Shown in pieces: positions 1-64,000 of a stretch of 64,000 nt of DNA. The notes under the pieces are model-generated. The model had not been told where the DNA came from and did no database searches. It saw only the letters and a program-made list of their open reading frames with translations. A program made the position numbers and the translations under genes. Within the stretch, counting starts at the first letter, position 1, and every line of letters starts with the position of its first letter. The DNA is from Tabrizicola sp. (GTDB taxonomy: Bacteria; Pseudomonadota; Alphaproteobacteria; Rhodobacterales; Rhodobacteraceae): positions 372,001 through 436,000 of the forward strand of contig NZ_JALHQD010000002.1 in assembly GCF_022842145.1 (NCBI RefSeq), in the 5' to 3' direction.

Positions 1-273
1 CGGCGGATCACCTTCAGCTATATCGACGCGCGGGATCTGGGGCAGATCGTGGATCTGTGCCTGAAGACCGACGGGTTGGGGTTCCAGGTGTTCAACGCGG
101 TGAACGACGAGAACTCGGTGCCGCAGCCGAACTCGGAACTGCTGGCCACCTATTTCCCGAAAGTGCCCCTGTCGCGGCCGGTGGGAGAGCGGGAGAGCCT
201 GCTTTCCAACCGCAAGATCAAGGAGATGCTGGGGTTCAAGGAGCAGCATCCCTGGCGCAAGCAGGGGTCCTGA
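1..273 (+). CDS. NAD-dependent epimerase/dehydratase, C-terminal part (partial at left edge)
   Basis: The reading frame is open from the first base and ends at TGA 271-273, so the N-terminal half lies outside the window. The visible 90 residues include the YIDARDLGQIV segment and a FNAVND segment, which resemble the C-terminal substrate-binding lobe of extended short-chain NAD-dependent epimerases/dehydratases. The nucleotide-binding glycine motif and the catalytic YxxxK are not in view, so the substrate (nucleotide sugar or other) cannot be told. A strong hairpin follows between this gene and the convergent acyltransferase fusion. The family call is moderately firm and the function is open. 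Confidence 0.7.
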   Translation, partial: RRITFSYIDARDLGQIVDLCLKTDGLGFQVFNAVNDENSVPQPNSELLATYFPKVPLSRPVGERESLLSNRKIKEMLGFKEQHPWRKQGS

Positions 274-290
274 GCCGGGTCAACGGCCCG

Positions 291-315
291 CCCGACCGCC
301 GCGTGGGCGGTCGGG
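291..315. terminator. Hairpin between convergent genes, probable bidirectional terminator
   Basis: A perfect 10-bp stem (CCCGACCGCC paired with GGCGGTCGGG) encloses a 5-base loop in the 52 bases between two convergent stop codons. There is no T-run on either side, so it is not a classical intrinsic terminator. It may work as a weak or Rho-assisted end, or as a 3' stabilising structure. Confidence 0.5.
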
Positions 316-325
316 CCGGGGGCGA

Positions 326-2761
326 CTAGTTCGTGATCGCGTCGCCGCGCACCGCCTGCGACCGGCGGTGCACAAGTTGCAGGACCTTGCGTTCCAGCCA
401 GAGGTAGACGCGGGAGGCCGCGATGCCGGCGAGGATGGCTACGAAGAAGCCGGTCCAGGGCATCTCTTGTCCGAAGGCCTTACCCACCAGAGCCATCGCC
501 GGATAGTGCGTCAGGTAGATGAACATCGAGGTTCCGGCGATCTCGGACACCGCGATCTTCACCTGCGAAGGCACGGGGATCGTGCGCACGAAGATCACCA
601 GGGCGCCGGCGACGGTGATGTAAGCCGCAGCCGAAGTCAGGCCGAAATAGTAGGGGACCCAGGTCACGCACAGCACGAAGACCAGGATCTGCGCGCGCAG
701 GTCTTTTGCCGAAGCGATGACCATGCCAAGCGCGAAACACCAGCCATAGTGCCAGGGCGTGCGATGAAAGTTGTAGTCGCCGTCAAAGTTCGCCTCGATC
801 ACCATGTCCACGGCGACGATAAGGGCGAAGTACGCAAGCGAACTGGCCAGCGGACTGCGCTGGAACGCGGCCCGCACCTGGGGGATTGAGAGCATCACGA
901 TGGTGAACAGCATCATCTGGATGAAGATCTCGATGAAGTAGAACGACGAGCCGGTGATCGTCGCTGGCACCTGGTAGTTCGAGATCAGCAGCAGGGACGG
1001 AAGCTCGAAGTTGCGGGAGACGAGTTCCAGGACGGCGTCCATCAGGACGGTCGGGATCGCGAGAGCGATGATCGTGCCCCAGAGCGTCTTCACGCTGCCT
1101 GAACGGATGATCTCTGGCAACTGGAAGCGGGCGACGGAATAGCCCGCAAGGATGTACAGGAAATAGGCCGCGCCCCAGTTGCTGCTGTAGCTGAAGGCCC
1201 CGGCGTGCAGCCCGATAATGCAGATCATGAAGAAGGCCCGTGTCAGGGTGACCGTCTCCAGGCTTCGCCAGGTCGACTTGTCGCTTTTCTCTACATGATG
1301 CTGCAGGTCTGTGGTGCTGAGCTTTTCCCATTCGTCGGGCAGCGCGCCGAAGTGGCGCTCGAAGGAGAGGGAGAACTGGATGTAGTGGAGTGAATCGCCG
1401 CCCAGCGATTCAAACGTGTCGTCGGGCTGGATCTCTTGTCCTGGAAACTCGAACTGGAAGAGCGAGAAGACATCGCTGATCTTGTCCGAGCCTTTGGTAG
1501 CCTTGACGGGTTCCGCCAATTGCTGTTCGGCGAACATCTCCGCAAGCTTGCGGCGCTGGACTTTGCCGGTGCCGGTGACCGGCAGGGCATCGACGGTCAT
1601 GACATGAAGCGCGCTGCCAGCGGCAATGCCCATGTCCTGAAGGGCTGCGGCTGCGGCGGTCTTCAGCTTTTCGGTCTTGATCGCCTGACCGACGACCGCG
1701 ACCAGAATGCCATCGCCACGCTGGGCATCCGGGACCTTGGCCACGGCAATCGGCGCGGCCTCGCCGATGCGGGCGCGAATCCGTTCTTCCAGCTGGTCGG
1801 GCACGACCTTCTGGCCGCCGCAGTTGATCAGATCGTCGGCGCGGCCGTCGAAGAAAAGATAGCCGTCCTGCAGGTGGCCAAGGTCATTGGTCTGCAGCCA
1901 GCCCTCGGCGTCAGTCAGGTCGTGCAACCCGTCGGCGTCGATCCGCGACCGGGCGACCTGGGGGCCGCGGATGCGGATGCGACCGTCCGGGGCAAGGGCG
2001 ATTTCCCCGTCGCCCACGGGATGGCCGACCGAGTCCAGGAGGTGATCGGGCACCTCGGAGATCTGCAGGAAGGTGCTGCGCGAGGCTTCCGTGAGGCCGT
2101 AGTGCTGCACGATGAGCGCGTTCGGGAACATTGCGCGGATGCCGCGCTTTTCGTCGGCGGTCATGTGCTGCGAGCCGATTTCCATCCAGCGCAGGGCCTT
2201 GCCTGCCGCGCCGATCAGCGCGGGGTCGGCCAAGAGGAGGCGGAGGAGGGTGGGGACGGCGGACAGCGCGTTGACCTCGCCTGCCGAGAGCATGCGGGCC
2301 AGTTCCAGCGGGTCGAAGCCGCGCGGCGGAAGGTAGGCCCGGCCGCCCACGGCGCTGACGGCGCGGTAGCGGGCCATGCCGAAGCTGAAGGTCGCGGGCA
2401 CGCCGACGTATTCGCGGATGTCAGCGGTCATCCGCATGACGTCGATGATGCGCTCGGTCGTGTACCCAAGGTTGCGGTAGGTCAGAAGGATGCCCTTCGG
2501 CTGGCCTTCGGTGCCCGAGGTGTAGCTGACCTGCGCGGGCCTGTCGTCGAGGATCACCGGATGCTGTGCGGTGTACCAGCCGCTTGTTTCCGACGGGTCG
2601 ATGCATCGGTCGATCTTCAGCCCGGGAAGCTGGTCCGCCTGCTTGGCGTCGGTGACAAGGACCAGGGGCTGATGCGCGGCGTAGAGCGCAAACATCTGTT
2701 CGACGAAGGCAAGGGAATTCCTGCGGACAATTGCCGTTGCCTGAAGCTCGCCAATATTCAT
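326..2761 (-). CDS. Adenylation domain - carrier domain - membrane acyltransferase-3 fusion protein
   Basis: This is an 811-residue protein with three parts in one chain. Residues about 1-410 are an ANL-family acyl/aryl-AMP ligase: P-loop SYTSGTEGQPKG near 79-90, HYGLTEASR near 220, TND and DGRADD near 291-310, and a C-terminal LPVTGTGK lysine near 400. Residues about 425-490 form a carrier domain with phosphopantetheine site GGDS (Ser near 457). From about 500 the chain is hydrophobic, with about ten membrane segments and the TRA...LHAG motif of acyltransferase-3 (OafA/YrhL type) proteins. Inferred role: activate a carboxylic acid, load it on the carrier and pass it through the membrane enzyme to an envelope glycan or lipid. 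The N-terminal lobe before the P-loop is unusually short. ATG 2761 is preferred because residues upstream of it look non-conserved; an in-frame start at 2845 is possible. Confidence 0.8.
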   Translation of the reverse strand: MNIGELQATAIVRRNSLAFVEQMFALYAAHQPLVLVTDAKQADQLPGLKIDRCIDPSETSGWYTAQHPVILDDRPAQVSYTSGTEGQPKGILLTYRNLGYTTERIIDVMRMTADIREYVGVPATFSFGMARYRAVSAVGGRAYLPPRGFDPLELARMLSAGEVNALSAVPTLLRLLLADPALIGAAGKALRWMEIGSQHMTADEKRGIRAMFPNALIVQHYGLTEASRSTFLQISEVPDHLLDSVGHPVGDGEIALAPDGRIRIRGPQVARSRIDADGLHDLTDAEGWLQTNDLGHLQDGYLFFDGRADDLINCGGQKVVPDQLEERIRARIGEAAPIAVAKVPDAQRGDGILVAVVGQAIKTEKLKTAAAAALQDMGIAAGSALHVMTVDALPVTGTGKVQRRKLAEMFAEQQLAEPVKATKGSDKISDVFSLFQFEFPGQEIQPDDTFESLGGDSLHYIQFSLSFERHFGALPDEWEKLSTTDLQHHVEKSDKSTWRSLETVTLTRAFFMICIIGLHAGAFSYSSNWGAAYFLYILAGYSVARFQLPEIIRSGSVKTLWGTIIALAIPTVLMDAVLELVSRNFELPSLLLISNYQVPATITGSSFYFIEIFIQMMLFTIVMLSIPQVRAAFQRSPLASSLAYFALIVAVDMVIEANFDGDYNFHRTPWHYGWCFALGMVIASAKDLRAQILVFVLCVTWVPYYFGLTSAAAYITVAGALVIFVRTIPVPSQVKIAVSEIAGTSMFIYLTHYPAMALVGKAFGQEMPWTGFFVAILAGIAASRVYLWLERKVLQLVHRRSQAVRGDAITN

Positions 2762-2881
2762 GTGAATCGCTTTCTTGTTTGGACGTCGGGGACGCCCAAG
2801 GTCGAGTGTTAAAATCGCTTCGTGACAAAACCTTGTCCTAATCAAGATCGATTGCGGACCAGGCAGCTTTCGCGCCGCGTG

Positions 2882-3550
2882 TCAGGTCGGGTTTGCCGGC
2901 TCGGCCATCCGGGCGGACCACATCCGCTGGAACGCCTCGCGCGACTGGCAGCGTTCCAGCCAGGCTTTCACCGCCGGGAATTCCCCCAGAAGCGTCGGGT
3001 GGCCCTGGGCGTAGCGCAGGCACTCGGCCAGGTTCAGGTCGGCCACGGTGAAACGGTCGCCCAGCAGGTGGCTGTGCGCGCCAAGGTGCGCTTCCAGCCG
3101 CGCCAAGGGGCGGCGGAGTTTGGCGACGCAGATCGAGATGGCGGCCTGGCCCTCGGCCGTCTTGTCGCCGCCCTGGCCGGTGATGGTCTGGATCTCGAGC
3201 GCCGGGCCTTCGATGGAGGTGACGGCGAGGAGGGTCCACTGGTCGAGATGCGCCGCCTCGGCCGGGGTCTTTGGCGCAAGATCGCCACCGCGGGTGCGGG
3301 CGATGTGGTTGGTGATGGCAAGACTTTCGGTCAGCACGAGGTCGCCTTCGACGTAAGCCGGGATCTGGCCGATGGGGTTCACCTTCAGGAAGCCGGGCGA
3401 GGCGGTGTTGAACGGAGCATCGGCGGCATGCGCGTCCTTCAGGCGGTAGGCCTGGATGACGGGGACATGCTCGAAAGCCTCCCCGAGTTCGTAGAGCAGC
3501 CAGATCGGGCGCGAGGCGCGGCTGCGGAAGACGCCGTAGAGGGTGGACAT
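2882..3550 (-). CDS. Glutathione S-transferase family protein
   Basis: A 222-residue protein of normal GST length. The N-terminal thioredoxin-like half has NPIGQIPAYVEGDLVLTES, carrying the cis-proline and the glutathione gamma-Glu binding Glu-Ser pair. The C-terminal helical half has GDRFTVADLNLAE, the GST N-capping box and hydrophobic staple. The N-terminus (STLYGVFRSRASR) has serines where many bacterial GSTs put the catalytic Ser or Cys. The start at 3550 is chosen for a GGAG Shine-Dalgarno eight bases upstream; an upstream extension to 3679 has no family similarity. It is divergent from the PPK2 gene. The substrate is unknown; detoxification or dehalogenation-type thiol transfer is typical of the family. 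Confidence 0.88.
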   Translation of the reverse strand: MSTLYGVFRSRASRPIWLLYELGEAFEHVPVIQAYRLKDAHAADAPFNTASPGFLKVNPIGQIPAYVEGDLVLTESLAITNHIARTRGGDLAPKTPAEAAHLDQWTLLAVTSIEGPALEIQTITGQGGDKTAEGQAAISICVAKLRRPLARLEAHLGAHSHLLGDRFTVADLNLAECLRYAQGHPTLLGEFPAVKAWLERCQSREAFQRMWSARMAEPANPT

Positions 3551-3696
3551 GGGGGACTCCATCGCTGTCGGGGCCAGACTATGCCGGGGCAGGGGGAAGC
3601 AAAAGGGGCAAGCGTCAGGCGGGTTCTTGATCGGGATCAAGGCAGAATGTCGCAGTCCGTGCCAAGGCTGCGGGGTCATGTGATGGAGGTGCCCCG

Positions 3697-4617
3697 ATGG
3701 ACGACAGTGCGACGATCCTGAAACCAGAGGCCGCAGAAGCCGTGCCGGGTCCCAAGACCTTTCCGGTGGCCGACAACCCGCTGCATCAGGCTTTCGAGTC
3801 GGGGCGCTATCCTTACGCCCGGCTGTTGGGCCGGGTGGCTTATGAGACGGAAAAGGCGAAGCTGCAGGCCGAGCTGCTGAAGGTGCAGATCTGGGCGCAG
3901 GAGACCGGGCAGAAGTTCGTTATCCTGATGGAAGGGCGCGATGCGGCCGGCAAGGGCGGCACGATCAAGCGGTTCATGGAGCATCTGAACCCGCGCTATG
4001 CCCGGGTCTGCGCGCTGACCAAGCCAAGCGATGTGGAGAAGGGCCAGTGGTTCTTCCAGCGTTACCTCGCGCATTTGCCGACGGCGGGGGAAATGGTGTT
4101 CTACGACCGCAGTTGGTACAACCGGGCGGGCGTGGAGCGGGTGATGGGGTTCTGCAGTCCCACCGAATATCTGGAGTTCATGCGGCAGGCGCCGGAACTG
4201 GAGCGGATGCTCGTCCGGTCGGGCATTCGCCTCTACAAATACTGGTTCAGCGTCACGCGGGAAGAGCAGCGGGCGCGGTTTCTGGCGCGGGAAACCGATC
4301 CGTTGAAGATGTGGAAGCTGTCCCCCATCGACAAGGCCAGCCTTGACCGCTGGGACGATTATACCGAGGCGAAGGAAGCGATGTTCTTCTACACCGACAC
4401 CGCCGACGCGCCTTGGGTGATCGTGAAGTCGAACGACAAGAAGCGGGCGCGGCTAAACTGCATGCGGCATTTCCTGTCGACCATCGATTATCCGAACAAG
4501 GACCATGCGGTGGTGGGCACCCCCGATCCGCTGATCGTCGGGCGGGCGCAGCAGGTGCTGGGGATGGGACCCGACATCTATGATGCGGCGACCCATCCGG
4601 CGATGCAGCGCGGCTGA
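3697..4617 (+). CDS. ppk2: Polyphosphate kinase 2 (PPK2 family)
   Basis: A 306-residue cytosolic enzyme that transfers phosphate between polyphosphate and nucleoside di- or monophosphates. Walker A is GRDAAGKGG at 80-88. The lid segment begins near SDVEKGQWFFQRY, and the Walker B-like FYDRSWYNRAG lies at 135-145, all hallmarks of single-domain (class I) PPK2. Length matches the family. The start follows a good GGAGGTG site. The next gene, a DUF1007 protein, begins 62 bases downstream and is probably unrelated. Whether it favours ADP or GDP cannot be read from the sequence. Confidence 0.93.
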   Translation: MDDSATILKPEAAEAVPGPKTFPVADNPLHQAFESGRYPYARLLGRVAYETEKAKLQAELLKVQIWAQETGQKFVILMEGRDAAGKGGTIKRFMEHLNPRYARVCALTKPSDVEKGQWFFQRYLAHLPTAGEMVFYDRSWYNRAGVERVMGFCSPTEYLEFMRQAPELERMLVRSGIRLYKYWFSVTREEQRARFLARETDPLKMWKLSPIDKASLDRWDDYTEAKEAMFFYTDTADAPWVIVKSNDKKRARLNCMRHFLSTIDYPNKDHAVVGTPDPLIVGRAQQVLGMGPDIYDAATHPAMQRG

Positions 4618-4679
4618 TCTGCGCCGGGGGCGGTGCGCTGCCCTTGGCGTTTCGCCCCGGCGCCACTAAGTTGCCCGCC

Positions 4680-5327
4680 ATGTGGCGGATGGCATTCCTC
4701 TTTTCTTGTCTTGCGGCGGGCCCGGCGCTGGCCCATCCGCATGTCTTCATCGACACGAAGATCGAGGTGCTGCTCAACGACCGGAACGAGGCGACCGGGC
4801 TTCAGGTCACCTGGACCTATGACGACCTTTATTCGCTGTACATCGTCGGTGACATGGGGCTGGACCCCGACTGGGACGGCAAGCTTACCCCCGAGGAGGA
4901 GGCACAGCTGTCCGGCTTCGACATGAAGTGGATCGAGGGCTACGAGGGGGACACCTATCCCCTGATGGCGGGGGCGCCGTTGCAGCTGTCGGGACCGCGC
5001 GACTGGACGGCTGGCTATGCCGAGGGGAAGATCACTTCGACCCATGTCCGCGACTTCGCGGCCCCGGTTCCTGTCGGAACAGAGCCGCTGGTCGTGCAGG
5101 TCTATGATCCGGGCTATTACGTCGCCTATGCGATTCCCTTCGATCCGGTGGTGACAGGCGGCACGGGGTGTTCGGCGCAGGTCTTTGTCCCGGACATGGA
5201 CGCCGCGACCGAAGCGCTGCAGGCGGCATTGTCGGAGTACACTCCGGATGTCGACCTTGAAGCCGAGTTCCCGGCAGTGGGGGCCAACTTCGCCGAGGAG
5301 GTCCGCGTAACATGCGCCGCGCCTTAG
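4680..5327 (+). CDS. DUF1007 periplasmic protein, partner of NicO metal exporter
   Basis: A 215-residue secreted protein. It starts with a signal peptide (MWRMAFLFSC...AGPALA) and its mature N-terminus is HPHVFIDT, the usual DUF1007 opening whose histidines may bind metal. DUF1007 genes commonly sit directly before NicO/RcnA-type nickel-cobalt exporters, as here: the exporter start codon lies 16 bases inside this gene, indicating translational coupling. ATG 4680 is preferred because it gives a clean signal peptide; 4644 and 4689 are alternatives. Inferred role: periplasmic accessory or metal-binding factor for the exporter. Confidence 0.85.
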   Translation: MWRMAFLFSCLAAGPALAHPHVFIDTKIEVLLNDRNEATGLQVTWTYDDLYSLYIVGDMGLDPDWDGKLTPEEEAQLSGFDMKWIEGYEGDTYPLMAGAPLQLSGPRDWTAGYAEGKITSTHVRDFAAPVPVGTEPLVVQVYDPGYYVAYAIPFDPVVTGGTGCSAQVFVPDMDAATEALQAALSEYTPDVDLEAEFPAVGANFAEEVRVTCAAP

Positions 5328-6268
5328 GCTTCGCCGGACTGGCACTGGTGGGGCTTGGGCTGGTCCTCTGGCTGACGGGCGCGCTGGGGCCACTGGCCGA
5401 GTGGCTGCAATCTGCCCAGCGGGCAGCGCAAGAGCGGTTGGCGGGCGCGATCCGTGCCTTGCGCGGAGGAGAGCCGGGGGCCTTGGCCGCGTTCTGGCTG
5501 GTGTGCTTCGGCTACGGCGTGTTGCATGCGGCGGGGCCGGGGCATGGCAAGCTGGTGATCGGCGGCTACGGTGTGGCGCGGCGGGTGCCGGTCGGGCGGC
5601 TGGCGGGGCTGGCGCTGGCGTCAAGCCTGGCACAGGCGGCCGTGGCGGTGGCGCTCGTTTATGCGGCGGTGGCGGTGCTGGGGCTGACCCGCACGGCCGT
5701 CGAGGGCGCGGCAGAGACCTGGGTGACGCCCATCGGCCATGCGATGATCGCCGGGCTGGGGCTGTGGCTGGTCTGGTGCGGGGTCGCGGGACTGCGGCTG
5801 CAGGCGCATGCCAAGGCAAGCGCGCATGGTCATCAGCACGGCCACGGCCATGATCACGGGCACGGGCACGGACATGGGCAGCACAAGCATGGGCACCACG
5901 ACCACGGCCCCGAATGCAACCATGCACACGGCCCGACGGTCGATGAGGTGGAGCGGGTCGGCTCGTTCCGCGACGGGCTGGCACTGGTCGCCGGCATCGC
6001 AATGCGGCCCTGTTCGGGCGCGCTGTTCGTGCTGGTCCTGACCTGGCAACTGGGTATTGCCGCGGCAGGGGTTGCCGGGGCTTTCGTCATGGGACTTGGG
6101 ACCGCGCTGGTCACGGTCGCCGCGGCGCTGCTGGCGGTCTGGGCGCGGGAGGGGGCCTTGTCGGGCCTTGGGTCGGGCGGTGTCGCCCGGGCGATGCCGC
6201 TGGTGCAGCTGGCCGTCGGGGCGGTGATCGCCATTGCCGCCGGTAGTCTCTTGATCCAGGCCCTCTGA
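5312..6268 (+). CDS. NicO/RcnA-type nickel-cobalt efflux membrane protein
   Basis: A 318-residue inner membrane protein with a signature HAAGPGHGK at 72-80 and a second conserved block MRPCSGALFVLVLTW after the central loop, both typical of the NicO superfamily. Between them lies a cytoplasmic or periplasmic loop (about 172-207) very rich in histidine (repeated HGHGH and HDHG), a likely Ni/Co binding site. About six membrane segments are visible. It overlaps the DUF1007 gene by 16 bases and is probably co-transcribed with it. No RcnR-type repressor gene is adjacent, so regulation is not evident. Confidence 0.9.
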   Translation: MRRALGFAGLALVGLGLVLWLTGALGPLAEWLQSAQRAAQERLAGAIRALRGGEPGALAAFWLVCFGYGVLHAAGPGHGKLVIGGYGVARRVPVGRLAGLALASSLAQAAVAVALVYAAVAVLGLTRTAVEGAAETWVTPIGHAMIAGLGLWLVWCGVAGLRLQAHAKASAHGHQHGHGHDHGHGHGHGQHKHGHHDHGPECNHAHGPTVDEVERVGSFRDGLALVAGIAMRPCSGALFVLVLTWQLGIAAAGVAGAFVMGLGTALVTVAAALLAVWAREGALSGLGSGGVARAMPLVQLAVGAVIAIAAGSLLIQAL

Positions 6269-6329
6269 CGCCGCGGCGCGGCGGAGAGGGTGGCTTGTGC
6301 CGCCACGGGAGCGCGGATAAGCCTGCGGC

Positions 6330-7676
6330 ATGACGTCACAAATGTCCAAAACCACCCACGCGCGGGAGACGCTCGTGCTGGGCCTGCCGCTTGTCGGATC
6401 GCATCTGGCGCAGATGGCGCTGCATGTGACCGATACGGTCATGGTCGGCTGGTACGGCGTCGTCTCGCTGGCCGCCGTGGTGCTGGGCGCCTCGTCCTTC
6501 TTCATCGTCTTCGTGCTTGGGTCGGGCTTTGCCAAGGCGGTGATGCCGATGGTTGCCGCAGCCCTTGGCCGCGATGACGAAACCCGGGTTCGCCGCGATA
6601 CCCGGATGGGGATCTGGCTGTCGATCGCCTATGGCCTGATGGTCTATCCGGTCTTCTGGTGGTCCGAGCCGATCCTGCTGGCCCTGGGCCAGGACAGCGA
6701 GGTCTCGGCCATCGCCAGCGACTACATGCGGATCGCGGGGCTGGGTATGGTGCCGGCGCTGGTCGTCACGGTGCTGCAAAGCTATCTTTCGGCCCTGCAC
6801 CGGACGCAGGTGGTCCTTTGGGTCACGCTGGCCGCAGTGCTGCTGAACATCGGCGTCAACTGGGCGCTGATCTTCGGCAACTGGGGCTTTCCGGAACTTG
6901 GCGCGCGGGGGGCTGCCATCGCGACGGTGACGGTCCAGGTCGTGTCGCTGATCATCCTGGCCCTTTACGCGCATCTCTTGCCCGAGCTGCGGCGCTTTCA
7001 CCTGTTCCAACGCTTCTGGCGGCCGGACTGGCACGCGATGCGCCAGGTCTTCAACCTGGGACTGCCGATCGGGCTGACCGGGCTGGCCGAGGGCGGGCTG
7101 TTCCAGGCCTCGGCGCTGATGATGGGCTGGATCGGCACGGTCGAGCTGGCCGCCCACGGCATTGCGCTGGAGGTGGCGGCGCTGACCTTCATGCTGCACG
7201 TCGGCCTGTCCAGTGCGGCGACGATCCGCATTGCCCGCTTTGACGGGCAGGGCGACCGGGTCGCACTGCGGCGGGCGGCGAAGGTGGCGGTGGTGATCTC
7301 GTTCGGGGTGGCACTTGCGTCGGTGGCGCTGTTCCTGTCGGCCGCACGGCCCATCGTGGCGCTGTTTCTGGACCTATCGAAGCCGGAAAGCGAGACGATC
7401 CTGGCCTATGGCACGGTCTTGCTGGGCTTGGCTGCGCTGTTTCAGCTGGCCGACGGAATGCAGGTCATGGCGCTGGGCCTCTTGCGCGGTGTGCAGGATA
7501 CCCGGGTGCCGATGTGGCTTGCGGCGGTCAGCTACTGGCTGATCGGCATCCCCTGCAGCTATGTCCTGGCGTTTCCGCTGGGCTATGGCGGGGTGGGGCT
7601 GTGGCTGGGGCTGGTCGTCGGGCTGATCTGTGCGGCGGCAAGCCTGATGTGGCGCTTCTGGCGGCTGGTGCGCTAG
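6330..7676 (+). CDS. MATE family multidrug/cation efflux transporter
   Basis: A 448-residue inner membrane protein with twelve predicted membrane segments in two similar halves. The opening LPLVGSHLAQMALHVTDTVMVG is the MATE N-terminal pattern, and LGLPIGLTGLAEGGLFQ starts the second half. Length fits the NorM/DinF group, which exports drugs or metabolites using Na+ or H+. ATG 6330 and ATG 6342 are both possible starts. Its stop codon overlaps that of the convergent KpsC-like gene (7673-7676). The substrate is not predictable. Confidence 0.92.
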   Translation: MTSQMSKTTHARETLVLGLPLVGSHLAQMALHVTDTVMVGWYGVVSLAAVVLGASSFFIVFVLGSGFAKAVMPMVAAALGRDDETRVRRDTRMGIWLSIAYGLMVYPVFWWSEPILLALGQDSEVSAIASDYMRIAGLGMVPALVVTVLQSYLSALHRTQVVLWVTLAAVLLNIGVNWALIFGNWGFPELGARGAAIATVTVQVVSLIILALYAHLLPELRRFHLFQRFWRPDWHAMRQVFNLGLPIGLTGLAEGGLFQASALMMGWIGTVELAAHGIALEVAALTFMLHVGLSSAATIRIARFDGQGDRVALRRAAKVAVVISFGVALASVALFLSAARPIVALFLDLSKPESETILAYGTVLLGLAALFQLADGMQVMALGLLRGVQDTRVPMWLAAVSYWLIGIPCSYVLAFPLGYGGVGLWLGLVVGLICAAASLMWRFWRLVR

Positions 7677-9697
7677 CGCCAGAGATGCGCGTAGCCCGCC
7701 AGTCGGCCCTGCAGCTTGGAAAGAAGCCGGTTCATCCGGCCGGGATGCGGGATATCTCCCGCTGCCAGTCGATCAAGGGCGACCTCGACCGGGCAGGGGC
7801 GGTGGCTGACCGGGTCCCAATAGCGCGGATAGGCGATCAGCGCGGCATGGACCAGTTGCACAAGGTCGGGCCGGGCGGTGCGGCGGTCGGGTATCGGGCC
7901 AAGGTCGCGGGTCAGGCCCCATCCCGCGTAGAAGGGCGCACCCAGGCAGGTGACGCTGACACCCCGGAGGAGCGCCTCGAAGCCGGTGAGCGAGGTCATG
8001 GTCCAGACCTCCTGCACCTCGGCCAGAAGGGCGGCGGTGTCGGCTTGAGCGAGGACCAGGTCGGCCAGACCGCTTGCGTCGATGACGCCGGGGCGAAGGC
8101 CGGCTTCGACGTCGGGATGCGGCTTGTAAAGGATCACCGCGCCGGGGTTGGCCGCCCGCACGGCCTGCAGAAGGTCAAGGTTCGTGCGCACCTCGCCCGC
8201 GCCCTGCCGGATCGAGGCGTCATCCTCGACCTGGCCGGGCACCAGGATGCGGTGGCCGGGTGGCAGCGACGGCACCGCGCCGGGAAGGTTGTACTTGGTC
8301 AGGCCATCGGTCTGCAGCCGGTCGATCAGCGCCGCAGCCCGGTGGCGCTGGCCGTCGGTCAGGGGCGTGGCCATCAGCGTCTCCAGCCGGGAAGGGCGGG
8401 TCGGGTCGTAATAGATGCCGAGGTCGTCCGTCACCAGCGACAGGGGCGGCACCAATTCGGCGCCCAGCCCGCGTGAGCGCAAAAAGCCGTCCTCGACCCG
8501 CAGGCAGCGGGCCTTCGGCGCAAAGGCTTCGGGCTCTTTCCCCGCCCAGAGCAGCAGGCCGCGCCCCGAGCGGCTGGCCCGCCGGTCGGCGGCTGCGGGG
8601 GCGTCGCGGAACAGGAGGGGTTTCGTGCCGCCAAAGACCGCTTGCAGCCGCCCCCGCTTCCAGAGTCGCATCCCGGCCGCGACATGCCCATGCCGGTCCT
8701 CGCGCCAGGCGCGGACCTCGGCCTGAAGCTGGTGGATCACCTCCTCCACCCCGCAGAGCCGGTCGCGGCAGGGGTCGTACCAGAGGGGGGCCAGCAGCAT
8801 GGCACCGGCGAAAAGCTCTTCCCGGGTCAGCATTCGGGTGCGGCGCGGGATTGGCTGCTCGTCCTGGCTGAGACCCCAGCCGGCATAGAACGGCTGACCG
8901 AAGACCCGCGGGCTATGGCCGTGCAGGATCGCTTCGAACCCCATCTGCGACGACACGGTAAAGACCTGCGCCGCCCCTGCCAAAAGCCGGTGGGGCGACA
9001 CCGGGGCCGTCAGAAGGCTGACCCGCCCCCCCGCATCGCCCGAACCGAAATGGCCGGGACGCAGGCCCGCGCCGCTTTCGGGGTGCGTGCGGATGACAAC
9101 GCGCCGTTCGGGGTGATCCCGCCGCGCGAGAGCCAGCATGTCCCGGAAGGTCGCCTTTGAAGCCCCCGAGCGATGGATCGAGGCGTCGCCGACGGTCTGG
9201 TCGACGACAAGGACATATCCGGGTGCGGGCGCAGGCAGGTCCATGTCAAAATTGTTGTATTTGGACAATCCAGCGGAAATTAAACAATCAGTTAGCCGCT
9301 TTGCCTGATCCAGAAGGTTTGAATTATACAAGTCCGGCGACTGCAAAATCTCCTCGATCCGGGAGGGGCGGCTGCTGTCGAAATGGACTCCGACCGGGTC
9401 GACAAGGAGGCCAAGTGGCGCTTCGCCGCTTTGGCGTCCGAGATGCACCGAGCGCAGGAAGGCGTCCTCGATCCGGATGAGGGGCACCCCGCGGCGGGCG
9501 GCGATGGCTTCGCCGCGCCAGGCCGTGGGGCTTGCGCCCCAGACCGCAACGCCATCCTCGGGGCCGGGCAAGCCCAGGCGCAATTCGTGCCCGGCAAGTT
9601 CCAGCATCCGGTGCAAGTGGCGGTCGCGCAGGAAGGACAGGTTCTGGTGGCAAAGCCGCCGGGGCACCCCGGTCAGCGCGCCGAACCCCTTCGGCAC
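7673..9697 (-). CDS. kpsC: KpsC-like capsule beta-Kdo transferase with two capsule-synthesis domains
   Basis: A 674-residue protein made of two related halves. Each half has an RIEDAFLRS/RVEDGFLRS motif, a D...YYDP or HFDSSRPSR motif, an FxAGWGL motif and an ETVLMTS-like segment (VSSQMGFEAIL; MTSLTGFEALL). This duplication is the known architecture of KpsC, which with KpsS builds the Kdo linker on phosphatidylglycerol for ABC-exported capsules. It begins with GTG eight bases after the export lipoprotein gene, so it is the last gene of the operon kpsS-export-kpsC. KpsM/KpsT transporter genes are not in the window. Confidence 0.88.
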   Translation of the reverse strand: MPKGFGALTGVPRRLCHQNLSFLRDRHLHRMLELAGHELRLGLPGPEDGVAVWGASPTAWRGEAIAARRGVPLIRIEDAFLRSVHLGRQSGEAPLGLLVDPVGVHFDSSRPSRIEEILQSPDLYNSNLLDQAKRLTDCLISAGLSKYNNFDMDLPAPAPGYVLVVDQTVGDASIHRSGASKATFRDMLALARRDHPERRVVIRTHPESGAGLRPGHFGSGDAGGRVSLLTAPVSPHRLLAGAAQVFTVSSQMGFEAILHGHSPRVFGQPFYAGWGLSQDEQPIPRRTRMLTREELFAGAMLLAPLWYDPCRDRLCGVEEVIHQLQAEVRAWREDRHGHVAAGMRLWKRGRLQAVFGGTKPLLFRDAPAAADRRASRSGRGLLLWAGKEPEAFAPKARCLRVEDGFLRSRGLGAELVPPLSLVTDDLGIYYDPTRPSRLETLMATPLTDGQRHRAAALIDRLQTDGLTKYNLPGAVPSLPPGHRILVPGQVEDDASIRQGAGEVRTNLDLLQAVRAANPGAVILYKPHPDVEAGLRPGVIDASGLADLVLAQADTAALLAEVQEVWTMTSLTGFEALLRGVSVTCLGAPFYAGWGLTRDLGPIPDRRTARPDLVQLVHAALIAYPRYWDPVSHRPCPVEVALDRLAAGDIPHPGRMNRLLSKLQGRLAGYAHLWR

Positions 9698-9704
9698 GGC
9701 GGGC

Positions 9705-10835
9705 TCAGTTCCCGGAATTGGCGGTATTGGCCAGGTTCGAGGCCACCGCGGTCGATCCCGTGATCGCGCTCAGCGTCTTTTGCCATTGCACGTAAGGTGC
9801 CTCGGTCACGTAAAGCGTGTCGCCGTCGCGGATCAGGAAATCGCGCGCCTCGAACAGGCCCGTGGGTTCGGTCAGGTCCAGCACATAGACGATGCGCTGG
9901 TCGCCGATTAGATCGGACCGGCCAAGCACCGCGCGGGCGATCCCTTCGCTTTCGTCACGCAGGATGAAGACGCCCTTGGGGTCCGCCGCCATTGTCGAGA
10001 GCCCGCCCACCGTGGCAATCGCCTCCAGCGCCGACAGCGTGGCGGATTCGAAGGGCACCGTGCTTTGCGTACCCGTGGCACCCAGTGCGATGAATTTGCG
10101 ACTGTCTTCCTCGATCATGATCTTGTCGCCGGGCCGCAGCGCGATATCCAGCGCGGGGTTTTCGTACAGGTCCTGGAGCCAGATCCTGCCAGTGTGCCCG
10201 CCCCGCGTCACGCGCACGATGGCGACGGCCGGGTCGACGGTGACGCCACCGGACTTGGCCAGCATGGTGGCCAATGTGCGGGTCGAGGATTCGATCGGAT
10301 AGACCCCGTTCGAGGCCGCCTGACCCGAGATCGACACCGTCGAGCCACCGCCCGCATTGCGCGAGACGCTGATTTGCGGGTCGGGGGTCTGGTCTTCCAG
10401 CTTGCGGGTGATCGCCTGGCGCAGGCCTTCCGGCGTCTGGCCCGCAGCCTTGATGCGGCCGGCGTAGGGAATGTAGATGTAGCCCTGGCCGTCGACCTGA
10501 AGCTCGGACAGGCCCGAGACGCGCTGGCCGGTATTGCCAAGAAGCGGCTCGTCCTTGACGTTTTCGTAGACGGTCACGCTGATCGTGTCGCCGGTCGAAA
10601 TCGTGTCAGCGCCAACAAGGCCCGCGTTGCGGAAACCATCGCTGAACCCGAAGCTGGGCTGCACCGCGGTTGCGGCGGATACTGCCGAGGTGACGGGAAC
10701 GATGTGCGCGTTGCCCTTGGCCTCGACCGAACCGGAGAGGACCTCGCGTTTGGTGGGACCGGAGCGCGGGAGGCCGCAGGACGCGACAAGCGTCAGGCTC
10801 GTCAGCAGGACAACTGCCTTAACCGTGTACGACAT
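9705..10835 (-). CDS. Polysaccharide export outer-membrane lipoprotein (Wza/KpsD family)
   Basis: A 376-residue protein with a lipoprotein signal (MSYTVKAVVLLTSLTLVASC; lipid-anchored Cys near 20). It has a polysaccharide-export domain (GDTISVTVYEN; VDGQGYIYIPYAGRIKAAG) followed by SLBB-like domains (GGVTVDPAVAIVRVTR; LRPGDKIMIEED; LIRDGDTLYV). This organisation forms the outer-membrane exit channel or adaptor for capsular polysaccharide. It lies between the KpsS- and KpsC-like genes on the same strand. ATG 10835 is chosen over 10847 because it gives a better signal peptide. Whether it behaves like Wza (large channel) or KpsD cannot be decided here. Confidence 0.88.
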   Translation of the reverse strand: MSYTVKAVVLLTSLTLVASCGLPRSGPTKREVLSGSVEAKGNAHIVPVTSAVSAATAVQPSFGFSDGFRNAGLVGADTISTGDTISVTVYENVKDEPLLGNTGQRVSGLSELQVDGQGYIYIPYAGRIKAAGQTPEGLRQAITRKLEDQTPDPQISVSRNAGGGSTVSISGQAASNGVYPIESSTRTLATMLAKSGGVTVDPAVAIVRVTRGGHTGRIWLQDLYENPALDIALRPGDKIMIEEDSRKFIALGATGTQSTVPFESATLSALEAIATVGGLSTMAADPKGVFILRDESEGIARAVLGRSDLIGDQRIVYVLDLTEPTGLFEARDFLIRDGDTLYVTEAPYVQWQKTLSAITGSTAVASNLANTANSGN

Positions 10836-10933
10836 TCTTACCGCCACCGCCCCATGCCCCTGCGTCTTGCGTCAGGATTTCAAAGGGAACTCTAGCGAAT
10901 CGCCCTTTGGTTGACCAGTCGGGCACGCGGAAT

Positions 10934-12214
10934 TCAGCGGACGAGACGGAACTGTTGCCGCGGTGCCGCTGTGCCCGAGGTCAGGGCCTGATAGGGATCC
11001 TCGGCCGCCAGCATCATGTCCACCACCTGCCGCAGAAGCCGCCTGCGCCCCCGAACGGAGTAGAAGCCCCCCACGACCTGCGAGGTTTCCAGCAGGAAAT
11101 GCCGGTAATCGCGGTAGGCGCGCGTGTCGGGGCGCTGCGGCGTCGTGAAGAACTCCTCCAGCGGTTGCGACGAGACGAATTCCGGCTTGGCATAGACCGC
11201 GTCGCCGAAGGTGCGCAGCGGCAGGCCGCGCCAGAGCGCCTGCTGACCCGCCGTCGAATTCACCGTCACCGCCGAGCGCGCGTCGTTCAGAAGCTGTGCC
11301 AGCTTGCCGCCGCGGACGAAATGCACCCGGCCGGACAGCCCATGCTCCGCCGCAAGGCGGCGGATCGCGGGCAGGATCGGTATGCGCCCATCCTCCAGCG
11401 GGTGGGCCTTGAAGACCAGGTGGTGATGCGGCGGCGCGCCCTTGGCAAAGCCGTCGATCACCACGGCCAGAAAGTCGGTCATGCTGGAGAAGGGCGAATG
11501 GTCGCGGAAACTGGCATCATGTTCCAGTTGCAGGATCGCCAGGTGATAGGGAAATCCGCCGCGCCGGATGCGCCAGGTGGCCAGACGACGCTCCAGCCGG
11601 TGAACCGGCATCAGGAGGAAGCGGTTGAGGTAAAGCTGGAATTCCTGCCAGACGGTCAGCGCCCGGTGCGGCCGGAAGTTGCGGTAGACGCGGCCCCCGA
11701 GGGCGACGCAGCCGTGATAAAGCGCGCCCCAGAACATATGCTCGCGCATGTCGCCCCAGGTTGCCGGCACCTCGGGCAGGTCGAGGTCGACCTTGGCAAG
11801 CGCGGTCTGCATCTGGGGCACCGAAAGCTCCATCAGCCGGGAATGCCCGTTCGATCCGCTGCGTTCGTAGGTGACCCAGTAGGGGCGCAGATAGCCTTCC
11901 TCGAAGACATGCACGGTGATGCCGCGGTCCTTGGCCAGGGCGATCGCCTGGGCATGGATCGGCCGCGTGTCGCCGTAAAGCACGAGGTCGGTGATGCCGT
12001 GCTGCGCCATGAGGTCGGCGCAGGTGTCCGGCCATTGGTCATGCTTGCCCTTGAACGCGATGTAGCCCGGTCCCGGCCAGAACACCCGGTCGCCGAGGTT
12101 GAAGCCCACCCGCCAGACCTTTGCCCCCGTCAGGCGCAACAGCCAGGCCAGCCGATGGAACCAGGGTCCATGCGGGCCTTGCAGAAAGAGGAAGCGGCGT
12201 ATGGGGCGGCTCAC
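10934..12214 (-). CDS. kpsS: KpsS-like capsule Kdo transferase
   Basis: A 426-residue cytosolic or peripheral protein. The opening RRFLFLQGPHGPWFHRLA, the VFEEGYLRP block near 130, the FKAHPLEDGR segment and the VNSTAGQQALW segment are all typical of KpsS/LipB capsule proteins. KpsS adds the first Kdo to phosphatidylglycerol. The start is GTG 12214. It is first in the minus-strand operon with the export lipoprotein and the KpsC-like protein, and is divergent from ribE. A 98-base gap to the next operon gene leaves room for an internal promoter. Confidence 0.88.
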   Translation of the reverse strand: MSRPIRRFLFLQGPHGPWFHRLAWLLRLTGAKVWRVGFNLGDRVFWPGPGYIAFKGKHDQWPDTCADLMAQHGITDLVLYGDTRPIHAQAIALAKDRGITVHVFEEGYLRPYWVTYERSGSNGHSRLMELSVPQMQTALAKVDLDLPEVPATWGDMREHMFWGALYHGCVALGGRVYRNFRPHRALTVWQEFQLYLNRFLLMPVHRLERRLATWRIRRGGFPYHLAILQLEHDASFRDHSPFSSMTDFLAVVIDGFAKGAPPHHHLVFKAHPLEDGRIPILPAIRRLAAEHGLSGRVHFVRGGKLAQLLNDARSAVTVNSTAGQQALWRGLPLRTFGDAVYAKPEFVSSQPLEEFFTTPQRPDTRAYRDYRHFLLETSQVVGGFYSVRGRRRLLRQVVDMMLAAEDPYQALTSGTAAPRQQFRLVR

Positions 12215-12332
12215 CTTGCGCAGACTGCCTTGGATCGGTTGCGGAATGGTGAATCGATATGGCCCGAAGGGTCGCAGGCTTGCAAGCGCGGCGGGGGGGC
12301 TTTACCTCGGACGAAAGCAGCAGGAGGCACGC

Positions 12333-12935
12333 ATGTTCACCGGAATTGTCACAGATGTCGGTCGGATCGTCGAGACGAAGGTCACGGGTGATCTGCGCGC
12401 GCGGATCGCCACGCGCTATGACGTGGGCGGCATCGATATCGGGGCCTCGATCGCCTGCGACGGGGTCTGCCTGACGGTGGTGGCGCTGGGGGCCGAGCCG
12501 GAAGGCTGGTTCGACGTGGAGATCTCGGGCGAGACGGTGTCAAAGACCAACATCGGGCACAACGGTTGGCCGGTCGGCAAGCGGGTGAACCTGGAGCGGG
12601 CGCTGAAGGTCGGGGATGAGTTGGGCGGGCACATCGTCTCGGGTCATGTCGACGGGGTGGCCGAGGTGATCTCGGTCCGGCCGGAAGGCGGGTCGGTGCG
12701 CGTGACCTTCCGCGCGCCGGAGGCTTTGGCCAAGTTCATCGCGCCCAAGGGGTCGGTGGCGCTGAACGGGACCTCGCTGACGGTGAACGAGGTCGCGGGG
12801 GCGGAGTTCGGAGTGAACATGATCCCGCACACGCAGGAGGTCACGACCTGGGGCGAAGTGGCCGTGGGGGACAAGGTGAACCTTGAGGTCGATACGATGG
12901 CCCGCTACGTGGCGCGGCTGCGCGAATACGACTAG
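12333..12935 (+). CDS. ribE: Riboflavin synthase alpha subunit
   Basis: A 200-residue enzyme converting two 6,7-dimethyl-8-ribityllumazine molecules to riboflavin. It opens with MFTGIV, and the two lumazine-binding barrels are visible: SIACDGVCLTVV in the first half and SVALNGTSLTVNEV in the second. A strong AGGAGG site precedes ATG 12333. Its partner genes ribH and ribB lie about 9 kb away (21.8-23.4 kb), so the riboflavin genes are split in two places here. No FMN riboswitch is evident upstream. Confidence 0.95.
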   Translation: MFTGIVTDVGRIVETKVTGDLRARIATRYDVGGIDIGASIACDGVCLTVVALGAEPEGWFDVEISGETVSKTNIGHNGWPVGKRVNLERALKVGDELGGHIVSGHVDGVAEVISVRPEGGSVRVTFRAPEALAKFIAPKGSVALNGTSLTVNEVAGAEFGVNMIPHTQEVTTWGEVAVGDKVNLEVDTMARYVARLREYD

Positions 12936-12944
12936 GGTAACGCG

Positions 12945-13250
12945 ATGGGCGAGATCGCAGGACTTGCAGTTGCCTTCAGTGTCGCCGGTCTTTTCGTCGG
13001 GCTGGTGACGGGCTGGCTTGGCAACCGCTGGGTCTTTCTGGCCTGCTTCGGCCTTGCTGTCGGTGTCGCAACCGTTCTGGCTGTGCAGGCCGCGCTGAGC
13101 AACAGTGCGATGAGCTCGCTTGAACAGATCGTCTACGCCGCCCTAGCCGTCTGGGGCGCCTTGGTCGCGCTGGCTGTCCATGAGGTGATCAAAGCTCTGC
13201 GCGCCCGGCGGTCAGGGCGGGCTTATGGCAGCGAGGATACCCAGCCATGA
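12945..13250 (+). CDS. Small membrane protein, unknown function
   Basis: A 101-residue protein with three hydrophobic segments (about 5-25, 27-48, 60-82) and a basic, polar tail (KALRARRSGR). It begins nine bases after the ribE stop and its own stop overlaps the next start as ATGA, suggesting one transcript ribE - this gene - 52-residue protein. I do not recognise the family and no catalytic motif is visible. Confidence 0.65.
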   Translation: MGEIAGLAVAFSVAGLFVGLVTGWLGNRWVFLACFGLAVGVATVLAVQAALSNSAMSSLEQIVYAALAVWGALVALAVHEVIKALRARRSGRAYGSEDTQP

Positions 13251-13405
13251 CCCTTGGGCATAATGGCGGGCCCTCGCTGGAGGGCGGGGTGAGTTGGCGC
13301 AAGCATTGCTGGTCTGCGGCGCGGGAGCGGTTGCTGCCGACCCTGCCGATCGAGGTGGTGCGGCTGCGCGTGAAGCGGGCGCAGGCAAGATGGCGTTTTC
13401 GCTGA
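13247..13405 (+). CDS. 52-residue conserved basic protein (HNGGPS type)
   Basis: A short gene that starts within the ATGA overlap at the end of the membrane protein gene. The protein begins MTLGHNGGPSLEGGVSWRKH and continues with an ARERLLPTLPIEVVR segment and an Arg/Lys-rich end. I recall similar short proteins with an HNxGP start and LLPTLPIEV core in other Rhodobacteraceae, so this is probably a real gene that annotation tools miss by size. The role is unknown. The terminator that follows (13424-13453) would end this operon. Confidence 0.75.
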   Translation: MTLGHNGGPSLEGGVSWRKHCWSAARERLLPTLPIEVVRLRVKRAQARWRFR

Positions 13406-13423
13406 TCCCATAGGCCCAAAGAA

Positions 13424-13453
13424 ATGGCGGCCCCCGAGGGACCGCCATGTTTT
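13424..13453. terminator. Intrinsic terminator between 52-residue protein gene and carD
   Basis: A 7-bp stem ATGGCGG/CCGCCAT with further C/G pairing inside the loop is followed on the plus strand by GTTTTATT. It lies between convergent genes and can serve the plus-strand ribE operon. On the minus strand the downstream run is TTTCTTT, so it could also end carD. Confidence 0.7.
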
Positions 13454-13471
13454 ATTCGCTAGATCGAAATA

Positions 13472-13984
13472 TCAGGCCGCGACGCGACCCACCAGGACCG
13501 AGTCGACCTGCTTGGCCGCTCCGGCCTCGTCCACGCCGGACACAGCGGCGACTTCGCGGGTCAGGCGTTCCAGCGCGGCTTCGTAAAGCTGACGCTCGGA
13601 ATAGGACTGCTCGCGCTGGTCGTCGGCGCGGTGCAGGTCGCGGACCACTTCGGCGATCGACAGAAGGTCGCCCGAGTTGATCTTCTGTTCGTATTCCTGG
13701 GCACGGCGCGACCACATCGCGCGCTTGACCTTGGCCTTGCCCTTCAGAGTGTCGAGAGCCTTGGTGATCACGTCGGGCGCCGAGAGGGCACGCATGCCGA
13801 TTTCCACCGCCTTGTGGGTGGGGACGCGCAGGGTCATCTTGTCCTTCTCGAAGGAGATGACGAAAAGCTCGAGCTGGATTCCGGCGATCTGCTGCTCCTC
13901 GATCGAGATGATCTTGCCGACGCCGTGCGCCGGGTAGACCACGAAATCGTTCGGGCGGAATTCAGGCTTCTTCGACTTGGTCAT
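13472..13984 (-). CDS. carD: CarD family RNA polymerase-binding regulator
   Basis: A 170-residue protein. The N-terminal RID domain (FRPNDFVVYPAHGVGKI...ELFVISF) binds the RNA polymerase beta subunit, and the C-terminal helical part includes the W-containing segment KRAMWSRRAQEYEQKINSGDL typical of CarD, which contacts promoter DNA. CarD stabilises open complexes at many promoters and is an important global factor in Rhodobacterales. It is transcribed alone, with a 286-base upstream region and a terminator downstream. The last residues are Ala/Val-rich and not conserved. Confidence 0.93.
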   Translation of the reverse strand: MTKSKKPEFRPNDFVVYPAHGVGKIISIEEQQIAGIQLELFVISFEKDKMTLRVPTHKAVEIGMRALSAPDVITKALDTLKGKAKVKRAMWSRRAQEYEQKINSGDLLSIAEVVRDLHRADDQREQSYSERQLYEAALERLTREVAAVSGVDEAGAAKQVDSVLVGRVAA

Positions 13985-14270
13985 TCACTTATCCCCAGAA
14001 GGGACGCCGTTCCGCGACAAAGACCCCGCGCGCCCTGAACGCAAGTTCAGGCGAGTGGAGCTGGATTGTCACAAAAAATTTTGGCTTGGGCGCTGGCCTA
14101 AGCCTTCGGTTCGGCATCCGTGCTTGTTTTGTAAAGGAACCATAACACAAAACGCGCCTGATTCCAACTGCCGCGAAACCGGGCAGTTCAGACGTAACGC
14201 CTTGTAATCACGGAACTTCCCGCGTTGTCACCGATTCGGGGCCACAGATATGCCCGAATCGCATAGGTCT

Positions 14271-14609
14271 TCAGCCGCCGCTACCGCCGGCCTCGGAGAA
14301 ATATTTGGTCAGCTTTCCGGTCTCGCCGTCACGCTCTTCATAGCCGGGAAGCGGGTCCTTCTTGGTCACGATCACCGGCCATTGCACCGCATACTTCCGG
14401 TTGAAGGAAACCCATTCCTCCATATCCGGTTCCGTATCGGGGCGAATTGCGTCGGCGGGGCATTCGGGTTCGCAGACGCCGCAGTCGATGCACTCATCCG
14501 GGTGGATGACGAGCATGTTCTCGCCCTCGTAAAAGCAGTCGACCGGGCAGACCTCGACGCAGTCGGTGTATTTGCAGGCGATGCAGTTGTCGATGACGAC
14601 GTAGGTCAT
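14271..14609 (-). CDS. fdxA: Seven-iron ferredoxin FdxA
   Basis: A 112-residue ferredoxin with one [3Fe-4S] and one [4Fe-4S] cluster. Cysteines at 9, 17, 21, 40, 43, 46 and 50 fit the spacing of the Azotobacter FdI family, and C12 and C25 are extra cysteines in the same region. The C-terminal extension ([17 protein letters not shown]) is characteristic. It is an essential-type electron carrier in alphaproteobacteria. It lies downstream of the S4 protein gene on the same strand, 52 bases away. Confidence 0.95.
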
Positions 14610-14661
14610 GGGCGTGGCCTTGGTACGAAGCGTTTGCGCCTAGCTAAGGCAGACGGGCGGA

Positions 14662-14985
14662 TCATTCAAGCGGGTCCGGGGCAGATGGGCCCGGATCGAG
14701 GTCCAGATAAAGCGCCTGCGCCTCGGACGCGGGGCCGCGGCGCTGGCCCAGGGCCAGGATGCGGACGACGCGGATGCGGTTGGCTTGCGGGAAGGTCAGG
14801 GTGTCGCCCAGCGTCACGTCGCGGCCGGGGCGGCTGATCCGGGTGCCGTTCACGCGGACATGGCCTTCCTCGATCATCCCGGCGGCCAGGCTGCGCGACT
14901 TGAAGAACCGGGCCTGCCAGAGCCATTTGTCCAGCCGCACCCTTGCGGCAGCGGCTGGATCAGGTTTGCCCGAAGGCCCGGCCAA
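14662..14985 (-). CDS. S4-domain RNA-binding protein (Hsp15-like)
   Basis: A 107-residue protein with an S4 fold: VRLDKWLWQARFFKSRSLAAG followed by GHVRVNG and GDTLTFPQ. This matches the heat-shock protein 15 family, which binds free 50S subunits carrying nascent chains. No ATG is available before the domain. The best start is TTG 14985, directly after the helicase stop codon (14986-14988), with AAGGGCAAGG in the helicase 3' end serving as ribosome site, so the two are translationally coupled. Confidence 0.85.
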   Translation of the reverse strand: MAGPSGKPDPAAAARVRLDKWLWQARFFKSRSLAAGMIEEGHVRVNGTRISRPGRDVTLGDTLTFPQANRIRVVRILALGQRRGPASEAQALYLDLDPGPSAPDPLE

Positions 14986-17901
14986 TCAGACCTTGCCCTT
15001 AAGGGCGAGAAGGGCCGCAAACGGGTTGTCGGGATCGATCGGCTTTTCGGCGCGGGGCGGGCGGGCCTCGTAGGACTTCTGCCGGTCGTCGCGCTGGGGC
15101 TTGCCGCCCTTGTAGTCGCCTTTCGGACGGTCGCCCTGGGGACGGTCGCCCTTGGGACGGTCGCCACGCGGGCGATCCCCTTGCGGGCGGTCGCCCTTGG
15201 GCCGATCACCTTGGGGCCGGTCGCCTTGCGGACGGTCACCTTGGGGCCGCTCGCCCTGGGGACGGTCGCCACGCGGTGCGCGGGGCGCTTCGCCTTCCTT
15301 GCGTTCGGGGCGCGGGGCACGCTCGGGACGCGGGCGGGGCTTCGGCGCCCAGGTGAAGGTGTAGAAGGCCTCCATCTCGGGTGCCGCAGGTTCGGCTTCG
15401 GGTTCCGGCGGCGGGGCCAGGATCGAGACTTCCTCGGGGATGGGCACGCCCGCTGCAATGGCGGCGGCGGCTTCGGCCGAGATTTCCGGGACCTTCGCGG
15501 CTTCGGCGGCTTTCACCTTGGCGCGTTCGGCCTTTTCGCCCTTGTAGCCCAGGCCCGCCATCAGGTCGGCGAACTGGTCGAGGGTCATGCCGGTGATCGA
15601 CAGCATGTCCGGCGTGGCTTCGAACCCGGCGCGCGAGTCCTTCTGGCGCAGGATGTCGGCGAGGCGTTCCAGCATGTCGATGCGGATCGCGCGGGTTCCG
15701 GCCGGGTGGTAGCCCGCCAGCGTGTAGTGCTGCTTCGGCACTTCCTGGACGTTGGGGATCGTCACCAGGCCCGGAGGCGGCGATTCGGGGAATTCCTGGA
15801 GGCCGTTCCACAGCGACCACAGCACCAGCCGCAGGCGGGTCGGGGCGGGCTTCAGGAGGGCGGGCAGGAAGATGGTGAACTGGCCGAAACGGACGCCGTG
15901 CTTGCGCAAGGCACCACGGGCTTCCTGGTCCAGCTCCTTGACCTCGGAGGCCACGGCCTCGCGCGGCAGGACGCCCATCGCCTCGGACAGGCGGAAGGCG
16001 AAGCCGCGGGCAAGGCCGGTCAGAGCCTCATCGCGGGCCATGGCGAGCAGGGGCTCGAACTGGGCGGCGACCTTGCGGTCGATGAAGTGCTGCAGGCGGC
16101 GGCGGACCTTTTCCACCACTTCCGGACCGGCTTCTTCGTCCACGAAGGCTTCGACTCCCGGTTTCGCGGGTTCGGCGCCCTTGACCAGCTTGCCCACCGC
16201 GTTGGTGCCCCACATGAGGCCACCCTGTTCGGTGAAGTCCAGTTCGGTGTCCGGCGCGTTGTAGAACCGGTCGGCGCGCAGGTGGAATTCCGGCTTCAGC
16301 GCCTGGATCGCGGCCTGGGCCAGCGTGCGGGCGGCATCGGGCGTCGCCGAGGCATCCTGCTTGAAGCGGAAGCCCTCCAGTTTCCCGGCGAATTCGCCTT
16401 CGACCGTCACTTCGCCCTTGTCATTCACTTCGGCCAAGAGAGCCTCCTTCTGCTTCAACCGGCGGAGCAGAACACTCGTCCGCCGGTCGACAAATCGTTG
16501 CGTCAGCGCCGCATGCAGCGCATCCGACAGGCGGTCTTCTACAGCGCGAGTCTCATCCCGCCAATGGCTTTCGTCTGCAACCCAGTTTTTCCGCTGGGTG
16601 ACGTAGGTCCAGGTGCGGATATAGGCCAGCCTGCGCGATAATGTGTCGATATCGCCGTCGGTCTTGTCGATGCGCTTGATCGCCTGCGCCAGCCAGTCCG
16701 AGGGGATGCGGCCCCCGCCAAGACCCCGGCCGACGAGGAATTCGAAGATCCGGGTCAGGAGGGCCGTGTGTTCGGGGCCGGAGGACGACCGGAAGTCCGG
16801 AATCCGGCAGACGTCCCAGAGAAGCTGCACGCGCTTTGCATCGGTCAGCTTGTCCTGCACTTCGGGCATGGCGGACAAGGCCTTGAGGGCCAGCACATCG
16901 TCGGCATCCCGCGCGCGGGTCAGCCATTCGTTGAAGGTGGGGGCCTCGAGGCTGCGGATCAGGCGGTCGGCCGAGCCGAAATCCATCGATTCGTTGCGCC
17001 AGTGCAGTTTCTTGACCGGGGCGAAGCGGTGGGTCTCGATGGCTTCGACGACATCCTCGTCGAAGGGCCGCGCTTCGCCGGTGACGCCGAAGGTTCCGTC
17101 TTCGGTGTGGCGGCCGGCGCGACCGGCGATCTGGGCCAGTTCCTGCGGATACAGCGCGCGCATCCGGCGGCCGTCGAACTTCACCGTCGAGGAAAACGCA
17201 ACGTGGCTGATGTCGAGGTTGAGGCCCATGCCGATGGCGTCGGTCGCCACCAGGTAATCCACGTCCCCGTTCTGATAAAGCGCGACCTGGGCGTTTCGGG
17301 TGCGCGGGCTGAGGGCGCCCATGACCACGGCGCAACCGCCTTTCTGGCGGCGGATCAGCTCGGCGATGGCATAGACGTTTTCCACCGAGAAGCCGACGAT
17401 GGCCGACCGTTCCGGCATCCGGCTGATCTTCTTCGACCCCGAATAGGTCAGCGTCGACATTCGGTCACGCTTGAGGAAGGTCACATGCGGCACCAGCCCC
17501 GCGATGGCCGCGCGCATGGTGTCGGACCCGAGGAACAGCGTCTCGTTCAGCCCCCGGGCGCGGAGGAGGCGGTCGGTGAACACATGGCCCCGGTCGGCGT
17601 CGGCGCAAAGCTGGATCTCATCGACCGCGACGAAATCGGCCCCGATCTCCAGCGGCATCGCTTCGGTGGTGCAGACCCAGTACTGGGTGCGTTCGGGGAC
17701 GATGCGTTCCTCGCCCGTGACCAGCGCCACCACGGACGGGCCGACCTTGGCGACGATACGGTCATAGACCTCACGCGCCAGAAGGCGCAGCGGCAGGCCG
17801 ATCACGCCTGTCCGGTGCGACAGCATCCGCTCGATCGCATGATGGGTCTTGCCAGTGTTCGTCGGTCCAAGGACCGCCGTCACCCGCCGCGGGGCGTCCA
17901 T
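14986..17901 (-). CDS. Suv3-like ATP-dependent RNA helicase with GDRP-repeat tail
   Basis: A 971-residue superfamily-2 helicase. Motif I is GPTNTGKT at 12-19, motif II is the unusual DEIQ at 94-97, and motif VI is QIAGRAGR at 257-264. These are signatures of the mitochondrial Suv3/bacterial Suv3-like group involved in RNA turnover. Residues from about 350 to 800 form the long C-terminal part. The last 100 residues hold about ten tandem GDRPQ/GDRPK units before a conserved-looking end (NPFAALLALKGKV). The gene follows the TPR gene by 3 bases and runs directly into the S4 gene, giving an RNA-related operon. Confidence 0.9.
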   Translation of the reverse strand: MDAPRRVTAVLGPTNTGKTHHAIERMLSHRTGVIGLPLRLLAREVYDRIVAKVGPSVVALVTGEERIVPERTQYWVCTTEAMPLEIGADFVAVDEIQLCADADRGHVFTDRLLRARGLNETLFLGSDTMRAAIAGLVPHVTFLKRDRMSTLTYSGSKKISRMPERSAIVGFSVENVYAIAELIRRQKGGCAVVMGALSPRTRNAQVALYQNGDVDYLVATDAIGMGLNLDISHVAFSSTVKFDGRRMRALYPQELAQIAGRAGRHTEDGTFGVTGEARPFDEDVVEAIETHRFAPVKKLHWRNESMDFGSADRLIRSLEAPTFNEWLTRARDADDVLALKALSAMPEVQDKLTDAKRVQLLWDVCRIPDFRSSSGPEHTALLTRIFEFLVGRGLGGGRIPSDWLAQAIKRIDKTDGDIDTLSRRLAYIRTWTYVTQRKNWVADESHWRDETRAVEDRLSDALHAALTQRFVDRRTSVLLRRLKQKEALLAEVNDKGEVTVEGEFAGKLEGFRFKQDASATPDAARTLAQAAIQALKPEFHLRADRFYNAPDTELDFTEQGGLMWGTNAVGKLVKGAEPAKPGVEAFVDEEAGPEVVEKVRRRLQHFIDRKVAAQFEPLLAMARDEALTGLARGFAFRLSEAMGVLPREAVASEVKELDQEARGALRKHGVRFGQFTIFLPALLKPAPTRLRLVLWSLWNGLQEFPESPPPGLVTIPNVQEVPKQHYTLAGYHPAGTRAIRIDMLERLADILRQKDSRAGFEATPDMLSITGMTLDQFADLMAGLGYKGEKAERAKVKAAEAAKVPEISAEAAAAIAAGVPIPEEVSILAPPPEPEAEPAAPEMEAFYTFTWAPKPRPRPERAPRPERKEGEAPRAPRGDRPQGERPQGDRPQGDRPQGDRPKGDRPQGDRPRGDRPKGDRPQGDRPKGDYKGGKPQRDDRQKSYEARPPRAEKPIDPDNPFAALLALKGKV
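15125..15274 (-). repeat. Ten tandem 15-bp repeats inside the helicase gene
   Basis: About ten imperfect 15-bp units with plus-strand consensus GGACGGTCGCCCTTG encode the pentapeptide GDRPQ or variants (GDRPK, GDRPR, GERPQ) on the minus strand. The period is a multiple of three, so copy changes keep the frame. The encoded tract is basic, Gly/Pro-rich and disordered, resembling RGG-like RNA-binding tails. Confidence 0.9.
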
Positions 17902-17904
17902 GAC

Positions 17905-18468
17905 TTAAAGCTCCTGACCCTCGGCCTCGGTCTCCAGACGCTCGATCGCTTCCGAGGCGCCCTGAAGATGGGGATGGATCGCGAGGGCAGCCTTGTAAAC
18001 CTCCAACGCACGGTCCGGCTTGCCGGTTTCCTCGAGAATCATCGCAAGCCCCGACAAGGCCCCGAAATGCCGGGGGTTCAGCGTCAGCACCTGGCCGATG
18101 TCTGCGACCGAAGGCCCGAACTCGCCCGCCATGTAATAGGCGGTCGCCCGCGCGTTCCAGGCCTCGGCGAAGCTGGGGGCGTGGTCGATGACGGCGGTGA
18201 AATGCTCGATCGCCTGGCCGGTTTCGCCCAAGGCCATCGCATCTTTCCCGCGCTGCAGCAGAAGATCCATCGCCGGAGAGCCGGATTTCGACCATTCGAT
18301 CCAGATTTCCGTCTCGATCCGGCCCGCCTCGGCTTCTTCGGCGGTCTTCAGGCGGTCGAACAAACCATCCAGCTTCGCGGTGTCCTCGGCAAACGCGACG
18401 GCGCAAGTCAGGAAAAGCGGCAAAAGTGCCGCAACGATACGATTGAGAATGGCAACTTTCACGCCCAT
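17905..18468 (-). CDS. Exported tetratricopeptide-repeat protein
   Basis: A 187-residue protein with a signal peptide (MGVKVAILNRIVAALLPLFLTCAVAFA cut in two parts by Leu/Phe residues; cleavage near 27). It contains roughly three TPR units from about 70 to 175 (AIEHFTAVIDHAPSFAEAW; ADIGQVLTLNPRHFGALS; ALEVYKAALAIHPHLQGA). TPRs mediate protein contacts, probably in the periplasm. It lies three bases before the helicase gene on the same strand although the compartments differ, so the pairing may only be transcriptional. Confidence 0.8.
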   Translation of the reverse strand: MGVKVAILNRIVAALLPLFLTCAVAFAEDTAKLDGLFDRLKTAEEAEAGRIETEIWIEWSKSGSPAMDLLLQRGKDAMALGETGQAIEHFTAVIDHAPSFAEAWNARATAYYMAGEFGPSVADIGQVLTLNPRHFGALSGLAMILEETGKPDRALEVYKAALAIHPHLQGASEAIERLETEAEGQEL

Positions 18469-18533
18469 ATCTTGAAACTAGACGATCCACGCCAGATTGC
18501 CAGAGGCGCCGGGGTCACGAAGGAGAGACTTTG

Positions 18534-18821
18534 ATGAGCGAAATGATTGATGCCGCCGTGAAGGCGCTTACTGCGAAATTGTCGGGCGGATTTGACGGCG
18601 TTGCCAAGTTCGTCATCCCGGGCGAGGGGGCGATCATGCTGGACCACGCCGGGGTGCGGTCGGGCGACGAAGAGTCCGACGTGACCCTGACCGCTGACGC
18701 CGACGTCTTCCGCGCGATCCTGGATGGCGAGATGAACCCGACGATGGCCTTCATGACCGGCAAGCTGTCGGTGGACGGCAATATGGGTCTCGCGATGAAG
18801 CTGGGTTCGGTGCTGGGGTGA
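18534..18821 (+). CDS. SCP2 sterol-binding domain protein
   Basis: A 95-residue protein consisting only of an SCP2-like lipid carrier fold: GGFDGVAKFVIPGEGAIMLD, DVTLTADADVFRAILDGEMNPTMAF and TGKLSVDGNMG. Such small proteins bind acyl chains or act as lipid carriers in the cytosol. AGGAGA lies just before ATG 18534. Its stop overlaps the GTG start of the lipase gene (GTGA at 18818), pointing to a lipid-related pair. Confidence 0.88.
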   Translation: MSEMIDAAVKALTAKLSGGFDGVAKFVIPGEGAIMLDHAGVRSGDEESDVTLTADADVFRAILDGEMNPTMAFMTGKLSVDGNMGLAMKLGSVLG

Positions 18822-19762
18822 AGGACGGCACGGTCTCCGAAGCTCCGTTCTACGCAGACCTGGCCGACGGGCCGCCGGGCGCCCACTGCGTCTGGCTGCA
18901 GGCCGGGGCGGCGCGGGTCCGCGTGGCCTGGTGGAAGGCGGGGGACAAGGGGACCATCCTGCTGTTGCCCGGCCGGACGGAGTGTGTCGAGAAGTACGGC
19001 CGCGCGGTGGGCGACCTGGTGGCGCGCGGCTTTTCGGTGATCACGATCGACTGGCGCGGGCAAGGGTTGGCGGACCGGGCCTTTCCGGACCGGATGGTCG
19101 GCCATGTCGGTGATTTCTCGGAATACCAGCAGGACTTCGACGCGATGTTGGCCGAGGCCACGCGCGCCGGCCTGCCGCACCCCTGGTTTCTCATGGCACA
19201 TTCGATGGGCGGCTGCATCGGGCTTCGCGCCCTGATGCGGGACCTGCCGATCCGTGCGGCGGTATTCTCGGCACCGATGTGGGGGATCGCGATGGCCGCC
19301 TGGCTGCGGCCCGTCGCGTCGGTGGTCGGTGCGCTGGCCCGTCCCCTGGGGATCGGGAACCGCTATGCCCCGACGACGGGCGGGCAGCCCTACCTCGTCA
19401 GCCAGCCCTTCGCGGGCAATGTCCTGACCACTGACCGCGACATGTGGGATTACATGCGCCGCCAGGTGGTCGAGGTGCCGGAGGCGGCGCTTGGCGGGCC
19501 GTCGATCACCTGGCTGAAGGCCGCGCTGAACGAATGCGCCGCGCTGGCGCGGATGCCCGCGCCACGGGTGCCGACGGTCTGTGCATTGGGGACCGCGGAA
19601 AAGGTCGTGGACGTGCCGCCGATCCATCTGCGGATGGCGGCATGGTCGAATGGCCAACTCGATCTTTACCCGGGGGCGGAGCACGAGATCATGATGGAAG
19701 GCCCCGCCGCCCGCGCTCGGTTCTTCGACCGCGCCGCCGCGCTGTTCGACGCGAACCGCTAA
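18818..19762 (+). CDS. pldB: Alpha/beta hydrolase, lysophospholipase/monoacylglycerol lipase type
   Basis: A 314-residue serine hydrolase. The nucleophile motif AHSMGG has Ser 129, the oxyanion region is LLPGRTECVEKYG near 48-61, and the DWRGQGLADR segment is typical of the PldB group. A catalytic His is likely in the LYPGAEHEIMME segment near the C-terminus. The GTG start overlaps the SCP2 gene. Inferred role: hydrolysis of lysophospholipid or monoglyceride, with the SCP2 protein as a possible lipid shuttle. It ends at a hairpin-rich inverted repeat. Confidence 0.85.
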   Translation: MKDGTVSEAPFYADLADGPPGAHCVWLQAGAARVRVAWWKAGDKGTILLLPGRTECVEKYGRAVGDLVARGFSVITIDWRGQGLADRAFPDRMVGHVGDFSEYQQDFDAMLAEATRAGLPHPWFLMAHSMGGCIGLRALMRDLPIRAAVFSAPMWGIAMAAWLRPVASVVGALARPLGIGNRYAPTTGGQPYLVSQPFAGNVLTTDRDMWDYMRRQVVEVPEAALGGPSITWLKAALNECAALARMPAPRVPTVCALGTAEKVVDVPPIHLRMAAWSNGQLDLYPGAEHEIMMEGPAARARFFDRAAALFDANR

Positions 19763-19768
19763 GGGGAC

Positions 19769-19963
19769 GGTGGGCGGATCGCCCACCCTACGCCTGCGTC
19801 CGGGGTTTTGACGGCAGGAGGCGTGACTGGGGTTTGTTGCAAGTCCACGCGGGCTGTGAACGCCCGCGTTAAACCTGTGGAAGCCTTTCGCGGTGGTACA
19901 ACCTTCCACCAGCATACTCACGGCAAGCAGGCGCGCAGGCGTAGGGTGGGCGATCCGCCCACC
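19769..19963. repeat. 195-bp intergenic element with 30-bp perfect inverted ends
   Basis: Bases 19769-19798 are the exact reverse complement of 19934-19963. Each arm itself holds a palindrome (GGTGGGCG...CGCCCACC). The 135 bases between hold another hairpin (ACGCGGGC/GCCCGCGT). The element fills nearly all of the gap between two convergent genes. No target-site duplication is obvious. It could be a REP/MITE-like repeat or a strong bidirectional transcription end. Confidence 0.8.
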
Positions 19964-19972
19964 CTCCCGTCG

Positions 19973-20746
19973 TCAGTTCCGCGCGTCCAGCTTCTGCTCG
20001 ATGGCGGTCAGACGCTCCATGACCTTGGCTTCGAAGACCTGGTCGCGCTGCTCTTCGGCTTCGCTGGAGGCCTCCTGCATCGAGCTGACGATCAGGCCGA
20101 CGATCAGGTTCAGCACGGCAAAGGTCGTGATCAGGATGAAGGGCACGAAGAAGGCCCAGGCATAGGGATAGACTTCCATCACCGGGCGCACGATCTCGCC
20201 CGACCAGCCTTCCAGGGTCATGATCTGAAAGAGCGTGAAGGACGTGGCGGTCAGACTGCCGAACCACTGCGGAAAGCTTGCCCCGAAGAGCTTCGTCGCC
20301 ATCACGGCGGCGATGTAATAGATGATCAGGATCAGAAGGAAGACCGACCCCATCCCCGGCAGCGCGCGGCCCAGACCGTCGACCACGCGGCGCAGGCTCG
20401 GCACTGCCGACACCACCCGCAGCACCCGCAGGATGCGCATAGCCCGCAGGACCGAGAAGCTGCCGGTGGCCGGCAGAAGCGAGATCCCGACGATGAGGAA
20501 ATCGAAGACGTTCCAGCCCGAGCGGAAGAAGCGCGGGCCAAGCGCGAAAAGCCGCAGGGCCAGTTCAACCACGAAGATCGCAAGGCAGATCCGGTCGATG
20601 GCAAGGATCAGCGTTCCGGCCCGGGACATCACCGCGGGGAAGGTCTCGAGCCCCAAGGTGACGGCGTTCACCAGGATGACCACGATGATGAAGCGCGCGA
20701 CCGCCGGGCGGTCGAGGAAATCGGCAACGGCGGCGCGGCGGGACAT
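19973..20746 (-). CDS. Bacterial voltage-gated cation channel (NaChBac/BacNaV family)
   Basis: A 257-residue six-transmembrane channel subunit expected to form a tetramer in the inner membrane. The voltage sensor S4 (VLRAMRILRVLRVV, arginines at 101, 104, 107, 110) is intact. The pore helix and filter read TLEGWS at 177-182, where characterised sodium channels mostly have TLESWS. The S6 segment ends near 222 and is followed by an acidic neck and a short coiled coil (EAKVMERLTAIEQKLDARN), as in BacNaV. The Ser-to-Gly change in the filter may alter selectivity. Confidence 0.92.
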   Translation of the reverse strand: MSRRAAVADFLDRPAVARFIIVVILVNAVTLGLETFPAVMSRAGTLILAIDRICLAIFVVELALRLFALGPRFFRSGWNVFDFLIVGISLLPATGSFSVLRAMRILRVLRVVSAVPSLRRVVDGLGRALPGMGSVFLLILIIYYIAAVMATKLFGASFPQWFGSLTATSFTLFQIMTLEGWSGEIVRPVMEVYPYAWAFFVPFILITTFAVLNLIVGLIVSSMQEASSEAEEQRDQVFEAKVMERLTAIEQKLDARN

Positions 20747-20824
20747 GGGACCTCGGCAACTTGGGACATTGCCGCCGATATGAGGTCGTCTGTCTGCCGC
20801 GTCCAGTCCCCGAGGACGGGAAAG

Positions 20825-21262
20825 CTAGTCCTGTGGCGCGCAGGTCGTGCAGCGCGTCAGGCTGCTTTGCAGATCGCGGGCGAATTCCATGCTGCGCCCG
20901 TCCGGTCCGGTCAGGACCAGCGTGCTGGCCGAGGACCGTTCCAGCCGGGTCATCTCCGAGAGGGCGGTGAAGTAGGTCTTCTCGTCGGCCAGCCGGTCGC
21001 AGGCCATGCGGGTGGCCCTTAGCGCGGGAAGGGCAAGATCGGGCAACGTGGCCCGGTTCTGCCCGCCGTAGCTGTTGCAGGGTGCCTTGCCCGCCACCGA
21101 GCCGTTCGCGTTCAGGGTCAGCGTTGCGGGGATGTCGACGACCTGGCCGTCGATGGCCAGAAGCTGCCATTCGACCCCTGTCGGGTCCGAGGTCGGGTCC
21201 TGGGCTTCGGCGGTGGTGCAGGCGGTCATCGCAAGGGCCGCAAAGAGGGGCAAAAGGCGCAT
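20825..21262 (-). CDS. META-domain (HslJ-like) lipoprotein
   Basis: A 145-residue lipoprotein with signal MRLLPLFAALAMTAC (Cys near 15). The mature part is a META domain: WQLLAIDG, LTLNANGSVAGKAPCNSYGG (core of the fold) and TRMACDRLADEKTYFTALS. HslJ-like proteins are linked to heat-shock or novobiocin resistance, but the mechanism is unknown. A pair of cysteines (TRCTTC) near the end could form a disulfide. It is transcribed alone, 78 bases from the channel gene. Confidence 0.85.
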   Translation of the reverse strand: MRLLPLFAALAMTACTTAEAQDPTSDPTGVEWQLLAIDGQVVDIPATLTLNANGSVAGKAPCNSYGGQNRATLPDLALPALRATRMACDRLADEKTYFTALSEMTRLERSSASTLVLTGPDGRSMEFARDLQSSLTRCTTCAPQD

Positions 21263-21303
21263 CGTATCGGCTCCGTCATTGGGTCAGATATCCCTTTGAC
21301 GCG

Positions 21304-21774
21304 TCAGAAGGCCTCGGGCTTGGCCTCGCGCGCCATGTGATCCAGCACGGCGTTGACGAACTTCGGCTCTTTCCCGTCGGGAAAGAAGGCCTTGGCCACG
21401 TCGACGTATTCGGTGATCGCCACCTTGGGCGGTGTGACCATGTCCACCAGTTCCGCCCCGGCCGCCCGAAACAGCGCCCGCAGGACCGGGTCGATCCGGT
21501 CGATCGGCCAGGTCACGACAAGCGCCCGGTCGGTCATCTGGTCGATCTTCGCCTGCCAGTTCACCGCTGATGCCACCACGGCGCGGAAGTGGTCGACGTC
21601 GCCCTCGGCAAACTCGCCTTCGTCGTAGGTCGCGCCGAAACGGTGCGTCTCGAACTCGCGGGTCACGGATTCGATCGTCTGGCCCGAGCTTTCCATCTGG
21701 AACAGCGCCTGCACGGCGTAAAGCCGGCTGGCGGATTTCATCTGGCGCTTTTCGTCGCGTTTGGCCGTGGTCAT
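21304..21774 (-). CDS. nusB: Transcription antitermination factor NusB
   Basis: A 156-residue all-helical RNA-binding protein of the NusB family (SASRLYAVQALFQMESSG; RALFRAAGAEL; KVAITEYVDVAKAFFP; KFVNAVLDHMARE). It works with NusE in rRNA antitermination. Start ATG 21774 overlaps the ribH stop (ATGA), the standard ribH-nusB coupling in proteobacteria. An upstream in-frame ATG at 21810 lies inside ribH and is less likely. Confidence 0.95.
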   Translation of the reverse strand: MTTAKRDEKRQMKSASRLYAVQALFQMESSGQTIESVTREFETHRFGATYDEGEFAEGDVDHFRAVVASAVNWQAKIDQMTDRALVVTWPIDRIDPVLRALFRAAGAELVDMVTPPKVAITEYVDVAKAFFPDGKEPKFVNAVLDHMAREAKPEAF

Positions 21775-22271
21775 GCCCGAAAACCGATCCCTTTGGATTT
21801 TCCGGCCCATTTGCGTGAAAGCGCCACAAGGTGCAAGGCCGCCGCAGCGGCACCACCGCCCTTGTTCTGCCCTGCCGCATCGGCCCGCACCTCGGCCTGG
21901 GCGCGGTTCTCCACCGTCAGGATGCCGTTGCCGATGCAGGCGCCCTGCAGACCCAGAAGGCTGATCGCGCGGGAGGAATCGTTGCAGACGGTGTCGTAAT
22001 GCGTGGTCTCGCCCCGGATCACGCAGCCAAGCGCCACGTAGGCGTCATAGTCGGCCAGCCGCTGAGCCATCGCGATCGCCGAGGGGATCTCGAGCGCGCC
22101 GGGAACTTCGACCAGCTCCACCTCGGCCCCGCAGGCCGCCCCCACCGCACGGGCCCCGGCGACAAGGTTGTCGGCGATGTCCTTGTAGTAGGGCGCGACC
22201 ACGATCAGCAGCTTCACCGGCTTGTCGAACGTGGGCAATGGCAGGGTGTAATGCGTCTCGGCGGTCGCCAT
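21771..22271 (-). CDS. ribH: 6,7-dimethyl-8-ribityllumazine synthase
   Basis: A 166-residue enzyme that joins the ribityl-aminouracil and the four-carbon phosphate from RibB to form lumazine. Typical blocks are VVAPYYKDIADNLVAGA, VPGALEIPSAI, ALGCVIRGETTHYD (catalytic His region) and GNGILTVEN. Length is slightly above average because of an N-terminal leader and an Ala-rich C-terminal segment. It lies four bases after ribB and overlaps nusB. Confidence 0.95.
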   Translation of the reverse strand: MATAETHYTLPLPTFDKPVKLLIVVAPYYKDIADNLVAGARAVGAACGAEVELVEVPGALEIPSAIAMAQRLADYDAYVALGCVIRGETTHYDTVCNDSSRAISLLGLQGACIGNGILTVENRAQAEVRADAAGQNKGGGAAAAALHLVALSRKWAGKSKGIGFRA

Positions 22272-22275
22272 CGCG

Positions 22276-23358
22276 TCAATCCTTCAGCGCGCGGGTGCCC
22301 GCGATGGTCAGGTCATAGCCTTCGAGGCCCACCAGCTTGGGCTGGACCGAGTTGGTCACAAGCGTGATCGCCGACAGCCCGAGGGCGGACAGGATCTGCG
22401 CGCCGATGCCGTACTGGCGAAGCGTCTGGGGCGACTGCTCGCCATCCTCGACCATCTTCATCGAGGTGTCGCGCAGCAGGACCACCGCCCCCCGTCCCTC
22501 GGCCGCGATGATGCGCATGGCGGCGGGCAGGTCGGACCCTTCGCCGAGGCCCAGCACGTCCTCGAGCGGGTTCAGCGCGTGGACGCGGACCAGCACCGGG
22601 TCAGGCGTGGAAAGGTCGCCCTTGGTCAGCACCACGTGGTCGGCACCCTGCAGGTCGTCGACGAAGACGCGCATCAGCCAGTCGCCACCGTGGACGGAGG
22701 TCACGGCCTTGACCGAGCGTTCCTTGACCAGGTTGTCGTGCTTGCGGCGGTAGGCGATCAGGTCCGAAATCGTGCCGATCTTGATCCCGTGCCGCTGGCC
22801 GAACTTGATCAGGTCCGGCAGACGACCCATCGTGCCGTCGTCGTTCATCACTTCGCAGATCACGCCCGAGGGGTTGAGGCCGGCCAGACGGCTGACGTCC
22901 ACCGCGGCCTCGGTATGGCCTGCCCGGACCAGAACGCCACCATCGCGCGCGCGCAGCGGGAAGATGTGGCCGGGGCTGGCGATGTCGGCCGCGCCCTTGG
23001 TCGGGTCCGTGGCCACCGCCACCGTCCGCGCCCGGTCGGCGGCGGAGATGCCGGTCGAAATGCCCTCGACCGCTTCAATCGACAGCGTGAAGGCGCTGGA
23101 ATGGCGGCTGGAGTTCTTCCGGTCCATCAGTTGCAGGCCCAGCTGGTCGACCCGTTCGGAGGTCAGGGCCAGGCAGATCAGCCCGCGGCCGTGCATGGCC
23201 ATGAAGTTGATGGCGTTCGGCGTGCACATCTGTGCGGGGATCACCAGATCCCCCTCGTTCTCGCGATCCTCGTGGTCCACGAGGATGAACATTCGCCCGT
23301 TGCGGGCGTCTTCGATGATCTCTTCCGTGGAAGAAATGGCGTCGGAAAATTCGGACAT
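22276..23358 (-). CDS. ribB: 3,4-dihydroxy-2-butanone 4-phosphate synthase fused to a degenerate GTP cyclohydrolase II domain
   Basis: A 360-residue protein. Residues 1-210 are an intact RibB domain: FILVDHEDRENEGDLVIPA with acidic metal ligands, MAMHGRGLICLALT, RAGHTEAAVDVSRLAG and PSGVICEVMNDDGTM. The C-terminal 140 residues align with GTP cyclohydrolase II, but the segment that should hold the three zinc cysteines reads HALNPLEDVLGLGEG with no cysteine, so that activity is very probably lost. Such RibB-hybrids (RibBX) are known in proteobacteria. A separate ribA would be needed and is not in the window. It is first in the ribB-ribH-nusB operon. Confidence 0.9.
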   Translation of the reverse strand: MSEFSDAISSTEEIIEDARNGRMFILVDHEDRENEGDLVIPAQMCTPNAINFMAMHGRGLICLALTSERVDQLGLQLMDRKNSSRHSSAFTLSIEAVEGISTGISAADRARTVAVATDPTKGAADIASPGHIFPLRARDGGVLVRAGHTEAAVDVSRLAGLNPSGVICEVMNDDGTMGRLPDLIKFGQRHGIKIGTISDLIAYRRKHDNLVKERSVKAVTSVHGGDWLMRVFVDDLQGADHVVLTKGDLSTPDPVLVRVHALNPLEDVLGLGEGSDLPAAMRIIAAEGRGAVVLLRDTSMKMVEDGEQSPQTLRQYGIGAQILSALGLSAITLVTNSVQPKLVGLEGYDLTIAGTRALKD

Positions 23359-23379
23359 GGGGGGTGCCTCGCAAGCTCT

Positions 23380-23404
23380 CCCGGCCCATGTATCGCGGGC
23401 CGGG
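23380..23404 (-). other. Perfect 8-bp hairpin in the ribB leader
   Basis: CCCGGCCC and GGGCCGGG flank a 9-base loop, ending 22 bases upstream of the ribB start codon and downstream of cobS. There is no T-run. It does not match the FMN riboswitch pattern. It may stabilise or regulate the transcript. Confidence 0.5.
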
Positions 23405-23516
23405 CACAAAGGCCAGAGGGTGGCGGCCCTTGCGGTGCAGAGGCGATGTGCGCCGCGGCAGGGCCAGGCCTTCAAAGACCCCGCTACGGTTTCTTCGACG
23501 ACATCGCCCTCCGGCG

Positions 23517-24287
23517 TCAGATGCGCGCCGAAAGGACCGACAGGCAGGCCACCTCGGCCAGTTGCTGCGTGGCACCCAGAATGTCCCCGGTCTGCCCGCC
23601 GATCTTGCGCAATGCAAGGAACGCCAGGAGGAGCGCGGCGGTCAGCGTTGCGAAGACCAGCGGCACCGCCGTCCAGCCGGTCAGGATCACGGCAATTCCC
23701 GCTGCCAGAGCCAGAGAAGCCAGCGCCGTCGCAGCGGTTGGCCGACCGGTGGCGTGGCTCAGGCCCTCGCCCCTCGCATTCGGGAGCAGCGACATCACCA
23801 GAGCCATCGGGGCGCGCGACAGGGCACCCGTGGCGATCAGCGCCGCCCAGTGGTCGCCGCCGCTTTGCCCGTAGACCAGCACCGCGGTCAGCGCCGACCA
23901 GCGCGCCAGCGTCACCAGGACCAGCGCCAGGACACCGTAGCTGCCGACCCGGCTGTCCTTCATGATCTCGAGCCGCCGTGCCTTGGTCCAGCCGCCGTAA
24001 AGCCCGTCGGCGGTGTCGGACAGCCCGTCTTCGTGCAGGCCACCCGTCAGCATCGCGGACAGGGCCAGGACCAGCACCGCCGTTACCCCCGGCGTGACAC
24101 CCAGCCACAATGCGCCCGACGCCAGCGCCGCCCCAAGGGCACCCAGCACCGCGCCGACCAGCGGCCATGCCCAGGCCGAGGCAGCGCCGGTGGCCTGGTG
24201 GTCGGGCAGGGGCAGCCGCGAGAGCAGCGCGAAGGCGGACAGGAGGTCGCTGGGCAGCCGGATGGCGATGTCGCGGATTGGGGTCAA
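23517..24287 (-). CDS. cobS: Adenosylcobinamide-GDP ribazoletransferase (cobalamin synthase)
   Basis: A 256-residue inner-membrane enzyme that joins adenosylcobinamide-GDP and alpha-ribazole (phosphate) in the last steps of vitamin B12 synthesis. The conserved blocks [28 protein letters not shown] (acidic metal-binding motif) and [14 protein letters not shown] are present, with several membrane helices. It is divergent from cobT, whose product supplies the lower-ligand ribazole phosphate, 77 bases away. No cobalamin riboswitch is apparent in the short divergent interval. Confidence 0.95.
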
Positions 24288-24364
24288 AGCGGCTTATCCC
24301 GGCTGGCGTTGGCGTGACCCATGGGGTAGCCCCGGATGCGAAAAGGTGCAATCCGGAGAAGATG

Positions 24365-25372
24365 ATGCCGTTCCAGTCCCTTGCCGATGTCCACGCGATG
24401 CTGGCGAAGCTTCCGTCCCCCGAAGCGGCGGCCATCACGGCGGCCGAGTCGCGGAACGGTCAGCTGACCAAACCCCCCGGCGCGCTGGGACGGCTGGAAA
24501 AGCTGGCGATCTGGATGGGCGGCTGGCAAGGCACCGACAAGCCGACGGCCGACAAGCCGCAGATCGTGATCTTTGCGGGCAATCATGGGGTTACGGCCAA
24601 GGGCGTCTCGGCCTTCCCGGCCGAAGTGACCGCGCAGATGGTCGGAAATTTCGCCCACGGCGGAGCTGCGATCAACCAGCTGGCCCGCACCTTCGGGGCG
24701 AAGCTGGACGTCCATGCGCTGGACCTCGACATCCCCACGGCGGATTTCACCGAAGCCCCGGCGATGACCGAAGACGAGGTCGTCGACGCGATGCGTCAGG
24801 GTTTTGAGGCGGTCAATCTGGAGGCGGACCTGTTCGTCGCGGGCGAGATGGGGATCGGCAACACGACCTCTGCCGCCGCCATCGCCACGGCGCTGTTCGG
24901 TGGTGTTGGCTGGGCGGGCCGCGGGACCGGCGTCGATGACGAGGGGCTTCGCCGCAAGGAGGCCGCCGTGGCGGCAGGGGTAGAGCGGCACAAGGCGCTG
25001 CTTGGCGATCCGCTGCAGGTTCTGCGCTGCCTTGGTGGGCGCGAGATTGCGGCGATGGCTGGTGCGATCCTTGGGGCGCGGATGGGGCGCGTGCCGGTCA
25101 TCCTGGACGGCTTCATCGCCTGCGCCGCTGCCGCTGTTCTGGAGAAGGCCGCTCCCGGCGCGCTGGATCACTGCATCGCGGGTCATCAAAGTGCTGAGGG
25201 TGCCCATGCGCGGCTTCTGGAGAAGCTGGGCAAGGAGCCGCTGCTGTCGCTGGGCCTGCGGCTGGGTGAAGGCTCCGGTGCCGCGCTGGCGATCGGGGTG
25301 GTGCAGGGGGCTGTCGCCTGCCACTCCGGGATGGCGACCTTTGCCGAAGCGGGCGTCGCCGCGGGCTCGTGA
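24365..25372 (+). CDS. cobT: Nicotinate-nucleotide-dimethylbenzimidazole phosphoribosyltransferase
   Basis: A 335-residue enzyme that makes alpha-ribazole phosphate for the cobalamin lower ligand. Visible motifs are [33 protein letters not shown] (substrate phosphate binding), the [10 protein letters not shown] segment and [13 protein letters not shown] near the C-terminal catalytic glutamate. GGAG lies six bases before ATG 24365; an ATG three bases earlier is also in frame. It is divergent from cobS. Confidence 0.95.
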
Positions 25373-25708
25373 CCGCCTGCTCCTCGTGCGACTTCGTCTT
25401 CTCGTCGCGAGCGCGGGACGGCGCGGTCGATGGGCCGCGTTGATTGCGGGCCAGGAGAAGCGGGCTTCGTCTGGGGGGGCACGACCGAATACCGGCTGGC
25501 GCGTCGTGGCGGTATCGCTGCTGGGCGCTGGTTGGGGCAAGTGCCTGTGTCGCTGCGGCGCCTGATGGACTGCCTTTCAGCGGCTTCGCCTTATCCTCGC
25601 CGGTGCGGTGCGGCGCAATTCTGGGCAAGTTTTGGTCGCCGAAGGGTGACGTCTAGAGACAAACCCTTGATTTTTCAGGAATGGCCGAGGCCGTCCGGCG
25701 TACGCAGG
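25373..25708. other. 336-bp gap after cobT with no recognisable gene
   Basis: No frame gives a recognisable protein. Bases 25379-25403, right after the cobT stop, match a 25-base segment right after the hisA stop (60621-60645, opposite strand) at 23 of 25 positions. The rest is GC-rich and may be decayed sequence. Confidence 0.5.
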
Positions 25709-28700
25709 TCAGGCCTTTGGCATCTTCAGGCTGACCAGCCGGCCGCCTTTCTGATAGCGGACCTCGGTCTCGGTGATTGCCTTGATGGTGCCGCCGTCAA
25801 TCTTGTCGCCGACCTTGACCTTCTTGTATTTCCCGTTCGACTGCCGGACGAGGGCGTACCGGCGCGAGTCCGTGCCGTAGGTTCCGATCAGGTTTATCTT
25901 CGACAGGTTGATCGCGTTCGCGAAGGTCGCCTGCTTCGCCACACTCGCCCTGGTCGGGATCGAGGGCGCGGCCCGCGCTGTCTCGGGCTCGTCGATCTCG
26001 TCCAGTTCCTCGGGCTTGGCCTCGGGGGCGGGGGCGGCGGCGGCAAGCTCGACCTCGGGTTCCGGTGCGGGCTCGCGGACGGCGGCGGCCACGGCGGCCT
26101 CGACCGCGTCGGTGAAGTCGTTCGGACGCGAGGCGGGCCGCATCGAGATTGCGACGATGGACGGATTCTGGGCTTCCAGTGCTGCAGCCTCGGCCAGCTT
26201 TGCCTCGGCCTGCGCGGTCAGCGAGGCGGCCTGCGCGCCAAGGTCGGCGGCTTCAGCCGGGGCTGCGGCGGCTGCGGCTGCGGTCACGCTGGCCGGGCGG
26301 GACAGAGGACGAAGGCCGGCAAACTCGGCCGCGACCTCTGGCGAAAGCGCGGCGTCGTCCGCGGCGGCGGCGGGGGTGGCGGCGGGGGTCAGGCCATCGG
26401 GGCGCGGGCGGGGGCGGAAGCCGGCCATCGCGGGATCGGCTGGCGGAAGCTCGGCGGCGGGAGCAGTCTGGCCGGCGGTGACGAGCGACGCGTCGGCGGA
26501 GGACGACGCGGTGGCCGGGGAGGCGGCGTCAGGGGAGGCGGCATCAGGGGAGGCGGAGGCGGTCAGGGTCTCGGGCGCGGCCACGGGTACGGCGGCCAGG
26601 GCAGCGGCGATCGCGGCTTCGCTGCGGACGGGTGGCACCAGCGGCGGCTTTCCGGCAATCAGGAACACGCCTTCGGGGCTCATGATGCCTTCGGCGGTGG
26701 GTTGCAGCAGGCCGCGCGCATCGAACCGGTAGACCGTTCCCGGCGCCGGGGGCGGCATCACGGGGTCGGGAAGCACATCACGGGACTCGACCAGGGCGGG
26801 GAGGGCCAGCGCGTCCAAGGCGGGCGGGGGAGCGTCCATGGCCGAAAGGAAAATCTCGTCCTGATCCTCGACCGGAGCGGAGGCGGCCGAGACGTCGGTG
26901 GCGACCACCGTGTCAGGCGCAGGCTCGGGTGCCGGTTCCGGCGCAGCCTCGGCTGTCACTTCTTCGGATTCGGCTGGGTCCGGAACGAGGTCGGCGGCTT
27001 CCAGTGCTTCGGCAGGAGCAGGGTCGGCGGCCAAATCGGACGAGGCTTCCTCACCCCCCATGTTGACCGGGAGGCTTTCAGTGGCAAGGTCCTCGACGTC
27101 CGCCGTGGCGGCGCCGTCCGCTTCGGGGATGGGATCGGTCATCCCTTCGGGGTCCTGCATGTCGGCAAGCATCTCGTCGTCGACACCGGGCACGACCTCG
27201 GTTGTCGCCGCGGCGGCCTCTTCGGTCGGGGAACCGTTTCCGCCGACGAAGTAGGACGCCCAGGCCGCGACCAGCGCGAGGAACAGCAAGAGCAGTCCGA
27301 CCATCACCATGAAGACGGTGCCCGTCCGCTTTTTCGCCGGGGTCACCGAGCCGAAGGTGCCACCCGGTCGGGCGGGCGACTTGACCGTGGTCGTGGAGCC
27401 GATCGCCGGACGCGGGATGTCGTTGCCCTTCAGCTTGGGCTTTGTGCGTGTGCCGGGAATGGAGGGGGCCGTGACCAGCCCCGCAAAGCCCTTGCCGTTC
27501 GCGGGACGCGCCGTTGGGGCGGCCTTCGCGGCGGGGCTGGTGCCGGCGGACACACCTGGGCGGGTCACGCCGTCGATCGGCCGGGCGGCGCTGTCAGCGG
27601 CAACACCGCGACGGCTGGCGAAGGCCACCATCGCCGCCGAGGGCGGGGCGGGCGGGATGTCGTCGTCCAGGTCATCGATCACCAGCTTCCGCGCCGTCGG
27701 TGCGGAGGGCAGATCATCGCCCTCGGGGAAGGCAGAGGTATCGGTGACGTGCGCGAAGGGGGCTTCCTCGGGCTCGGCCACAGGGGCCGGCTGTGCGGGA
27801 GGGATCCTGCTCGGCAAGGTATCTTCCACCGTGGTGGCAGAAGTAACCGAGAGGGACGCGTCCTGAGCCGTTTCGCGCGCAAGGATCGCTTCGGGCTCGT
27901 CCTCGGCCAGGTCGGCTGCGGGCAGAGGTGCGGGATCGGGCGCCGTCGTGGCCGCGAGAGCGACAGGGGCCGCAACGGGGGGCACCGGCAATTCGGCATT
28001 CAGGGCTTCGGCCAGACCGGGCAGATCATCTTCGGGCAGCGCTGCCGAAGGCATTGGTTGGGGCGCCGGCTCTGGTGTGGGTTCTGGCGCCGTATCAAGT
28101 GTCGGTTCTGGCGTCGGGTCGGGCTCGGCCGTCGACACCGGAGTCGATTCAGCTTTCGGCAACTCGCGGTGCAGGATCGTCACCGGCTCGCGGTCGCGGT
28201 CGACCGTCTCGTCCTCGGCCAGGATCGAGGCTGCAGCGGCGGTCGGACCGAACCAGGGCTCGCCGACAAAGGAACCATCCTCGGGGATGGCCACGAAGGA
28301 GACCGGGTTCAGCCGGTGTTCGACGGCGAACTCCTCGGCCTGGGCCAGCGTCTCCTTGGCGATGACGGCAACCTTGACGGTTGCACCTTTGCCCGACCAG
28401 TCGAAGGCAAGATCCTCGACGGCGTAGGGGGTCCGACCCTCCAGCGCTTCGGCGATCTGGCGGCGCTTCTCCTCGCGGCTGGGGCCGGGAGCGTGCACTT
28501 CGGTGTAGAGAATCTGGCTGTTCGGCAGGACCAGTTTGGTCGCGACCCCAAGCGGCGAGAGCCCCAGCGCGGTCTTGCGCAGGTAGTCCATCGCCTCGGG
28601 CAGATCGGGGGCGTCAAACGCGGCTTCGCCGACGGACAGCCAGCCTTTTGGCGTCCGGTGCAGAAGCCCGATGGTCTCACGGGTCAGGTCAAGTGCAAAT

Positions 28701-28711
28701 GTCGGTTTCAT
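25709..28711 (-). CDS. Large single-TM protein with PilM/GspL-like N-terminus and GspC/PilP-like C-terminus
   Basis: A 1000-residue protein. Residues 1-160 (MKPTFALDLTRETIGLLHR; LVLPNSQILYTEVHAPG; PYAVEDLAFDW) resemble the actin-like cytoplasmic domain of PilM/GspL. A long Ala/Pro/Glu-rich linker follows, then one membrane helix at about 465-489. A second very Ala-rich disordered region fills about 490-930. The last 70 residues (INLIGTYGTDSRRYALVRQSNGKYKKVKVGDKIDGG cut here; then TIKAITETEVRYQKGG) resemble the GspC/PilP homology-region fold of type II secretion and type IV pilus alignment complexes. No other pilus gene is nearby. The domain calls are inference from pattern, not search. Confidence 0.7.
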   Translation of the reverse strand: MKPTFALDLTRETIGLLHRTPKGWLSVGEAAFDAPDLPEAMDYLRKTALGLSPLGVATKLVLPNSQILYTEVHAPGPSREEKRRQIAEALEGRTPYAVEDLAFDWSGKGATVKVAVIAKETLAQAEEFAVEHRLNPVSFVAIPEDGSFVGEPWFGPTAAAASILAEDETVDRDREPVTILHRELPKAESTPVSTAEPDPTPEPTLDTAPEPTPEPAPQPMPSAALPEDDLPGLAEALNAELPVPPVAAPVALAATTAPDPAPLPAADLAEDEPEAILARETAQDASLSVTSATTVEDTLPSRIPPAQPAPVAEPEEAPFAHVTDTSAFPEGDDLPSAPTARKLVIDDLDDDIPPAPPSAAMVAFASRRGVAADSAARPIDGVTRPGVSAGTSPAAKAAPTARPANGKGFAGLVTAPSIPGTRTKPKLKGNDIPRPAIGSTTTVKSPARPGGTFGSVTPAKKRTGTVFMVMVGLLLLFLALVAAWASYFVGGNGSPTEEAAAATTEVVPGVDDEMLADMQDPEGMTDPIPEADGAATADVEDLATESLPVNMGGEEASSDLAADPAPAEALEAADLVPDPAESEEVTAEAAPEPAPEPAPDTVVATDVSAASAPVEDQDEIFLSAMDAPPPALDALALPALVESRDVLPDPVMPPPAPGTVYRFDARGLLQPTAEGIMSPEGVFLIAGKPPLVPPVRSEAAIAAALAAVPVAAPETLTASASPDAASPDAASPATASSSADASLVTAGQTAPAAELPPADPAMAGFRPRPRPDGLTPAATPAAAADDAALSPEVAAEFAGLRPLSRPASVTAAAAAAAPAEAADLGAQAASLTAQAEAKLAEAAALEAQNPSIVAISMRPASRPNDFTDAVEAAVAAAVREPAPEPEVELAAAAPAPEAKPEELDEIDEPETARAAPSIPTRASVAKQATFANAINLSKINLIGTYGTDSRRYALVRQSNGKYKKVKVGDKIDGGTIKAITETEVRYQKGGRLVSLKMPKA

Positions 28712-28871
28712 GTCGCGGGTCTAGCACGGTTTCTAAAGGTGCTGGAACGTGCGCCAGCTGCTGCGCGCATAACTAAAGCAGCTTTTCGCCGAAGGGAAGG
28801 AAAAGGGCCAAGGAAGTCGTTGCGCCGCGCGTCACAACTGCGAAATGTCACGCAAATTGAAGGAGACCCCG

Positions 28872-29564
28872 ATGCGTGTTCTGTCCGCTCTGATCCTGTC
28901 CACTGCATTTGCCCTGCCGCTGGCAGCCCCCACGCTGGCCGAGGACCTGCCCCGCACCATCAGCGTGACCGGCACCGGCACCATCGAGGCCGCGCCCGAC
29001 ATGGCAACGCTGATGATCGGCGTGACCACCCAGGGTGCCACCGCCGCCGAGGCGCTGGCCGAGAATTCCAAGGCCACCGAGGCGGTGATCGCCCGGCTGA
29101 CCATCTCGGGCGTGGCCGCGCGGGACATGCAGACCTCGAACCTGTCGATCAACCCGAACTGGACGGGCTATGACAGCTCGACGCCCACGATCTCGGGCTA
29201 CGTCGCATCGAACATGCTGACCGTGCGGGTTCGCGCCCTGGACACGACCGGCGCGATCCTGGATGCGTCGGTCGCGGACGGGGCCAACACGCTGAACGGA
29301 CTGACCTTCGGCCTGGCCGACCCCGAACCGGCCTATAACGACGCGCGCCGGGAGGCGGTGGAGGATGCCCGCGCCAAGGCCGAGCTTCTGGCCTCTGCGG
29401 CCGGGGTCAAGCTGGGGCAGGTCATGTCCATCACCGATGCCGGTGCGATGACCGATCCGGCGCCGATGTACCGCGATGCGATCTCGGCCTCGCCGGTGCC
29501 GGTGGTGGGGGGCGAGCTGGGTCTGGTCGCCAATGTCGCGGTGACCTGGGCAATCGCCGAGTGA
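28872..29564 (+). CDS. SIMPL domain (DUF541) exported protein
   Basis: A 230-residue periplasmic protein with a signal peptide (MRVLSALILSTAFALPLAAPTLA). The SIMPL domain is seen in ISVTGTGTIEAAPDMATLMIGV, the LSINPNW segment, the VRALDTTGAILDASVADGAN segment and the conserved C-terminal ARAKAELLASAAGVKLGQV. SIMPL proteins such as YggE have been tied to oxidative-stress relief, but the mechanism is not known. AAGGAG precedes ATG 28872; an upstream in-frame start at 28845 would spoil the signal peptide. Confidence 0.9.
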   Translation: MRVLSALILSTAFALPLAAPTLAEDLPRTISVTGTGTIEAAPDMATLMIGVTTQGATAAEALAENSKATEAVIARLTISGVAARDMQTSNLSINPNWTGYDSSTPTISGYVASNMLTVRVRALDTTGAILDASVADGANTLNGLTFGLADPEPAYNDARREAVEDARAKAELLASAAGVKLGQVMSITDAGAMTDPAPMYRDAISASPVPVVGGELGLVANVAVTWAIAE

Positions 29565-29677
29565 AATGACGCGCAACCGGCGGGATTCGCAAGGATTCCG
29601 TCGATTTCTGTCATGATTTGGCCCAAGTCGGCGGGCAAACAGGCACTCAACGATAATCGGGCCTGAGCAGAGGTTGC

Positions 29678-30856
29678 ATGGCGTTTCGCGTGATCATCTA
29701 TTTGATTGGCGCCACAATCGGCATCACTTTCGCCGTTGTGAAGTACAACCTGCTGGATGCCTTCCTTCCGACAGAGCTGTTCGAAGCGCTGGACCAGCCA
29801 GAGGCGGGTGCTGACCCTCTGCAATCGGGTGAGCTGTCCGTCGAGGTCGGGGCAAAGCGGGTTGTCGCCGCGCCGGTGCAGGATGGTCCGGGCCAATACC
29901 TGCTGGACGTGCCCGAGGGGCTGAGCGTCGAGGGGCCGATTGCCGCAATGGCGGGCAACCGGCCCGTCTACATCACGGACGTGATCAGCGGCTATACCAC
30001 GGAGGTAGCCGCGGATGTCCCGGCCGAACTGACCACGATCCGCCCGATCTCGGGGTGCAGGCTGACGCAGCCACTGGAGGGGACCGAGGTGGGCCACGTC
30101 ACGGCGGGGACAACCGGCCTGGCCTTGCCGATCCTGACCTACAACGACATGGATCTGGCCGCGGCGGTGCAAGTCTTTGTAAACCTTTATCGCAAGGCCG
30201 GAGAGGCCGAAGTCCGGCCTCCGGCGGAACTGGCCTATGACGTCTACGACGTCGCGGTGACCGAAACGCGGGCGCCCGTTTACCTGGTGCTTGAAAGCGT
30301 CGTGCGCAACCGGATCTGGAACATCCACCTCGCCCCCGGTGCGCGGATCGAGCGGGTGATCCTGCTGGGTGGCACGCAGTCCGGGGTGGCGAACCTTGAT
30401 CCTGTCGTGCCGGTCGAAGTCCTGCCTGCCCAGGCGCTGGCGGCTTGCGGCATCCAGCCCGCCTATGAGCTGAATCGCGGCCATCGATTCTTTGATGTGC
30501 TGGCGAATGGACCGGCCTTGGACAAGGCCGCTGCGGAAGTGGATTTTGCCGCCATGCAGGACGCCATCGCCGCGTACAACACCTGGTTCCGTGACAGCTT
30601 TGGCGTGCTTGCGGATGAAACGCGGGCCGGGTTCGGCGGCACGATCTCAGTCGTGGGACCGCAGCCCGGAGAGGCTGAGCCAAAGGCCGTGCATGCGCCG
30701 GTCCAGGCGTCTCGGATCCGGCTGACGCAGGACGCCTATTTCGAGATCCGTGGCCAAGTGGCCAAGAGGGAAGATTTCGTCGCACGGGTCAAGGCCATCG
30801 CGACGGCCTTCGCCTTCGGGGATCTTGCGAACCTTCGCCAGGGGGTGCAGTTCTGA
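29678..30856 (+). CDS. Membrane-anchored protein of unknown function
   Basis: A 392-residue protein with one N-terminal membrane helix (FRVIIYLIGATIGITFAVV) and the rest probably periplasmic. No enzyme motif is recognised. There are three cysteines after the helix region at most, and a central segment (VYLVLESVVRNRIWNIHLAPGARIERVILLGG) that looks like a folded core. GAGG precedes ATG 29678. Its stop overlaps the next start (TGATG at 30854-30858), so the two unknown proteins are translated together and probably work together. Confidence 0.7.
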   Translation: MAFRVIIYLIGATIGITFAVVKYNLLDAFLPTELFEALDQPEAGADPLQSGELSVEVGAKRVVAAPVQDGPGQYLLDVPEGLSVEGPIAAMAGNRPVYITDVISGYTTEVAADVPAELTTIRPISGCRLTQPLEGTEVGHVTAGTTGLALPILTYNDMDLAAAVQVFVNLYRKAGEAEVRPPAELAYDVYDVAVTETRAPVYLVLESVVRNRIWNIHLAPGARIERVILLGGTQSGVANLDPVVPVEVLPAQALAACGIQPAYELNRGHRFFDVLANGPALDKAAAEVDFAAMQDAIAAYNTWFRDSFGVLADETRAGFGGTISVVGPQPGEAEPKAVHAPVQASRIRLTQDAYFEIRGQVAKREDFVARVKAIATAFAFGDLANLRQGVQF

Positions 30857-31638
30857 TGCTGCGACTGGTGATCGGTGCGGGCGTCCTGTTGATGGCCGTG
30901 GGCTTCGGGGCGGCTGGCTGGCAATACTGGCAGTCGCTGCCTGCAAGCCCCGACGCGCCGGCCGTGGCCGCCGCGGACGCAGCCCCGGTCCCAAGTCGGC
31001 AAAGCTGGCTCATCTCGCCCACCGGCGGACAGATCCGGCAGGACGAGGTCGATGCCTACCTTGCCCAGGAACGCTTTGTGCCAAGCCGCCACGTGCTGAT
31101 CCGGCGCGAGGCCCGTCTTGCGGACCTTTTGGCCGAGGGCGAGAAACTGCCCGAGCCCGCGTTTCTTCAGGTGCTGGCCGATATTCGCGCCCCGAGGGTC
31201 GCCGGCGGGCTTTGTTCGGTGCTCATGGCCATTGCGCAGGACTGCGCGGTGAACTCGGCCCGGGTGGTGGACGGCAGTATCGATCCGGTGGGCGGCACCG
31301 CACTTTTCGATCTGGAACTGGTTTACCGTCTGCCTGCGGACGGGGTCGAGCTGCCCGATCTTGCCGCCCACGTTCTGCGGATGGATAGCGTCGGGCTGGA
31401 GCTGGAAGCCGGGGCCGAGGGCAGCGCCACCCCCGAAACCGCGCTGCAGGCGCTGCTTGCCGCCGTGGATGAAGCCTGCGCCTCCGAAACCGTGGGCGAG
31501 ATCTGCCGCACGATGGAAATCTCGCTGACCTGGGCTCCGGGACAGGCGGTTTCGGGCCGGGCGCGGATCGCCTGGCTGGATCCGCTGCCCGAGGGCATGT
31601 TCGTGGCCCCGCCGCTGGAGACCCTTTCGGGCGGTTGA
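30856..31638 (+). CDS. Membrane-anchored protein of unknown function, coupled to upstream gene
   Basis: A 260-residue protein with an N-terminal membrane helix (LRLVIGAGVLLMAVGFGAAGW) and a periplasmic part. Four cysteines (GGLCSVLMAIAQDC; DEACASETVGEIC) could form two disulfides. No known domain is recognised. It starts inside the stop codon of the preceding gene. It ends 16 bases before the convergent metY stop. Confidence 0.7.
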   Translation: MLRLVIGAGVLLMAVGFGAAGWQYWQSLPASPDAPAVAAADAAPVPSRQSWLISPTGGQIRQDEVDAYLAQERFVPSRHVLIRREARLADLLAEGEKLPEPAFLQVLADIRAPRVAGGLCSVLMAIAQDCAVNSARVVDGSIDPVGGTALFDLELVYRLPADGVELPDLAAHVLRMDSVGLELEAGAEGSATPETALQALLAAVDEACASETVGEICRTMEISLTWAPGQAVSGRARIAWLDPLPEGMFVAPPLETLSGG

Positions 31639-31654
31639 GCGGCGGAGCCGGCGG

Positions 31655-32944
31655 TCAGGCCGTGGCCTTTGCCAGCGCCTGATCGAGATCGGCGATGATG
31701 TCGCGGACGTCCTCGATCCCGATTGACACCCGGACAGAATCCGGCGCGGCACCGGCTTTCACCTGGGCGTCCTCGGTCAGTTGCCGGTGCGTGGTCGAGG
31801 CCGGGTGGATGACCAGCGACCGCGTGTCCCCAAGGTTCGCGACGTGGCTGAAAAGCTTCATGTTGTCGATCAGCTTGATGCAGGCTTCGTAACCGCCCTT
31901 CACCGTGAAGGTGAACAGCGCTCCGGGCCCCTTGGGCGTGATCGACTGTGCCAGCTTGTTGTAGGGCGAGGATTTGAGGCCGGGATAGGTGACCTTGCCG
32001 ATGCGCGGGTCCTGCTCCAGCCACTCGGCCACGATCTGCGCATTCTCGACATGGCGCTGCATCCTGAGCGACAGGGTTTCGATCCCCATCAGGGTATAGT
32101 GCGCACCTTGCGGGTTCATGGTCATCCCAAGGTCGCGCAGGCCGATGGCGATGGAGTGGAAGGTGAAGGCCATATTGCCCAAGGTCGGGTGGAAGACGAG
32201 GCCGTGGTAGGCGGGCTCGGGCTGCGAGAGCGACGGGAACTTGTCATCCTTCGACCAGTCGAATTTCCCCGAGTCCACCACGATCCCGCCGGTGACGGTG
32301 CCGTTGCCGGTCAAATACTTGGTGGCCGAATGGACGACGAGGGTCGCGCCGTGCTCGATCGGGCGGCAAAGCGCGGGCGAGGCGGTGGTGTTGTCGACGA
32401 TCAGCGGAATATGGGCCTGGTTCGCGACGCGGGCGATGGCGGGCAGGTCCGAGAGCGCGCCGCCCGGGTTGCAGATCGTCTCGCAAAACAGGGCGCGGGT
32501 GTCGGCGTCGATGGCGGCCTCGATCGCCTTGGGGTCGTCGAAGTCGACGAACTTGGCCGACCAGCCGAACTTGCGGATCGTGTTCGAGAACTGCTGGATC
32601 GTGCCCCCGTAAAGCCGGGTCGAGGCGACGATGTTGCGACCGGGGGCCATGATCGGAAACAGCGCCATGATCTGCGCCGCGTGGCCCGAGGAGCAGGCGA
32701 TGCCGCCCGCGCCGCCTTCAAGTGCCACCACCCGATTGGCGAGGGCCGAGACGGTGGGGTTGGTCAGGCGGGAATAGATATAGCCGACCTCTTGCAGATT
32801 GAAGAGCTTGGCCGCGTGGTCCGCGTCACGGAAAACGTAGGCGGTGGTCTGGTAGATCGGCACCTGCCGGGCGCCGGTCGCGGGGTCAGGTTCGGCACCG
32901 GCATGGATGGCGAGCGTGTCGAAGCCGAGGGGTCTGTCGGTCAT
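31655..32944 (-). CDS. metY: O-acetylhomoserine (thiol)-lyase, PLP enzyme of the Cys/Met metabolism family
   Basis: A 429-residue PLP enzyme. The opening TLAIHAGAEPDPATGARQVPIYQTTAYVF and YIYSRLTNPT are typical, as are the VVHSATKYLTG block holding the PLP lysine and the final GIEDVRDIIADLDQAL. It forms homocysteine or methionine from O-acetylhomoserine with sulfide or methanethiol. GGGAGG precedes ATG 32944; an N-terminal extension to 33061 is not family-like. No SAM riboswitch pattern was found in the upstream 200 bases. Confidence 0.93.
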   Translation of the reverse strand: MTDRPLGFDTLAIHAGAEPDPATGARQVPIYQTTAYVFRDADHAAKLFNLQEVGYIYSRLTNPTVSALANRVVALEGGAGGIACSSGHAAQIMALFPIMAPGRNIVASTRLYGGTIQQFSNTIRKFGWSAKFVDFDDPKAIEAAIDADTRALFCETICNPGGALSDLPAIARVANQAHIPLIVDNTTASPALCRPIEHGATLVVHSATKYLTGNGTVTGGIVVDSGKFDWSKDDKFPSLSQPEPAYHGLVFHPTLGNMAFTFHSIAIGLRDLGMTMNPQGAHYTLMGIETLSLRMQRHVENAQIVAEWLEQDPRIGKVTYPGLKSSPYNKLAQSITPKGPGALFTFTVKGGYEACIKLIDNMKLFSHVANLGDTRSLVIHPASTTHRQLTEDAQVKAGAAPDSVRVSIGIEDVRDIIADLDQALAKATA

Positions 32945-33166
32945 GGGTCGTCCTCCCTTGTTTGACGCGAGGGTAGGGGGGAACGGATCGGCTGGCAACG
33001 GGGTCTGTCCACGGTGGGCAGTCCTTGCTTGAATAAGTATATCAATGGCTTGGTCCTTCACGTTTACAGAATCTCAATCTCTGCACAGGACCTGCGGGAG
33101 AAGGATTGTTGCGGCCCGCAGCGCTTCCATGCCTGGATCGCCCCGCCTGACCCCGGAGCCAGCGCC

Positions 33167-33577
33167 ATGCTGACCCCCTTCCATCTGGCCTATCATGTCA
33201 CCAGTCTGGACGAGGCCCGCGCCTTCTATGGCGGCGTGCTTGGCTGCCGCGAGGGCCGCAGCACCGAAACCTGGGTCGACTTCGACTTCTTCGGCCATCA
33301 GATCAGCCTGCACCTGGGCGAGCCGTTCAGGACCACGAACACCGGCAAGGTGGGCGACCACATGGTGCCGATGCCGCATCTGGGTCTGGTGCTGCACCTG
33401 CTTGACTGGCAGGCGCTGGCCGACCGGCTGACCAGGGCGGAGGTGGACTTTGTCCTGCCGCCGCAGGTGCGGTTCCAGGGACAACCTGGGGAACAGTGGA
33501 CCATGTTTTTTCGCGACCCCAGCGGGAACCCGATCGAGGTGAAGGGGTTCCAGGATCTGGGGGCGGTCTTCGTCTGA
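33167..33577 (+). CDS. VOC (glyoxalase/bleomycin-resistance) family protein
   Basis: A 136-residue protein with the paired beta-alpha-beta modules of the vicinal-oxygen-chelate fold: FHLAYHVTSLDEARAFYGGVLGC at the start and FFRDPSGNPIEVKGF at the end. Candidate metal ligands are His near 10 and Glu in the final block. The substrate is unknown. It is divergent from metY with about 220 bases between. Confidence 0.85.
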   Translation: MLTPFHLAYHVTSLDEARAFYGGVLGCREGRSTETWVDFDFFGHQISLHLGEPFRTTNTGKVGDHMVPMPHLGLVLHLLDWQALADRLTRAEVDFVLPPQVRFQGQPGEQWTMFFRDPSGNPIEVKGFQDLGAVFV

Positions 33578-33665
33578 AGGACCGGGCTGGCAAAGCGTTG
33601 TCCCGTTCGGGTGTCAGGTATCGGACTTGGCGCGGAAGCTTGTGTTTTTTGCGACGAGGTACCCT

Positions 33666-35036
33666 GTGACGACAGAGACATCGCTGGGACAGCCCTTGAC
33701 CGACATGATCGAAGGCCTGCAGATCGGCAGCTATGAATGGCGGCCGCTGGTGGATCAACTGCGTTGGTCGCCTGACCTGTTGAAGATCTACGGCCTGACG
33801 ACGGCTCCGACCACCGAGCAGGAATTCACTGCGCGGCTGCATCCGGCGGACCGGACGCGCGTCGAGGGGGAGACCTCGGCCCTGCTGGGGTCGGACGCGC
33901 GGAACTACAGCCACGCCTTTCGCATCCTGCGGCCGGACGGCAGCGAACGGATGATTCTGGACCGTGCGGTGATCGAACGCGACGCGCAGGGGCAGGTGCT
34001 GGTGGTGCGCGGCGTCAACGTCGACGTCACCGAGGATGTCCAATTCGTCCACAGTCTGGAGGACAGGCTGCGGGCCAGCGAGGGACGGTATCGAAAGCTG
34101 TTCAACGCGCTGGACGAGGGGTTCTGCATCGTCGAAGTGCTGCTGGCGGGGCCGGAGGGCAAGGTCGATTACCGCGTTGTCGAAGCCAACCCGGCCTTCT
34201 ATGCCAAGACGGGTTTCCCGCCGGGCATCCTGGGGGCCTGGCTGCGCGAGGCGGCACCGGGGCTGGAGGATCACTGGTTCGATACCTATGGCCGCGTGGC
34301 GCGGACGGGCACGCCGGTCCGATTTGCCGATGCGTCCAAGCTGTTGGGACGCTGGTTCGACGTCTATGCCTTTCCCATCGACGAGCCGGGCGAGCACCGG
34401 GTGGCGATCCTGTTCAACGACATCACCGAGCGCAAGCTGCACGAGGACCAGACCAAGGCGCTGGTCGACGAGATCAACCATCGCTCCAAGAACATGCTGG
34501 GTGTGATCCAGGCCATCGCCCGGCAGACCGCGCTTGCGGGGCCGGAGGAGTTTCTGGAACGCTTCGGCCAGCGGGTCTGGGCGCTGGCCGCCTCGAACGA
34601 CCTTCTGACGCGGAACGGCTGGGACGCGGTGTCCCTGGACGAGCTCTTGCGCTCGCAACTGACGCCCTTTGCTGACCAGATCGGCAATCGCATCCTGCTG
34701 GATGGCCCCGACATGTCGCTGAACCCGACCGCAACCCGGGCCGTCGGGATGGCGGTCCACGAGCTTGCCACCAATGCCGCGAAATATGGTGCCCTGAAAG
34801 ACGATGCCGGGACGATCCGGATTTCCTGGTCGGCAGAGCCGAACGCGATGCCCGGGTTCCGGATGTCCTGGGTCGAGGTGGGGGGGCCTGCCGTCACGCA
34901 GCCTCTGCGCACCGGGTTCGGCTCGAAAGTGACGCGGCAGATGGTCGAGGCTGGAACCCGTGGCGTGGTGACGATCGACTTTGCACCCGGTGGCCTGACC
35001 TGGCACCTTGCCGCGCCACTGGATCAGATGACCTGA
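33666..35036 (+). CDS. HWE-family sensor histidine kinase with two PAS domains
   Basis: A 456-residue soluble kinase. Two PAS-like sensor domains lie at about 15-125 and 145-255. The HWE signature is complete: phosphoacceptor His 272 in DEINHRSKNML, HELATNAAKYG near 365, and WVE at 402-404. HWE kinases are common in alphaproteobacteria and often feed general stress (PhyR) or light responses. No response-regulator gene is adjacent. GTG 33666 is preferred because GAGG lies seven bases upstream; TTG 33627 is the alternative. No membrane segment is seen. Confidence 0.9.
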   Translation: MTTETSLGQPLTDMIEGLQIGSYEWRPLVDQLRWSPDLLKIYGLTTAPTTEQEFTARLHPADRTRVEGETSALLGSDARNYSHAFRILRPDGSERMILDRAVIERDAQGQVLVVRGVNVDVTEDVQFVHSLEDRLRASEGRYRKLFNALDEGFCIVEVLLAGPEGKVDYRVVEANPAFYAKTGFPPGILGAWLREAAPGLEDHWFDTYGRVARTGTPVRFADASKLLGRWFDVYAFPIDEPGEHRVAILFNDITERKLHEDQTKALVDEINHRSKNMLGVIQAIARQTALAGPEEFLERFGQRVWALAASNDLLTRNGWDAVSLDELLRSQLTPFADQIGNRILLDGPDMSLNPTATRAVGMAVHELATNAAKYGALKDDAGTIRISWSAEPNAMPGFRMSWVEVGGPAVTQPLRTGFGSKVTRQMVEAGTRGVVTIDFAPGGLTWHLAAPLDQMT

Positions 35037-35144
35037 CGAGGGCACAGATGCGCGGGGGCGGGCGCGGACGGGGCGGTTGCATCGAATCCCATTGCCAACG
35101 CGCGGCGTCCGGCCAACTCTCTCCATTCGGCAGGGGAGTGCGCG

Positions 35145-36902
35145 ATGGCGACGGAAACAGGGGGCGTTGATCTGGTTTCGGTGGTGACGCTTTTGGGCGC
35201 CGCAGTGGTGGCCGTCCCGGTGTTCAAGCGGATCGGGCTGGGGTCGGTGCTGGGGTATCTGGCAGCAGGACTGGCGATCGGGCCGTTCGGGCTGGGGCTG
35301 TTTGCGGACCCGATGGCGATCCTGCACGTGGCCGAGTTGGGCGTGGTGATGTTCCTCTTCATCATTGGGCTGGAGATGGAGCCGTCCCGCCTGTGGGCGA
35401 TGCGGCGGGACATCTTCGGGCTGGGGCTGTTGCAGGTCGCGCTCTGCATCGCGCTTCTGGGGCTGGTGGGTCTGGCGCTGGGCTATCCCTATGCGGGTTC
35501 GCTGATCGCCGGGGCAGGGTTCACCCTGACCTCGACCGCCATCGTCATGCAGATGCTGCAGGAACGGGGGGATATCAGCGCGCCGAAGGGGCAGCGGATG
35601 GTGTCGATCCTGCTTCTGGAGGACCTGGCGATCGTGCCCTTGCTGGCGCTGGTCGCGTTCCTGGCGCCGGGCGGTGAGGATGTGACGCTGGCTGACCGGC
35701 TGGTGGGGGTGGGGATCGGGCTGGGGGCGATCCTGGCGCTGGTGGTGGCGGGGCTGTACCTTTTGAACCCGCTCTTCCGGCTGCTCGCGGCTGCCCGGGC
35801 GCGGGAGGTGATGACGGCGGCGGCCTTGCTGGTGGTGTTGGGGTCGGCGCTATGGCTGCAACTTGGCGGGCTGTCGCTGGCGATGGGGGCGTTCCTGGCC
35901 GGGGTGCTGCTGTCCGAATCCAGTTTCCGCCACCAGCTGGAGGCGGATGTGGAGCCGTTCCGGGGCATCCTGCTGGGGTTGTTCTTCCTGGCTGTCGGCA
36001 TGGCGCTGGATCTGTCGGTGATCGCGGCGAACTGGCAGCTGATCGCGGTCAGCGTGGCGGCGCTGATGGTGCTGAAATCGGCGATCATCTATGGCGTGGC
36101 GCGGCTGACGCGGGCCAGCCACCCCGAGGCGCTGGAGCGGACGGTGCTGATGGCGCAGGGGGGCGAGTTCGCCTTTGTGCTCTATTCTGCCGCGCTGGCC
36201 TATGGGCTTTTGAACCCCGAAGAAAACGCGATCCTGAATGCAATCGTCATCGTCTCGATGGTGCTGACGCCGGTGATGGTGATCCTGCACGACCGGTTCA
36301 AGGCGGTGGCGCTGGTGTCGACCGAGGGGGTGGAGGCTCCGGACGGGTTGTCGGGATCAGTCCTGATCGTGGGCTTCGGCCGGTTCGGGCAGATCGCCTG
36401 CCAGCCGCTCTTGGCGCGGCGCTGTTCGGTCACCATCATCGACGATGATGCCGAGATGATCCGGGCGGCGGAAACGTTCGGCTTCAAGGTCTGGTTCGGG
36501 GATGGCACGCGGCTGGATATCCTGAAGGCCGCGGGGGCGGACACGGCGCAGGCGGTGCTGATCGCGACGGACAAGAAAGACACCACGACGCGGATCGCCA
36601 AACTGGTCAAGCACGAGTTCCCGAACGCGGTGGTGCTGGCCCGCGCCTGGGACCGGGCGCATGCGCTGGAACTGATCCGCGAGGGGGTCGATCACCAGAT
36701 GCGCGAGGTCTTCCACTCGGCCCTGGCCTTGGGCGGCGAGGCGCTGGAGGTGCTGGGGGTCGATCCCGACGAGATCGGGGCGATCCAGGAGGGAATCATC
36801 CGGCGCGACGCCGAACGGCTGGCGCTGCAGATGACCGGGGACATCTATTCCGGCAAGAGCCTGATCATCGGCAACGCCGAGCACACGGCGCGCGCAAGCT
36901 AG
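35145..36902 (+). CDS. CPA2 cation:proton antiporter (KefB/KefC type) with TrkA-N domain
   Basis: A 585-residue protein. The first 380 residues form about twelve membrane segments of the Na+/H+ exchanger fold (GYLAAGLAIGPFGLGLF; FLFIIGLEMEPSRLW; GAFLAGVLLSES). A cytosolic NAD-binding TrkA-N domain follows (SVLIVGFGRFGQIACQPLL; VTIIDDDAEMIRAAETFGFKVWFGDGT). This fits potassium efflux systems gated by nucleotides or glutathione. No KefF/KefG ancillary gene is adjacent. Its end overlaps the convergent thioesterase gene by four bases. Confidence 0.92.
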   Translation: MATETGGVDLVSVVTLLGAAVVAVPVFKRIGLGSVLGYLAAGLAIGPFGLGLFADPMAILHVAELGVVMFLFIIGLEMEPSRLWAMRRDIFGLGLLQVALCIALLGLVGLALGYPYAGSLIAGAGFTLTSTAIVMQMLQERGDISAPKGQRMVSILLLEDLAIVPLLALVAFLAPGGEDVTLADRLVGVGIGLGAILALVVAGLYLLNPLFRLLAAARAREVMTAAALLVVLGSALWLQLGGLSLAMGAFLAGVLLSESSFRHQLEADVEPFRGILLGLFFLAVGMALDLSVIAANWQLIAVSVAALMVLKSAIIYGVARLTRASHPEALERTVLMAQGGEFAFVLYSAALAYGLLNPEENAILNAIVIVSMVLTPVMVILHDRFKAVALVSTEGVEAPDGLSGSVLIVGFGRFGQIACQPLLARRCSVTIIDDDAEMIRAAETFGFKVWFGDGTRLDILKAAGADTAQAVLIATDKKDTTTRIAKLVKHEFPNAVVLARAWDRAHALELIREGVDHQMREVFHSALALGGEALEVLGVDPDEIGAIQEGIIRRDAERLALQMTGDIYSGKSLIIGNAEHTARAS

Positions 36903-37363
36903 GCGCGGTCCTGTCCGGGCGCGCCCACGGCGCGGCGGTCGGCGGGCTCGGGCGGGGTCATCAGGCTTTCAAGCTTGGCCTTCACCTCGTCCGGCCAGGG
37001 CATCGAGGTGTGTTTGTCGAGCCAGCTTGCCGCAAGGACCTGTTCCACCGACCAGCGGTGTTCGTCACCGCAGTGGATCGTATGGTTCAGCCGGACGGAG
37101 GATTTGCCGACCTTCAGGATCCGCAGGCGGAAGGTCAGGGTGTCGCCGAAGAACGAGGGCTTGGAGAAGTCGCAGCTGAGGTGGACGGTGGGCGTGCCCC
37201 AGCGTTCCTTCCAGATGATCTCGTGCCAGGGCCAGCCGATATGGGCCCAGAACTCCTCGACCACGCCGTTGAGGATGTTGAGGTAGGCCGGGTAATAGGC
37301 GGTGCCCGAGATGTCGCAATCGCCAAAGTGCAGCATCCGGTCGGTGGTGTAGCAAACGGTCAT
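36899..37363 (-). CDS. 4HBT-type acyl-CoA thioesterase
   Basis: A 154-residue hotdog-fold protein. The active-site segment MLHFGDCDISGTAYYPAYLNIL contains the conserved Asp of the 4-hydroxybenzoyl-CoA thioesterase group. TVHLSCDFSKPSFFGDTLTFRLRI is the second conserved block. The C-terminal tail is polar and variable. Substrate is not predictable. It lies 44 bases downstream of the Lrp gene on the same strand and may be read from that promoter. Confidence 0.85.
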   Translation of the reverse strand: MTVCYTTDRMLHFGDCDISGTAYYPAYLNILNGVVEEFWAHIGWPWHEIIWKERWGTPTVHLSCDFSKPSFFGDTLTFRLRILKVGKSSVRLNHTIHCGDEHRWSVEQVLAASWLDKHTSMPWPDEVKAKLESLMTPPEPADRRAVGAPGQDRA

Positions 37364-37407
37364 GTCCGTCCCCCCTTTTCGTCAAGGTGCCGGGTTTCCC
37401 GCACTTG

Positions 37408-37881
37408 TCAATCCAGCGGCACGGCGGTGGTGTACTTGGTCTGGCGCAGGACGAAATGGGTGGTGGAGGACCGGACGACGCCAAGGGCAAGCAGGTCGTG
37501 CATCAGGAAACGCTCCAGATCCTCGGGGTCGCGGGCCATGACCTTGATCATGTAGTCATCCGCCCCGGTGATGGTGGCGCATTCCACGATGCGGTCGTGG
37601 CGCTGCGTGAAGTCGTCCAACTTGCGGATCGTCGCCTCGGAGTGGTCGACGAGCGAGAGGTGGATATAGGCAAGCGTCGGCATCCCCACCTTGCGGCGGT
37701 CAAGAAGGGCGACCTCGGCCCGGATGACCTTGGCGTCGCGCATGGCCTTGACGCGGCGCCAGCAAGGTGAGGGCGACATCTGCGCGATGTCCGCAAGCGC
37801 CTGGACGGACAGGGTGCTGTCGCGTTGCAGGGCGGTCAGGATGCGACGGTCGGCATCGTCCAGCGGGAAATCAGATTTCAT
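37408..37881 (-). CDS. Lrp/AsnC family transcriptional regulator
   Basis: A 157-residue protein: a winged helix-turn-helix (LDDADRRILTALQRDSTLSV; MSPSPCWRRVKAM) and a C-terminal RAM ligand domain (VECATITGADDYMIKVMARD). Lrp-type regulators respond to amino acids. It is divergent from phenylalanine hydroxylase with 115 bases between, so it probably controls phhA in response to an aromatic amino acid. Start ATG 37881 has AAGG nine bases upstream. Confidence 0.9.
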   Translation of the reverse strand: MKSDFPLDDADRRILTALQRDSTLSVQALADIAQMSPSPCWRRVKAMRDAKVIRAEVALLDRRKVGMPTLAYIHLSLVDHSEATIRKLDDFTQRHDRIVECATITGADDYMIKVMARDPEDLERFLMHDLLALGVVRSSTTHFVLRQTKYTTAVPLD

Positions 37882-37996
37882 TATAGCGCGCCTTTGCGGA
37901 ATGACTTGCCGGAATACTGCCAGATGACACCGCGAAAGAAACGAATTTCCGCAGCGATGGGGCAAACTGGATTGGGAGGCAACAGGGGGGCCGGCG

Positions 37997-38791
37997 ATGA
38001 CCGACTATGCCGCGAAAACGCCGGATGCGGCGGGCTTCATCGACTACACGACAGAGGAGGACGCGGTCTGGCGCGACCTGGTGGCCCGGCAGTGGCCGAT
38101 GGTCCAGCGGCATGCGGCAGCACCGTACCTGAAGGGACTGGGCGTGCTGGACATGCCGCGTGATCGGGTGCCGCAATGCCCGGACCTGTCTCGGACACTG
38201 AAGGCCCTGACCGGCTGGCAGGTGGTACCGGTCCCGGCCCTGATCTCGTTCGGGCGGTTCTTCGGGATGCTGGCGGAGCGGAAGTTTCCGGCCGCAAGCT
38301 TCATTCGCAGCCGCAAGGATTTCGACTACATCGAAGAGCCCGACATCTTCCATGAGGTTTTCGGGCATGCGCCCTTGCTGACCGACCCGCGATTTGCCGG
38401 GTTCAGTCAGGCCATCGGGCAGGCGGGGATGCGTTGCGCCAAGGAGGATTATGCCTGGCTGATCCGGCTTTACTGGTTTTCCGTCGAATTCGGACTGACG
38501 GTCGAGGGGGGCGAGACGAAGACACTCGGCTCGGGGTTGGCGTCCTCGCCCTCGGAGTTGATCTGGGCGGTCGGCCAGGGCGAGGGGCAACCGGAGCTGC
38601 GGCCCTTCGACGTGATCGACATCCTGCGCACCCCTTACCGGATCGACATTCACCAGCCGGTCTATTTCGTGATCGAGCGGCTGGACGACCTCTTTGCGGC
38701 GGCCCAGCGGGATCTTCTGGCTGATATAGCCACGGCGCGGAAGCTGGGCCTGCATGCGCCGAAGTATCCGCCGAAGGAAATGCGGGCGTGA
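37997..38791 (+). CDS. phhA: Phenylalanine-4-hydroxylase
   Basis: A 264-residue iron enzyme converting phenylalanine to tyrosine with a pterin cofactor. Iron ligands are His 119 and His 124 in IFHEVFGHAPLL and Glu 164 in YWFSVEFGL. Length matches bacterial monomeric enzymes. The next gene, overlapping by GTGA, is a truncated copy of phhB, the pterin-carbinolamine dehydratase that recycles the cofactor. The divergent Lrp gene is the likely regulator. Confidence 0.94.
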   Translation: MTDYAAKTPDAAGFIDYTTEEDAVWRDLVARQWPMVQRHAAAPYLKGLGVLDMPRDRVPQCPDLSRTLKALTGWQVVPVPALISFGRFFGMLAERKFPAASFIRSRKDFDYIEEPDIFHEVFGHAPLLTDPRFAGFSQAIGQAGMRCAKEDYAWLIRLYWFSVEFGLTVEGGETKTLGSGLASSPSELIWAVGQGEGQPELRPFDVIDILRTPYRIDIHQPVYFVIERLDDLFAAAQRDLLADIATARKLGLHAPKYPPKEMRA

Positions 38792-38934
38792 GGCCACTGG
38801 ACGCGGCGGAGTGCCGGGAACGGATGGGTGGGCTGCACGGCGAGTGGTTGCTGGACGAGGCGGCTGGAACGCTGACCCGCAGCTTCGTCTTCAAGGGCTA
38901 TGCCAGGCCGGTGCAGTTGGTCGGCAACCTTGCA
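38788..38934 (+). pseudogene. phhB: Truncated pterin-4a-carbinolamine dehydratase (phhB remnant)
   Basis: Starting at GTG 38788, which overlaps the phhA stop, the first 49 codons read like the N-terminus of the dehydratase (LDAAECRERMGGLHGEW; SFVFKGYARPVQLVGNLA). Homology stops there. The family's catalytic His-His-Pro segment and the GLTENDF-type end are absent, and the frame runs on through unrelated sequence into the DDAH gene (stop 39205-39207). The loss looks like a deletion that joined the 5' third of phhB to the DDAH upstream region. Confidence 0.75.
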
Positions 38935-39025
38935 CAAACCCGGCAGGGAAGATCGGTCCAGTCCTCCCCCCTTGCGCCCGGCCCCGGGCTGATGCGACAC
39001 AAGACGCGCAGCTTCGGGGTCCGAC

Positions 39026-39817
39026 ATGTCCTTTTCCACCCATTTCACCCATGCCATCACCCGCCGCCCCGCCGCTTCCATCACCCTGGGCCTGCGCGCG
39101 GTCGACATCGGTGCGCCCGACCTTGCCCTGATGCAGGCCCATCACGCCGACTATATCGCGGCACTGCGCGAAACCGGAGCGACGGTGGTCGAACTTGCCG
39201 CCCTTGACGCCTATCCCGACAGCGTCTTCGTCGAGGACACCGCGCTTTGCCTTCCGCAAGGTGCCGTCGTGATGCGCCCCGGCGCTCCCTCCCGGTTGGG
39301 CGAAGCCGCCGAGATGGCCCCCCACCTTCGCGCGCTTTATGGGCATGTCGTGGAAATCACCGGGCCGGACAGCTTCATCGAAGGCGGTGACATCCTGGTC
39401 ACCGAACGCGAGATCCTTGTGGGCCGTTCTGCCCGTACCAATGCGGCGGGGATCGCCGAACTGACGCGACTTGTCGCGCCTTGGGGCCACACTGTCCGCG
39501 AGGTGATCACGCCGCCCGGCGTGCTTCATTTCAAGACCGACTGCTCGCTTCTGGATGCCGAGACGATCCTGTCGACCAGGCGGTTGTCAGCCTCGGGCTG
39601 CTTCGCCGGCTATCGGGTCATCGACATCCCCGACGGCGAGGAAGCGGCGGCCAATACCATCCGCTTCAACGACCGGGTCCTGATGCCCGCAGGCTTTCCC
39701 CGCACCCGCGACGCAATCGCCGGGGCGGGCTTCACGGTACATGAGATCGGCAATTCCGAATGTGCCAAGCTGGACGGCGGGATGTCCTGCCTGAGCCTGC
39801 GCTTCACCCCGCGATGA
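39026..39817 (+). CDS. Dimethylarginine dimethylaminohydrolase (DDAH/amidinotransferase family)
   Basis: A 263-residue enzyme of the pentein fold that hydrolyses N-omega-methylated arginines to citrulline and methylamines. Substrate-binding acidic residues are in SVFVEDTAL (Glu 70, Asp 71), the catalytic His is 168 in GVLHFKTDC, and the nucleophile Cys 255 lies in GGMSCLSLR. Its stop overlaps the next start (ATGA at 39814). It may supply carbon and nitrogen from methylarginines released by protein turnover. Confidence 0.9.
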   Translation: MSFSTHFTHAITRRPAASITLGLRAVDIGAPDLALMQAHHADYIAALRETGATVVELAALDAYPDSVFVEDTALCLPQGAVVMRPGAPSRLGEAAEMAPHLRALYGHVVEITGPDSFIEGGDILVTEREILVGRSARTNAAGIAELTRLVAPWGHTVREVITPPGVLHFKTDCSLLDAETILSTRRLSASGCFAGYRVIDIPDGEEAAANTIRFNDRVLMPAGFPRTRDAIAGAGFTVHEIGNSECAKLDGGMSCLSLRFTPR

Positions 39818-40788
39818 GCTTCAACCTTCTTGCCGTCGGCCAGTCCGGCCGGCTGGAGCATGAGGCGATCCTGCTGGCGGCTTCGCTGCGCCTGTGCGAT
39901 CCGGGTTTCACCGGCACCCTTTTCATCGCCGAACCGCAGCCGGGGCCGAAGTGGCCCGACGATCCGCGGATGTCCGACCGCGCCGGCAAGACTCTGGCCG
40001 CGCTTGGGGCGACGATCCTGCCGTTCGAGAGCCGCGCCTTCGGTGCCGACTACCCGCATGGCAACAAGATCGAGGCCTTGGCGGCGCTGCCGGACGCGCC
40101 GTTCCTGTTCCTGGATACCGATACGCTGATCACCGGGCCGGTCAGCCAGATCCCCTTCGATTTCGCTCGGCCCTCTGCCTCGATGCGGCGGGAAAACACC
40201 TGGCCGAAGGTCGAGCTTTACGGCCCGACGGCGACGCAGACCTGGAAGTCGCTTTATACGCGTTTCGGCCTGGACTTCGAAACCAGCCTGGACCTGGCCC
40301 ACCCCGAGGACTACTGGCAGCGCTTCCTGTATTTCAACGCGGGCTGGTTCTTTCACGAAAGCCCGCGGGCGTTCGGCAACCGCTTCCTGGCCTGGGCCAA
40401 GGAGATCCGCTCTAACCCGCCCGAGGAACTGGTCTGTCAGGAGCTGTACCCCTGGCTTGACCAGATCACCCTGCCGCTTGTGGTCCATTCCTTCGGCGGC
40501 GGGCGACCCGGCCCAGAGCTGGCTGCGCTGGATGGAGCCGCGACCTGTCACTACCGCACGCTTCCCCTGCTTTACGCGCGTGAAAGCGACCGGGCGGTCG
40601 AGGTGCTGGAGACCATCGCCGCAGATCCGGACCTGCGGCCTGTGTTGCGGCAATGGGGGGCCTTCAAGCGCATGGTCATCCAGGATGAAGGCGCAAGGGC
40701 CCGTGCGCTGTTCGACCGGGCGCATCTGCCTCGCCGTGAACAGATGATCCGCAATACGCTGAAACGCGAGGGTCTCTGGGTGCGCTAG
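39814..40788 (+). CDS. Putative glycosyltransferase with DxD motif
   Basis: A 324-residue cytosolic protein. The N-terminal part looks like a nucleotide-sugar binding fold ending in LFLDTDTLITGPV near 104-116, which carries a DxD metal motif as in GT8-type enzymes. Later blocks FNAGWFFHESP and QELYPWLDQI also suit such a fold. It overlaps the DDAH gene by four bases, which is a curious pairing. I am not sure of the family; a non-catalytic relative is possible. Confidence 0.65.
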   Translation: MSFNLLAVGQSGRLEHEAILLAASLRLCDPGFTGTLFIAEPQPGPKWPDDPRMSDRAGKTLAALGATILPFESRAFGADYPHGNKIEALAALPDAPFLFLDTDTLITGPVSQIPFDFARPSASMRRENTWPKVELYGPTATQTWKSLYTRFGLDFETSLDLAHPEDYWQRFLYFNAGWFFHESPRAFGNRFLAWAKEIRSNPPEELVCQELYPWLDQITLPLVVHSFGGGRPGPELAALDGAATCHYRTLPLLYARESDRAVEVLETIAADPDLRPVLRQWGAFKRMVIQDEGARARALFDRAHLPRREQMIRNTLKREGLWVR

Positions 40789-40790
40789 GC

Positions 40791-40820
40791 AGGTGGGCGA
40801 TAGCGCCCAGCCTGCGCTTG
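40791..40820. repeat. Diverged copy of the GGTGGGCG palindromic repeat
   Basis: GGTGGGCGATAGCGCCCAGCC followed by TGCGCTTGCC resembles one arm of the inverted repeat at 19769-19963 with a few changes. It also lies between convergent genes, immediately after a stop codon. This suggests a dispersed family that sits at transcript ends. Confidence 0.6.
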
Positions 40821-40823
40821 CCC

Positions 40824-41423
40824 TCACATCTCCAGCGTCACCACCGGCCAGAGCGACAGCACGAGCAGGCCCGCCATCGCCCAGTTGAACACCTGGAGCC
40901 GCCCTGGCCGGTCCAGCCAGCGCCGCACCGCCTGTCCGGCCCCGGCCCAGACCGAAACCGAGGGCAGGTTGACCAGGGCAAAGGTTCCCGCCACCGCGGC
41001 GTAGGCCAGGGCCGACGGCTCGACCACATAGGCCGAGACCGCGCCAAGGGCCATCGCCCAAGCCTTCGGGTTCACCCACTGGAACGCGGCCGCCTGCAGG
41101 AATGTCATCGGCGCAGCCTTGGCCCGCCCCTCGCCCGGCGCGGCGGAATGGGCGATCTTCCAGGCGAGCCATAGCATGTAGGCGACCGACGCCACCTTCA
41201 GCGCCATCAGCGCGGCTGGCCAGGCCTTGAAGATCCCCGCCAGCCCCAGGCCCACCAGGAAGACCATGAGGGCATGTCCGACGCTGATCCCCAGCATGTG
41301 CGGCACGGTCCGGCGGAAGCCGAAGTTCACCCCGCTGGCGAGCAGCATCATGTTGTTCGGCCCCGGCGTGACCGAGGTGACGAAGGCAAAGCCCAGGAGG
41401 GCGACAAAAAGCTCGTAGGTCAT
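40824..41423 (-). CDS. LysE family amino-acid exporter
   Basis: A 199-residue inner-membrane protein with six hydrophobic segments. The opening FVTSVTPGPNNMMLLASGVNFG and the PMTFLQAAAFQWVNPKAW block are LysE/RhtB hallmarks. It exports an amino acid or derivative. It is divergent from an Lrp gene (74 bases between), the classical arrangement in which the regulator senses the exported amino acid. Start ATG 41423. Confidence 0.92.
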   Translation of the reverse strand: MTYELFVALLGFAFVTSVTPGPNNMMLLASGVNFGFRRTVPHMLGISVGHALMVFLVGLGLAGIFKAWPAALMALKVASVAYMLWLAWKIAHSAAPGEGRAKAAPMTFLQAAAFQWVNPKAWAMALGAVSAYVVEPSALAYAAVAGTFALVNLPSVSVWAGAGQAVRRWLDRPGRLQVFNWAMAGLLVLSLWPVVTLEM

Positions 41424-41496
41424 GAATGCAATTCTGCAGCGCCACAGGCGGCGAAGGATTGCAAAGATGCGGGAGACGCGGCTAGATTTGCAACAA

Positions 41497-41949
41497 ATGA
41501 GCAAGCTTGACGAGATTGACCACCGGATATTGCGCGAGCTGATCCGGGACGCGCGCCAGCCCAATCTTGCGCTGGCCGACCGGGTGGGGCTTTCGCCTTC
41601 GGCCTGCCTCCGCCGGGTGCAGGCGCTGGAAAAGGCCGGTATCATCAAGTCCTACCGTGCCGTCCTGGACCCGGCAAAGCTTGGGATCGGCTTTGTGGCC
41701 TATGTCACGGTCGGGCTAGGTTCCCATACCAAAGCCGCGCAGGAGGCCTTCGAGCGGGCGGCGGCCCGTGCGCCCGAGGTCCGCGAATGCCATAACATCA
41801 CCGGCACGGTCGAATACCTGTTGCGGGTCGAATGCACCGATCTGGCCGCCTACAAGCACTGGCATACCGAAGTCCTGGGCGTCCTTCCCCAGGTTCGCGC
41901 GATCACCACCTTTGTCGTGATGGGCAGCCCCAAGGATGACCGCGCTTGA
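41497..41949 (+). CDS. Lrp/AsnC family regulator of the LysE exporter
   Basis: A 150-residue regulator with a helix-turn-helix (IDHRILRELIRDARQPNLALADRVGLS cut as two blocks; LSPSACLRRVQALEKAGII) and a RAM domain (VRECHNITGTVEYLLRVECTD). ATG 41497 is chosen because the family begins a few residues before LDEIDHRIL; ATG 41467 is possible. The AT-richer sequence just upstream is the likely shared operator for it and the divergent exporter. Confidence 0.9.
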   Translation: MSKLDEIDHRILRELIRDARQPNLALADRVGLSPSACLRRVQALEKAGIIKSYRAVLDPAKLGIGFVAYVTVGLGSHTKAAQEAFERAAARAPEVRECHNITGTVEYLLRVECTDLAAYKHWHTEVLGVLPQVRAITTFVVMGSPKDDRA

Positions 41950-41974
41950 CAGAGGGTGTTTACGGCAGGCGGCT

Positions 41975-42973
41975 TCACCCCGCCCAGGGCAGGGTCAGCG
42001 CGGGGTGGAACAGCCAGCGCCACCAGGCATGGTCCAAGAACTGACCGGCAAGAATCAGGAACGCGACCCCGGGTGCGACGGCCATCGCCACCCCGTAGCA
42101 CAGCCAGGTGAGGAGGCGGGGACGGGCCTTGGCGGGTACCGCGGCCTCGGCGGCGCAGGTGCCGTCCCAAAGCCCAGGCTTCAGGCCAGCGGCGCGAGGG
42201 GCGGCGGCGGCATAGGCACGGGCAGCGAGGGCGCGCAGCGTCCAGACTGAAAGGAAGGCCAGCGCGGCCAGAGCCAGCGCGATCTGCCCGTTCAGCGACG
42301 CGGCCGCTTCGGGGGAGAGGTCCTCAATCCGGGGCGCCCAGTCGGTCGCCGTGGTGATCAGGCCGCGCGCGGCGGCGAAGGGCGCGGCTGTGAGGAGGCT
42401 CAGGACCATCAGCCCCGGAACCCACCAGCCGGCCTGGGCAATCAGGGTCCGCAGGCGGCGCAGTTCGAAGGCGGCGGAGAGCCGGTTCTCGGTCGCGAGA
42501 TGGGCAAGCATGAAGGGCAGGACGGGAAGGATCAGCGCGGCGAGAAGCGTCCCCGCCAGAAACACCGAGGGACCGACAAGGGCCTGCTCGTAGCCCTTGT
42601 TGAACGAATTCTCCCAGCCGGCCCACCAGGCGCCAAGCCAGAGCAGGGAAAAGGGCAGGGTCCAGACCGCAAGCGCGCTCAGGGCGATGAGGCCGGTGCG
42701 GATGTTGGCGGCAAGGCCACCAAGCGCGCGGCCAAGGCGCGCGGTCGGGTGGCCGTTCCATTCGCGCGGTCCGAGAAGCCAGCCGGGGGCCTCCTCGGCA
42801 GCGCCGAAGCGGTCACGGGCAAGGTGGCCCTGACGCCGGGTCAGCCAACCAAGCGCGATAAGGGCAGTGACCGGGCCGGTGCACAGAAGCGTGCCCACCG
42901 TCGCGTCGATCGCCCACCGGGCCAGTCGGGACAGGCGGCCGGGCGTTGCCAGCGGGCGGGCAAGCGCGGTCAC
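41975..42973 (-). CDS. Multi-spanning membrane protein of unknown function
   Basis: A 332-residue protein with about six hydrophobic segments (near 27-45, 92-115, 135-160, 188-205, 232-250, 295-320) and Ala/Trp-rich composition. No transporter motif is recognised. Its start lies inside the stop region of the phosphatase-like gene (overlap 42970-42973), so they form one transcript. It could be a membrane partner of that enzyme. Confidence 0.65.
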   Translation of the reverse strand: MTALARPLATPGRLSRLARWAIDATVGTLLCTGPVTALIALGWLTRRQGHLARDRFGAAEEAPGWLLGPREWNGHPTARLGRALGGLAANIRTGLIALSALAVWTLPFSLLWLGAWWAGWENSFNKGYEQALVGPSVFLAGTLLAALILPVLPFMLAHLATENRLSAAFELRRLRTLIAQAGWWVPGLMVLSLLTAAPFAAARGLITTATDWAPRIEDLSPEAAASLNGQIALALAALAFLSVWTLRALAARAYAAAAPRAAGLKPGLWDGTCAAEAAVPAKARPRLLTWLCYGVAMAVAPGVAFLILAGQFLDHAWWRWLFHPALTLPWAG

Positions 42974-44112
42974 AGGAACGCCCCCTCGATGGCACTGCCT
43001 TCGGCACGGTGGGCGGCAAAGCCCATTGCGGCGGCGATGGTTGGCGCGATGGCGGACTGGTCCACCGGCGTGTCGATCACGCCACGCGCAATGCCGGGAC
43101 CGAAGAGCACCGCCCAGGTTTCGTGTGCGGACCGCGAGTTGAAATGATGCTGGAAGGGGACTTCGGCCAGCGGGTTCGCATCGCGCCCGCAGTCCGGAGT
43201 GATCACGAAAATTGTCCGGTCGCGGTAGAACGGGTCCGCATCTGCCGCTGCCACCAGACGTTGCAGGCCTTCGTCAATGATGGCGATGGCGCGGGTGTAG
43301 TGGCTGGCGTTGCCCCAGTGGACATAGTCGGGGTCCTGGTAGTTCACCATCAGGAAGCGCGGTTTCAACTCGGCCAGCGCGCGGGCGGAAAGTTCGGTCA
43401 GCAGCCGGTCGCCGCGCGGGTTCTTCAACCCGGTGTCGCCGAAGTCCTGCCGCCAGCGCGCCCAGAACGCCTGCACCTCGGGCGAGGGGGCGGGCGTCTC
43501 ACCGCGCGCGTCGGCCGTCAGAAGCGCCTGACGCTCTTGCGCAATGCCGCGCAACTGATCTTCCGGCAGGCGGCCCTCGGCCAGTTGCATCGCGGAGCGG
43601 TAAAGCTTGTAGCGGTGCAGGCTCAGCATCTCGGACCGGTGGGCGACGCCGAAGTGATCGCCCGCGCCGAAGGTGAAGAACTCTTCCTGCGGGCGGTCCT
43701 CGCCGTTCACCAGAAGCACCTGGTGCGAAGGGATGTCGAAGCTGCGGCGGAGGTATTCGAAGAGCGTCGGCTCGGTGGGCTCCAGCCGGTCGCTGGCCGC
43801 ATCAAGCTTGCGGTAGGCGAGGTAGCGGCCGGTCAGAAGGTTCAGCGTGCCCTCGGCATGGCTGGTGTTCACCCCTTCCAGCCGGTCGATGCGCAGGTCG
43901 GGGATGAAGGTCCCGCGTGGTGCCAGGCTGTGACGCAGGTAGGGCGCCCAGGTCGCGGCCTCGTCGATGGTTTCCGCGCGCCGCACCCCGCCGCCGAAGC
44001 GGACGAGGATGACGTTCGGACCGGAATAGACGGGTTGGGACAGGGCAGGAAACGGGGTGGCGAGGCCGGCGGCCAAGCCCAGGGAACCAAGGGTAAAGCT
44101 GCGGCGGTCCAT
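42970..44112 (-). CDS. Exported alkaline-phosphatase/sulfatase-superfamily protein
   Basis: A 380-residue protein that starts with a twin-arginine-like signal (MDRRSFTLGSLGLAAGLATP). The fold of the alkaline phosphatase superfamily is suggested by GPNVILVRFGGGVRR near the start, QDPDYVHWGNASHYTRAI, and FVITPDCGRDANP with a final HHFNSRSAHETWAVLFGPG. These correspond to typical metal-ligand regions, though the first aspartate site is atypical. Substrate unknown. ATG 44112 is chosen because it yields the signal peptide. Confidence 0.7.
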   Translation of the reverse strand: MDRRSFTLGSLGLAAGLATPFPALSQPVYSGPNVILVRFGGGVRRAETIDEAATWAPYLRHSLAPRGTFIPDLRIDRLEGVNTSHAEGTLNLLTGRYLAYRKLDAASDRLEPTEPTLFEYLRRSFDIPSHQVLLVNGEDRPQEEFFTFGAGDHFGVAHRSEMLSLHRYKLYRSAMQLAEGRLPEDQLRGIAQERQALLTADARGETPAPSPEVQAFWARWRQDFGDTGLKNPRGDRLLTELSARALAELKPRFLMVNYQDPDYVHWGNASHYTRAIAIIDEGLQRLVAAADADPFYRDRTIFVITPDCGRDANPLAEVPFQHHFNSRSAHETWAVLFGPGIARGVIDTPVDQSAIAPTIAAAMGFAAHRAEGSAIEGAFL

Positions 44113-44255
44113 CGCGCCTCCGTACGTGTTAATACGATTAACATTACACGAAAGCCGGCATCTGGCGAGTGATTCCTTGGGGTGGCGTCGGAACAGGCGC
44201 AAAAGCCCCTCGGGCGTGGCCCGGGAGCTTGGAAAGCCTTTCGAAGGACGGGTTT

Positions 44256-44500
44256 CGCATGCCCGTCCCCAGCGCAGAGGTGCCGTTCCATACCAAGGAT
44301 TGCGCCACCAACTGCGCGCATCCCGATCGACGTGGGCCTGCCGTCAAGCGTCCAACGCCGGTGCTCAAGGGTTGCCGGATCGAGCGCCTGGATGTGGCGG
44401 GCGATGATGTCGACCCACATCAGCCGACCAATTCGGTCATCCCAGACTGGGCTTTCGCCGACGACATCCTGTGCCGCAAGACTTGTATTGGACCCATGGC
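44256..44500 (-). pseudogene. SMP-30/gluconolactonase family remnant
   Basis: On the minus strand one frame reads LAAQDVVGESPVWDD, then GRLMWVDIIARHIQALDP, then GRPTSIGMRAVGGAILGMERH. This is the N-terminal quarter of an SMP-30/gluconolactonase beta-propeller. The similarity ends there and the sequence runs into non-homologous DNA before the phosphatase-like gene. A lactonase would fit the sugar-acid pathway just downstream on the other strand, so this is probably a deleted member of that cluster. Confidence 0.65.
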
Positions 44501-44520
44501 AGCGTCCATCAACGAATCCG

Positions 44521-44550
44521 TTGACAGGCAGGCCGACCATAAAATATGTA
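44521..44550 (+). promoter_or_regulatory. Candidate promoter of the GntR catabolic operon
   Basis: TTGACA at 44521-44526 is followed after 18 bases by TATGTA at 44545-44550 in an AT-richer stretch. The start of transcription would fall just before the 17-bp palindrome at 44563. Confidence 0.45.
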
Positions 44551-44562
44551 CCCTTCAAGCCA

Positions 44563-44579
44563 AACCTGTCTGACAGGTT
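44563..44579. promoter_or_regulatory. 17-bp perfect palindrome, probable GntR operator
   Basis: AACCTGTCTGACAGGTT is a perfect inverted repeat about a central T. It lies 12 bases upstream of the GntR-family start codon and downstream of a candidate promoter. Autorepression through such sites is usual for FCD-type GntR regulators. Confidence 0.65.
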
Positions 44580-44591
44580 GAGGGGGATGAG

Positions 44592-45293
44592 TTGGAACAG
44601 GTGGGCAGCAGCGGGCTGGTTGTCGACACTATCGGTGCCATCTCGCGCCATATTCGTGAAAAGGATCTGATGCCCGGCGACAGGTTGCCATCCGAGGCGA
44701 TCCTGTCGAAAGAGTTGAATGTTTCCAGGACCGTGGTGCGCGAGGCGTTCCGGTCGCTCGCGGCCATGCGCATCATTGAGCTCGCAACCGGCAAGCGGGC
44801 CACTGTGGCCCAGATCGACCATGGCGCGATGTCGCTGATGATCGAACACGGGGTGCATACCGACCAGATCAACATTCAGCAGATCTACGACGTCCGGCGC
44901 ACCATCGAGACGCGGATCGTTGCGCTGGCGGCCATCCGGCGCAGTGATGCCGAGGCGGCAGAGATCCTTTCGCTTGCCGCGCAGATGCTGGAGTGCGCTG
45001 ACAACCCCGCCGCCCTGCTGGAGCATGATCTGGCCTTTCACACGACATTGGCCCGCGCGTCGCGAAACCCCGTCTATTCACTGCTGATCGGGGCTTTTCA
45101 GGGGATCATCCGGCAGACCTGGCCGATTGGCTGGAAAAGCCGGCCGACCCAAGCTTCGCGGGATCTGATGCTGGCCACCCATCAAGACATTGCCCGTGCC
45201 GTAGCCGCAGGTGACCCGCAGCAGGCCGTGGACGCCATGGCGCAGCATTTTGATGAAAGCGTGCGGGCCTTGCTGGCGGCAGGCATGTCATGA
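44592..45293 (+). CDS. GntR family (FCD/FadR-type) transcriptional regulator
   Basis: A 233-residue protein. The N-terminal winged helix has LMPGDRLPSEAILSKELNVSRTVVREAFRSL. The C-terminal FCD ligand domain has metal-binding residues in VRRTIETRIVALAA, the EHDLAFHTTLARASRNP segment and THQDIARAVAAGD. These regulators usually respond to sugar acids. The start is probably TTG 44592 after AGGGGG, with GTG 44601 as alternative. Its stop overlaps the next start (ATGA), so it is first gene of the catabolic operon and probably represses it. Confidence 0.9.
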   Translation: MEQVGSSGLVVDTIGAISRHIREKDLMPGDRLPSEAILSKELNVSRTVVREAFRSLAAMRIIELATGKRATVAQIDHGAMSLMIEHGVHTDQINIQQIYDVRRTIETRIVALAAIRRSDAEAAEILSLAAQMLECADNPAALLEHDLAFHTTLARASRNPVYSLLIGAFQGIIRQTWPIGWKSRPTQASRDLMLATHQDIARAVAAGDPQQAVDAMAQHFDESVRALLAAGMS

Positions 45294-46492
45294 AGATCAT
45301 GGCACTGGAAACCATCCGTGTTGCTGAGCGGCCCAATCTCTTGTGGTTGCAGGTTCATACCGACGAAGGTGTTTCCGGCTTGGGTGAAACCTTCTTTGGT
45401 GCCGCCGCGGTCGAGGCGCATGTGCATGACTACATCGCACCCCGGGTCCTTGGCCGCGATCCTTTCGAAATTGATCGCCTGTCCGCCGACCTTGTCGGCT
45501 ATCTGGGATTTCGGTCATCCGGGGCCGAAATGCGAGGCAATTCGGCCTTTGACATTGCGCTGTGGGATCTCTTCGGCAAGGCGATGAACCAGCCCATCGC
45601 GCAAATGCTGGGCGGGTTCACCCGGCGCGAGATTCGCACCTACAACACATGCGCCGGGGTGGACTATGTGAAGAAGACCAGCGGGCAAGTGACAGCGAAC
45701 TATGGCCTTGGCACCCGCCTGGAGTTTGACGACCTGAACGGCTTTCTGACACGGGCCGATGAAGTGGCGCATTCCCTTCTGGAAGAGGGTATCACGGCCA
45801 TGAAGATTTGGCCGTTTGACGCAGCGGCCGAGGCCACTCTCGGCCAGTACATTTCCATGCCAGACATGCGCAAGGCACTGGAACCATTCGAGAAAATCCG
45901 TTCCGCCGTTGGTGACCGGATGGACATCATGGTTGAGTTTCATTCGATGTGGCAGCTTCTGCCCGCCATGCAGATCGCCAAGGCCCTGACGCCATTTCAA
46001 ACGTTCTGGCACGAAGACCCCATCAAGATGGACAGCCTGTCCAGCCTGAAACGCTATGCCGAGGTGTCGCCCGCGCCGATCTCGGCGTCCGAGACGCTGG
46101 CCACCCGCTGGGGCTTTCGCGACCTTCTGGAAACCGGAGCTGCAGGGGTGGTGATGCTGGACCTGTCCTGGTGCGGTGGCCTGTCAGAGGCGCGCAAGAT
46201 CGCCTCAATGGCCGAGGCATGGCACCTGCCAATAGCCCCGCATGATTGTACGGGTCCCGTGGTCTTGTGCGCCAGCACGCATCTGTCGCTTAACGCGCCG
46301 AACGCGCTGATACAGGAAAGCGTGCGCGCCTTCTACCGCACTTGGTACCGCGATCTGGTTACGGCTTTGCCCGAGGTCAAGAACGGCATGATCTCGGTTC
46401 CGCCAGGGGCGGGGCTTGGGATGGCGCTTCATCCCGACCTTGACCGGGCTTTCACGACGTCGCGAAAGATATCCGACGCAACTACGGTCTGA
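45290..46492 (+). CDS. Enolase-superfamily sugar-acid dehydratase (mandelate racemase/muconate lactonizing type)
   Basis: A 400-residue enzyme. Metal ligands are Glu 216 (MVEFHSMW), Glu 242 (WHEDP) and Glu 268 (SASETLATRWG). A general base or acid His 318 lies in APHDCTGPVV, and Lys 172 in MKIWPFD suits the first acid/base position. The pattern fits acid-sugar dehydratases such as galactonate or mannonate dehydratase, giving 2-keto-3-deoxy acids. The exact substrate cannot be assigned. It overlaps the GntR gene by four bases and is followed by a sugar importer. Confidence 0.88.
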   Translation: MKIMALETIRVAERPNLLWLQVHTDEGVSGLGETFFGAAAVEAHVHDYIAPRVLGRDPFEIDRLSADLVGYLGFRSSGAEMRGNSAFDIALWDLFGKAMNQPIAQMLGGFTRREIRTYNTCAGVDYVKKTSGQVTANYGLGTRLEFDDLNGFLTRADEVAHSLLEEGITAMKIWPFDAAAEATLGQYISMPDMRKALEPFEKIRSAVGDRMDIMVEFHSMWQLLPAMQIAKALTPFQTFWHEDPIKMDSLSSLKRYAEVSPAPISASETLATRWGFRDLLETGAAGVVMLDLSWCGGLSEARKIASMAEAWHLPIAPHDCTGPVVLCASTHLSLNAPNALIQESVRAFYRTWYRDLVTALPEVKNGMISVPPGAGLGMALHPDLDRAFTTSRKISDATTV

Positions 46493-46527
46493 AACGGCCG
46501 CAACCTGCTTCATGGGAGGAGCAAAAG

Positions 46528-47505
46528 ATGAAGAAGCTAAAGGGACTGGCCATCGCGGCCATGTTGTCGACGACTGCAACCGGGGCATTCGCCCAAGACC
46601 CGCTGGACATTGTGTTCACCGTCCACTCGGGTGCGTCGAACACCTTCTGGCAGGCCGTGCAAAAGGGGTATGAGGATGCCTGCGGCAAGATCGGCGCAAC
46701 CTGCCAGATGGTCTATTTGCAGACCGACGGCTCGATCCCCGAGCAGGTTGCCAACATGGAGGCAGCCCTTGCCCGCAGCCCTGACGCCCTGATCACCTCG
46801 ATCATCGACAACACCGCCTTTGACGAGGTGATCCAGCGCGCCCGTGACGCCGGTGTGATCGTGATTGCGGCCAACGTGGATGATCTTGAAGGCGCTGCCG
46901 GCAACGCGCGGCAGGCCTTCGTCGGGCAGGGTTTCAAGCCTGCCGGCTATGGCCTGGCGCGCGCCCAATGGGCCAACATGCCTGCCGAAGGGCCGATCCA
47001 TGTGCTTGTTGGCGTCTCTGGCCCGGGTCAAAACTGGTCTGAAACCCGCGCGTTGGGGGTGACGACCTTCCTTGACGAGATGATCGCGGCAAATCCAGAC
47101 CGCGCCATCACCTATGAAAAGATCGACTCCGGCCTTGATCTGGCAATCGTGGCAGACCGTGTCGGGGCGTATCTTTCGGCACGCCCTGAAACCAACGCCT
47201 ACTTCGATACCGGTTTCTGGCATGCAGGCGTCGCGGGCGTGTTGCGCGACCGTGGGATCGAACCGGGCAAGGTTCTGCTTGCGGGCTTTGACCTTGTTCC
47301 CATCGTCCTCGACGAGATGGACGCGGGCTATATTCAGGTCGAGGTGGACCAGCAGCCTTTCATGCAGGGCTTCATGCCGGTGATGATGGTCTATCAGTCC
47401 AAGACGGTCGGCTTGGCCCCGGTGGACATCAACACGGGCGAGGCACTGGTCTACCCCAAGGATGTAGCCGCGGTGCGTGAGCTGTCCGAGCAGGGCCTGC
47501 GCTGA
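46528..47505 (+). CDS. Sugar ABC transporter substrate-binding protein (RbsB-like)
   Basis: A 325-residue periplasmic protein with a signal peptide (MKKLKGLAIAAMLSTTATGAFA). The mature part is a type 1 periplasmic-binding fold: IVFTVHSGASNTFWQAVQKG, then ALITSIIDNTAF, and the hinge region RDRGIEPGKVLLAGFDLVP. It captures a sugar or polyol for the permease and ATPase that follow. A GGAGGA site precedes ATG 46528. Ribose, xylose, inositol or a derivative are all plausible ligands. Confidence 0.9.
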   Translation: MKKLKGLAIAAMLSTTATGAFAQDPLDIVFTVHSGASNTFWQAVQKGYEDACGKIGATCQMVYLQTDGSIPEQVANMEAALARSPDALITSIIDNTAFDEVIQRARDAGVIVIAANVDDLEGAAGNARQAFVGQGFKPAGYGLARAQWANMPAEGPIHVLVGVSGPGQNWSETRALGVTTFLDEMIAANPDRAITYEKIDSGLDLAIVADRVGAYLSARPETNAYFDTGFWHAGVAGVLRDRGIEPGKVLLAGFDLVPIVLDEMDAGYIQVEVDQQPFMQGFMPVMMVYQSKTVGLAPVDINTGEALVYPKDVAAVRELSEQGLR

Positions 47506-47573
47506 CAGTTCGAAACCGGTTGGCGCGGGATGTCCTTGCGCCAACCACCTTCTCATCAAGGGATATCCGCCAG

Positions 47574-48560
47574 ATGCGTCGCCTTTTCAAACTGTCCCTG
47601 CAAAAGCCCGAGCTGGCCAGCGCGCTCTTGCTATTGCTGCTGGTGATCGTGTTCCAGGTCCGGTCCGACAGCGTGTTCCTTTCGGCAAACAACATCCGTG
47701 GAATTCTGGGCATCTTGCCGGAAACCGCGCTCGTTGCCTTGGGTGTGACGCTCTTGATGATCTGTGGTGAGTTTGATCTGTCGGTCGGGTCGGTCTTTGC
47801 CTTGATGCCGATGACTATGGCGGTACTTGTCGTGGGCGGCTGGCCGTTCTGGATTGCCGTGCTGGCAGGACTTTCCCTTTGCGCCCTCATCGGGTTCCTG
47901 AACGGCTGGATCACCATTCGCTACGACATCCCATCCTTCATCACCACGCTTGGCATGCTGTTCATGGCACGCTCTTTGACGGTGGTGATATCTGGCGGCT
48001 TCCCACCCCGGATCAAACCCGGCGAGGTACCAAGCTGGTTGTTCGTCGGCTTTGTCGATGAGGGCGGGCTGGTGCGGGCTTCGGTGCTGTGGTTTGTGGG
48101 CATTGCCATCCTGATCAGCCTTTTGCTGTCCCGCACGAATTTCGGCAACTGGGTCCGTGCAACGGGCGGCTTTCCCCCTGCGGCGGCGGCCATGGGCATA
48201 TCGACGGGCAAGGTCAAGATTGCCTGTTTCATGATCTGCTCTGTGCTTGCCGGCTTTGCGGGCATGATCCAATCCCTGCGCTTGAACTCTTTCCTGCCGT
48301 CGATTGGCGAAGGCATGGAGTTGCAGGCCGTGGCATCCGCCGTGATCGGGGGCACTTCCCTGTCAGGCGGGGTCGGGTCCATCCTGGGCGGGCTGATCGG
48401 TGCCACGCTGATCCGGGTGATCGACAATGGCATGGTCCTGTCGCAGATCGACGCCAACTGGTTCAAGTTCGCCATCGGCGCGCTGACGATCTTTGCGGTG
48501 GTCGGCAATGCGTGGCTGCGCCGCCGTGGCCGCGCCATGAAGGTGGAGACGGACAAATGA
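47574..48560 (+). CDS. Sugar ABC transporter permease (RbsC/BPD_transp_2 family)
   Basis: A 328-residue membrane protein with about nine helices. The family motif region GEFDLSVGSVFAL near 60 and the coupling segment VIGGTSLSGGVGSILGGLIGA near 260-280 are typical of ribose-type permeases. ATG 47574 has AAGGG upstream. It overlaps the ATPase start by four bases (ATGA). One permease gene is present, so it is expected to work as a homodimer. Confidence 0.9.
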   Translation: MRRLFKLSLQKPELASALLLLLLVIVFQVRSDSVFLSANNIRGILGILPETALVALGVTLLMICGEFDLSVGSVFALMPMTMAVLVVGGWPFWIAVLAGLSLCALIGFLNGWITIRYDIPSFITTLGMLFMARSLTVVISGGFPPRIKPGEVPSWLFVGFVDEGGLVRASVLWFVGIAILISLLLSRTNFGNWVRATGGFPPAAAAMGISTGKVKIACFMICSVLAGFAGMIQSLRLNSFLPSIGEGMELQAVASAVIGGTSLSGGVGSILGGLIGATLIRVIDNGMVLSQIDANWFKFAIGALTIFAVVGNAWLRRRGRAMKVETDK

Positions 48561-49288
48561 CCACCCCCATCATCGAAACCCGCAATCTGCACAAATGGTA
48601 CTCGGGCGTGCATGCGCTGAAAGGTGTCAGCCTTAAGGTGGAACCTGGACAGGCCTTGGGTCTGGTGGGCGACAATGGCGCGGGCAAATCGACCCTGATC
48701 AACATCCTCTCTGGTTTGCACCAGCAGGATGAAGGCGAGATTCTGCTGGAAGGCCAGCCGGTCAATATCCGCAACCCCAAGGATTCGATGCGTCTGGGGA
48801 TCGAGACGATCTACCAGTACAACTCGATGGTTCCGCTGATGACGATTTCGCGCAATGTCTTTATCGGACGCGAGCCGTTGAAGTGGTCGATTGGCGGCTT
48901 TGGTATCCTGGATGAACGCAAGATGCGTGAAGACTCGGTCAAGGCGATTGCCGATGTTGACCTGCATCTGCGCTCACCCGATGCGCTGGTGGGTGAATTG
49001 TCGGGCGGCCAGCGGCAAGGCGTGGCAATTGCACGGGCCATGCATTTCAAATCCAAGGTAATGATCCTGGACGAGCCGACGAACCACCTGTCAGTCAAGG
49101 AAACGGCCAAGGTGATCGGCTTTGTCCAAGGCCTCAAGGCGCAGGGCGTGACTGCGATCTTCATCAGCCACAACATGCACCACGTCTTTGCCTGCTGCGA
49201 CCGGATCGTCGCCATGGCGCTGGGTCAGATTGTGCTGGACAAGCCCGTGTCTGAAACTTCGATCGAGGAAGTCTCGGAAATGCTGTGA
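48557..49288 (+). CDS. Sugar ABC transporter ATP-binding protein, single cassette
   Basis: A 243-residue ATPase with Walker [10 protein letters not shown], signature LSGGQRQ and Walker B VMILDEPT. Ribose-type importers often use a double-cassette ATPase of about 500 residues; this one has a single cassette, like the FrcA type. Two copies would pair with the permease dimer. It overlaps the permease gene and the next SDR gene (GTGA). Confidence 0.9.
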
Positions 49289-50001
49289 CCGCCATGACCG
49301 ATCTGTCCGAAAAACATGCCCTGGTCACCGGGGGCGTCGGCACCATCGGCACCGCCATTGCCACGGCCTTGGCCGCAGCCGGGGCGCGGGTGACGGTGCT
49401 TGACCGCCCCTCCGCCCCGCCACCTGTCGGCCACGGCTGGCTTGGCGTGGACCTTGGCGACCTGTCGGGCGTGCAGGCCCGGGTGGCCGCGGCAGGCCCC
49501 TTTGACATCCTGATCAACAACGCGGCCCTGATCATCAACAAGCCTTTCGAAGAATTCAGCCTTGAAGAATACGAGGAGCAGATCCGCATCAACTCATCGG
49601 CCGCCTTCGCCCTGACCCGCGCCTGCGCCCCCGCGATGAAGGCTAGGGGCTGGGGCCGTGTCATCAACCTGACCTCGCTGACGCTGAACGGCCAATGGGA
49701 CGGTTTTGTACCTTACGTCGCCTCGAAGGGCGCATTGCTGGGCCTGACCCATGCGCTGGCGCGAGAACTTGGGCCCCATGGCATCACTGTCAATGCCATC
49801 TCCCCCGGTGCCGTGGTGTCCGAGGCCGAGAACCGCGTGTTTGCCGACCGTCTGGACGAATACAACCGCTTCATCCTTGACCGCCAGAGCCTGAAGTCCC
49901 GGATCCAGGCGGAAGACGTGGCTAATCTGGCGGTGTTTCTGGCATCGGATGCGGCGCGGATGATCTCGGGCCAGAACATCGGCATCGACGGGGGCTGGTA
50001 A
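49285..50001 (+). CDS. Short-chain dehydrogenase/reductase
   Basis: A 238-residue oxidoreductase. The nucleotide-binding motif is TGGVGTIG near 15-22, NNAA is present, and the catalytic Ser-Tyr-Lys triad is in NLTSL...YVASKGAL. GTG 49285 overlaps the ATPase stop; ATG 49294 is an equally plausible start. In this operon it probably oxidises the imported sugar to a lactone or a keto-sugar. The aldose epimerase gene starts immediately after its stop. Confidence 0.88.
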   Translation: MTAMTDLSEKHALVTGGVGTIGTAIATALAAAGARVTVLDRPSAPPPVGHGWLGVDLGDLSGVQARVAAAGPFDILINNAALIINKPFEEFSLEEYEEQIRINSSAAFALTRACAPAMKARGWGRVINLTSLTLNGQWDGFVPYVASKGALLGLTHALARELGPHGITVNAISPGAVVSEAENRVFADRLDEYNRFILDRQSLKSRIQAEDVANLAVFLASDAARMISGQNIGIDGGW

Positions 50002-50850
50002 ATGATCACGCTGACCGCAGGTCCGTCGAAGGCCGAGATCATTGCCGAAATGGGGGCCGGGCTGGCTGGTCTGTGGGCCGACAAAAAGCCTGTGCTCCGG
50101 CCCTGGTCAGGCCGTGTGCAAGATGGCCTCTTTGCGCTGGCCTGCAACCTGCTGGTGCCCTTTTCGAACCGGATTTCGGGTGGCGGCTTTGACTATGAGG
50201 GGGCACGGCACTCGCTTCACCCCAATTTGCCGGGCGAGGTCTGTCCGATCCATGGCGATGGCTTTCAGCGGCCCTGGCAAGTGGTGGACGTGACCGGGAA
50301 CCGTGCCGAACTGAGCCTGGTGGGTGGTGAAATCGGCCCGTTCCGTCATTCCGCCTCTGTCCGGTACCACCTGACCCAAGGGTCGCTGGAAACCCGGCTT
50401 TCCGTCACCAATACCGGCGATCTGGCCTTGCCCTTTGGTCTGGGTCTTCATCCCTGGTTCCCGCGCGATGAAGATACCCGCCTGCAATTCAGCGCCACCG
50501 GTCAGTGGCCCGAGGGCCCCGACCACCTGCCGACATCGCCGGTCCCGGTACCATTCGGCACGACCTGCCCCTGGGCGCGGCCTGAACCATTGCCGCACGG
50601 CTGGATCAACAGCGGGTTTTCCGGTTGGGACGGCAAGGCCCGGATCGTTCAGGGCAATGCGGCCATGTCGTTGCGGATCGCCTGCACAGGCCTTGGCACG
50701 GCCCTGCTTTATTCCCCGTCCGATCGAGCCGACTTCTTCTGTTTCGAGCCGGTTTCGCATCCGGTCGACGCGCATAATCTGCCCAGTCAACCCGGACTTG
50801 TCCGCCTTGCCCCCGGTGCAGATTTCATCGTTTCAATGACCCTGAACTGA
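50002..50850 (+). CDS. Aldose 1-epimerase family protein
   Basis: A 282-residue protein with the galactose-mutarotase fold: NLLVPFSNRISGGGFDYEG, IHGDGFQRPWQV with the catalytic His region, GLGLHPWFPRD, and a C-terminal FEPVSHPVDAHN with a probable catalytic Glu. It interconverts sugar anomers and would feed a beta-specific dehydrogenase. It starts directly after the SDR stop codon, so coupling is tight. Confidence 0.87.
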   Translation: MITLTAGPSKAEIIAEMGAGLAGLWADKKPVLRPWSGRVQDGLFALACNLLVPFSNRISGGGFDYEGARHSLHPNLPGEVCPIHGDGFQRPWQVVDVTGNRAELSLVGGEIGPFRHSASVRYHLTQGSLETRLSVTNTGDLALPFGLGLHPWFPRDEDTRLQFSATGQWPEGPDHLPTSPVPVPFGTTCPWARPEPLPHGWINSGFSGWDGKARIVQGNAAMSLRIACTGLGTALLYSPSDRADFFCFEPVSHPVDAHNLPSQPGLVRLAPGADFIVSMTLN

Positions 50851-50893
50851 GAGCACGCCGCATGACCCCGCTTCGCCGACCAAAGGTGCAACC

Positions 50894-51994
50894 ATGACCA
50901 CAGCCACAATCCCCGTCGGACAACGCGACTACAGTCTGGTCGGTGCCGACAGCCGCCGCGCCGTCGAGATCGGACTGGCATCGGCGGAATGGTATCATTC
51001 CCAGGTGCCACGTGCCGTGATGAAAGACCTGATGAAGCGCACCGACGGCCCGGCTATCCGCGATACGATCCTGTGGTTTGCGCTGCTGATCGGCGGGGCG
51101 TGGGGGGGCATATACTTCTGGGGCACCTGGGCAGCCGTGCCGTTCTTCATCGTTTACGGCGTGATCTATGGGTCATCTTGCGACAGCCGCTGGCATGAAT
51201 GCGGCCATGGCACAGCCTTCAAGACCGCCTGGATGAACGATGTCATCTACCAGATCGCAAGCTTCATGGTGATCCGCAATCCCGTCACCTGGCGCTGGAG
51301 CCATGCCCGCCACCACACCGATACCTACATCGTCGGTCGCGACGCCGAAATCGCCTGGATGCGTCCGCCGAGGACCCTGATGAACTTCCTCGCCTTTTTC
51401 GATGTCATCGGCTCGTTCAAGTCGTTGCAGATCCTTCTCCGCAACGCTTCGGGAAGGCTTTCGCCGGATGAAAAGGACTTCATTCCGCAAAGCGAATGGG
51501 GCAGGACCGTCTTTGCCGCCCGCGTCCATATGGCCATCTATGCTGCAACCGTGGTCACGGCCCTCTGGATGCAGTCATGGCTGCCCCTGTTCCTGATCGG
51601 CTTTCCGCGCATCTACGGCTGCTGGCACATGGTGATGTGCGGGCACCTGCAGCATGCGGGGCTTGCGGAGAACGTGCTGGATCACCGGCTGAATTCGCGC
51701 ACCGTCTACATGAACCCGATCAGCCGCTACATCTACTGGAACATGAACTACCACATCGAACATCACATGTTCCCGATGGTGCCCTATCACGCACTTCCGC
51801 GCCTGCACGCGTTGATCAAGGACGATCTGCCGCCGCCCAACCCCTCGATCCTGGATGGCTACCGCGAGATCCTGGCCTCTCTGCGCCAGCAGAAGATCGA
51901 CCCAGAATACTATTTGCGCAAGGAACTGCCCCCCACGGCCCGGCCCTACCGCGAAGAGTTTCACAACCTCGACATCGCCCGTCCTGGGACCTGA
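50894..51994 (+). CDS. MocD-like di-iron membrane oxygenase (fatty acid desaturase family)
   Basis: A 366-residue protein with about four membrane helices and the three histidine boxes of the desaturase/hydroxylase family: HECGH at 101-105, HARHH at 137-141 and HIEHH at 287-291. An extra HLQHAG lies near 251. The combination with a small Rieske ferredoxin two genes away recalls MocD/MocE of rhizopine catabolism in rhizobia, where a hydrocarbon-oxygenase-like protein is thought to remove an O-methyl group. So the role here is probably oxygenation of the imported compound, not lipid desaturation. This is inference from family and context. Confidence 0.85.
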   Translation: MTTATIPVGQRDYSLVGADSRRAVEIGLASAEWYHSQVPRAVMKDLMKRTDGPAIRDTILWFALLIGGAWGGIYFWGTWAAVPFFIVYGVIYGSSCDSRWHECGHGTAFKTAWMNDVIYQIASFMVIRNPVTWRWSHARHHTDTYIVGRDAEIAWMRPPRTLMNFLAFFDVIGSFKSLQILLRNASGRLSPDEKDFIPQSEWGRTVFAARVHMAIYAATVVTALWMQSWLPLFLIGFPRIYGCWHMVMCGHLQHAGLAENVLDHRLNSRTVYMNPISRYIYWNMNYHIEHHMFPMVPYHALPRLHALIKDDLPPPNPSILDGYREILASLRQQKIDPEYYLRKELPPTARPYREEFHNLDIARPGT

Positions 51995-52005
51995 AGGAGA
52001 CTGCC

Positions 52006-52806
52006 ATGACCCGGACCAAACCCACCATCGCCGATCTTCGGGCCCGCAAGGGCAAAGGACAGTTGACCATGCTGCGCGTGATGTCGCTGGAGGAGGCGGC
52101 GGCCGCCGAAGACGCGGGCATCGACATCGTCTCGGTGCCTGCCGAAATCGTCACCCATCCGCGCTACCGCGAAGTGGCGCCGACCCTGTTTTCGATGACC
52201 GGCCAGACCCATCTGGAGGCGGGGACGCGCGACGATTATCTGCGTTGGGCCTGCAAGGTAATGCTGGCGGGGGCGGACGCGGTCTATTGCTCGGGCGGGC
52301 TTGGCACGGTGGAACATGTGGCGCGGGAACATATCCCCGTGGTCGGCCATGTCGGTCTGGTGCCCAGCCGCGCCACCTGGACCGGTGGCATGAAGGCGGT
52401 GGCCAAAACCGCGCAGGATGCCATGGCCCTGCTGGATGAAGTGCGCGCCTATGAGGCGGCGGGGGCCTTTGCGGTCGAGATCGAGGTTGTCCCCGTCGAA
52501 GTCGCCAGCGAAATCAGCCGAAGGGTCGGCATCCTCTTGTGGTCGATGGGGGCGGGCCCGGGCTGCGATGCGCAATACCTGTTCGCAGAAGACATTCTGG
52601 GTACCAACCGCGGCCACATGCCCCGGCATTCGAAAGTCTATCGCAACTTTGCCGAGGAATATGACCGCCTGCAGGCCGAACGGGTGGCGGCGTTTCGAGA
52701 ATTCATCGCCGATGTCGCCTCGTCGGCCTATCCCGAAGACAAGCACGTCGTCAAAATGTTACCGGAGGAACTGTCAGCGTTCAAAGCCGCCATTCCCGCG
52801 GACTAA
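52006..52806 (+). CDS. PanB-like (KPHMT/PEP-mutase superfamily) protein of unknown activity
   Basis: A 266-residue TIM-barrel protein. VVGHVGLVPSRATWTGG, EIEVVPVEVASEIS and the CDAQYLFAEDILG segment match ketopantoate hydroxymethyltransferase. The positions that bind Mg in PanB differ: the VGDS motif is VPAEI, the ADLPF aspartate is missing, and KIEGG is YCSGG. The catalytic-type Glu in EIEVVP is kept. It may therefore be a lyase or aldolase on another small acid, such as the keto-acid from the dehydratase. GAAGGAGA precedes ATG 52006. Confidence 0.82.
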   Translation: MTRTKPTIADLRARKGKGQLTMLRVMSLEEAAAAEDAGIDIVSVPAEIVTHPRYREVAPTLFSMTGQTHLEAGTRDDYLRWACKVMLAGADAVYCSGGLGTVEHVAREHIPVVGHVGLVPSRATWTGGMKAVAKTAQDAMALLDEVRAYEAAGAFAVEIEVVPVEVASEISRRVGILLWSMGAGPGCDAQYLFAEDILGTNRGHMPRHSKVYRNFAEEYDRLQAERVAAFREFIADVASSAYPEDKHVVKMLPEELSAFKAAIPAD

Positions 52807-52834
52807 ACCGACGAAAGGACAGGAGAGAAGCACC

Positions 52835-53149
52835 ATGCCGGAATGGATTCGCGCCTGCGCGGAAACCGATATCGAGCGCGAAGATCTGATCCGCTTTGAC
52901 CACGCCGGATCTACCTATGCCATCTATCACGCACCCGACGGCCAGTTCTATGCCACCGCAGGCCGCTGCACCCATGAGGACGTGCATCTCTGTGACGGGC
53001 TGGTAATGGGACATCTGATCGAATGCCCGAAACACAACGGCCAATTCGACTATCGCACGGGCGAGGCAAAGCGTGCCCCCGTCTGCGTCAATCTGCGGAC
53101 ATTTCCCGTGAAGGCTAAGGATGGCTTGGTGTTCATCGATGTAGATTGA
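52835..53149 (+). CDS. MocE-like Rieske [2Fe-2S] ferredoxin
   Basis: A 104-residue soluble ferredoxin. The cluster ligands are Cys 45 and His 47 in CTHEDVHLC and Cys 64 and His 67 in CPKHNGQF, the classical Rieske pair. Length fits small ferredoxins that feed oxygenases. Its natural partner is the MocD-like membrane oxygenase. AGGAGAG precedes ATG 52835. No ferredoxin reductase gene is in the window. Confidence 0.9.
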   Translation: MPEWIRACAETDIEREDLIRFDHAGSTYAIYHAPDGQFYATAGRCTHEDVHLCDGLVMGHLIECPKHNGQFDYRTGEAKRAPVCVNLRTFPVKAKDGLVFIDVD

Positions 53150-53439
53150 GGCTCCACCCTGGCGGCAAGTCAGTGACCTGGTCGGACCCATGCGAGGACG
53201 AGCGGCGCTCTTTTTGGTCATGCCGACGACGACAGGGTGTTTCGGCTGCATTTGAATGTCCTTCAGGGGCGGGATGCAGACGCTCGCTGTTTGTACGAAG
53301 TTCAGCGCGGCAACCGCAAAAGCTGCCCCTTGGTTCAGGAAGTGATGGGAAGGCCGGCGTCTAGGGGCGCGAACCTCGCCGGCGGAATAGAGTTTGGCAT
53401 GTAGCCCCTTGGCCTCTATCGTCGCCCGATATCCATTTC
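53150..53439. other. 290-bp gap without a gene
   Basis: I see no convincing coding frame, hairpin terminator or repeat. It separates the MocE-like gene from the regulator. Low coding bias suggests a junction or decayed sequence. Confidence 0.5.
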
Positions 53440-54969
53440 TTGGGCGTTGCAGTGATTGATCCCGTTCAACCCCACATTGAGCTACTGCGTAGCTTGCGCA
53501 GGCTCAGGATCGACGGTTCTGAACAGGTTATCGGCGCGCGGGCCTTCGACGTGCTGGCCTATCTTGACGCGCATTCCGGCCGGGTGGTGACCAAGGCGGA
53601 ACTCTTGGAGCATGTCTGGGCCGATCTTAACGTCGAGGAAAGCAACCTCACGGTCCAGATCGCCACGCTGCGCAAGCTGATCGGCGCGCGGGCCATCGCG
53701 ACGGTGCCGGGTGTCGGGTATCAGTTGACCCTGGCGGCCACCTCTCCGGCAGATCCGGAAAAGGCCTTGCCGCTGCCGGACAAGCCCTCGCTCGCGGTGC
53801 TTCCCTTCGCCAACCTCACGGGCGATGCGGGCAAGGACTATCTGGTGGATGGGATCGTCTCTGACCTGATCGGGACGCTGTCCCGCATTCCTACGGTTTT
53901 TGTGATCGGAGCGAACACCAGCTTCACCTTCAAGGGCCGCAGCGTCGATCTGGCCGAGGTCGGTCGGCAACTGGGTGTGCGGTACATTCTGGAGGGCGGC
54001 ATTCAGGTCGCCGGCGATCGACTGAGGATCAACACACAGCTTGTCGACGCTGCGGCCGGACACACGATCTGGAGTCAGCGTTTCGATGGCGCTCTGGACG
54101 AGATCTTCGCGTTGCAGGATCAAGTGAGCGCACAAATAGCCGCCGTGATCGAGCCCAACCTGATCCTTGCCGAACAGCGGCACGCCAGCTCCAAACCGAC
54201 GACCGACCTCATGGCCTATGACCTGTGCCAGCAGGCCGCTATGTTGGCGCATCGGGTCGCGTACATGGAGTCGTTCACCAAGGCGAAAGCGTTGTTGGAG
54301 CGTGCGATCGCGCTTGATCCGGACTATGCGCAAGCAAAGGCATTGATGTGTCGCTTGTATTTGGTCGCCTACGGGGCCCGCTTCATCAGTATCGACGAGG
54401 CCCGCACAGCGCTGCCGCTGGCCGAGGAGATACTGGAGTCGTCACCGGCCGATCCACTCGTCCTGACATATGCCGGACATTTGATCGGCTATGTCGGCGG
54501 TCAGTCCGTGCGTGCGGCAGGCCTGCTGCGACAGGCCCTTGGATTCCATCCCAATTCCAGCTTCGTGCTGATATCTTCAGGCTATGTCCACACCTACGCC
54601 GAAGAGCTGGACATCGCTGCTGATCATTTTCGCCGAGCGATCCGACTGGACCCGCTGGCGCCGAACACTGGCCATGCCTACGTCGGACTGGGACTTGCCC
54701 TGCTGATGGCTGGGCAAGTGGATGCGGCGATTTCCACACTTGAGCAGGCGCTGACGCAGGTCCCGGAAATGGGGACGCTGCACCAGTTCCTTACCGTTGC
54801 CTATTGGTCCGCTGGTCGCAAGGAGGAGGCCGCTCGCCATTGCTCGATTCTGATGCAGAAAGTCCCGGACCTGACGATCTCGGGACTGCTGAATGACATG
54901 CCGCAGCGATTGCCAAGCTTCCGCGTCCTGGTCGAAGCGGCGTTGCGCGGGCTGGGAGTTCCGGAATGA
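53440..54969 (+). CDS. CadC/OmpR-type winged-helix regulator with TolB-like and TPR domains
   Basis: A 509-residue protein. Residues about 1-100 are an OmpR-type DNA-binding domain (GARAFDVLAYLDAHSGRVVTK; LLEHVWADLNVEES; TLRKLIGARAIATVPGVGY). Residues 118-255 have the TolB-like block seen in adenylate-cyclase-related regulators (PSLAVLPFANLTGD; YILEGGIQVAGDRLRINTQLVDA; QVSAQIAAVIEP). The rest is TPR-like helices to the end (ALLERAIALDPDYAQAKAL; AISTLEQALTQVPEMG). No membrane helix is seen. The start is uncertain (TTG 53440 or GTG 53452). Its target is unknown; the catabolic operon or the remnant beside it are candidates. Confidence 0.82.
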   Translation: MGVAVIDPVQPHIELLRSLRRLRIDGSEQVIGARAFDVLAYLDAHSGRVVTKAELLEHVWADLNVEESNLTVQIATLRKLIGARAIATVPGVGYQLTLAATSPADPEKALPLPDKPSLAVLPFANLTGDAGKDYLVDGIVSDLIGTLSRIPTVFVIGANTSFTFKGRSVDLAEVGRQLGVRYILEGGIQVAGDRLRINTQLVDAAAGHTIWSQRFDGALDEIFALQDQVSAQIAAVIEPNLILAEQRHASSKPTTDLMAYDLCQQAAMLAHRVAYMESFTKAKALLERAIALDPDYAQAKALMCRLYLVAYGARFISIDEARTALPLAEEILESSPADPLVLTYAGHLIGYVGGQSVRAAGLLRQALGFHPNSSFVLISSGYVHTYAEELDIAADHFRRAIRLDPLAPNTGHAYVGLGLALLMAGQVDAAISTLEQALTQVPEMGTLHQFLTVAYWSAGRKEEAARHCSILMQKVPDLTISGLLNDMPQRLPSFRVLVEAALRGLGVPE

Positions 54970-55291
54970 CCGCGCCCCCTGCACAGTCGGTCGTCATCCT
55001 GCCCGCCGGGCGCGCGGTGCGGATCGATGGCGAGACCGGGGAGATCGGCGCGCGGGCCTTTGACGTGCTGTACTATCTCGACGCGCCATCCGGCCGGGTG
55101 GTGACCAAGGTGGAACTGCTGGAGCATGTCTGGGCCTGCACAAGCTGATCGGAGCGCGGACCATCGTCGACGGTGCCGAGTGTCGCCTTATCAATTGACG
55201 CTTTCCGCCGAAGCTCAGGCAGATCCGGCAAAGGCCCCGCCATTGCCGGACAAGCCGTCGCTCGCGGTACAGCCTTTTGCCAACCTGACAA
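54966..55291 (+). pseudogene. Decayed tandem duplicate of the winged-helix regulator
   Basis: ATG 54966 overlaps the stop of the intact regulator. The frame gives 60 residues almost the same as its DNA-binding domain (GARAFDVLYYLDAPSGRVVTK; LLEHVWA) and then stops. Compared with the intact copy, 46 bases are missing between GTCTGGGCC and TGCACAAGCTG, which shifts the frame. The homology goes on in another frame through KLIGA and on to PDKPSLAV and FANLT, and then is lost near 55291. It is a relic of a tandem duplication. Confidence 0.8.
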
Positions 55292-55352
55292 GGTGCCCGA
55301 TGACCATCGCAGGATGGGGGCTTGTCTGCGCGGCATCGGCATACCGGAGTGA

Positions 55353-55586
55353 TCAGCGCCGCTGTAAAAGCCGGTCCACAGTACGGCGCGCCTCTTCGCG
55401 GCGGGCCTGTGCAGCCAGGATTTCCTCGGGCGCGCGGCGCATGGCTCTGCGTTCGGCATTCCGCGCGGTGGCTTGGGCCAGAGCGCCGCAAGCGGTCCGA
55501 AACAGGGTGATCAGCCATGTGAAAGCCGCGGCGATTTTTCCGGTGCTGTCGGCCGATTGCGAATGGCTGATGGGAAGGTCTGTCAT
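55353..55586 (-). CDS. Small protein of unknown function
   Basis: A 77-residue protein with a GGAGG site just before ATG 55586. It has a hydrophobic stretch near 18-40 (KIAAAFTWLITLFRTACGALA) and a basic, charged C-terminal half (ERRAMRRAPEEILAAQARREEARRTVDRLLQRR in two helical runs). It looks like a membrane-associated small protein with an amphipathic tail. I do not recognise the family. Confidence 0.5.
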   Translation of the reverse strand: MTDLPISHSQSADSTGKIAAAFTWLITLFRTACGALAQATARNAERRAMRRAPEEILAAQARREEARRTVDRLLQRR

Positions 55587-55993
55587 GGTCTGTTCCTCCG
55601 GTCCTGGTTGACCAGACAAACCTGTCAGACGAGGGCCATCATCGTCCTGAAGCGGTCCGAATTCTTCCGAAATGCATTCCGAAAAGTTCCAATTCCAGTG
55701 TCGGCTGCAAAGTGGTTATAGCTATCTCGCGATCACTTTGGCTTCGCAAGGAAGAGCCCAAAGCAGGATTAGAGCGGGAGCTGCAACCGCTACAGCGAGT
55801 CCGCGCCCAGAGTGCCGGGGCTGGAACAACTGCTCTCGGGGCGCATCGAATTGTCTGCGAGGAACAAAGGCTGAGCAAGCACAGCTTGTCGCACTACGTT
55901 TGCTTCAGCCGCATTGATTTTGATGGGTTTTTGGAGCGTCGAGCAGCCTCAACCGCCAAAAACGCAATACAAATCACACATTAGGTTTCCTGA
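55587..55993. other. 407-bp gap next to tRNA-Tyr, lower GC, no recognisable gene
   Basis: This stretch has lower GC than its neighbours and short open frames on both strands that match nothing I know. A short direct repeat (TTCCGAA twice near 55665-55685) and a near-palindrome CTGGTTGACCAG near 55602 are visible. It abuts the 3' end of the tRNA gene, a typical junction for integrated elements. Confidence 0.5.
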
Positions 55994-56077
55994 TGGTGGG
56001 CGATCCTGGAATCGAACCAGGCATGAGTCGCCTCGGCGGAGTTACAGTCCGCTGCCACACCTTGTAGCATATCGCCC
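55994..56077 (-). tRNA. tRNA-Tyr (anticodon GTA)
   Basis: Acceptor GGGCGAT pairs with ATCGCCC, followed by discriminator A and an encoded CCA. The anticodon stem GCGGA/TCCGC encloses the loop CTGTAAC with anticodon GTA. A class II variable arm (GAG-GCGA-CTC) is present, as expected for bacterial tRNA-Tyr. The T arm is CCTGG-TTCGATT-CCAGG. The 3' end points into the accessory region at lower coordinates, so it is a candidate integration site. Confidence 0.96.
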
Positions 56078-56208
56078 ACTGAGGCGTCGTGTACTCAAGG
56101 GCACCGGAGGCGTCAAGGGCGGATCAGCGGCGGCGGGGCCAAGATTTCGGCTTGCATCGGGCGCGGTCCGCAGGTCAAGGTCCGGGCCTGATTTCTGGGG
56201 GTTTTCGG

Positions 56209-57003
56209 ATGGCAGCGGGCGGAAAGAAGCCAGCCTGGGTGGTTGACAAAGAGCGCGGCGAGCGGCGCGAGGCGCGGGAGACCGTGTGGCTTTTCGGCCT
56301 GCACGCGGTGCGGGATGCGCTGGCGAACCCCAATCGCGAAAAGCTGCGGCTGGTGGTCACCAAGAACGCGCTGGACAAGCTGGAAGAGGCGGTCGCAGCC
56401 TCGGGCATGGCGCCCGAAGTGGTCGAGCCGCGCCATTTCAACGTGCCGATTGACGAAGGCTCGGTCCACCAGGGCGCGGCGGTCGAGGTCCGGCCCCTGA
56501 ACTGGGGCAAGTTCACCGATGTCTGCGCAGCCGGAGAAGGCCTGCCGCTGGTGGTTCTGCTGGACCGCGTGACGGACCCGCACAACGTGGGTGCCATCCT
56601 GCGGTCTGCCGAGGTCTTTGGCGCGCGCGCCGTGATCGCCCCCAAGCACCATTCGGCGCCCGAGACGGGGGCGCTTGCGAAGACCGCCAGCGGGGCGCTG
56701 GAACGGCAACCCTATCTGAAGGTGACGAACCTGTCCGAGGCGATGCAGGCGTTGAAGGACATGGGGTTCACCCTGATCGGGCTGGACGGCGAGGCAGAGC
56801 TTGCGCTGGACAAGGCTGTGGCGGACGTGAACGGTCGGCCGATCGCGCTGGTCCTGGGTGCCGAAGGTCCGGGACTGCGGGAAAAGACCCGCGAGACCTG
56901 CGATGTGCTGGCGCGCATTCCCTTTACGGGCGTGTTCGGCAGCCTGAACGTGTCGAACGCCGCTGCGGTTTCGCTTTATGCCGCGACAAGGGGCGTCGCT
57001 TGA
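56209..57003 (+). CDS. rlmB: 23S rRNA 2'-O-methyltransferase RlmB (SpoU/TrmH family)
   Basis: A 264-residue SPOUT methyltransferase. Motif 1 is DRVTDPHNVGAILRSAEVFGA, motif 2 is IALVLGAEGPGLREKT and motif 3 is PFTGVFGSLNVSNAAAVSLY. The N-terminal L30e-like domain includes VWLFGLHAVRDAL. It methylates a guanosine in 23S rRNA using SAM. The ribosome site before ATG 56209 is weak. It is divergent from tRNA-Tyr. Confidence 0.93.
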   Translation: MAAGGKKPAWVVDKERGERREARETVWLFGLHAVRDALANPNREKLRLVVTKNALDKLEEAVAASGMAPEVVEPRHFNVPIDEGSVHQGAAVEVRPLNWGKFTDVCAAGEGLPLVVLLDRVTDPHNVGAILRSAEVFGARAVIAPKHHSAPETGALAKTASGALERQPYLKVTNLSEAMQALKDMGFTLIGLDGEAELALDKAVADVNGRPIALVLGAEGPGLREKTRETCDVLARIPFTGVFGSLNVSNAAAVSLYAATRGVA

Positions 57004-57112
57004 TCACGACTCTGCGACGGGTCTTCAATCCTGCGTCCTGCTTCCTAAATGAATGTGTAGAGGCACGGGACCGGAACCCCGTACTCTCTTCACTGTCCCT
57101 CGTTCCGCGACT

Positions 57113-57150
57113 TGGCGCCTGAGGTTATCCTTGGGCGCCATTTTCTTTTC
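57113..57150 (+). terminator. Intrinsic terminator directly before the CoA-binding gene ribosome site
   Basis: TGGCGCC pairs with GGCGCCA, with AGG/CCT pairing in the loop, followed by TTTTCTTTT. The GGAGG of the next gene starts one base after the T-run. There is little room for a promoter in between, so it may act as an attenuator in a leader from about 57004, as well as ending rlmB. Confidence 0.8.
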
Positions 57151-57159
57151 GGAGGTCCC

Positions 57160-57573
57160 ATGACAAGCACCAGCGATGCCGAAATCCGTGACATCCTGTC
57201 TTCAGTGAAGACCATTGCCCTGGTGGGCTGGTCGGCGAAGCCGGACCGTCCCAGCCACCGGGTGGCAGACTACCTGAAGCGCAAGGGCTATCGGGTGATC
57301 CCGGTCAATCCGGGCCAGGCGGGGCAGGAGGCGCTGGGCGAGACGGTGGTGGCGACGCTGGCCGAGGCGGGGCCGGTCGATATGGTCGACATCTTTCGCC
57401 GCAGCGAGGAAGCCGGGCCCGTGGCGGATGAGGCGGTGCGACTGGGCGCGAAGGTGGTCTGGATGCAGATCGGCGTGGTGGACGAGGCGGCCGCATCCCG
57501 GGCGCGGGGGGCGGGCGTGAAGGTCGTGATGAACCGCTGCCCGGCAATCGAGATCCCACGCCTGGGGCTTTAA
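57160..57573 (+). CDS. CoA-binding domain protein (YccU-like)
   Basis: A 137-residue Rossmann-fold protein: TIALVGWSAKPDRPSHRVADYL, then VIPVNPGQ, DIFRRSEEAGPVADEA and VVWMQIGVVDEAAASRA, with the MNRCPAIEI end. This is the stand-alone CoA-binding protein family; function not established. ATG 57160 has GGAGG upstream. Its stop overlaps the stop of the remnant on the other strand. Confidence 0.88.
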   Translation: MTSTSDAEIRDILSSVKTIALVGWSAKPDRPSHRVADYLKRKGYRVIPVNPGQAGQEALGETVVATLAEAGPVDMVDIFRRSEEAGPVADEAVRLGAKVVWMQIGVVDEAAASRARGAGVKVVMNRCPAIEIPRLGL

Positions 57574-57715
57574 GCCGCCGCCCGGCTCAGGTAGGGCCGG
57601 AAGAACAGGTAAAGTCCCGACAGCATCATCAGTGCCAAAGGTGCCAGCGGCAGCGCGCGCCAGACCTTAACAACCGGGTGGGCAGGTCCTTCTTGATCCG
57701 GATGCTTTCGGTCAT
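57570..57715 (-). pseudogene. Wrecked AHSA1/SRPBCC-type gene after the ArsR regulator
   Basis: ATG 57715 overlaps the ArsR stop as ATGA. The first 14 codons (MTESIRIKKDLPT) look like the start of an AHSA1/SRPBCC protein, the usual partner of this kind of ArsR regulator. A one-base shift near the CCCACCCGG run then moves the continuation (VVKVWRALPL) to another frame, which ends after a hydrophobic stretch (ALMMLSGLYLFFRPYL). The body of about 120 residues expected for the family is missing. Confidence 0.6.
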
Positions 57716-58038
57716 TGGTCCATCCGTTTCAGCGTGTCTTCCAGCGTGGCCAGCCGGTCATCCCAGAAGGCGCGGTAGAAGGTCATCCAGTCGAACAGCG
57801 GAGCAAGCGCCCGGGGTTCCGTGCGGTAGCGGGTCTGCCGTCCCTCGGCCCGTCCCGAGACGAGGCCCGCATCCTTGAGGATGGTCAGGTGCTTCGAGAC
57901 GGCAGGCTGCGAGACGCCTGCGGCCTGCGTCAGGCTGGCGACATTCGTCTCCCCCACCCGCATGAGATGTTCAAGGAGCCCCCGGCGGGTGGGATCGGAA
58001 AGGGCGTGGAAAAGGCTGTCTTGTGCGGTCCAATTCAT
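57712..58038 (-). CDS. ArsR family transcriptional regulator
   Basis: A 108-residue winged-helix protein (FHALSDPTRRGLLEHLM; SLTQAAGVSQPAVSKHLTILKDAGLV; EGRQTRYRTEPRALAPLFDWMTFY). It lacks the ELCVCDL metal site of arsenic sensors and fits the group coupled to AHSA1 proteins. ATG 58038 is chosen because it fits the family start. Its partner gene appears destroyed, so its present target may only be itself. Confidence 0.9.
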   Translation of the reverse strand: MNWTAQDSLFHALSDPTRRGLLEHLMRVGETNVASLTQAAGVSQPAVSKHLTILKDAGLVSGRAEGRQTRYRTEPRALAPLFDWMTFYRAFWDDRLATLEDTLKRMDQ

Positions 58039-58145
58039 CACCGTGTGGCTATGAATAACGCACCCTTTGGTGATGGGTTTGTCAACGGGGCGACCCAAAA
58101 TCCTTGAGCAAGGATTTTGACAAATTTCTTGCTAAAGAAATTTGA

Positions 58146-58451
58146 TCAGCGCCCGGCTTTCTCGGCGATGCCCGATGTGCCCTCACGGCGTTCGAGTTCC
58201 TGAAGGACCTCCTCCAGCGTCACGTCGCGGGCGGTCAGCATGACGAGGAGATGGTAAAGCACATCGGCCGCTTCGGAGGTCAGCCGCGCGCGGTCGCCCT
58301 TGACCGCCTCGATAATGGCCTCGACGGCCTCTTCCCCGAACTTCTCGGCGCATTTCTCTGGTCCCTTGGACAAAAGCTTGGCGGTCCAGGAGGTTTCCGG
58401 ATCGGCGCCCTTGCGGGAGGCGATCGTGGCGGCGAGTTTTTCCAGGCTCAT
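58146..58451 (-). CDS. hisE: Phosphoribosyl-ATP pyrophosphatase
   Basis: A 101-residue enzyme for the second step of histidine synthesis. WTAKLLSKGPEKCAEKFGEEAVEAIIEAVKGD (split here by the conserved Glu residues) and EAADVLYHLLVML are the MazG-like metal-binding blocks. It starts seven bases after hisF and they are co-transcribed. Start ATG 58451 is chosen for family length. Confidence 0.95.
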   Translation of the reverse strand: MSLEKLAATIASRKGADPETSWTAKLLSKGPEKCAEKFGEEAVEAIIEAVKGDRARLTSEAADVLYHLLVMLTARDVTLEEVLQELERREGTSGIAEKAGR

Positions 58452-58458
58452 GGCAACC

Positions 58459-59220
58459 TCACGACAGGCGAACGGGGATGCCGGCGGCGGCCATGTGGGC
58501 CTTGGCCTCGCCAATGGTGAAGGTGCCGAAATGGAAGATCGAGGCGGCGAGGACGGCAGAGGCGTGGCCTTCCGTTATCCCCTCGGCCAGGTGGTCGAGC
58601 GTGCCGACGCCGCCCGAGGCAATCACGGGGATGTCGACGGCATCGGCGATGGCGCGGGTGAGGGGGAGGTTGTAGCCGCCCTTCGTCCCGTCGCGGTCCA
58701 TGCTGGTCAGAAGGATCTCGCCCGCGCCCTTGGCGGCGACGGTGCGGGCGAAGTCGACGGCGTCGATGCCCGTCGCGCGGCGGCCGCCGTGGGTGAAGAT
58801 CTCCCACTTGCCGGGGGCGACGGTCTTGGCGTCGATGGCGACGACGATGCACTGGCTGCCGAAGCGGTCGGCTGCTTCGGCGACCACATCGGGGCGGGCG
58901 ACGGCGGCGGAGTTGAAGCTGACCTTGTCGGCACCTGCAAGGAGGAGCTTCCTCACGTCATCGGGCGTGCGGACGCCGCCGCCGACGGTGAGGGGCATGA
59001 AGCACTGTTCGGCGGTGCGGGTGACGAGGTCGAACATCGTGGCACGGTTGTCCTCGGTCGCCATGATGTCGAGGAAGCAGAGTTCGTCCGCCCCGGCGGC
59101 ATCGTAGGCTTTCGCGGCCTCGACCGGGTCGCCGGCGTCGATCAGGTCGACGAAGTTGACGCCCTTCACCACGCGGCCGTCGGCCACGTCGAGACAGGGG
59201 ATGATGCGGGTCTTCAGCAT
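58459..59220 (-). CDS. hisF: Imidazole glycerol phosphate synthase cyclase subunit
   Basis: A 253-residue TIM barrel. It opens [23 protein letters not shown] with catalytic Asp 11, and has the second catalytic Asp in [12 protein letters not shown] and the phosphate site VIASGGVGT. It works with HisH to close the imidazole ring. Upstream in this strand are a DUF2867 gene and, beyond an unusual segment, hisA. HisH is not in the window. Confidence 0.96.
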
Positions 59221-59322
59221 GGGGGGAGAAATGCCGCGAGGGGGCCGGAAAAGCAAGCGGGAAGCTGCCCACGCGTGGCGGGCTTCTCCGGTTCAGGAAA
59301 ATCAATGGCTTGGCTGTGGGCG

Positions 59323-59790
59323 TTAAGGGTTTGGCAACCTGTCTGCGGCGGGTTCGGTCGCCATCCGCGCCACCGCCCCGCGTGAGATGAGGATGTGGAA
59401 GGGCATCACCAGCCGCAGATAGGCGCGGCCCCAGCGGTTGTGACGGTGAACCCAGGTCGACATGTAGATGCGCCCCTTGTCGCGGAACAGGCCGATGCGG
59501 AAGTTCAGGTGCTTGTCGTCGGTGCCCAGGACGATCTCGTCCTCGGTCTCAAGGCAGGTCGGGAAGATTGGGCGGTCCGGTTCTCCGGTTTTCAGGCCGA
59601 AGGGGCGGACGAGGGCGTTGCGCAGGCGGAGCAGGGCACCGGCCCAGCCCGGAAGAGCGAGGCCCCGCTTTGCGGCCTCGGCCGGGGAAAGGGTGGAGGG
59701 AACCGAGTAGCAATCAAGAAAGTCCCCGGAACGGTGGAGGGCCCAGAGCGAGGATGCGCGAGGGAGGGTGTCGGAACGGATGCGGGACAT
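59323..59790 (-). CDS. DUF2867 family protein
   Basis: A 155-residue protein. The LVRPFGLKTGEPDRPIFP segment, DEIVLGTDDKHLNFRIGLF, and a final RWGRAYLRLVMPFHILI are characteristic of DUF2867. The function is not known. It lies 102 bases upstream of hisF on the same strand, so it may share a transcript. Confidence 0.82.
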   Translation of the reverse strand: MSRIRSDTLPRASSLWALHRSGDFLDCYSVPSTLSPAEAAKRGLALPGWAGALLRLRNALVRPFGLKTGEPDRPIFPTCLETEDEIVLGTDDKHLNFRIGLFRDKGRIYMSTWVHRHNRWGRAYLRLVMPFHILISRGAVARMATEPAADRLPNP

Positions 59791-60170
59791 GCGGGCAGCC
59801 TACACCGGGGCCGGCAATTGGGAATGAGGCGACTGGTCGCGGGGCTTGCCTGCGCCCCCCACCAAGACCGAATGCGCCAAGGGGGGCTTTGCCGCGTGCA
59901 GAAGAAACGGGAGCCTCGGCGCCAGGGTGATGACGCCCGAAGGATCATCGCGCCCGACTTGGGGCGTTCAGCGACCACGGGCACCGCTTGGCGCAAAAGA
60001 ACACTCGGTCAGAGGGCGTTTCGGGCGACCTTGCTGCCAGGTGCAAGCTGCATGTCGCTGCACTCGCTTGGCCCGCGTGCAATCGTGACGTTGCTGTTCC
60101 CTGGGAAACAGCGCAAGCGCACGGCGTCTGGCACCTTGAGCATACGCAACATTCATAAAGCGAGGATGAC
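59791..60170. other. 380-bp gap upstream of the small secreted peptide gene
   Basis: No recognisable protein frame on either strand. A small palindrome TTCCCTGGGAA near 60097 and a run with GAGG near 60162 are near the peptide gene and could be its control region. The segment separates hisF/DUF2867 from hisA. Confidence 0.45.
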
Positions 60171-60338
60171 ATGATCAAATTGTCTCTCTTAATTTCAGTT
60201 GCACTTGTCACGGGCGCCGTCGTGTTCGAAGCCCCCCATGCACCCGCAAGGCTTTCGGCCTGCGATGTCGACAGCCGTGGCGAAGCGATCGTCTGGGCTA
60301 ACCAGAACCCGGGCGTCGGCTATACAACGGCATGCTAG
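60171..60338 (+). CDS. 55-residue secreted peptide with two cysteines
   Basis: A short gene with GAGG before ATG 60171 and stop TAG 60336-60338. The N-terminus (MIKLSLLISVALVTGAVVFEA) is a good signal peptide. The mature part of about 30 residues contains ACDVDSRGEAIVWANQNPG and ends in TAC, so two cysteines 24 residues apart could form a disulfide. The first codons (ATC AAA TTG TCT CTC TTA ATT TCA) are far more AT-rich than neighbours, hinting at separate origin. I do not recognise it. Confidence 0.6.
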   Translation: MIKLSLLISVALVTGAVVFEAPHAPARLSACDVDSRGEAIVWANQNPGVGYTTAC

Positions 60339-60644
60339 GGTCTGAGCGGCGCTGCGCCCTCTGTGCAGCCGATGGGCTGGATCAGGTCGCGGCGGTTGCC
60401 CCACTGGCCGCACCAGCTGGCGCTGTCGGGAACCTTGCACTGGAGGTTCCCCCGACGACGGGTCATCCTGGTGTCGTGCAACAAGGTCCGGCGCGAGGTG
60501 GTGGACCCGCTGATGGCGCCCCCGGGATTCTGGACCTGTCGCAAGAGGCGCGCGACTTGCCGCTCCGGTTGCTCGTCGATGACTTCGTCACTCCTCGCTG
60601 GGGGTGCGCTTTGAGGCGATGAGGAGACGAAGTCGAACGAGGAG
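60339..60644. other. 306-bp gap after the peptide gene with no recognisable gene
   Basis: No frame matches a known protein. Bases 60621-60645 share a 25-base motif (23 identical) with the sequence right after cobT (25379-25403). In both cases the motif lies immediately after a gene's stop codon and in the same orientation relative to that gene. Confidence 0.5.
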
Positions 60645-61364
60645 CTATGCCTTGAGGGCCTGCAGGGCTGCAGAAAGATCAATCGCCCCGTCATAGAGCG
60701 CGCGGCCGGAGATGGCGCCGGCGATGACCCCGGTGTCGCGCAGGGTGATCAGGTCTTCCATCCGGCTTACGCCTCCGCTGGCGATCACCGGAATGGCGAC
60801 GGCGCGGGCGAGGGCTTCGGTCGCCTCGATGTTCGGGCCCTGCATCGCGCCGTCGCGGTCGATGTCGGTGTAGATGATCGCGGCGACCCCGGCGTCCTCA
60901 AATGAGCGGGCGAGGTCGGTGGCCATGATATCAGTTTCCGTGGCCCAGCCCTTGGTCGCGACGCGGCCCTTGCGGGCGTCGATACCGACGGCGACATGTC
61001 CGGGGAAGGCCTTGGCGGCCTGGCGCACGAGGTCGGGGTTTTCGACGGCGACGGTGCCGAGGATGACGCGGGAAAGGCCCTTTTCCAGCCACATGGCGAT
61101 GGTGGCCATGTCACGGATGCCGCCGCCAAGCTGGGCGGGGACCTTGACTGCTTTCAGGATGGCTTCGACGGCGGCGGCGTTGACCGGCTGGCCGGCGAAA
61201 GCGCCGTTCAGGTCGACGAGGTGGAGCCACTCACATCCGGCAGTCTGGAACTTCAGGGCCTGGGCGGCGGGGTCGTCGCCGAAGACGGTGGCCGCTGACA
61301 TCTCGCCGCGGAGGAGGCGGACGCACTGGCCGTCCTTCAGGTCGATTGCGGGATACAGGATCAT
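60645..61364 (-). CDS. hisA: ProFAR isomerase
   Basis: A 239-residue TIM barrel for histidine synthesis. It opens [17 protein letters not shown] with catalytic Asp 8, has the LGGGIRD phosphate loop, and the second catalytic Asp in [17 protein letters not shown] 61364. In relatives hisA usually sits directly before hisF; here about 1.4 kb, with a peptide gene on the other strand, lies between. Confidence 0.95.
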
Positions 61365-61508
61365 CGGCGGCCCCCTTCGCTGGTGGCCGGTCTTTGGCAT
61401 GGGGCGGCGCGAAAGAAAAGCAGGCAAAAGCGACCCCACGTCACGCTTGATCGGTTTTGCAGGCCGCGCAAAGTCACGCGAGCAGGGACAGTCTGGAGGA
61501 GACGTGTG

Positions 61509-61898
61509 ATGAAGGTTTTCGCTTTTGCGGCGGTGCTGGCGTTGGTCGGTGGAGCGGCGTTTGCCGATCCGGTCGAGGGGGTCTGGCAGACGAAGAAGGA
61601 CGACAACGGCAATTTCGGGCATGTGGAGATCACACCATGCGGGCCGGCGTTCTGTGGCGTGCTGGTCAAGGCGTTCGACGGTGCGGGCAAAGAGATCGAG
61701 AGCCCCAATGTCGGCCGCAAGATCGTCTGGGACATGGTCGCCTATGCGGACGGGCTTTATGACGACGGCAAGATCTATTCGCCCGACCGCGACAAGGAAT
61801 ACAACGGCGACATGACTCTGGCGGGCAACAACCTATCGGTCAGGGGCTGCGTGCTGGGGATCTGCCGCGATGGCGGAACCTGGAAGCGGGTGAAGTAG
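61509..61898 (+). CDS. DUF2147-type secreted protein
   Basis: A 129-residue protein with a signal peptide ([19 protein letters not shown]). The DUF2147 features are [25 protein letters not shown], the KIVWDM segment, [18 protein letters not shown] and the [15 protein letters not shown] end. Four cysteines could form disulfides. Function unknown; periplasmic lipid or sugar binding is often suggested by the fold. GGAGG precedes ATG 61509. Confidence 0.85.
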
Positions 61899-61946
61899 CG
61901 CAAGGATCGGGTCGCCTTTGCCCTTCGGTTCGGGCATCAGGGCGGC

Positions 61947-62822
61947 ATGAAACCGATTGACTGGATGCTTTTGTGGACCCTCTCCCTCTTGTGGGGAGGG
62001 TCTTTCCTTTTCAACGAGCTGGCCTTGTCCGGTCTGCCTGCGCTGACCATCGTCTGGGGCCGGGTGGCGCTGGCGGCGGTGCTGCTGGCGCTGGTGGTGC
62101 GGCTGTCGGGGCAGGGGATGCCTGCGCGCCGGGTCTGGCCCGCGCTGGCGGTGATGGGGGTGTTGAACAACATCGTGCCCTTCACGCTGTTCGTGCTGGC
62201 GCAGGGGCAGATCACCGGGGGGCTGGCTTCGGTGCTGAACGCGACGACGCCCCTCTTCACCGTGCTGGTCGCGCATCTGGCGACGTCGGACGAGCGGCTG
62301 ACGCCGGTGAAGGCGGTGGGGGTGGCGCTTGGGTTCGGCGGGGTGGTGGTGATGATGGCCGGCGAGGATCTGGGAGGTGAGGGCCTGGCGATGCTGGCCT
62401 GTCTGGGTGCGGCTTTGTCCTATGGGCTGGCGGGGGTCTGGGGACGACGGTTCAAGGCGGCGGGGGTTTCGCCGTTGCAGACGGCGGCGGGGGTGGTGAC
62501 GTGCAGCGCCGTCCTGCTGGCGCCGGTCTGGCTGGTGGTGGACCGGCCCTGGGCGATGGAATGGCCGGGCGCGGTGCCGGTGGCGGCGGTGGTGGCCCTG
62601 GCCGCGTTGTCGACGGCGCTGGCCTATCTGATCTTCTTTCGCATCCTCGCGCGGGCGGGGGCGACGGCGATTTCGCTGGTCACTTTCCTCATTCCGTTCA
62701 GCGCGGCGGGCCTGGGCTGGCTGGTGCTGGGCGAACGGCTGGAGTTGCGGCACTTCGCGGGGCTGGCGTTGATCCTTGGGGGGCTGGCGCTGATGGAACG
62801 GGTGCGCGCGGCGCGGCGTTGA
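61947..62822 (+). CDS. EamA (DMT) family transporter
   Basis: A 291-residue inner-membrane protein with ten predicted helices in two EamA repeats (WTLSLLWGGSFLFNELAL; LNATTPLFTVLVAHL; GAALSYGLAGVWGRRF; TFLIPFSAAGLGWLVLGE). These proteins export amino acids or other metabolites. The substrate is not known. It precedes the VOC gene by 24 bases and may share a transcript. Confidence 0.9.
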   Translation: MKPIDWMLLWTLSLLWGGSFLFNELALSGLPALTIVWGRVALAAVLLALVVRLSGQGMPARRVWPALAVMGVLNNIVPFTLFVLAQGQITGGLASVLNATTPLFTVLVAHLATSDERLTPVKAVGVALGFGGVVVMMAGEDLGGEGLAMLACLGAALSYGLAGVWGRRFKAAGVSPLQTAAGVVTCSAVLLAPVWLVVDRPWAMEWPGAVPVAAVVALAALSTALAYLIFFRILARAGATAISLVTFLIPFSAAGLGWLVLGERLELRHFAGLALILGGLALMERVRAARR

Positions 62823-62846
62823 GGCGGTATTGAAAGGGGAGTGGTC

Positions 62847-63254
62847 ATGACACCTTCGGCGATTCTGGAGACGGCGCTTTATGCCGATGACCTTGCGGCG
62901 ATGGAGGAGTTCTATACCGGCCTTCTGCGGCTGGATGTGATCGCCAAGGTCGAGGGGCGGCATGTGTTCTTCCGGGTGGGGCCGGGGGTGCTGCTGGTGT
63001 TCAATCCCGCCGCGACGGAGGTGCCTTCGGGCAACCCGGACCTGCCGGTGCCCGTGCACGGCGCGCGGGGGGCGGGGCATGTGTGTTTCGCCGCGAGCCG
63101 CGAGGAGATCGAAGGCTGGCGGCAGCGGTTCTTCGCGGCGGATGTGGCGGTCGAGGCGGAGTTCGACTGGCCCAATGGCGCGCGGTCGCTGTACGTGCGC
63201 GATCCGGGCGGGAATTCGGTGGAGTTCGCCGAACCGAGGCTTTGGGAGGCCTAG
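62847..63254 (+). CDS. VOC (glyoxalase) family protein
   Basis: A 135-residue protein with the VOC fold: [22 protein letters not shown] at the start and [14 protein letters not shown] at the end, with likely metal ligands in these blocks. ATG 62847 follows GGGGAG; GTG 62841 is also in frame. Its stop overlaps that of the convergent glutaminase. Substrate unknown. Confidence 0.85.
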
Positions 63255-64000
63255 CCGAAGATCGACCAGCCGGTGCGACGGGCGAGCATCTCCAGGGCCT
63301 CGGTGCCGAGCTGGGAGTTGCCTTGGGCGTTGAGACCCGGGGACCAGACGGCGATGGAGGCGCGGCCTGGGGCGATGGCGAGGATGCCGCCGCCCACCCC
63401 CGATTTACCGGGAAGGCCGACGCGGAAGGCGAATTCGCCGGAGCCGTCGTAGTGGCCGCAGGTCAGCATCAGGGCGTTGATCCGGCGCACACGCTCTGGG
63501 GCGATCAGGCGCTGGAAACCCGCGAGGAAACGACCCGCCTGGGCAAGCTGTTCGACGTTCATTGCGATGGCGCATTGGTGGAAATAGGCACCGAGGACAA
63601 GCTCGGGGGCGTTCCTCAAATTGCCCTCGGCCTTCAGGAAATGCGCGAGGGCGAAGTTGCGGTGGCCGGTCTCGGTTTCCGACTTCGCGACCGCACGGTC
63701 GATGTGAATGTCCTCGTCACCCGCGGCGGTGCGGAGGAACAGGAGAAGCTCGGCCAGGTATTCGCGCGGCTGGCGGTTTCCCAGCGCCGCGTCGGTGGTG
63801 ACGATGGCGCCTGCGTTGATGAAGGGATTGCGGGGGATGCCCTGTTCGCTTTCCAGCTGCAGGATGGAGTTGAAGGCAAGGCCCGAGGGTTCGCGCCGCA
63901 CACGGGTCCAGAGCTGGTCGCCCAGACGGCCAAGCGCGATGGCGAGGCCGAAGACCTTGGAGACGGACTGGATCGAGAAGGGCGTGGTGGTGTCTCCGAC
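63251..64000 (-). CDS. glsA: Glutaminase (partial at right edge)
   Basis: The last 250 residues of a serine-dependent beta-lactamase-like glutaminase. The catalytic Ser-Lys pair is in IQSVSKVF at the window edge. Further blocks are [11 protein letters not shown], the [10 protein letters not shown] segment (substrate-binding Glu/Asn), GAYFHQCAI and [11 protein letters not shown]. It hydrolyses glutamine to glutamate and ammonia. The N-terminal about 60 residues lie outside the window. Confidence 0.93.

Follow-up and report, generated by a model that had tools for sequence, protein, structure and literature searches.

A Tabrizicola gene cluster joins sugar-acid genes to a MocD/MocE-type oxygenase and a PanB-like protein that may capture formaldehyde on tetrahydrofolate

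What compound is broken down by a gene cluster that sets sugar-acid enzymes beside a MocD/MocE-type oxygenase, and why does a PanB-like protein lie between the two oxygenase components? The question is raised by positions 44592-53149 of the window, the whole 64,000-nucleotide stretch of Tabrizicola sp. DNA analyzed here. We lean, with moderate confidence, toward an operon serving the catabolism of an O-methylated sugar or sugar acid in which the PanB-like protein captures the formaldehyde of demethylation on tetrahydrofolate (THF). Gene calls and family profile matches place ten co-oriented, nearly gapless genes on the plus strand, next to a divergent gene relic.

44208-44480, minus strand: relic of an SMP-30/gluconolactonase gene, divergent (91 aa aligned at 40% identity in a tblastn search with the lactonase of E. 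canadensis)
44592-45293, plus strand: GntR/FCD (FadR-type) regulator (PF00392, PF07729; TTG start, uncertain)
45290-46492, plus strand: MR/MLE-type member of the enolase superfamily, probably a sugar-acid dehydratase (PF13378/PF02746)
46528-47505, plus strand: RbsB-like binding protein (PF13407)
47520-48560, plus strand: RbsC-like permease (PF02653; start at 47520 or 47574)
48557-49288, plus strand: importer ATPase with a single nucleotide-binding domain (PF00005, 243 aa)
49285-50001, plus strand: short-chain dehydrogenase, SDR (PF13561; start at 49285 or 49294)
50002-50850, plus strand: aldose 1-epimerase family protein (PF01263)
50894-51994, plus strand: MocD-type membrane di-iron oxygenase (PF00487, FA_desaturase, 122.3 bits)
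52006-52806, plus strand: PanB-like protein lacking the metal-site residues of PanB, a proposed C1-folate enzyme (PF02548)
52835-53149, plus strand: MocE-family Rieske ferredoxin (TIGR02377, 163.4 bits, above the cut-off of 136.15)

Intergenic gaps of 0-43 bases bear out the first-pass annotation, which had described nine or ten tightly spaced genes. Two or three junctions, depending on the choice of SDR start, are 4-base overlaps, and terminator-like signals are not in excess within the cluster (4 found, 7.1 expected in shuffles). The MR/MLE enzyme scores under the equivalog cut-offs; its nearest solved chains are 4dx3/4dxk and 2pod. The window is low in GC between about 44 and 56 kb, and a tRNA-Tyr gene lies at 55994-56077. 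Island edges around the cluster were rejected, with only one 13-base direct match despite the low GC and the tRNA gene, and no relatives were found in viral contigs.

The cluster consists of two joined modules, a sugar half (GntR regulator, MR-family enzyme, CUT2 importer, SDR, and epimerase) and a MocD-PanB-MocE half. The same seven sugar genes occur in identical order, at 40-82% identity, on Ensifer canadensis pT173d and Sinorhizobium meliloti pSymA, where, unlike in the window, MocD, the PanB-like protein, and MocE are missing. An FAH-family gene comes next on pT173d, and a further GntR gene lies inside the pSymA cluster; our literature search found no function for this sugar cluster. Agrobacterium sp. 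RAC06, the one further genome compared for this half, contains the GntR and MR genes only. The MocD-PanB-MocE half is present in other settings, including a second place in the same Tabrizicola genome. The two halves are separable, each being found apart in other genomes, which changes one point of the first-pass reading. Of the dehydrogenase, lactonase, and acid-sugar dehydratase of a non-phosphorylative sugar-acid pathway, the first and last have candidates in the SDR and the MR-family enzyme, and the lactonase is present only as a relic: 297 residues of the SMP-30 lactonase align in loci L018, L020, and L021, versus 91 in the window, and L093 also has a full-length match.

The search for the same neighborhood in other genomes that the first-pass annotation had suggested returned the joined operon in five related MAGs (L018, L020-L023), with 70-94% identity per gene. 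Four of the five show gene losses; the epimerase is retained in two (50-61% identity) and missing in L018, L020, and L021, and MocE is present in four. Because the order recurs in these MAGs and because PanB-like and MocD genes co-occur across the family (below), the gene order is above chance level.

We read the MocD/MocE pair as most probably an oxidative O-demethylase. The MocD-type protein contains the histidine boxes HECGH, HARHH, and HIEHH and has a second copy in the genome. Gene and family searches found no MocF (ferredoxin reductase) in the cluster, and the best candidate in the genome is unlinked and 45% identical. The supposed uptake, sugar oxidation and dehydration, and MocD/MocE-dependent O-dealkylation agree with the genes present, and rhizopine loci contain mocDEF homologs (excerpts of PMC10107442). 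An alternative in which MocD/MocE attacks a C-H bond in a deoxy sugar, with no methyl group involved and the PanB-like protein acting on the hydroxylated product, is quite unlikely: the substrate known for mocDEF, rhizopine, is an O-methylated inosamine (excerpts of PMC10107442 and PMC3538637), and C1-folate genes accompany part of the loci. In favor of this alternative, the MocD family includes hydroxylases such as GntB (a weak match), and E. canadensis and S. meliloti have a complete sugar half with no demethylase.

The rhizopine-type loci of P. zundukense, S. meliloti p_1, and R. indicum contain mocD-mocE-mocF followed by a PanB-like gene and purU, and none of the three has an annotated dehydratase. 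Rhizopine catabolism and the mocDEF genes of rhizobia were reportedly treated by Bahar in 1998. At 765 bits, the P. zundukense MocR exceeds its cut-off of 650. The order mocDEF-panBlike-purU-folD is found in A. tumefaciens HAMBI 105 and M. huakuii pMHb; a full folD is thus present in three plasmid loci (P. zundukense, HAMBI 105, and pMHb), and a partial one in R. indicum. Among nine plasmid PanB-like loci, hand-chosen from the best matches, purU is present in five and absent in four (L094 and L198 are the same S. meliloti locus). The L195 MocD was matched by tblastn only (5436-6287), with no gene listed there. Among the 60 matches listed, a PanB-like match lies about 3 kb from MocR (at least 80% identity) in at least 13 of 14 plasmid records.

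The window regulator reaches 25.2 bits with the MocR model NF052281 (cut-off 650), and the binding protein 118.5 bits with the rhizopine-binding model NF052284 (cut-off 420), a weak test because, at E 1e-30, this model also misses the binding protein adjacent to MocR in P. zundukense. We discarded the latter model as a locus finder: among 385 class genomes it matched three at E 1e-110, two of them over the cut-off, and no MocD or PanB-like gene was found in the 18-19 kb around those matches. MocR is the better finder of rhizopine loci.

The PanB-like protein has the PanB fold in its predicted structure (pLDDT 93.5), with PanB proteins taking ranks 1-28 in one fold search and 1-6 in another. 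It scores far under the PanB cut-offs (TIGR00222, 100.5 versus 207.55 bits; NF001452, 123 versus 272) and has A, G, and S at the positions of D45, D84, and E114, which we take to be the PanB metal-site residues. Among 123 PanB-like proteins of at least 100 bits and 240 aa, K112 and E114 are kept in none, D84 in two, and D45 in nine; H136 is kept in all 123 and E181 in 122, and the window protein has both. The L177 protein keeps two of the three metal residues. Invariant residues specific to the PanB-like family could form another metal site. A "GDS-type" PanB group of seven proteins (L109, L110, L133, L180-L183), kept apart from the 123, retains D45 and K112 and not D84 and E114. L133 and L181 of this group adjoin VanA-type Rieske and GcvT-type genes, L180 adjoins MTTB, and L110 adjoins Lon.

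These features bear on the final cleavage step of the first-pass annotation, the second point that changes. A one-carbon role is more probable for the PanB-like protein than sugar cleavage, because the metal-site residues are lost in its family, oxygenases of several families precede it, and some of its relatives precede purU and folD. That it is the aldolase of the sugar-acid pathway, splitting a 2-keto-3-deoxy acid that the MR-family enzyme would produce, would agree with a cluster that holds no other aldolase, with a fold closest to PanB and more distantly like PEP mutase/isocitrate lyase proteins, and with IlvD-type dehydratase genes in or near L005, L085, L087, L089, L164, L175, and L177. 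We nevertheless find this very doubtful given the residue loss and the rhizopine loci without an annotated dehydratase; it would also leave the purU and folD neighbors unexplained.

Across 198 genomes of the family, both PanB-like (E <1e-40) and MocD (E <1e-60) proteins are present in 38, only PanB-like in 11, only MocD in 18, and neither in 131 (Fisher p 2e-17); the MocD list used extended down to E 3e-29, and the search listed matches to 8.5e-26. An oxygenase-type match lies within 6 kb in 98 of 126 PanB-like loci, which are not independent of one another (matches of at least 90 bits; L193-L198 lie outside this set). The partners are MocD in 74, FA_hydroxylase in 19, Rieske in 7, and PhyH/TauD in 6, counts that come from a PanB-like search seeded with MocD-linked copies and from Rieske and 2OG reference proteins picked from those loci, with Pfam confirmation for part of the matches and a weak 2OG match in L128. 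In 93 of the 98 loci the nearest oxygenase is on the strand of the PanB-like gene. The partner label changes about ten times on a quick tree of the PanB-like proteins, for which near copies (at least 82% identity) were thinned beforehand and labels set by hand. No oxygenase match was found in the other 28 loci, 10 of which are less than 1 kb from an end. Sixteen of the 45 strongest MocD matches have no PanB-like gene within 8 kb; together with the 18 genomes with MocD alone, this indicates that the PanB-like partner is not essential.

Of the 126 loci, only 13 have a C1-type gene within 6 kb, L053 among them. PanB-like, FolD, and PurU genes are consecutive in L125, and PurU directly follows the PanB-like gene in 5 of 26 Mesorhizobium-titled loci. 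FdsA/FdsB-like genes beside the L053 PanB-like gene were rejected as C1 support, as they probably form part of an NADH-dehydrogenase or hydrogenase module. In the window's family PurU is not common, with 31 copies across 100 genomes; the Tabrizicola genome itself has no PurU match at E 1e-60. The window operon contains neither FolD nor PurU; the genome encodes two FolD proteins along with a formate dehydrogenase.

The tight linkage to oxygenases would also suit a non-catalytic scaffold, stabilizer, or formaldehyde-binding oxygenase partner, with formaldehyde and THF condensing unaided and FolD/PurU finishing the route. Such a direct route is described in M. extorquens, where it takes at most 30% of the formaldehyde flux and is called nonenzymatic by the authors (excerpts of PMC539335), so a dedicated enzyme may not be needed. 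We consider this reading unlikely: linkage to several oxygenase families argues against one physical partner, H136 and E181 are almost universally kept, and formaldehyde entry into folate metabolism is described as spontaneous and, in E. coli, as too slow for growth (excerpts of PMC7073904 and PMC8879981).

The analysis shows gene content and order, conservation, a predicted fold, residue losses, and neighbor patterns. For formaldehyde capture, the reading we prefer, we infer the substrate class, the reactions, and their order as follows. The importer would take up an O-methylated substrate, and MocD, with electrons from MocE and an unlinked reductase, would hydroxylate the O-methyl group to a hemiacetal that breaks down into free sugar and formaldehyde. 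Retaining the PanB fold, His136, and Glu181 without the metal site that PanB uses for keto acid enolization, the PanB-like protein would perform only the folate half of PanB chemistry, joining formaldehyde, or else the nascent hydroxymethyl ether, to THF as a C1 unit. The resulting 5,10-methylene-THF would be converted by FolD (and PurU where present) to 10-formyl-THF and formate. The SDR would oxidize the freed sugar, and the MR-family enzyme would then dehydrate its acid.

We would give roughly an even chance to a broader proposal: that the PanB family lacking the metal site is the missing enzyme condensing formaldehyde or a nascent hydroxymethyl ether with THF, a folate counterpart of Fae that was repeatedly recruited next to demethylating oxygenases of different kinds and has been overlooked in the rhizopine operon (mocDEF-panBlike-purU-folD). 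The literature searched describes no formaldehyde-capture role for a PanB-like protein and, as the first-pass annotation had supposed, no pathway with exactly this gene set. If true, an enzyme family for the formaldehyde-to-folate step would settle an open question, add to what has been published on rhizopine use, provide a marker for unknown demethylation pathways, and could aid synthetic methylotrophy.

Compared with the window, rhizopine mocDEF loci encode MocD at 63-64% and MocE at 58-61% identity (L194-L196), and those examined share the PanB-like neighbor; the window lacks MocR and MocF and has a sugar-acid half instead. Rhizopine units in excerpts of PMC10107442 are mocDEF, mocR, mocBA, and mocC, and panB, purU, and formaldehyde are absent from that text. 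PanB itself is a ketopantoate hydroxymethyltransferase (excerpt of PMC7770189), from which the window protein differs in its lost metal-site residues and sub-cut-off scores. The 6-O-methyl-D-galactose system of marine Flavobacteriia performs oxidative sugar O-demethylation with release of formaldehyde, as proposed here, but does so with a cytochrome P450 and an ADH, and excerpts of its description mention no PanB-like protein (PMC10033563). Fae uses another cofactor and is likened to the PanB-like protein by the latter's proposed role: as Fae activates formaldehyde for H4MPT (excerpts of PMC7073904 and PMC8879981), the PanB-like protein would speed up the condensation of formaldehyde with a pterin carrier.

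The first-pass annotation had proposed a tightly spaced, candidate catabolic gene set joining sugar-acid enzymes to a MocD/MocE-type oxygenase, and this gene arrangement was confirmed.

44592-53149, + strand: ten-gene operon
44001-56000: stretch of lower GC content
55994-56077: tRNA-Tyr gene

Every gene of the operon is on the + strand. Adjacent genes either overlap by 4 bases, as happens at two or three junctions according to which SDR start is chosen, or are separated by 0-43 bases. Domain and profile searches identified a GntR/FCD regulator, an MR/MLE enzyme, a CUT2-type importer with a single-domain ATPase, an SDR, an aldose epimerase, an FA_desaturase (MocD), a PanB-like protein, and a MocE-type ferredoxin. 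A divergent lactonase gene survives as a 91-residue relic. GC content is approximately 61% at 44-56 kb versus 64-70% in the remaining 4-kb steps of the window. The low-GC stretch ends near the tRNA-Tyr gene, and comparison of its edges gave a single 13-base direct match.

The operon joins two separable modules. Its sugar half is found in the same order, without MocD, PanB-like, or MocE genes, at 48-82% identity on Ensifer canadensis pT173d and at 40-76% on Sinorhizobium meliloti pSymA, where an additional GntR gene lies inside. The oxygenase half likewise occurs in other settings. A second MocD-MocE-PanB set in the same Tabrizicola genome (L005 9567-18049, C1 ~811.6-820.0 kb; 61-63%, 76%, and 51-52% identity, respectively) is oriented divergently to a group of LacI, TIM-barrel, ABC, and Gfo/Idh genes. 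At that locus the gene for the binding protein is represented by two same-frame ORFs (14069-14653 and 14678-15010), perhaps through a nonsense change. A third PanB-like gene (L017 8222-10021, C1 ~601.2-603.0 kb) adjoins an FA_hydroxylase gene within a UxuA/SMP-30/SDR/ABC cluster, perhaps a further demethylation pathway. Five related MAGs also carry the joined operon (L018 and L020-L023); in L018, L020, and L021 the epimerase is missing and the lactonase is full-length, and a search of L022 found no MocE. Upstream of the operon in L023, a Rhodobacteraceae MAG, lies a sulfatase-like ORF (914-2416, named by eye), a hint of a sulfated or methylated algal sugar.

Across 198 family genomes, MocD (E below 1e-60) and the PanB-like protein (E below 1e-40) occur together in 38, PanB-like alone in 11, MocD alone in 18, and neither in 131 (odds ratio 25, Fisher p = 2e-17). 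MocD lies within 8 kb of 22 of 23 PanB-like matches with E below 1e-100, 18 of 31 at 1e-100 to 1e-70, 10 of 24 at 1e-70 to 1e-40, and none of 13 at 1e-40 to 1e-25, a group that seems to include true PanB proteins. Conversely, 29 of 45 MocD matches with E below 1e-160 have a PanB-like gene within 8 kb. Because MocD occurs without it, the PanB-like partner is at most helpful. One marine alphaproteobacterial record (L089 1142-11914) holds a run of two MocD, three PanB-like, MocE, FA_hydroxylase, SMP-30, and IlvD genes.

PanB-like genes also adjoin other oxygenases. Pfam-confirmed neighbors include FA_hydroxylase (L017, L116, L132), VanA-type (L109, L133) and ring-hydroxylating (L111, L129, L167) Rieske proteins, PhyH (L174, L176, L178), and TauD (L178). 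By blastp against reference proteins, 98 of 126 PanB-like loci, which are not independent, have an oxygenase-type match within 6 kb: MocD in 74 (a share biased upward because MocD-linked copies served as seeds for the collection search), FA_hydroxylase in 19, Rieske in 7, and 2OG in 6 (that of L128 weak), with two types in some. The other 28 gave no such match within 6 kb, 10 of them lying within 1 kb of an end. Oxygenase matches number 104 in 1.04 Mb up to 4 kb from the PanB-like gene and 10 in 0.94 Mb beyond, and a quick tree of 77 PanB-like proteins requires about 10 changes of partner label. A PanB subgroup (L133 5161-8796, L181 3209-7347, L180 6370-9766) retains GDS and K112 and lacks D84 and E114; its neighbors are VanA-type Rieske and GcvT-type genes (L133, L181) or an MTTB gene (L180). 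In L106, a PanB-like gene (7328-8158) without an oxygenase match sits within an apparent mur gene run.

We propose, from genes and loci, one quick tree, and a structure model without ligand, that MocD and MocE would remove an O-methyl group oxidatively, that the PanB-like protein would hand the C1 unit to THF, and that FolD and PurU would complete its conversion to formate. A C1-type neighbor lies within 6 kb in 13 of 126 PanB-like loci, most having none. PurU directly follows the PanB-like gene in 5 of 26 loci titled Mesorhizobium, lies on the opposite strand at a distance of 95 bp in Gemmobacter and at 1.9 kb in L165, and forms a consecutive PanB-like, FolD, PurU run in L125. With 31 PurU copies in 100 family genomes, we estimate chance adjacency to be on the order of 3 in 10,000 loci. 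A formate dehydrogenase operon lies near MocD-MocE in L103, where there is no PanB-like gene. The Tabrizicola genome itself encodes two FolD proteins and a formate dehydrogenase; a PurU search at E 1e-60 found none.

In E. coli, spontaneous formaldehyde-THF condensation is described as too slow for growth, and the H4MPT route is served by Fae (PMC7073904). A review terms the THF step spontaneous (PMC8879981). In methanol-grown M. extorquens the direct THF route took up to 30% of formaldehyde (PMC539335), a finding that counts against the need for an enzyme.

Among plasmid records, the order mocD-mocE-mocF-panBlike-purU-folD is found in those of A. tumefaciens HAMBI 105, M. huakuii pMHb, and a P. 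zundukense plasmid (FolD by tblastn only in the last). Among the nine plasmid loci chosen for reading, purU is present in five; the S. meliloti p_1 locus has purU and no folD, that of R. indicum has purU and a partial folD, and both genes are absent from the loci read from S. meliloti pSymB, R. etli, and R. leguminosarum. A Mesorhizobium paper (PMC3538637) reports mocDEF next to FixV-type LacI genes. As to rhizopine catabolism, the P. zundukense regulator scores above the MocR equivalog cutoff (765 versus 650 bits), and, among the matches listed, a PanB-like match lies about 3 kb from MocR in at least 13 of 14 plasmid records with a MocR of at least 80% identity.
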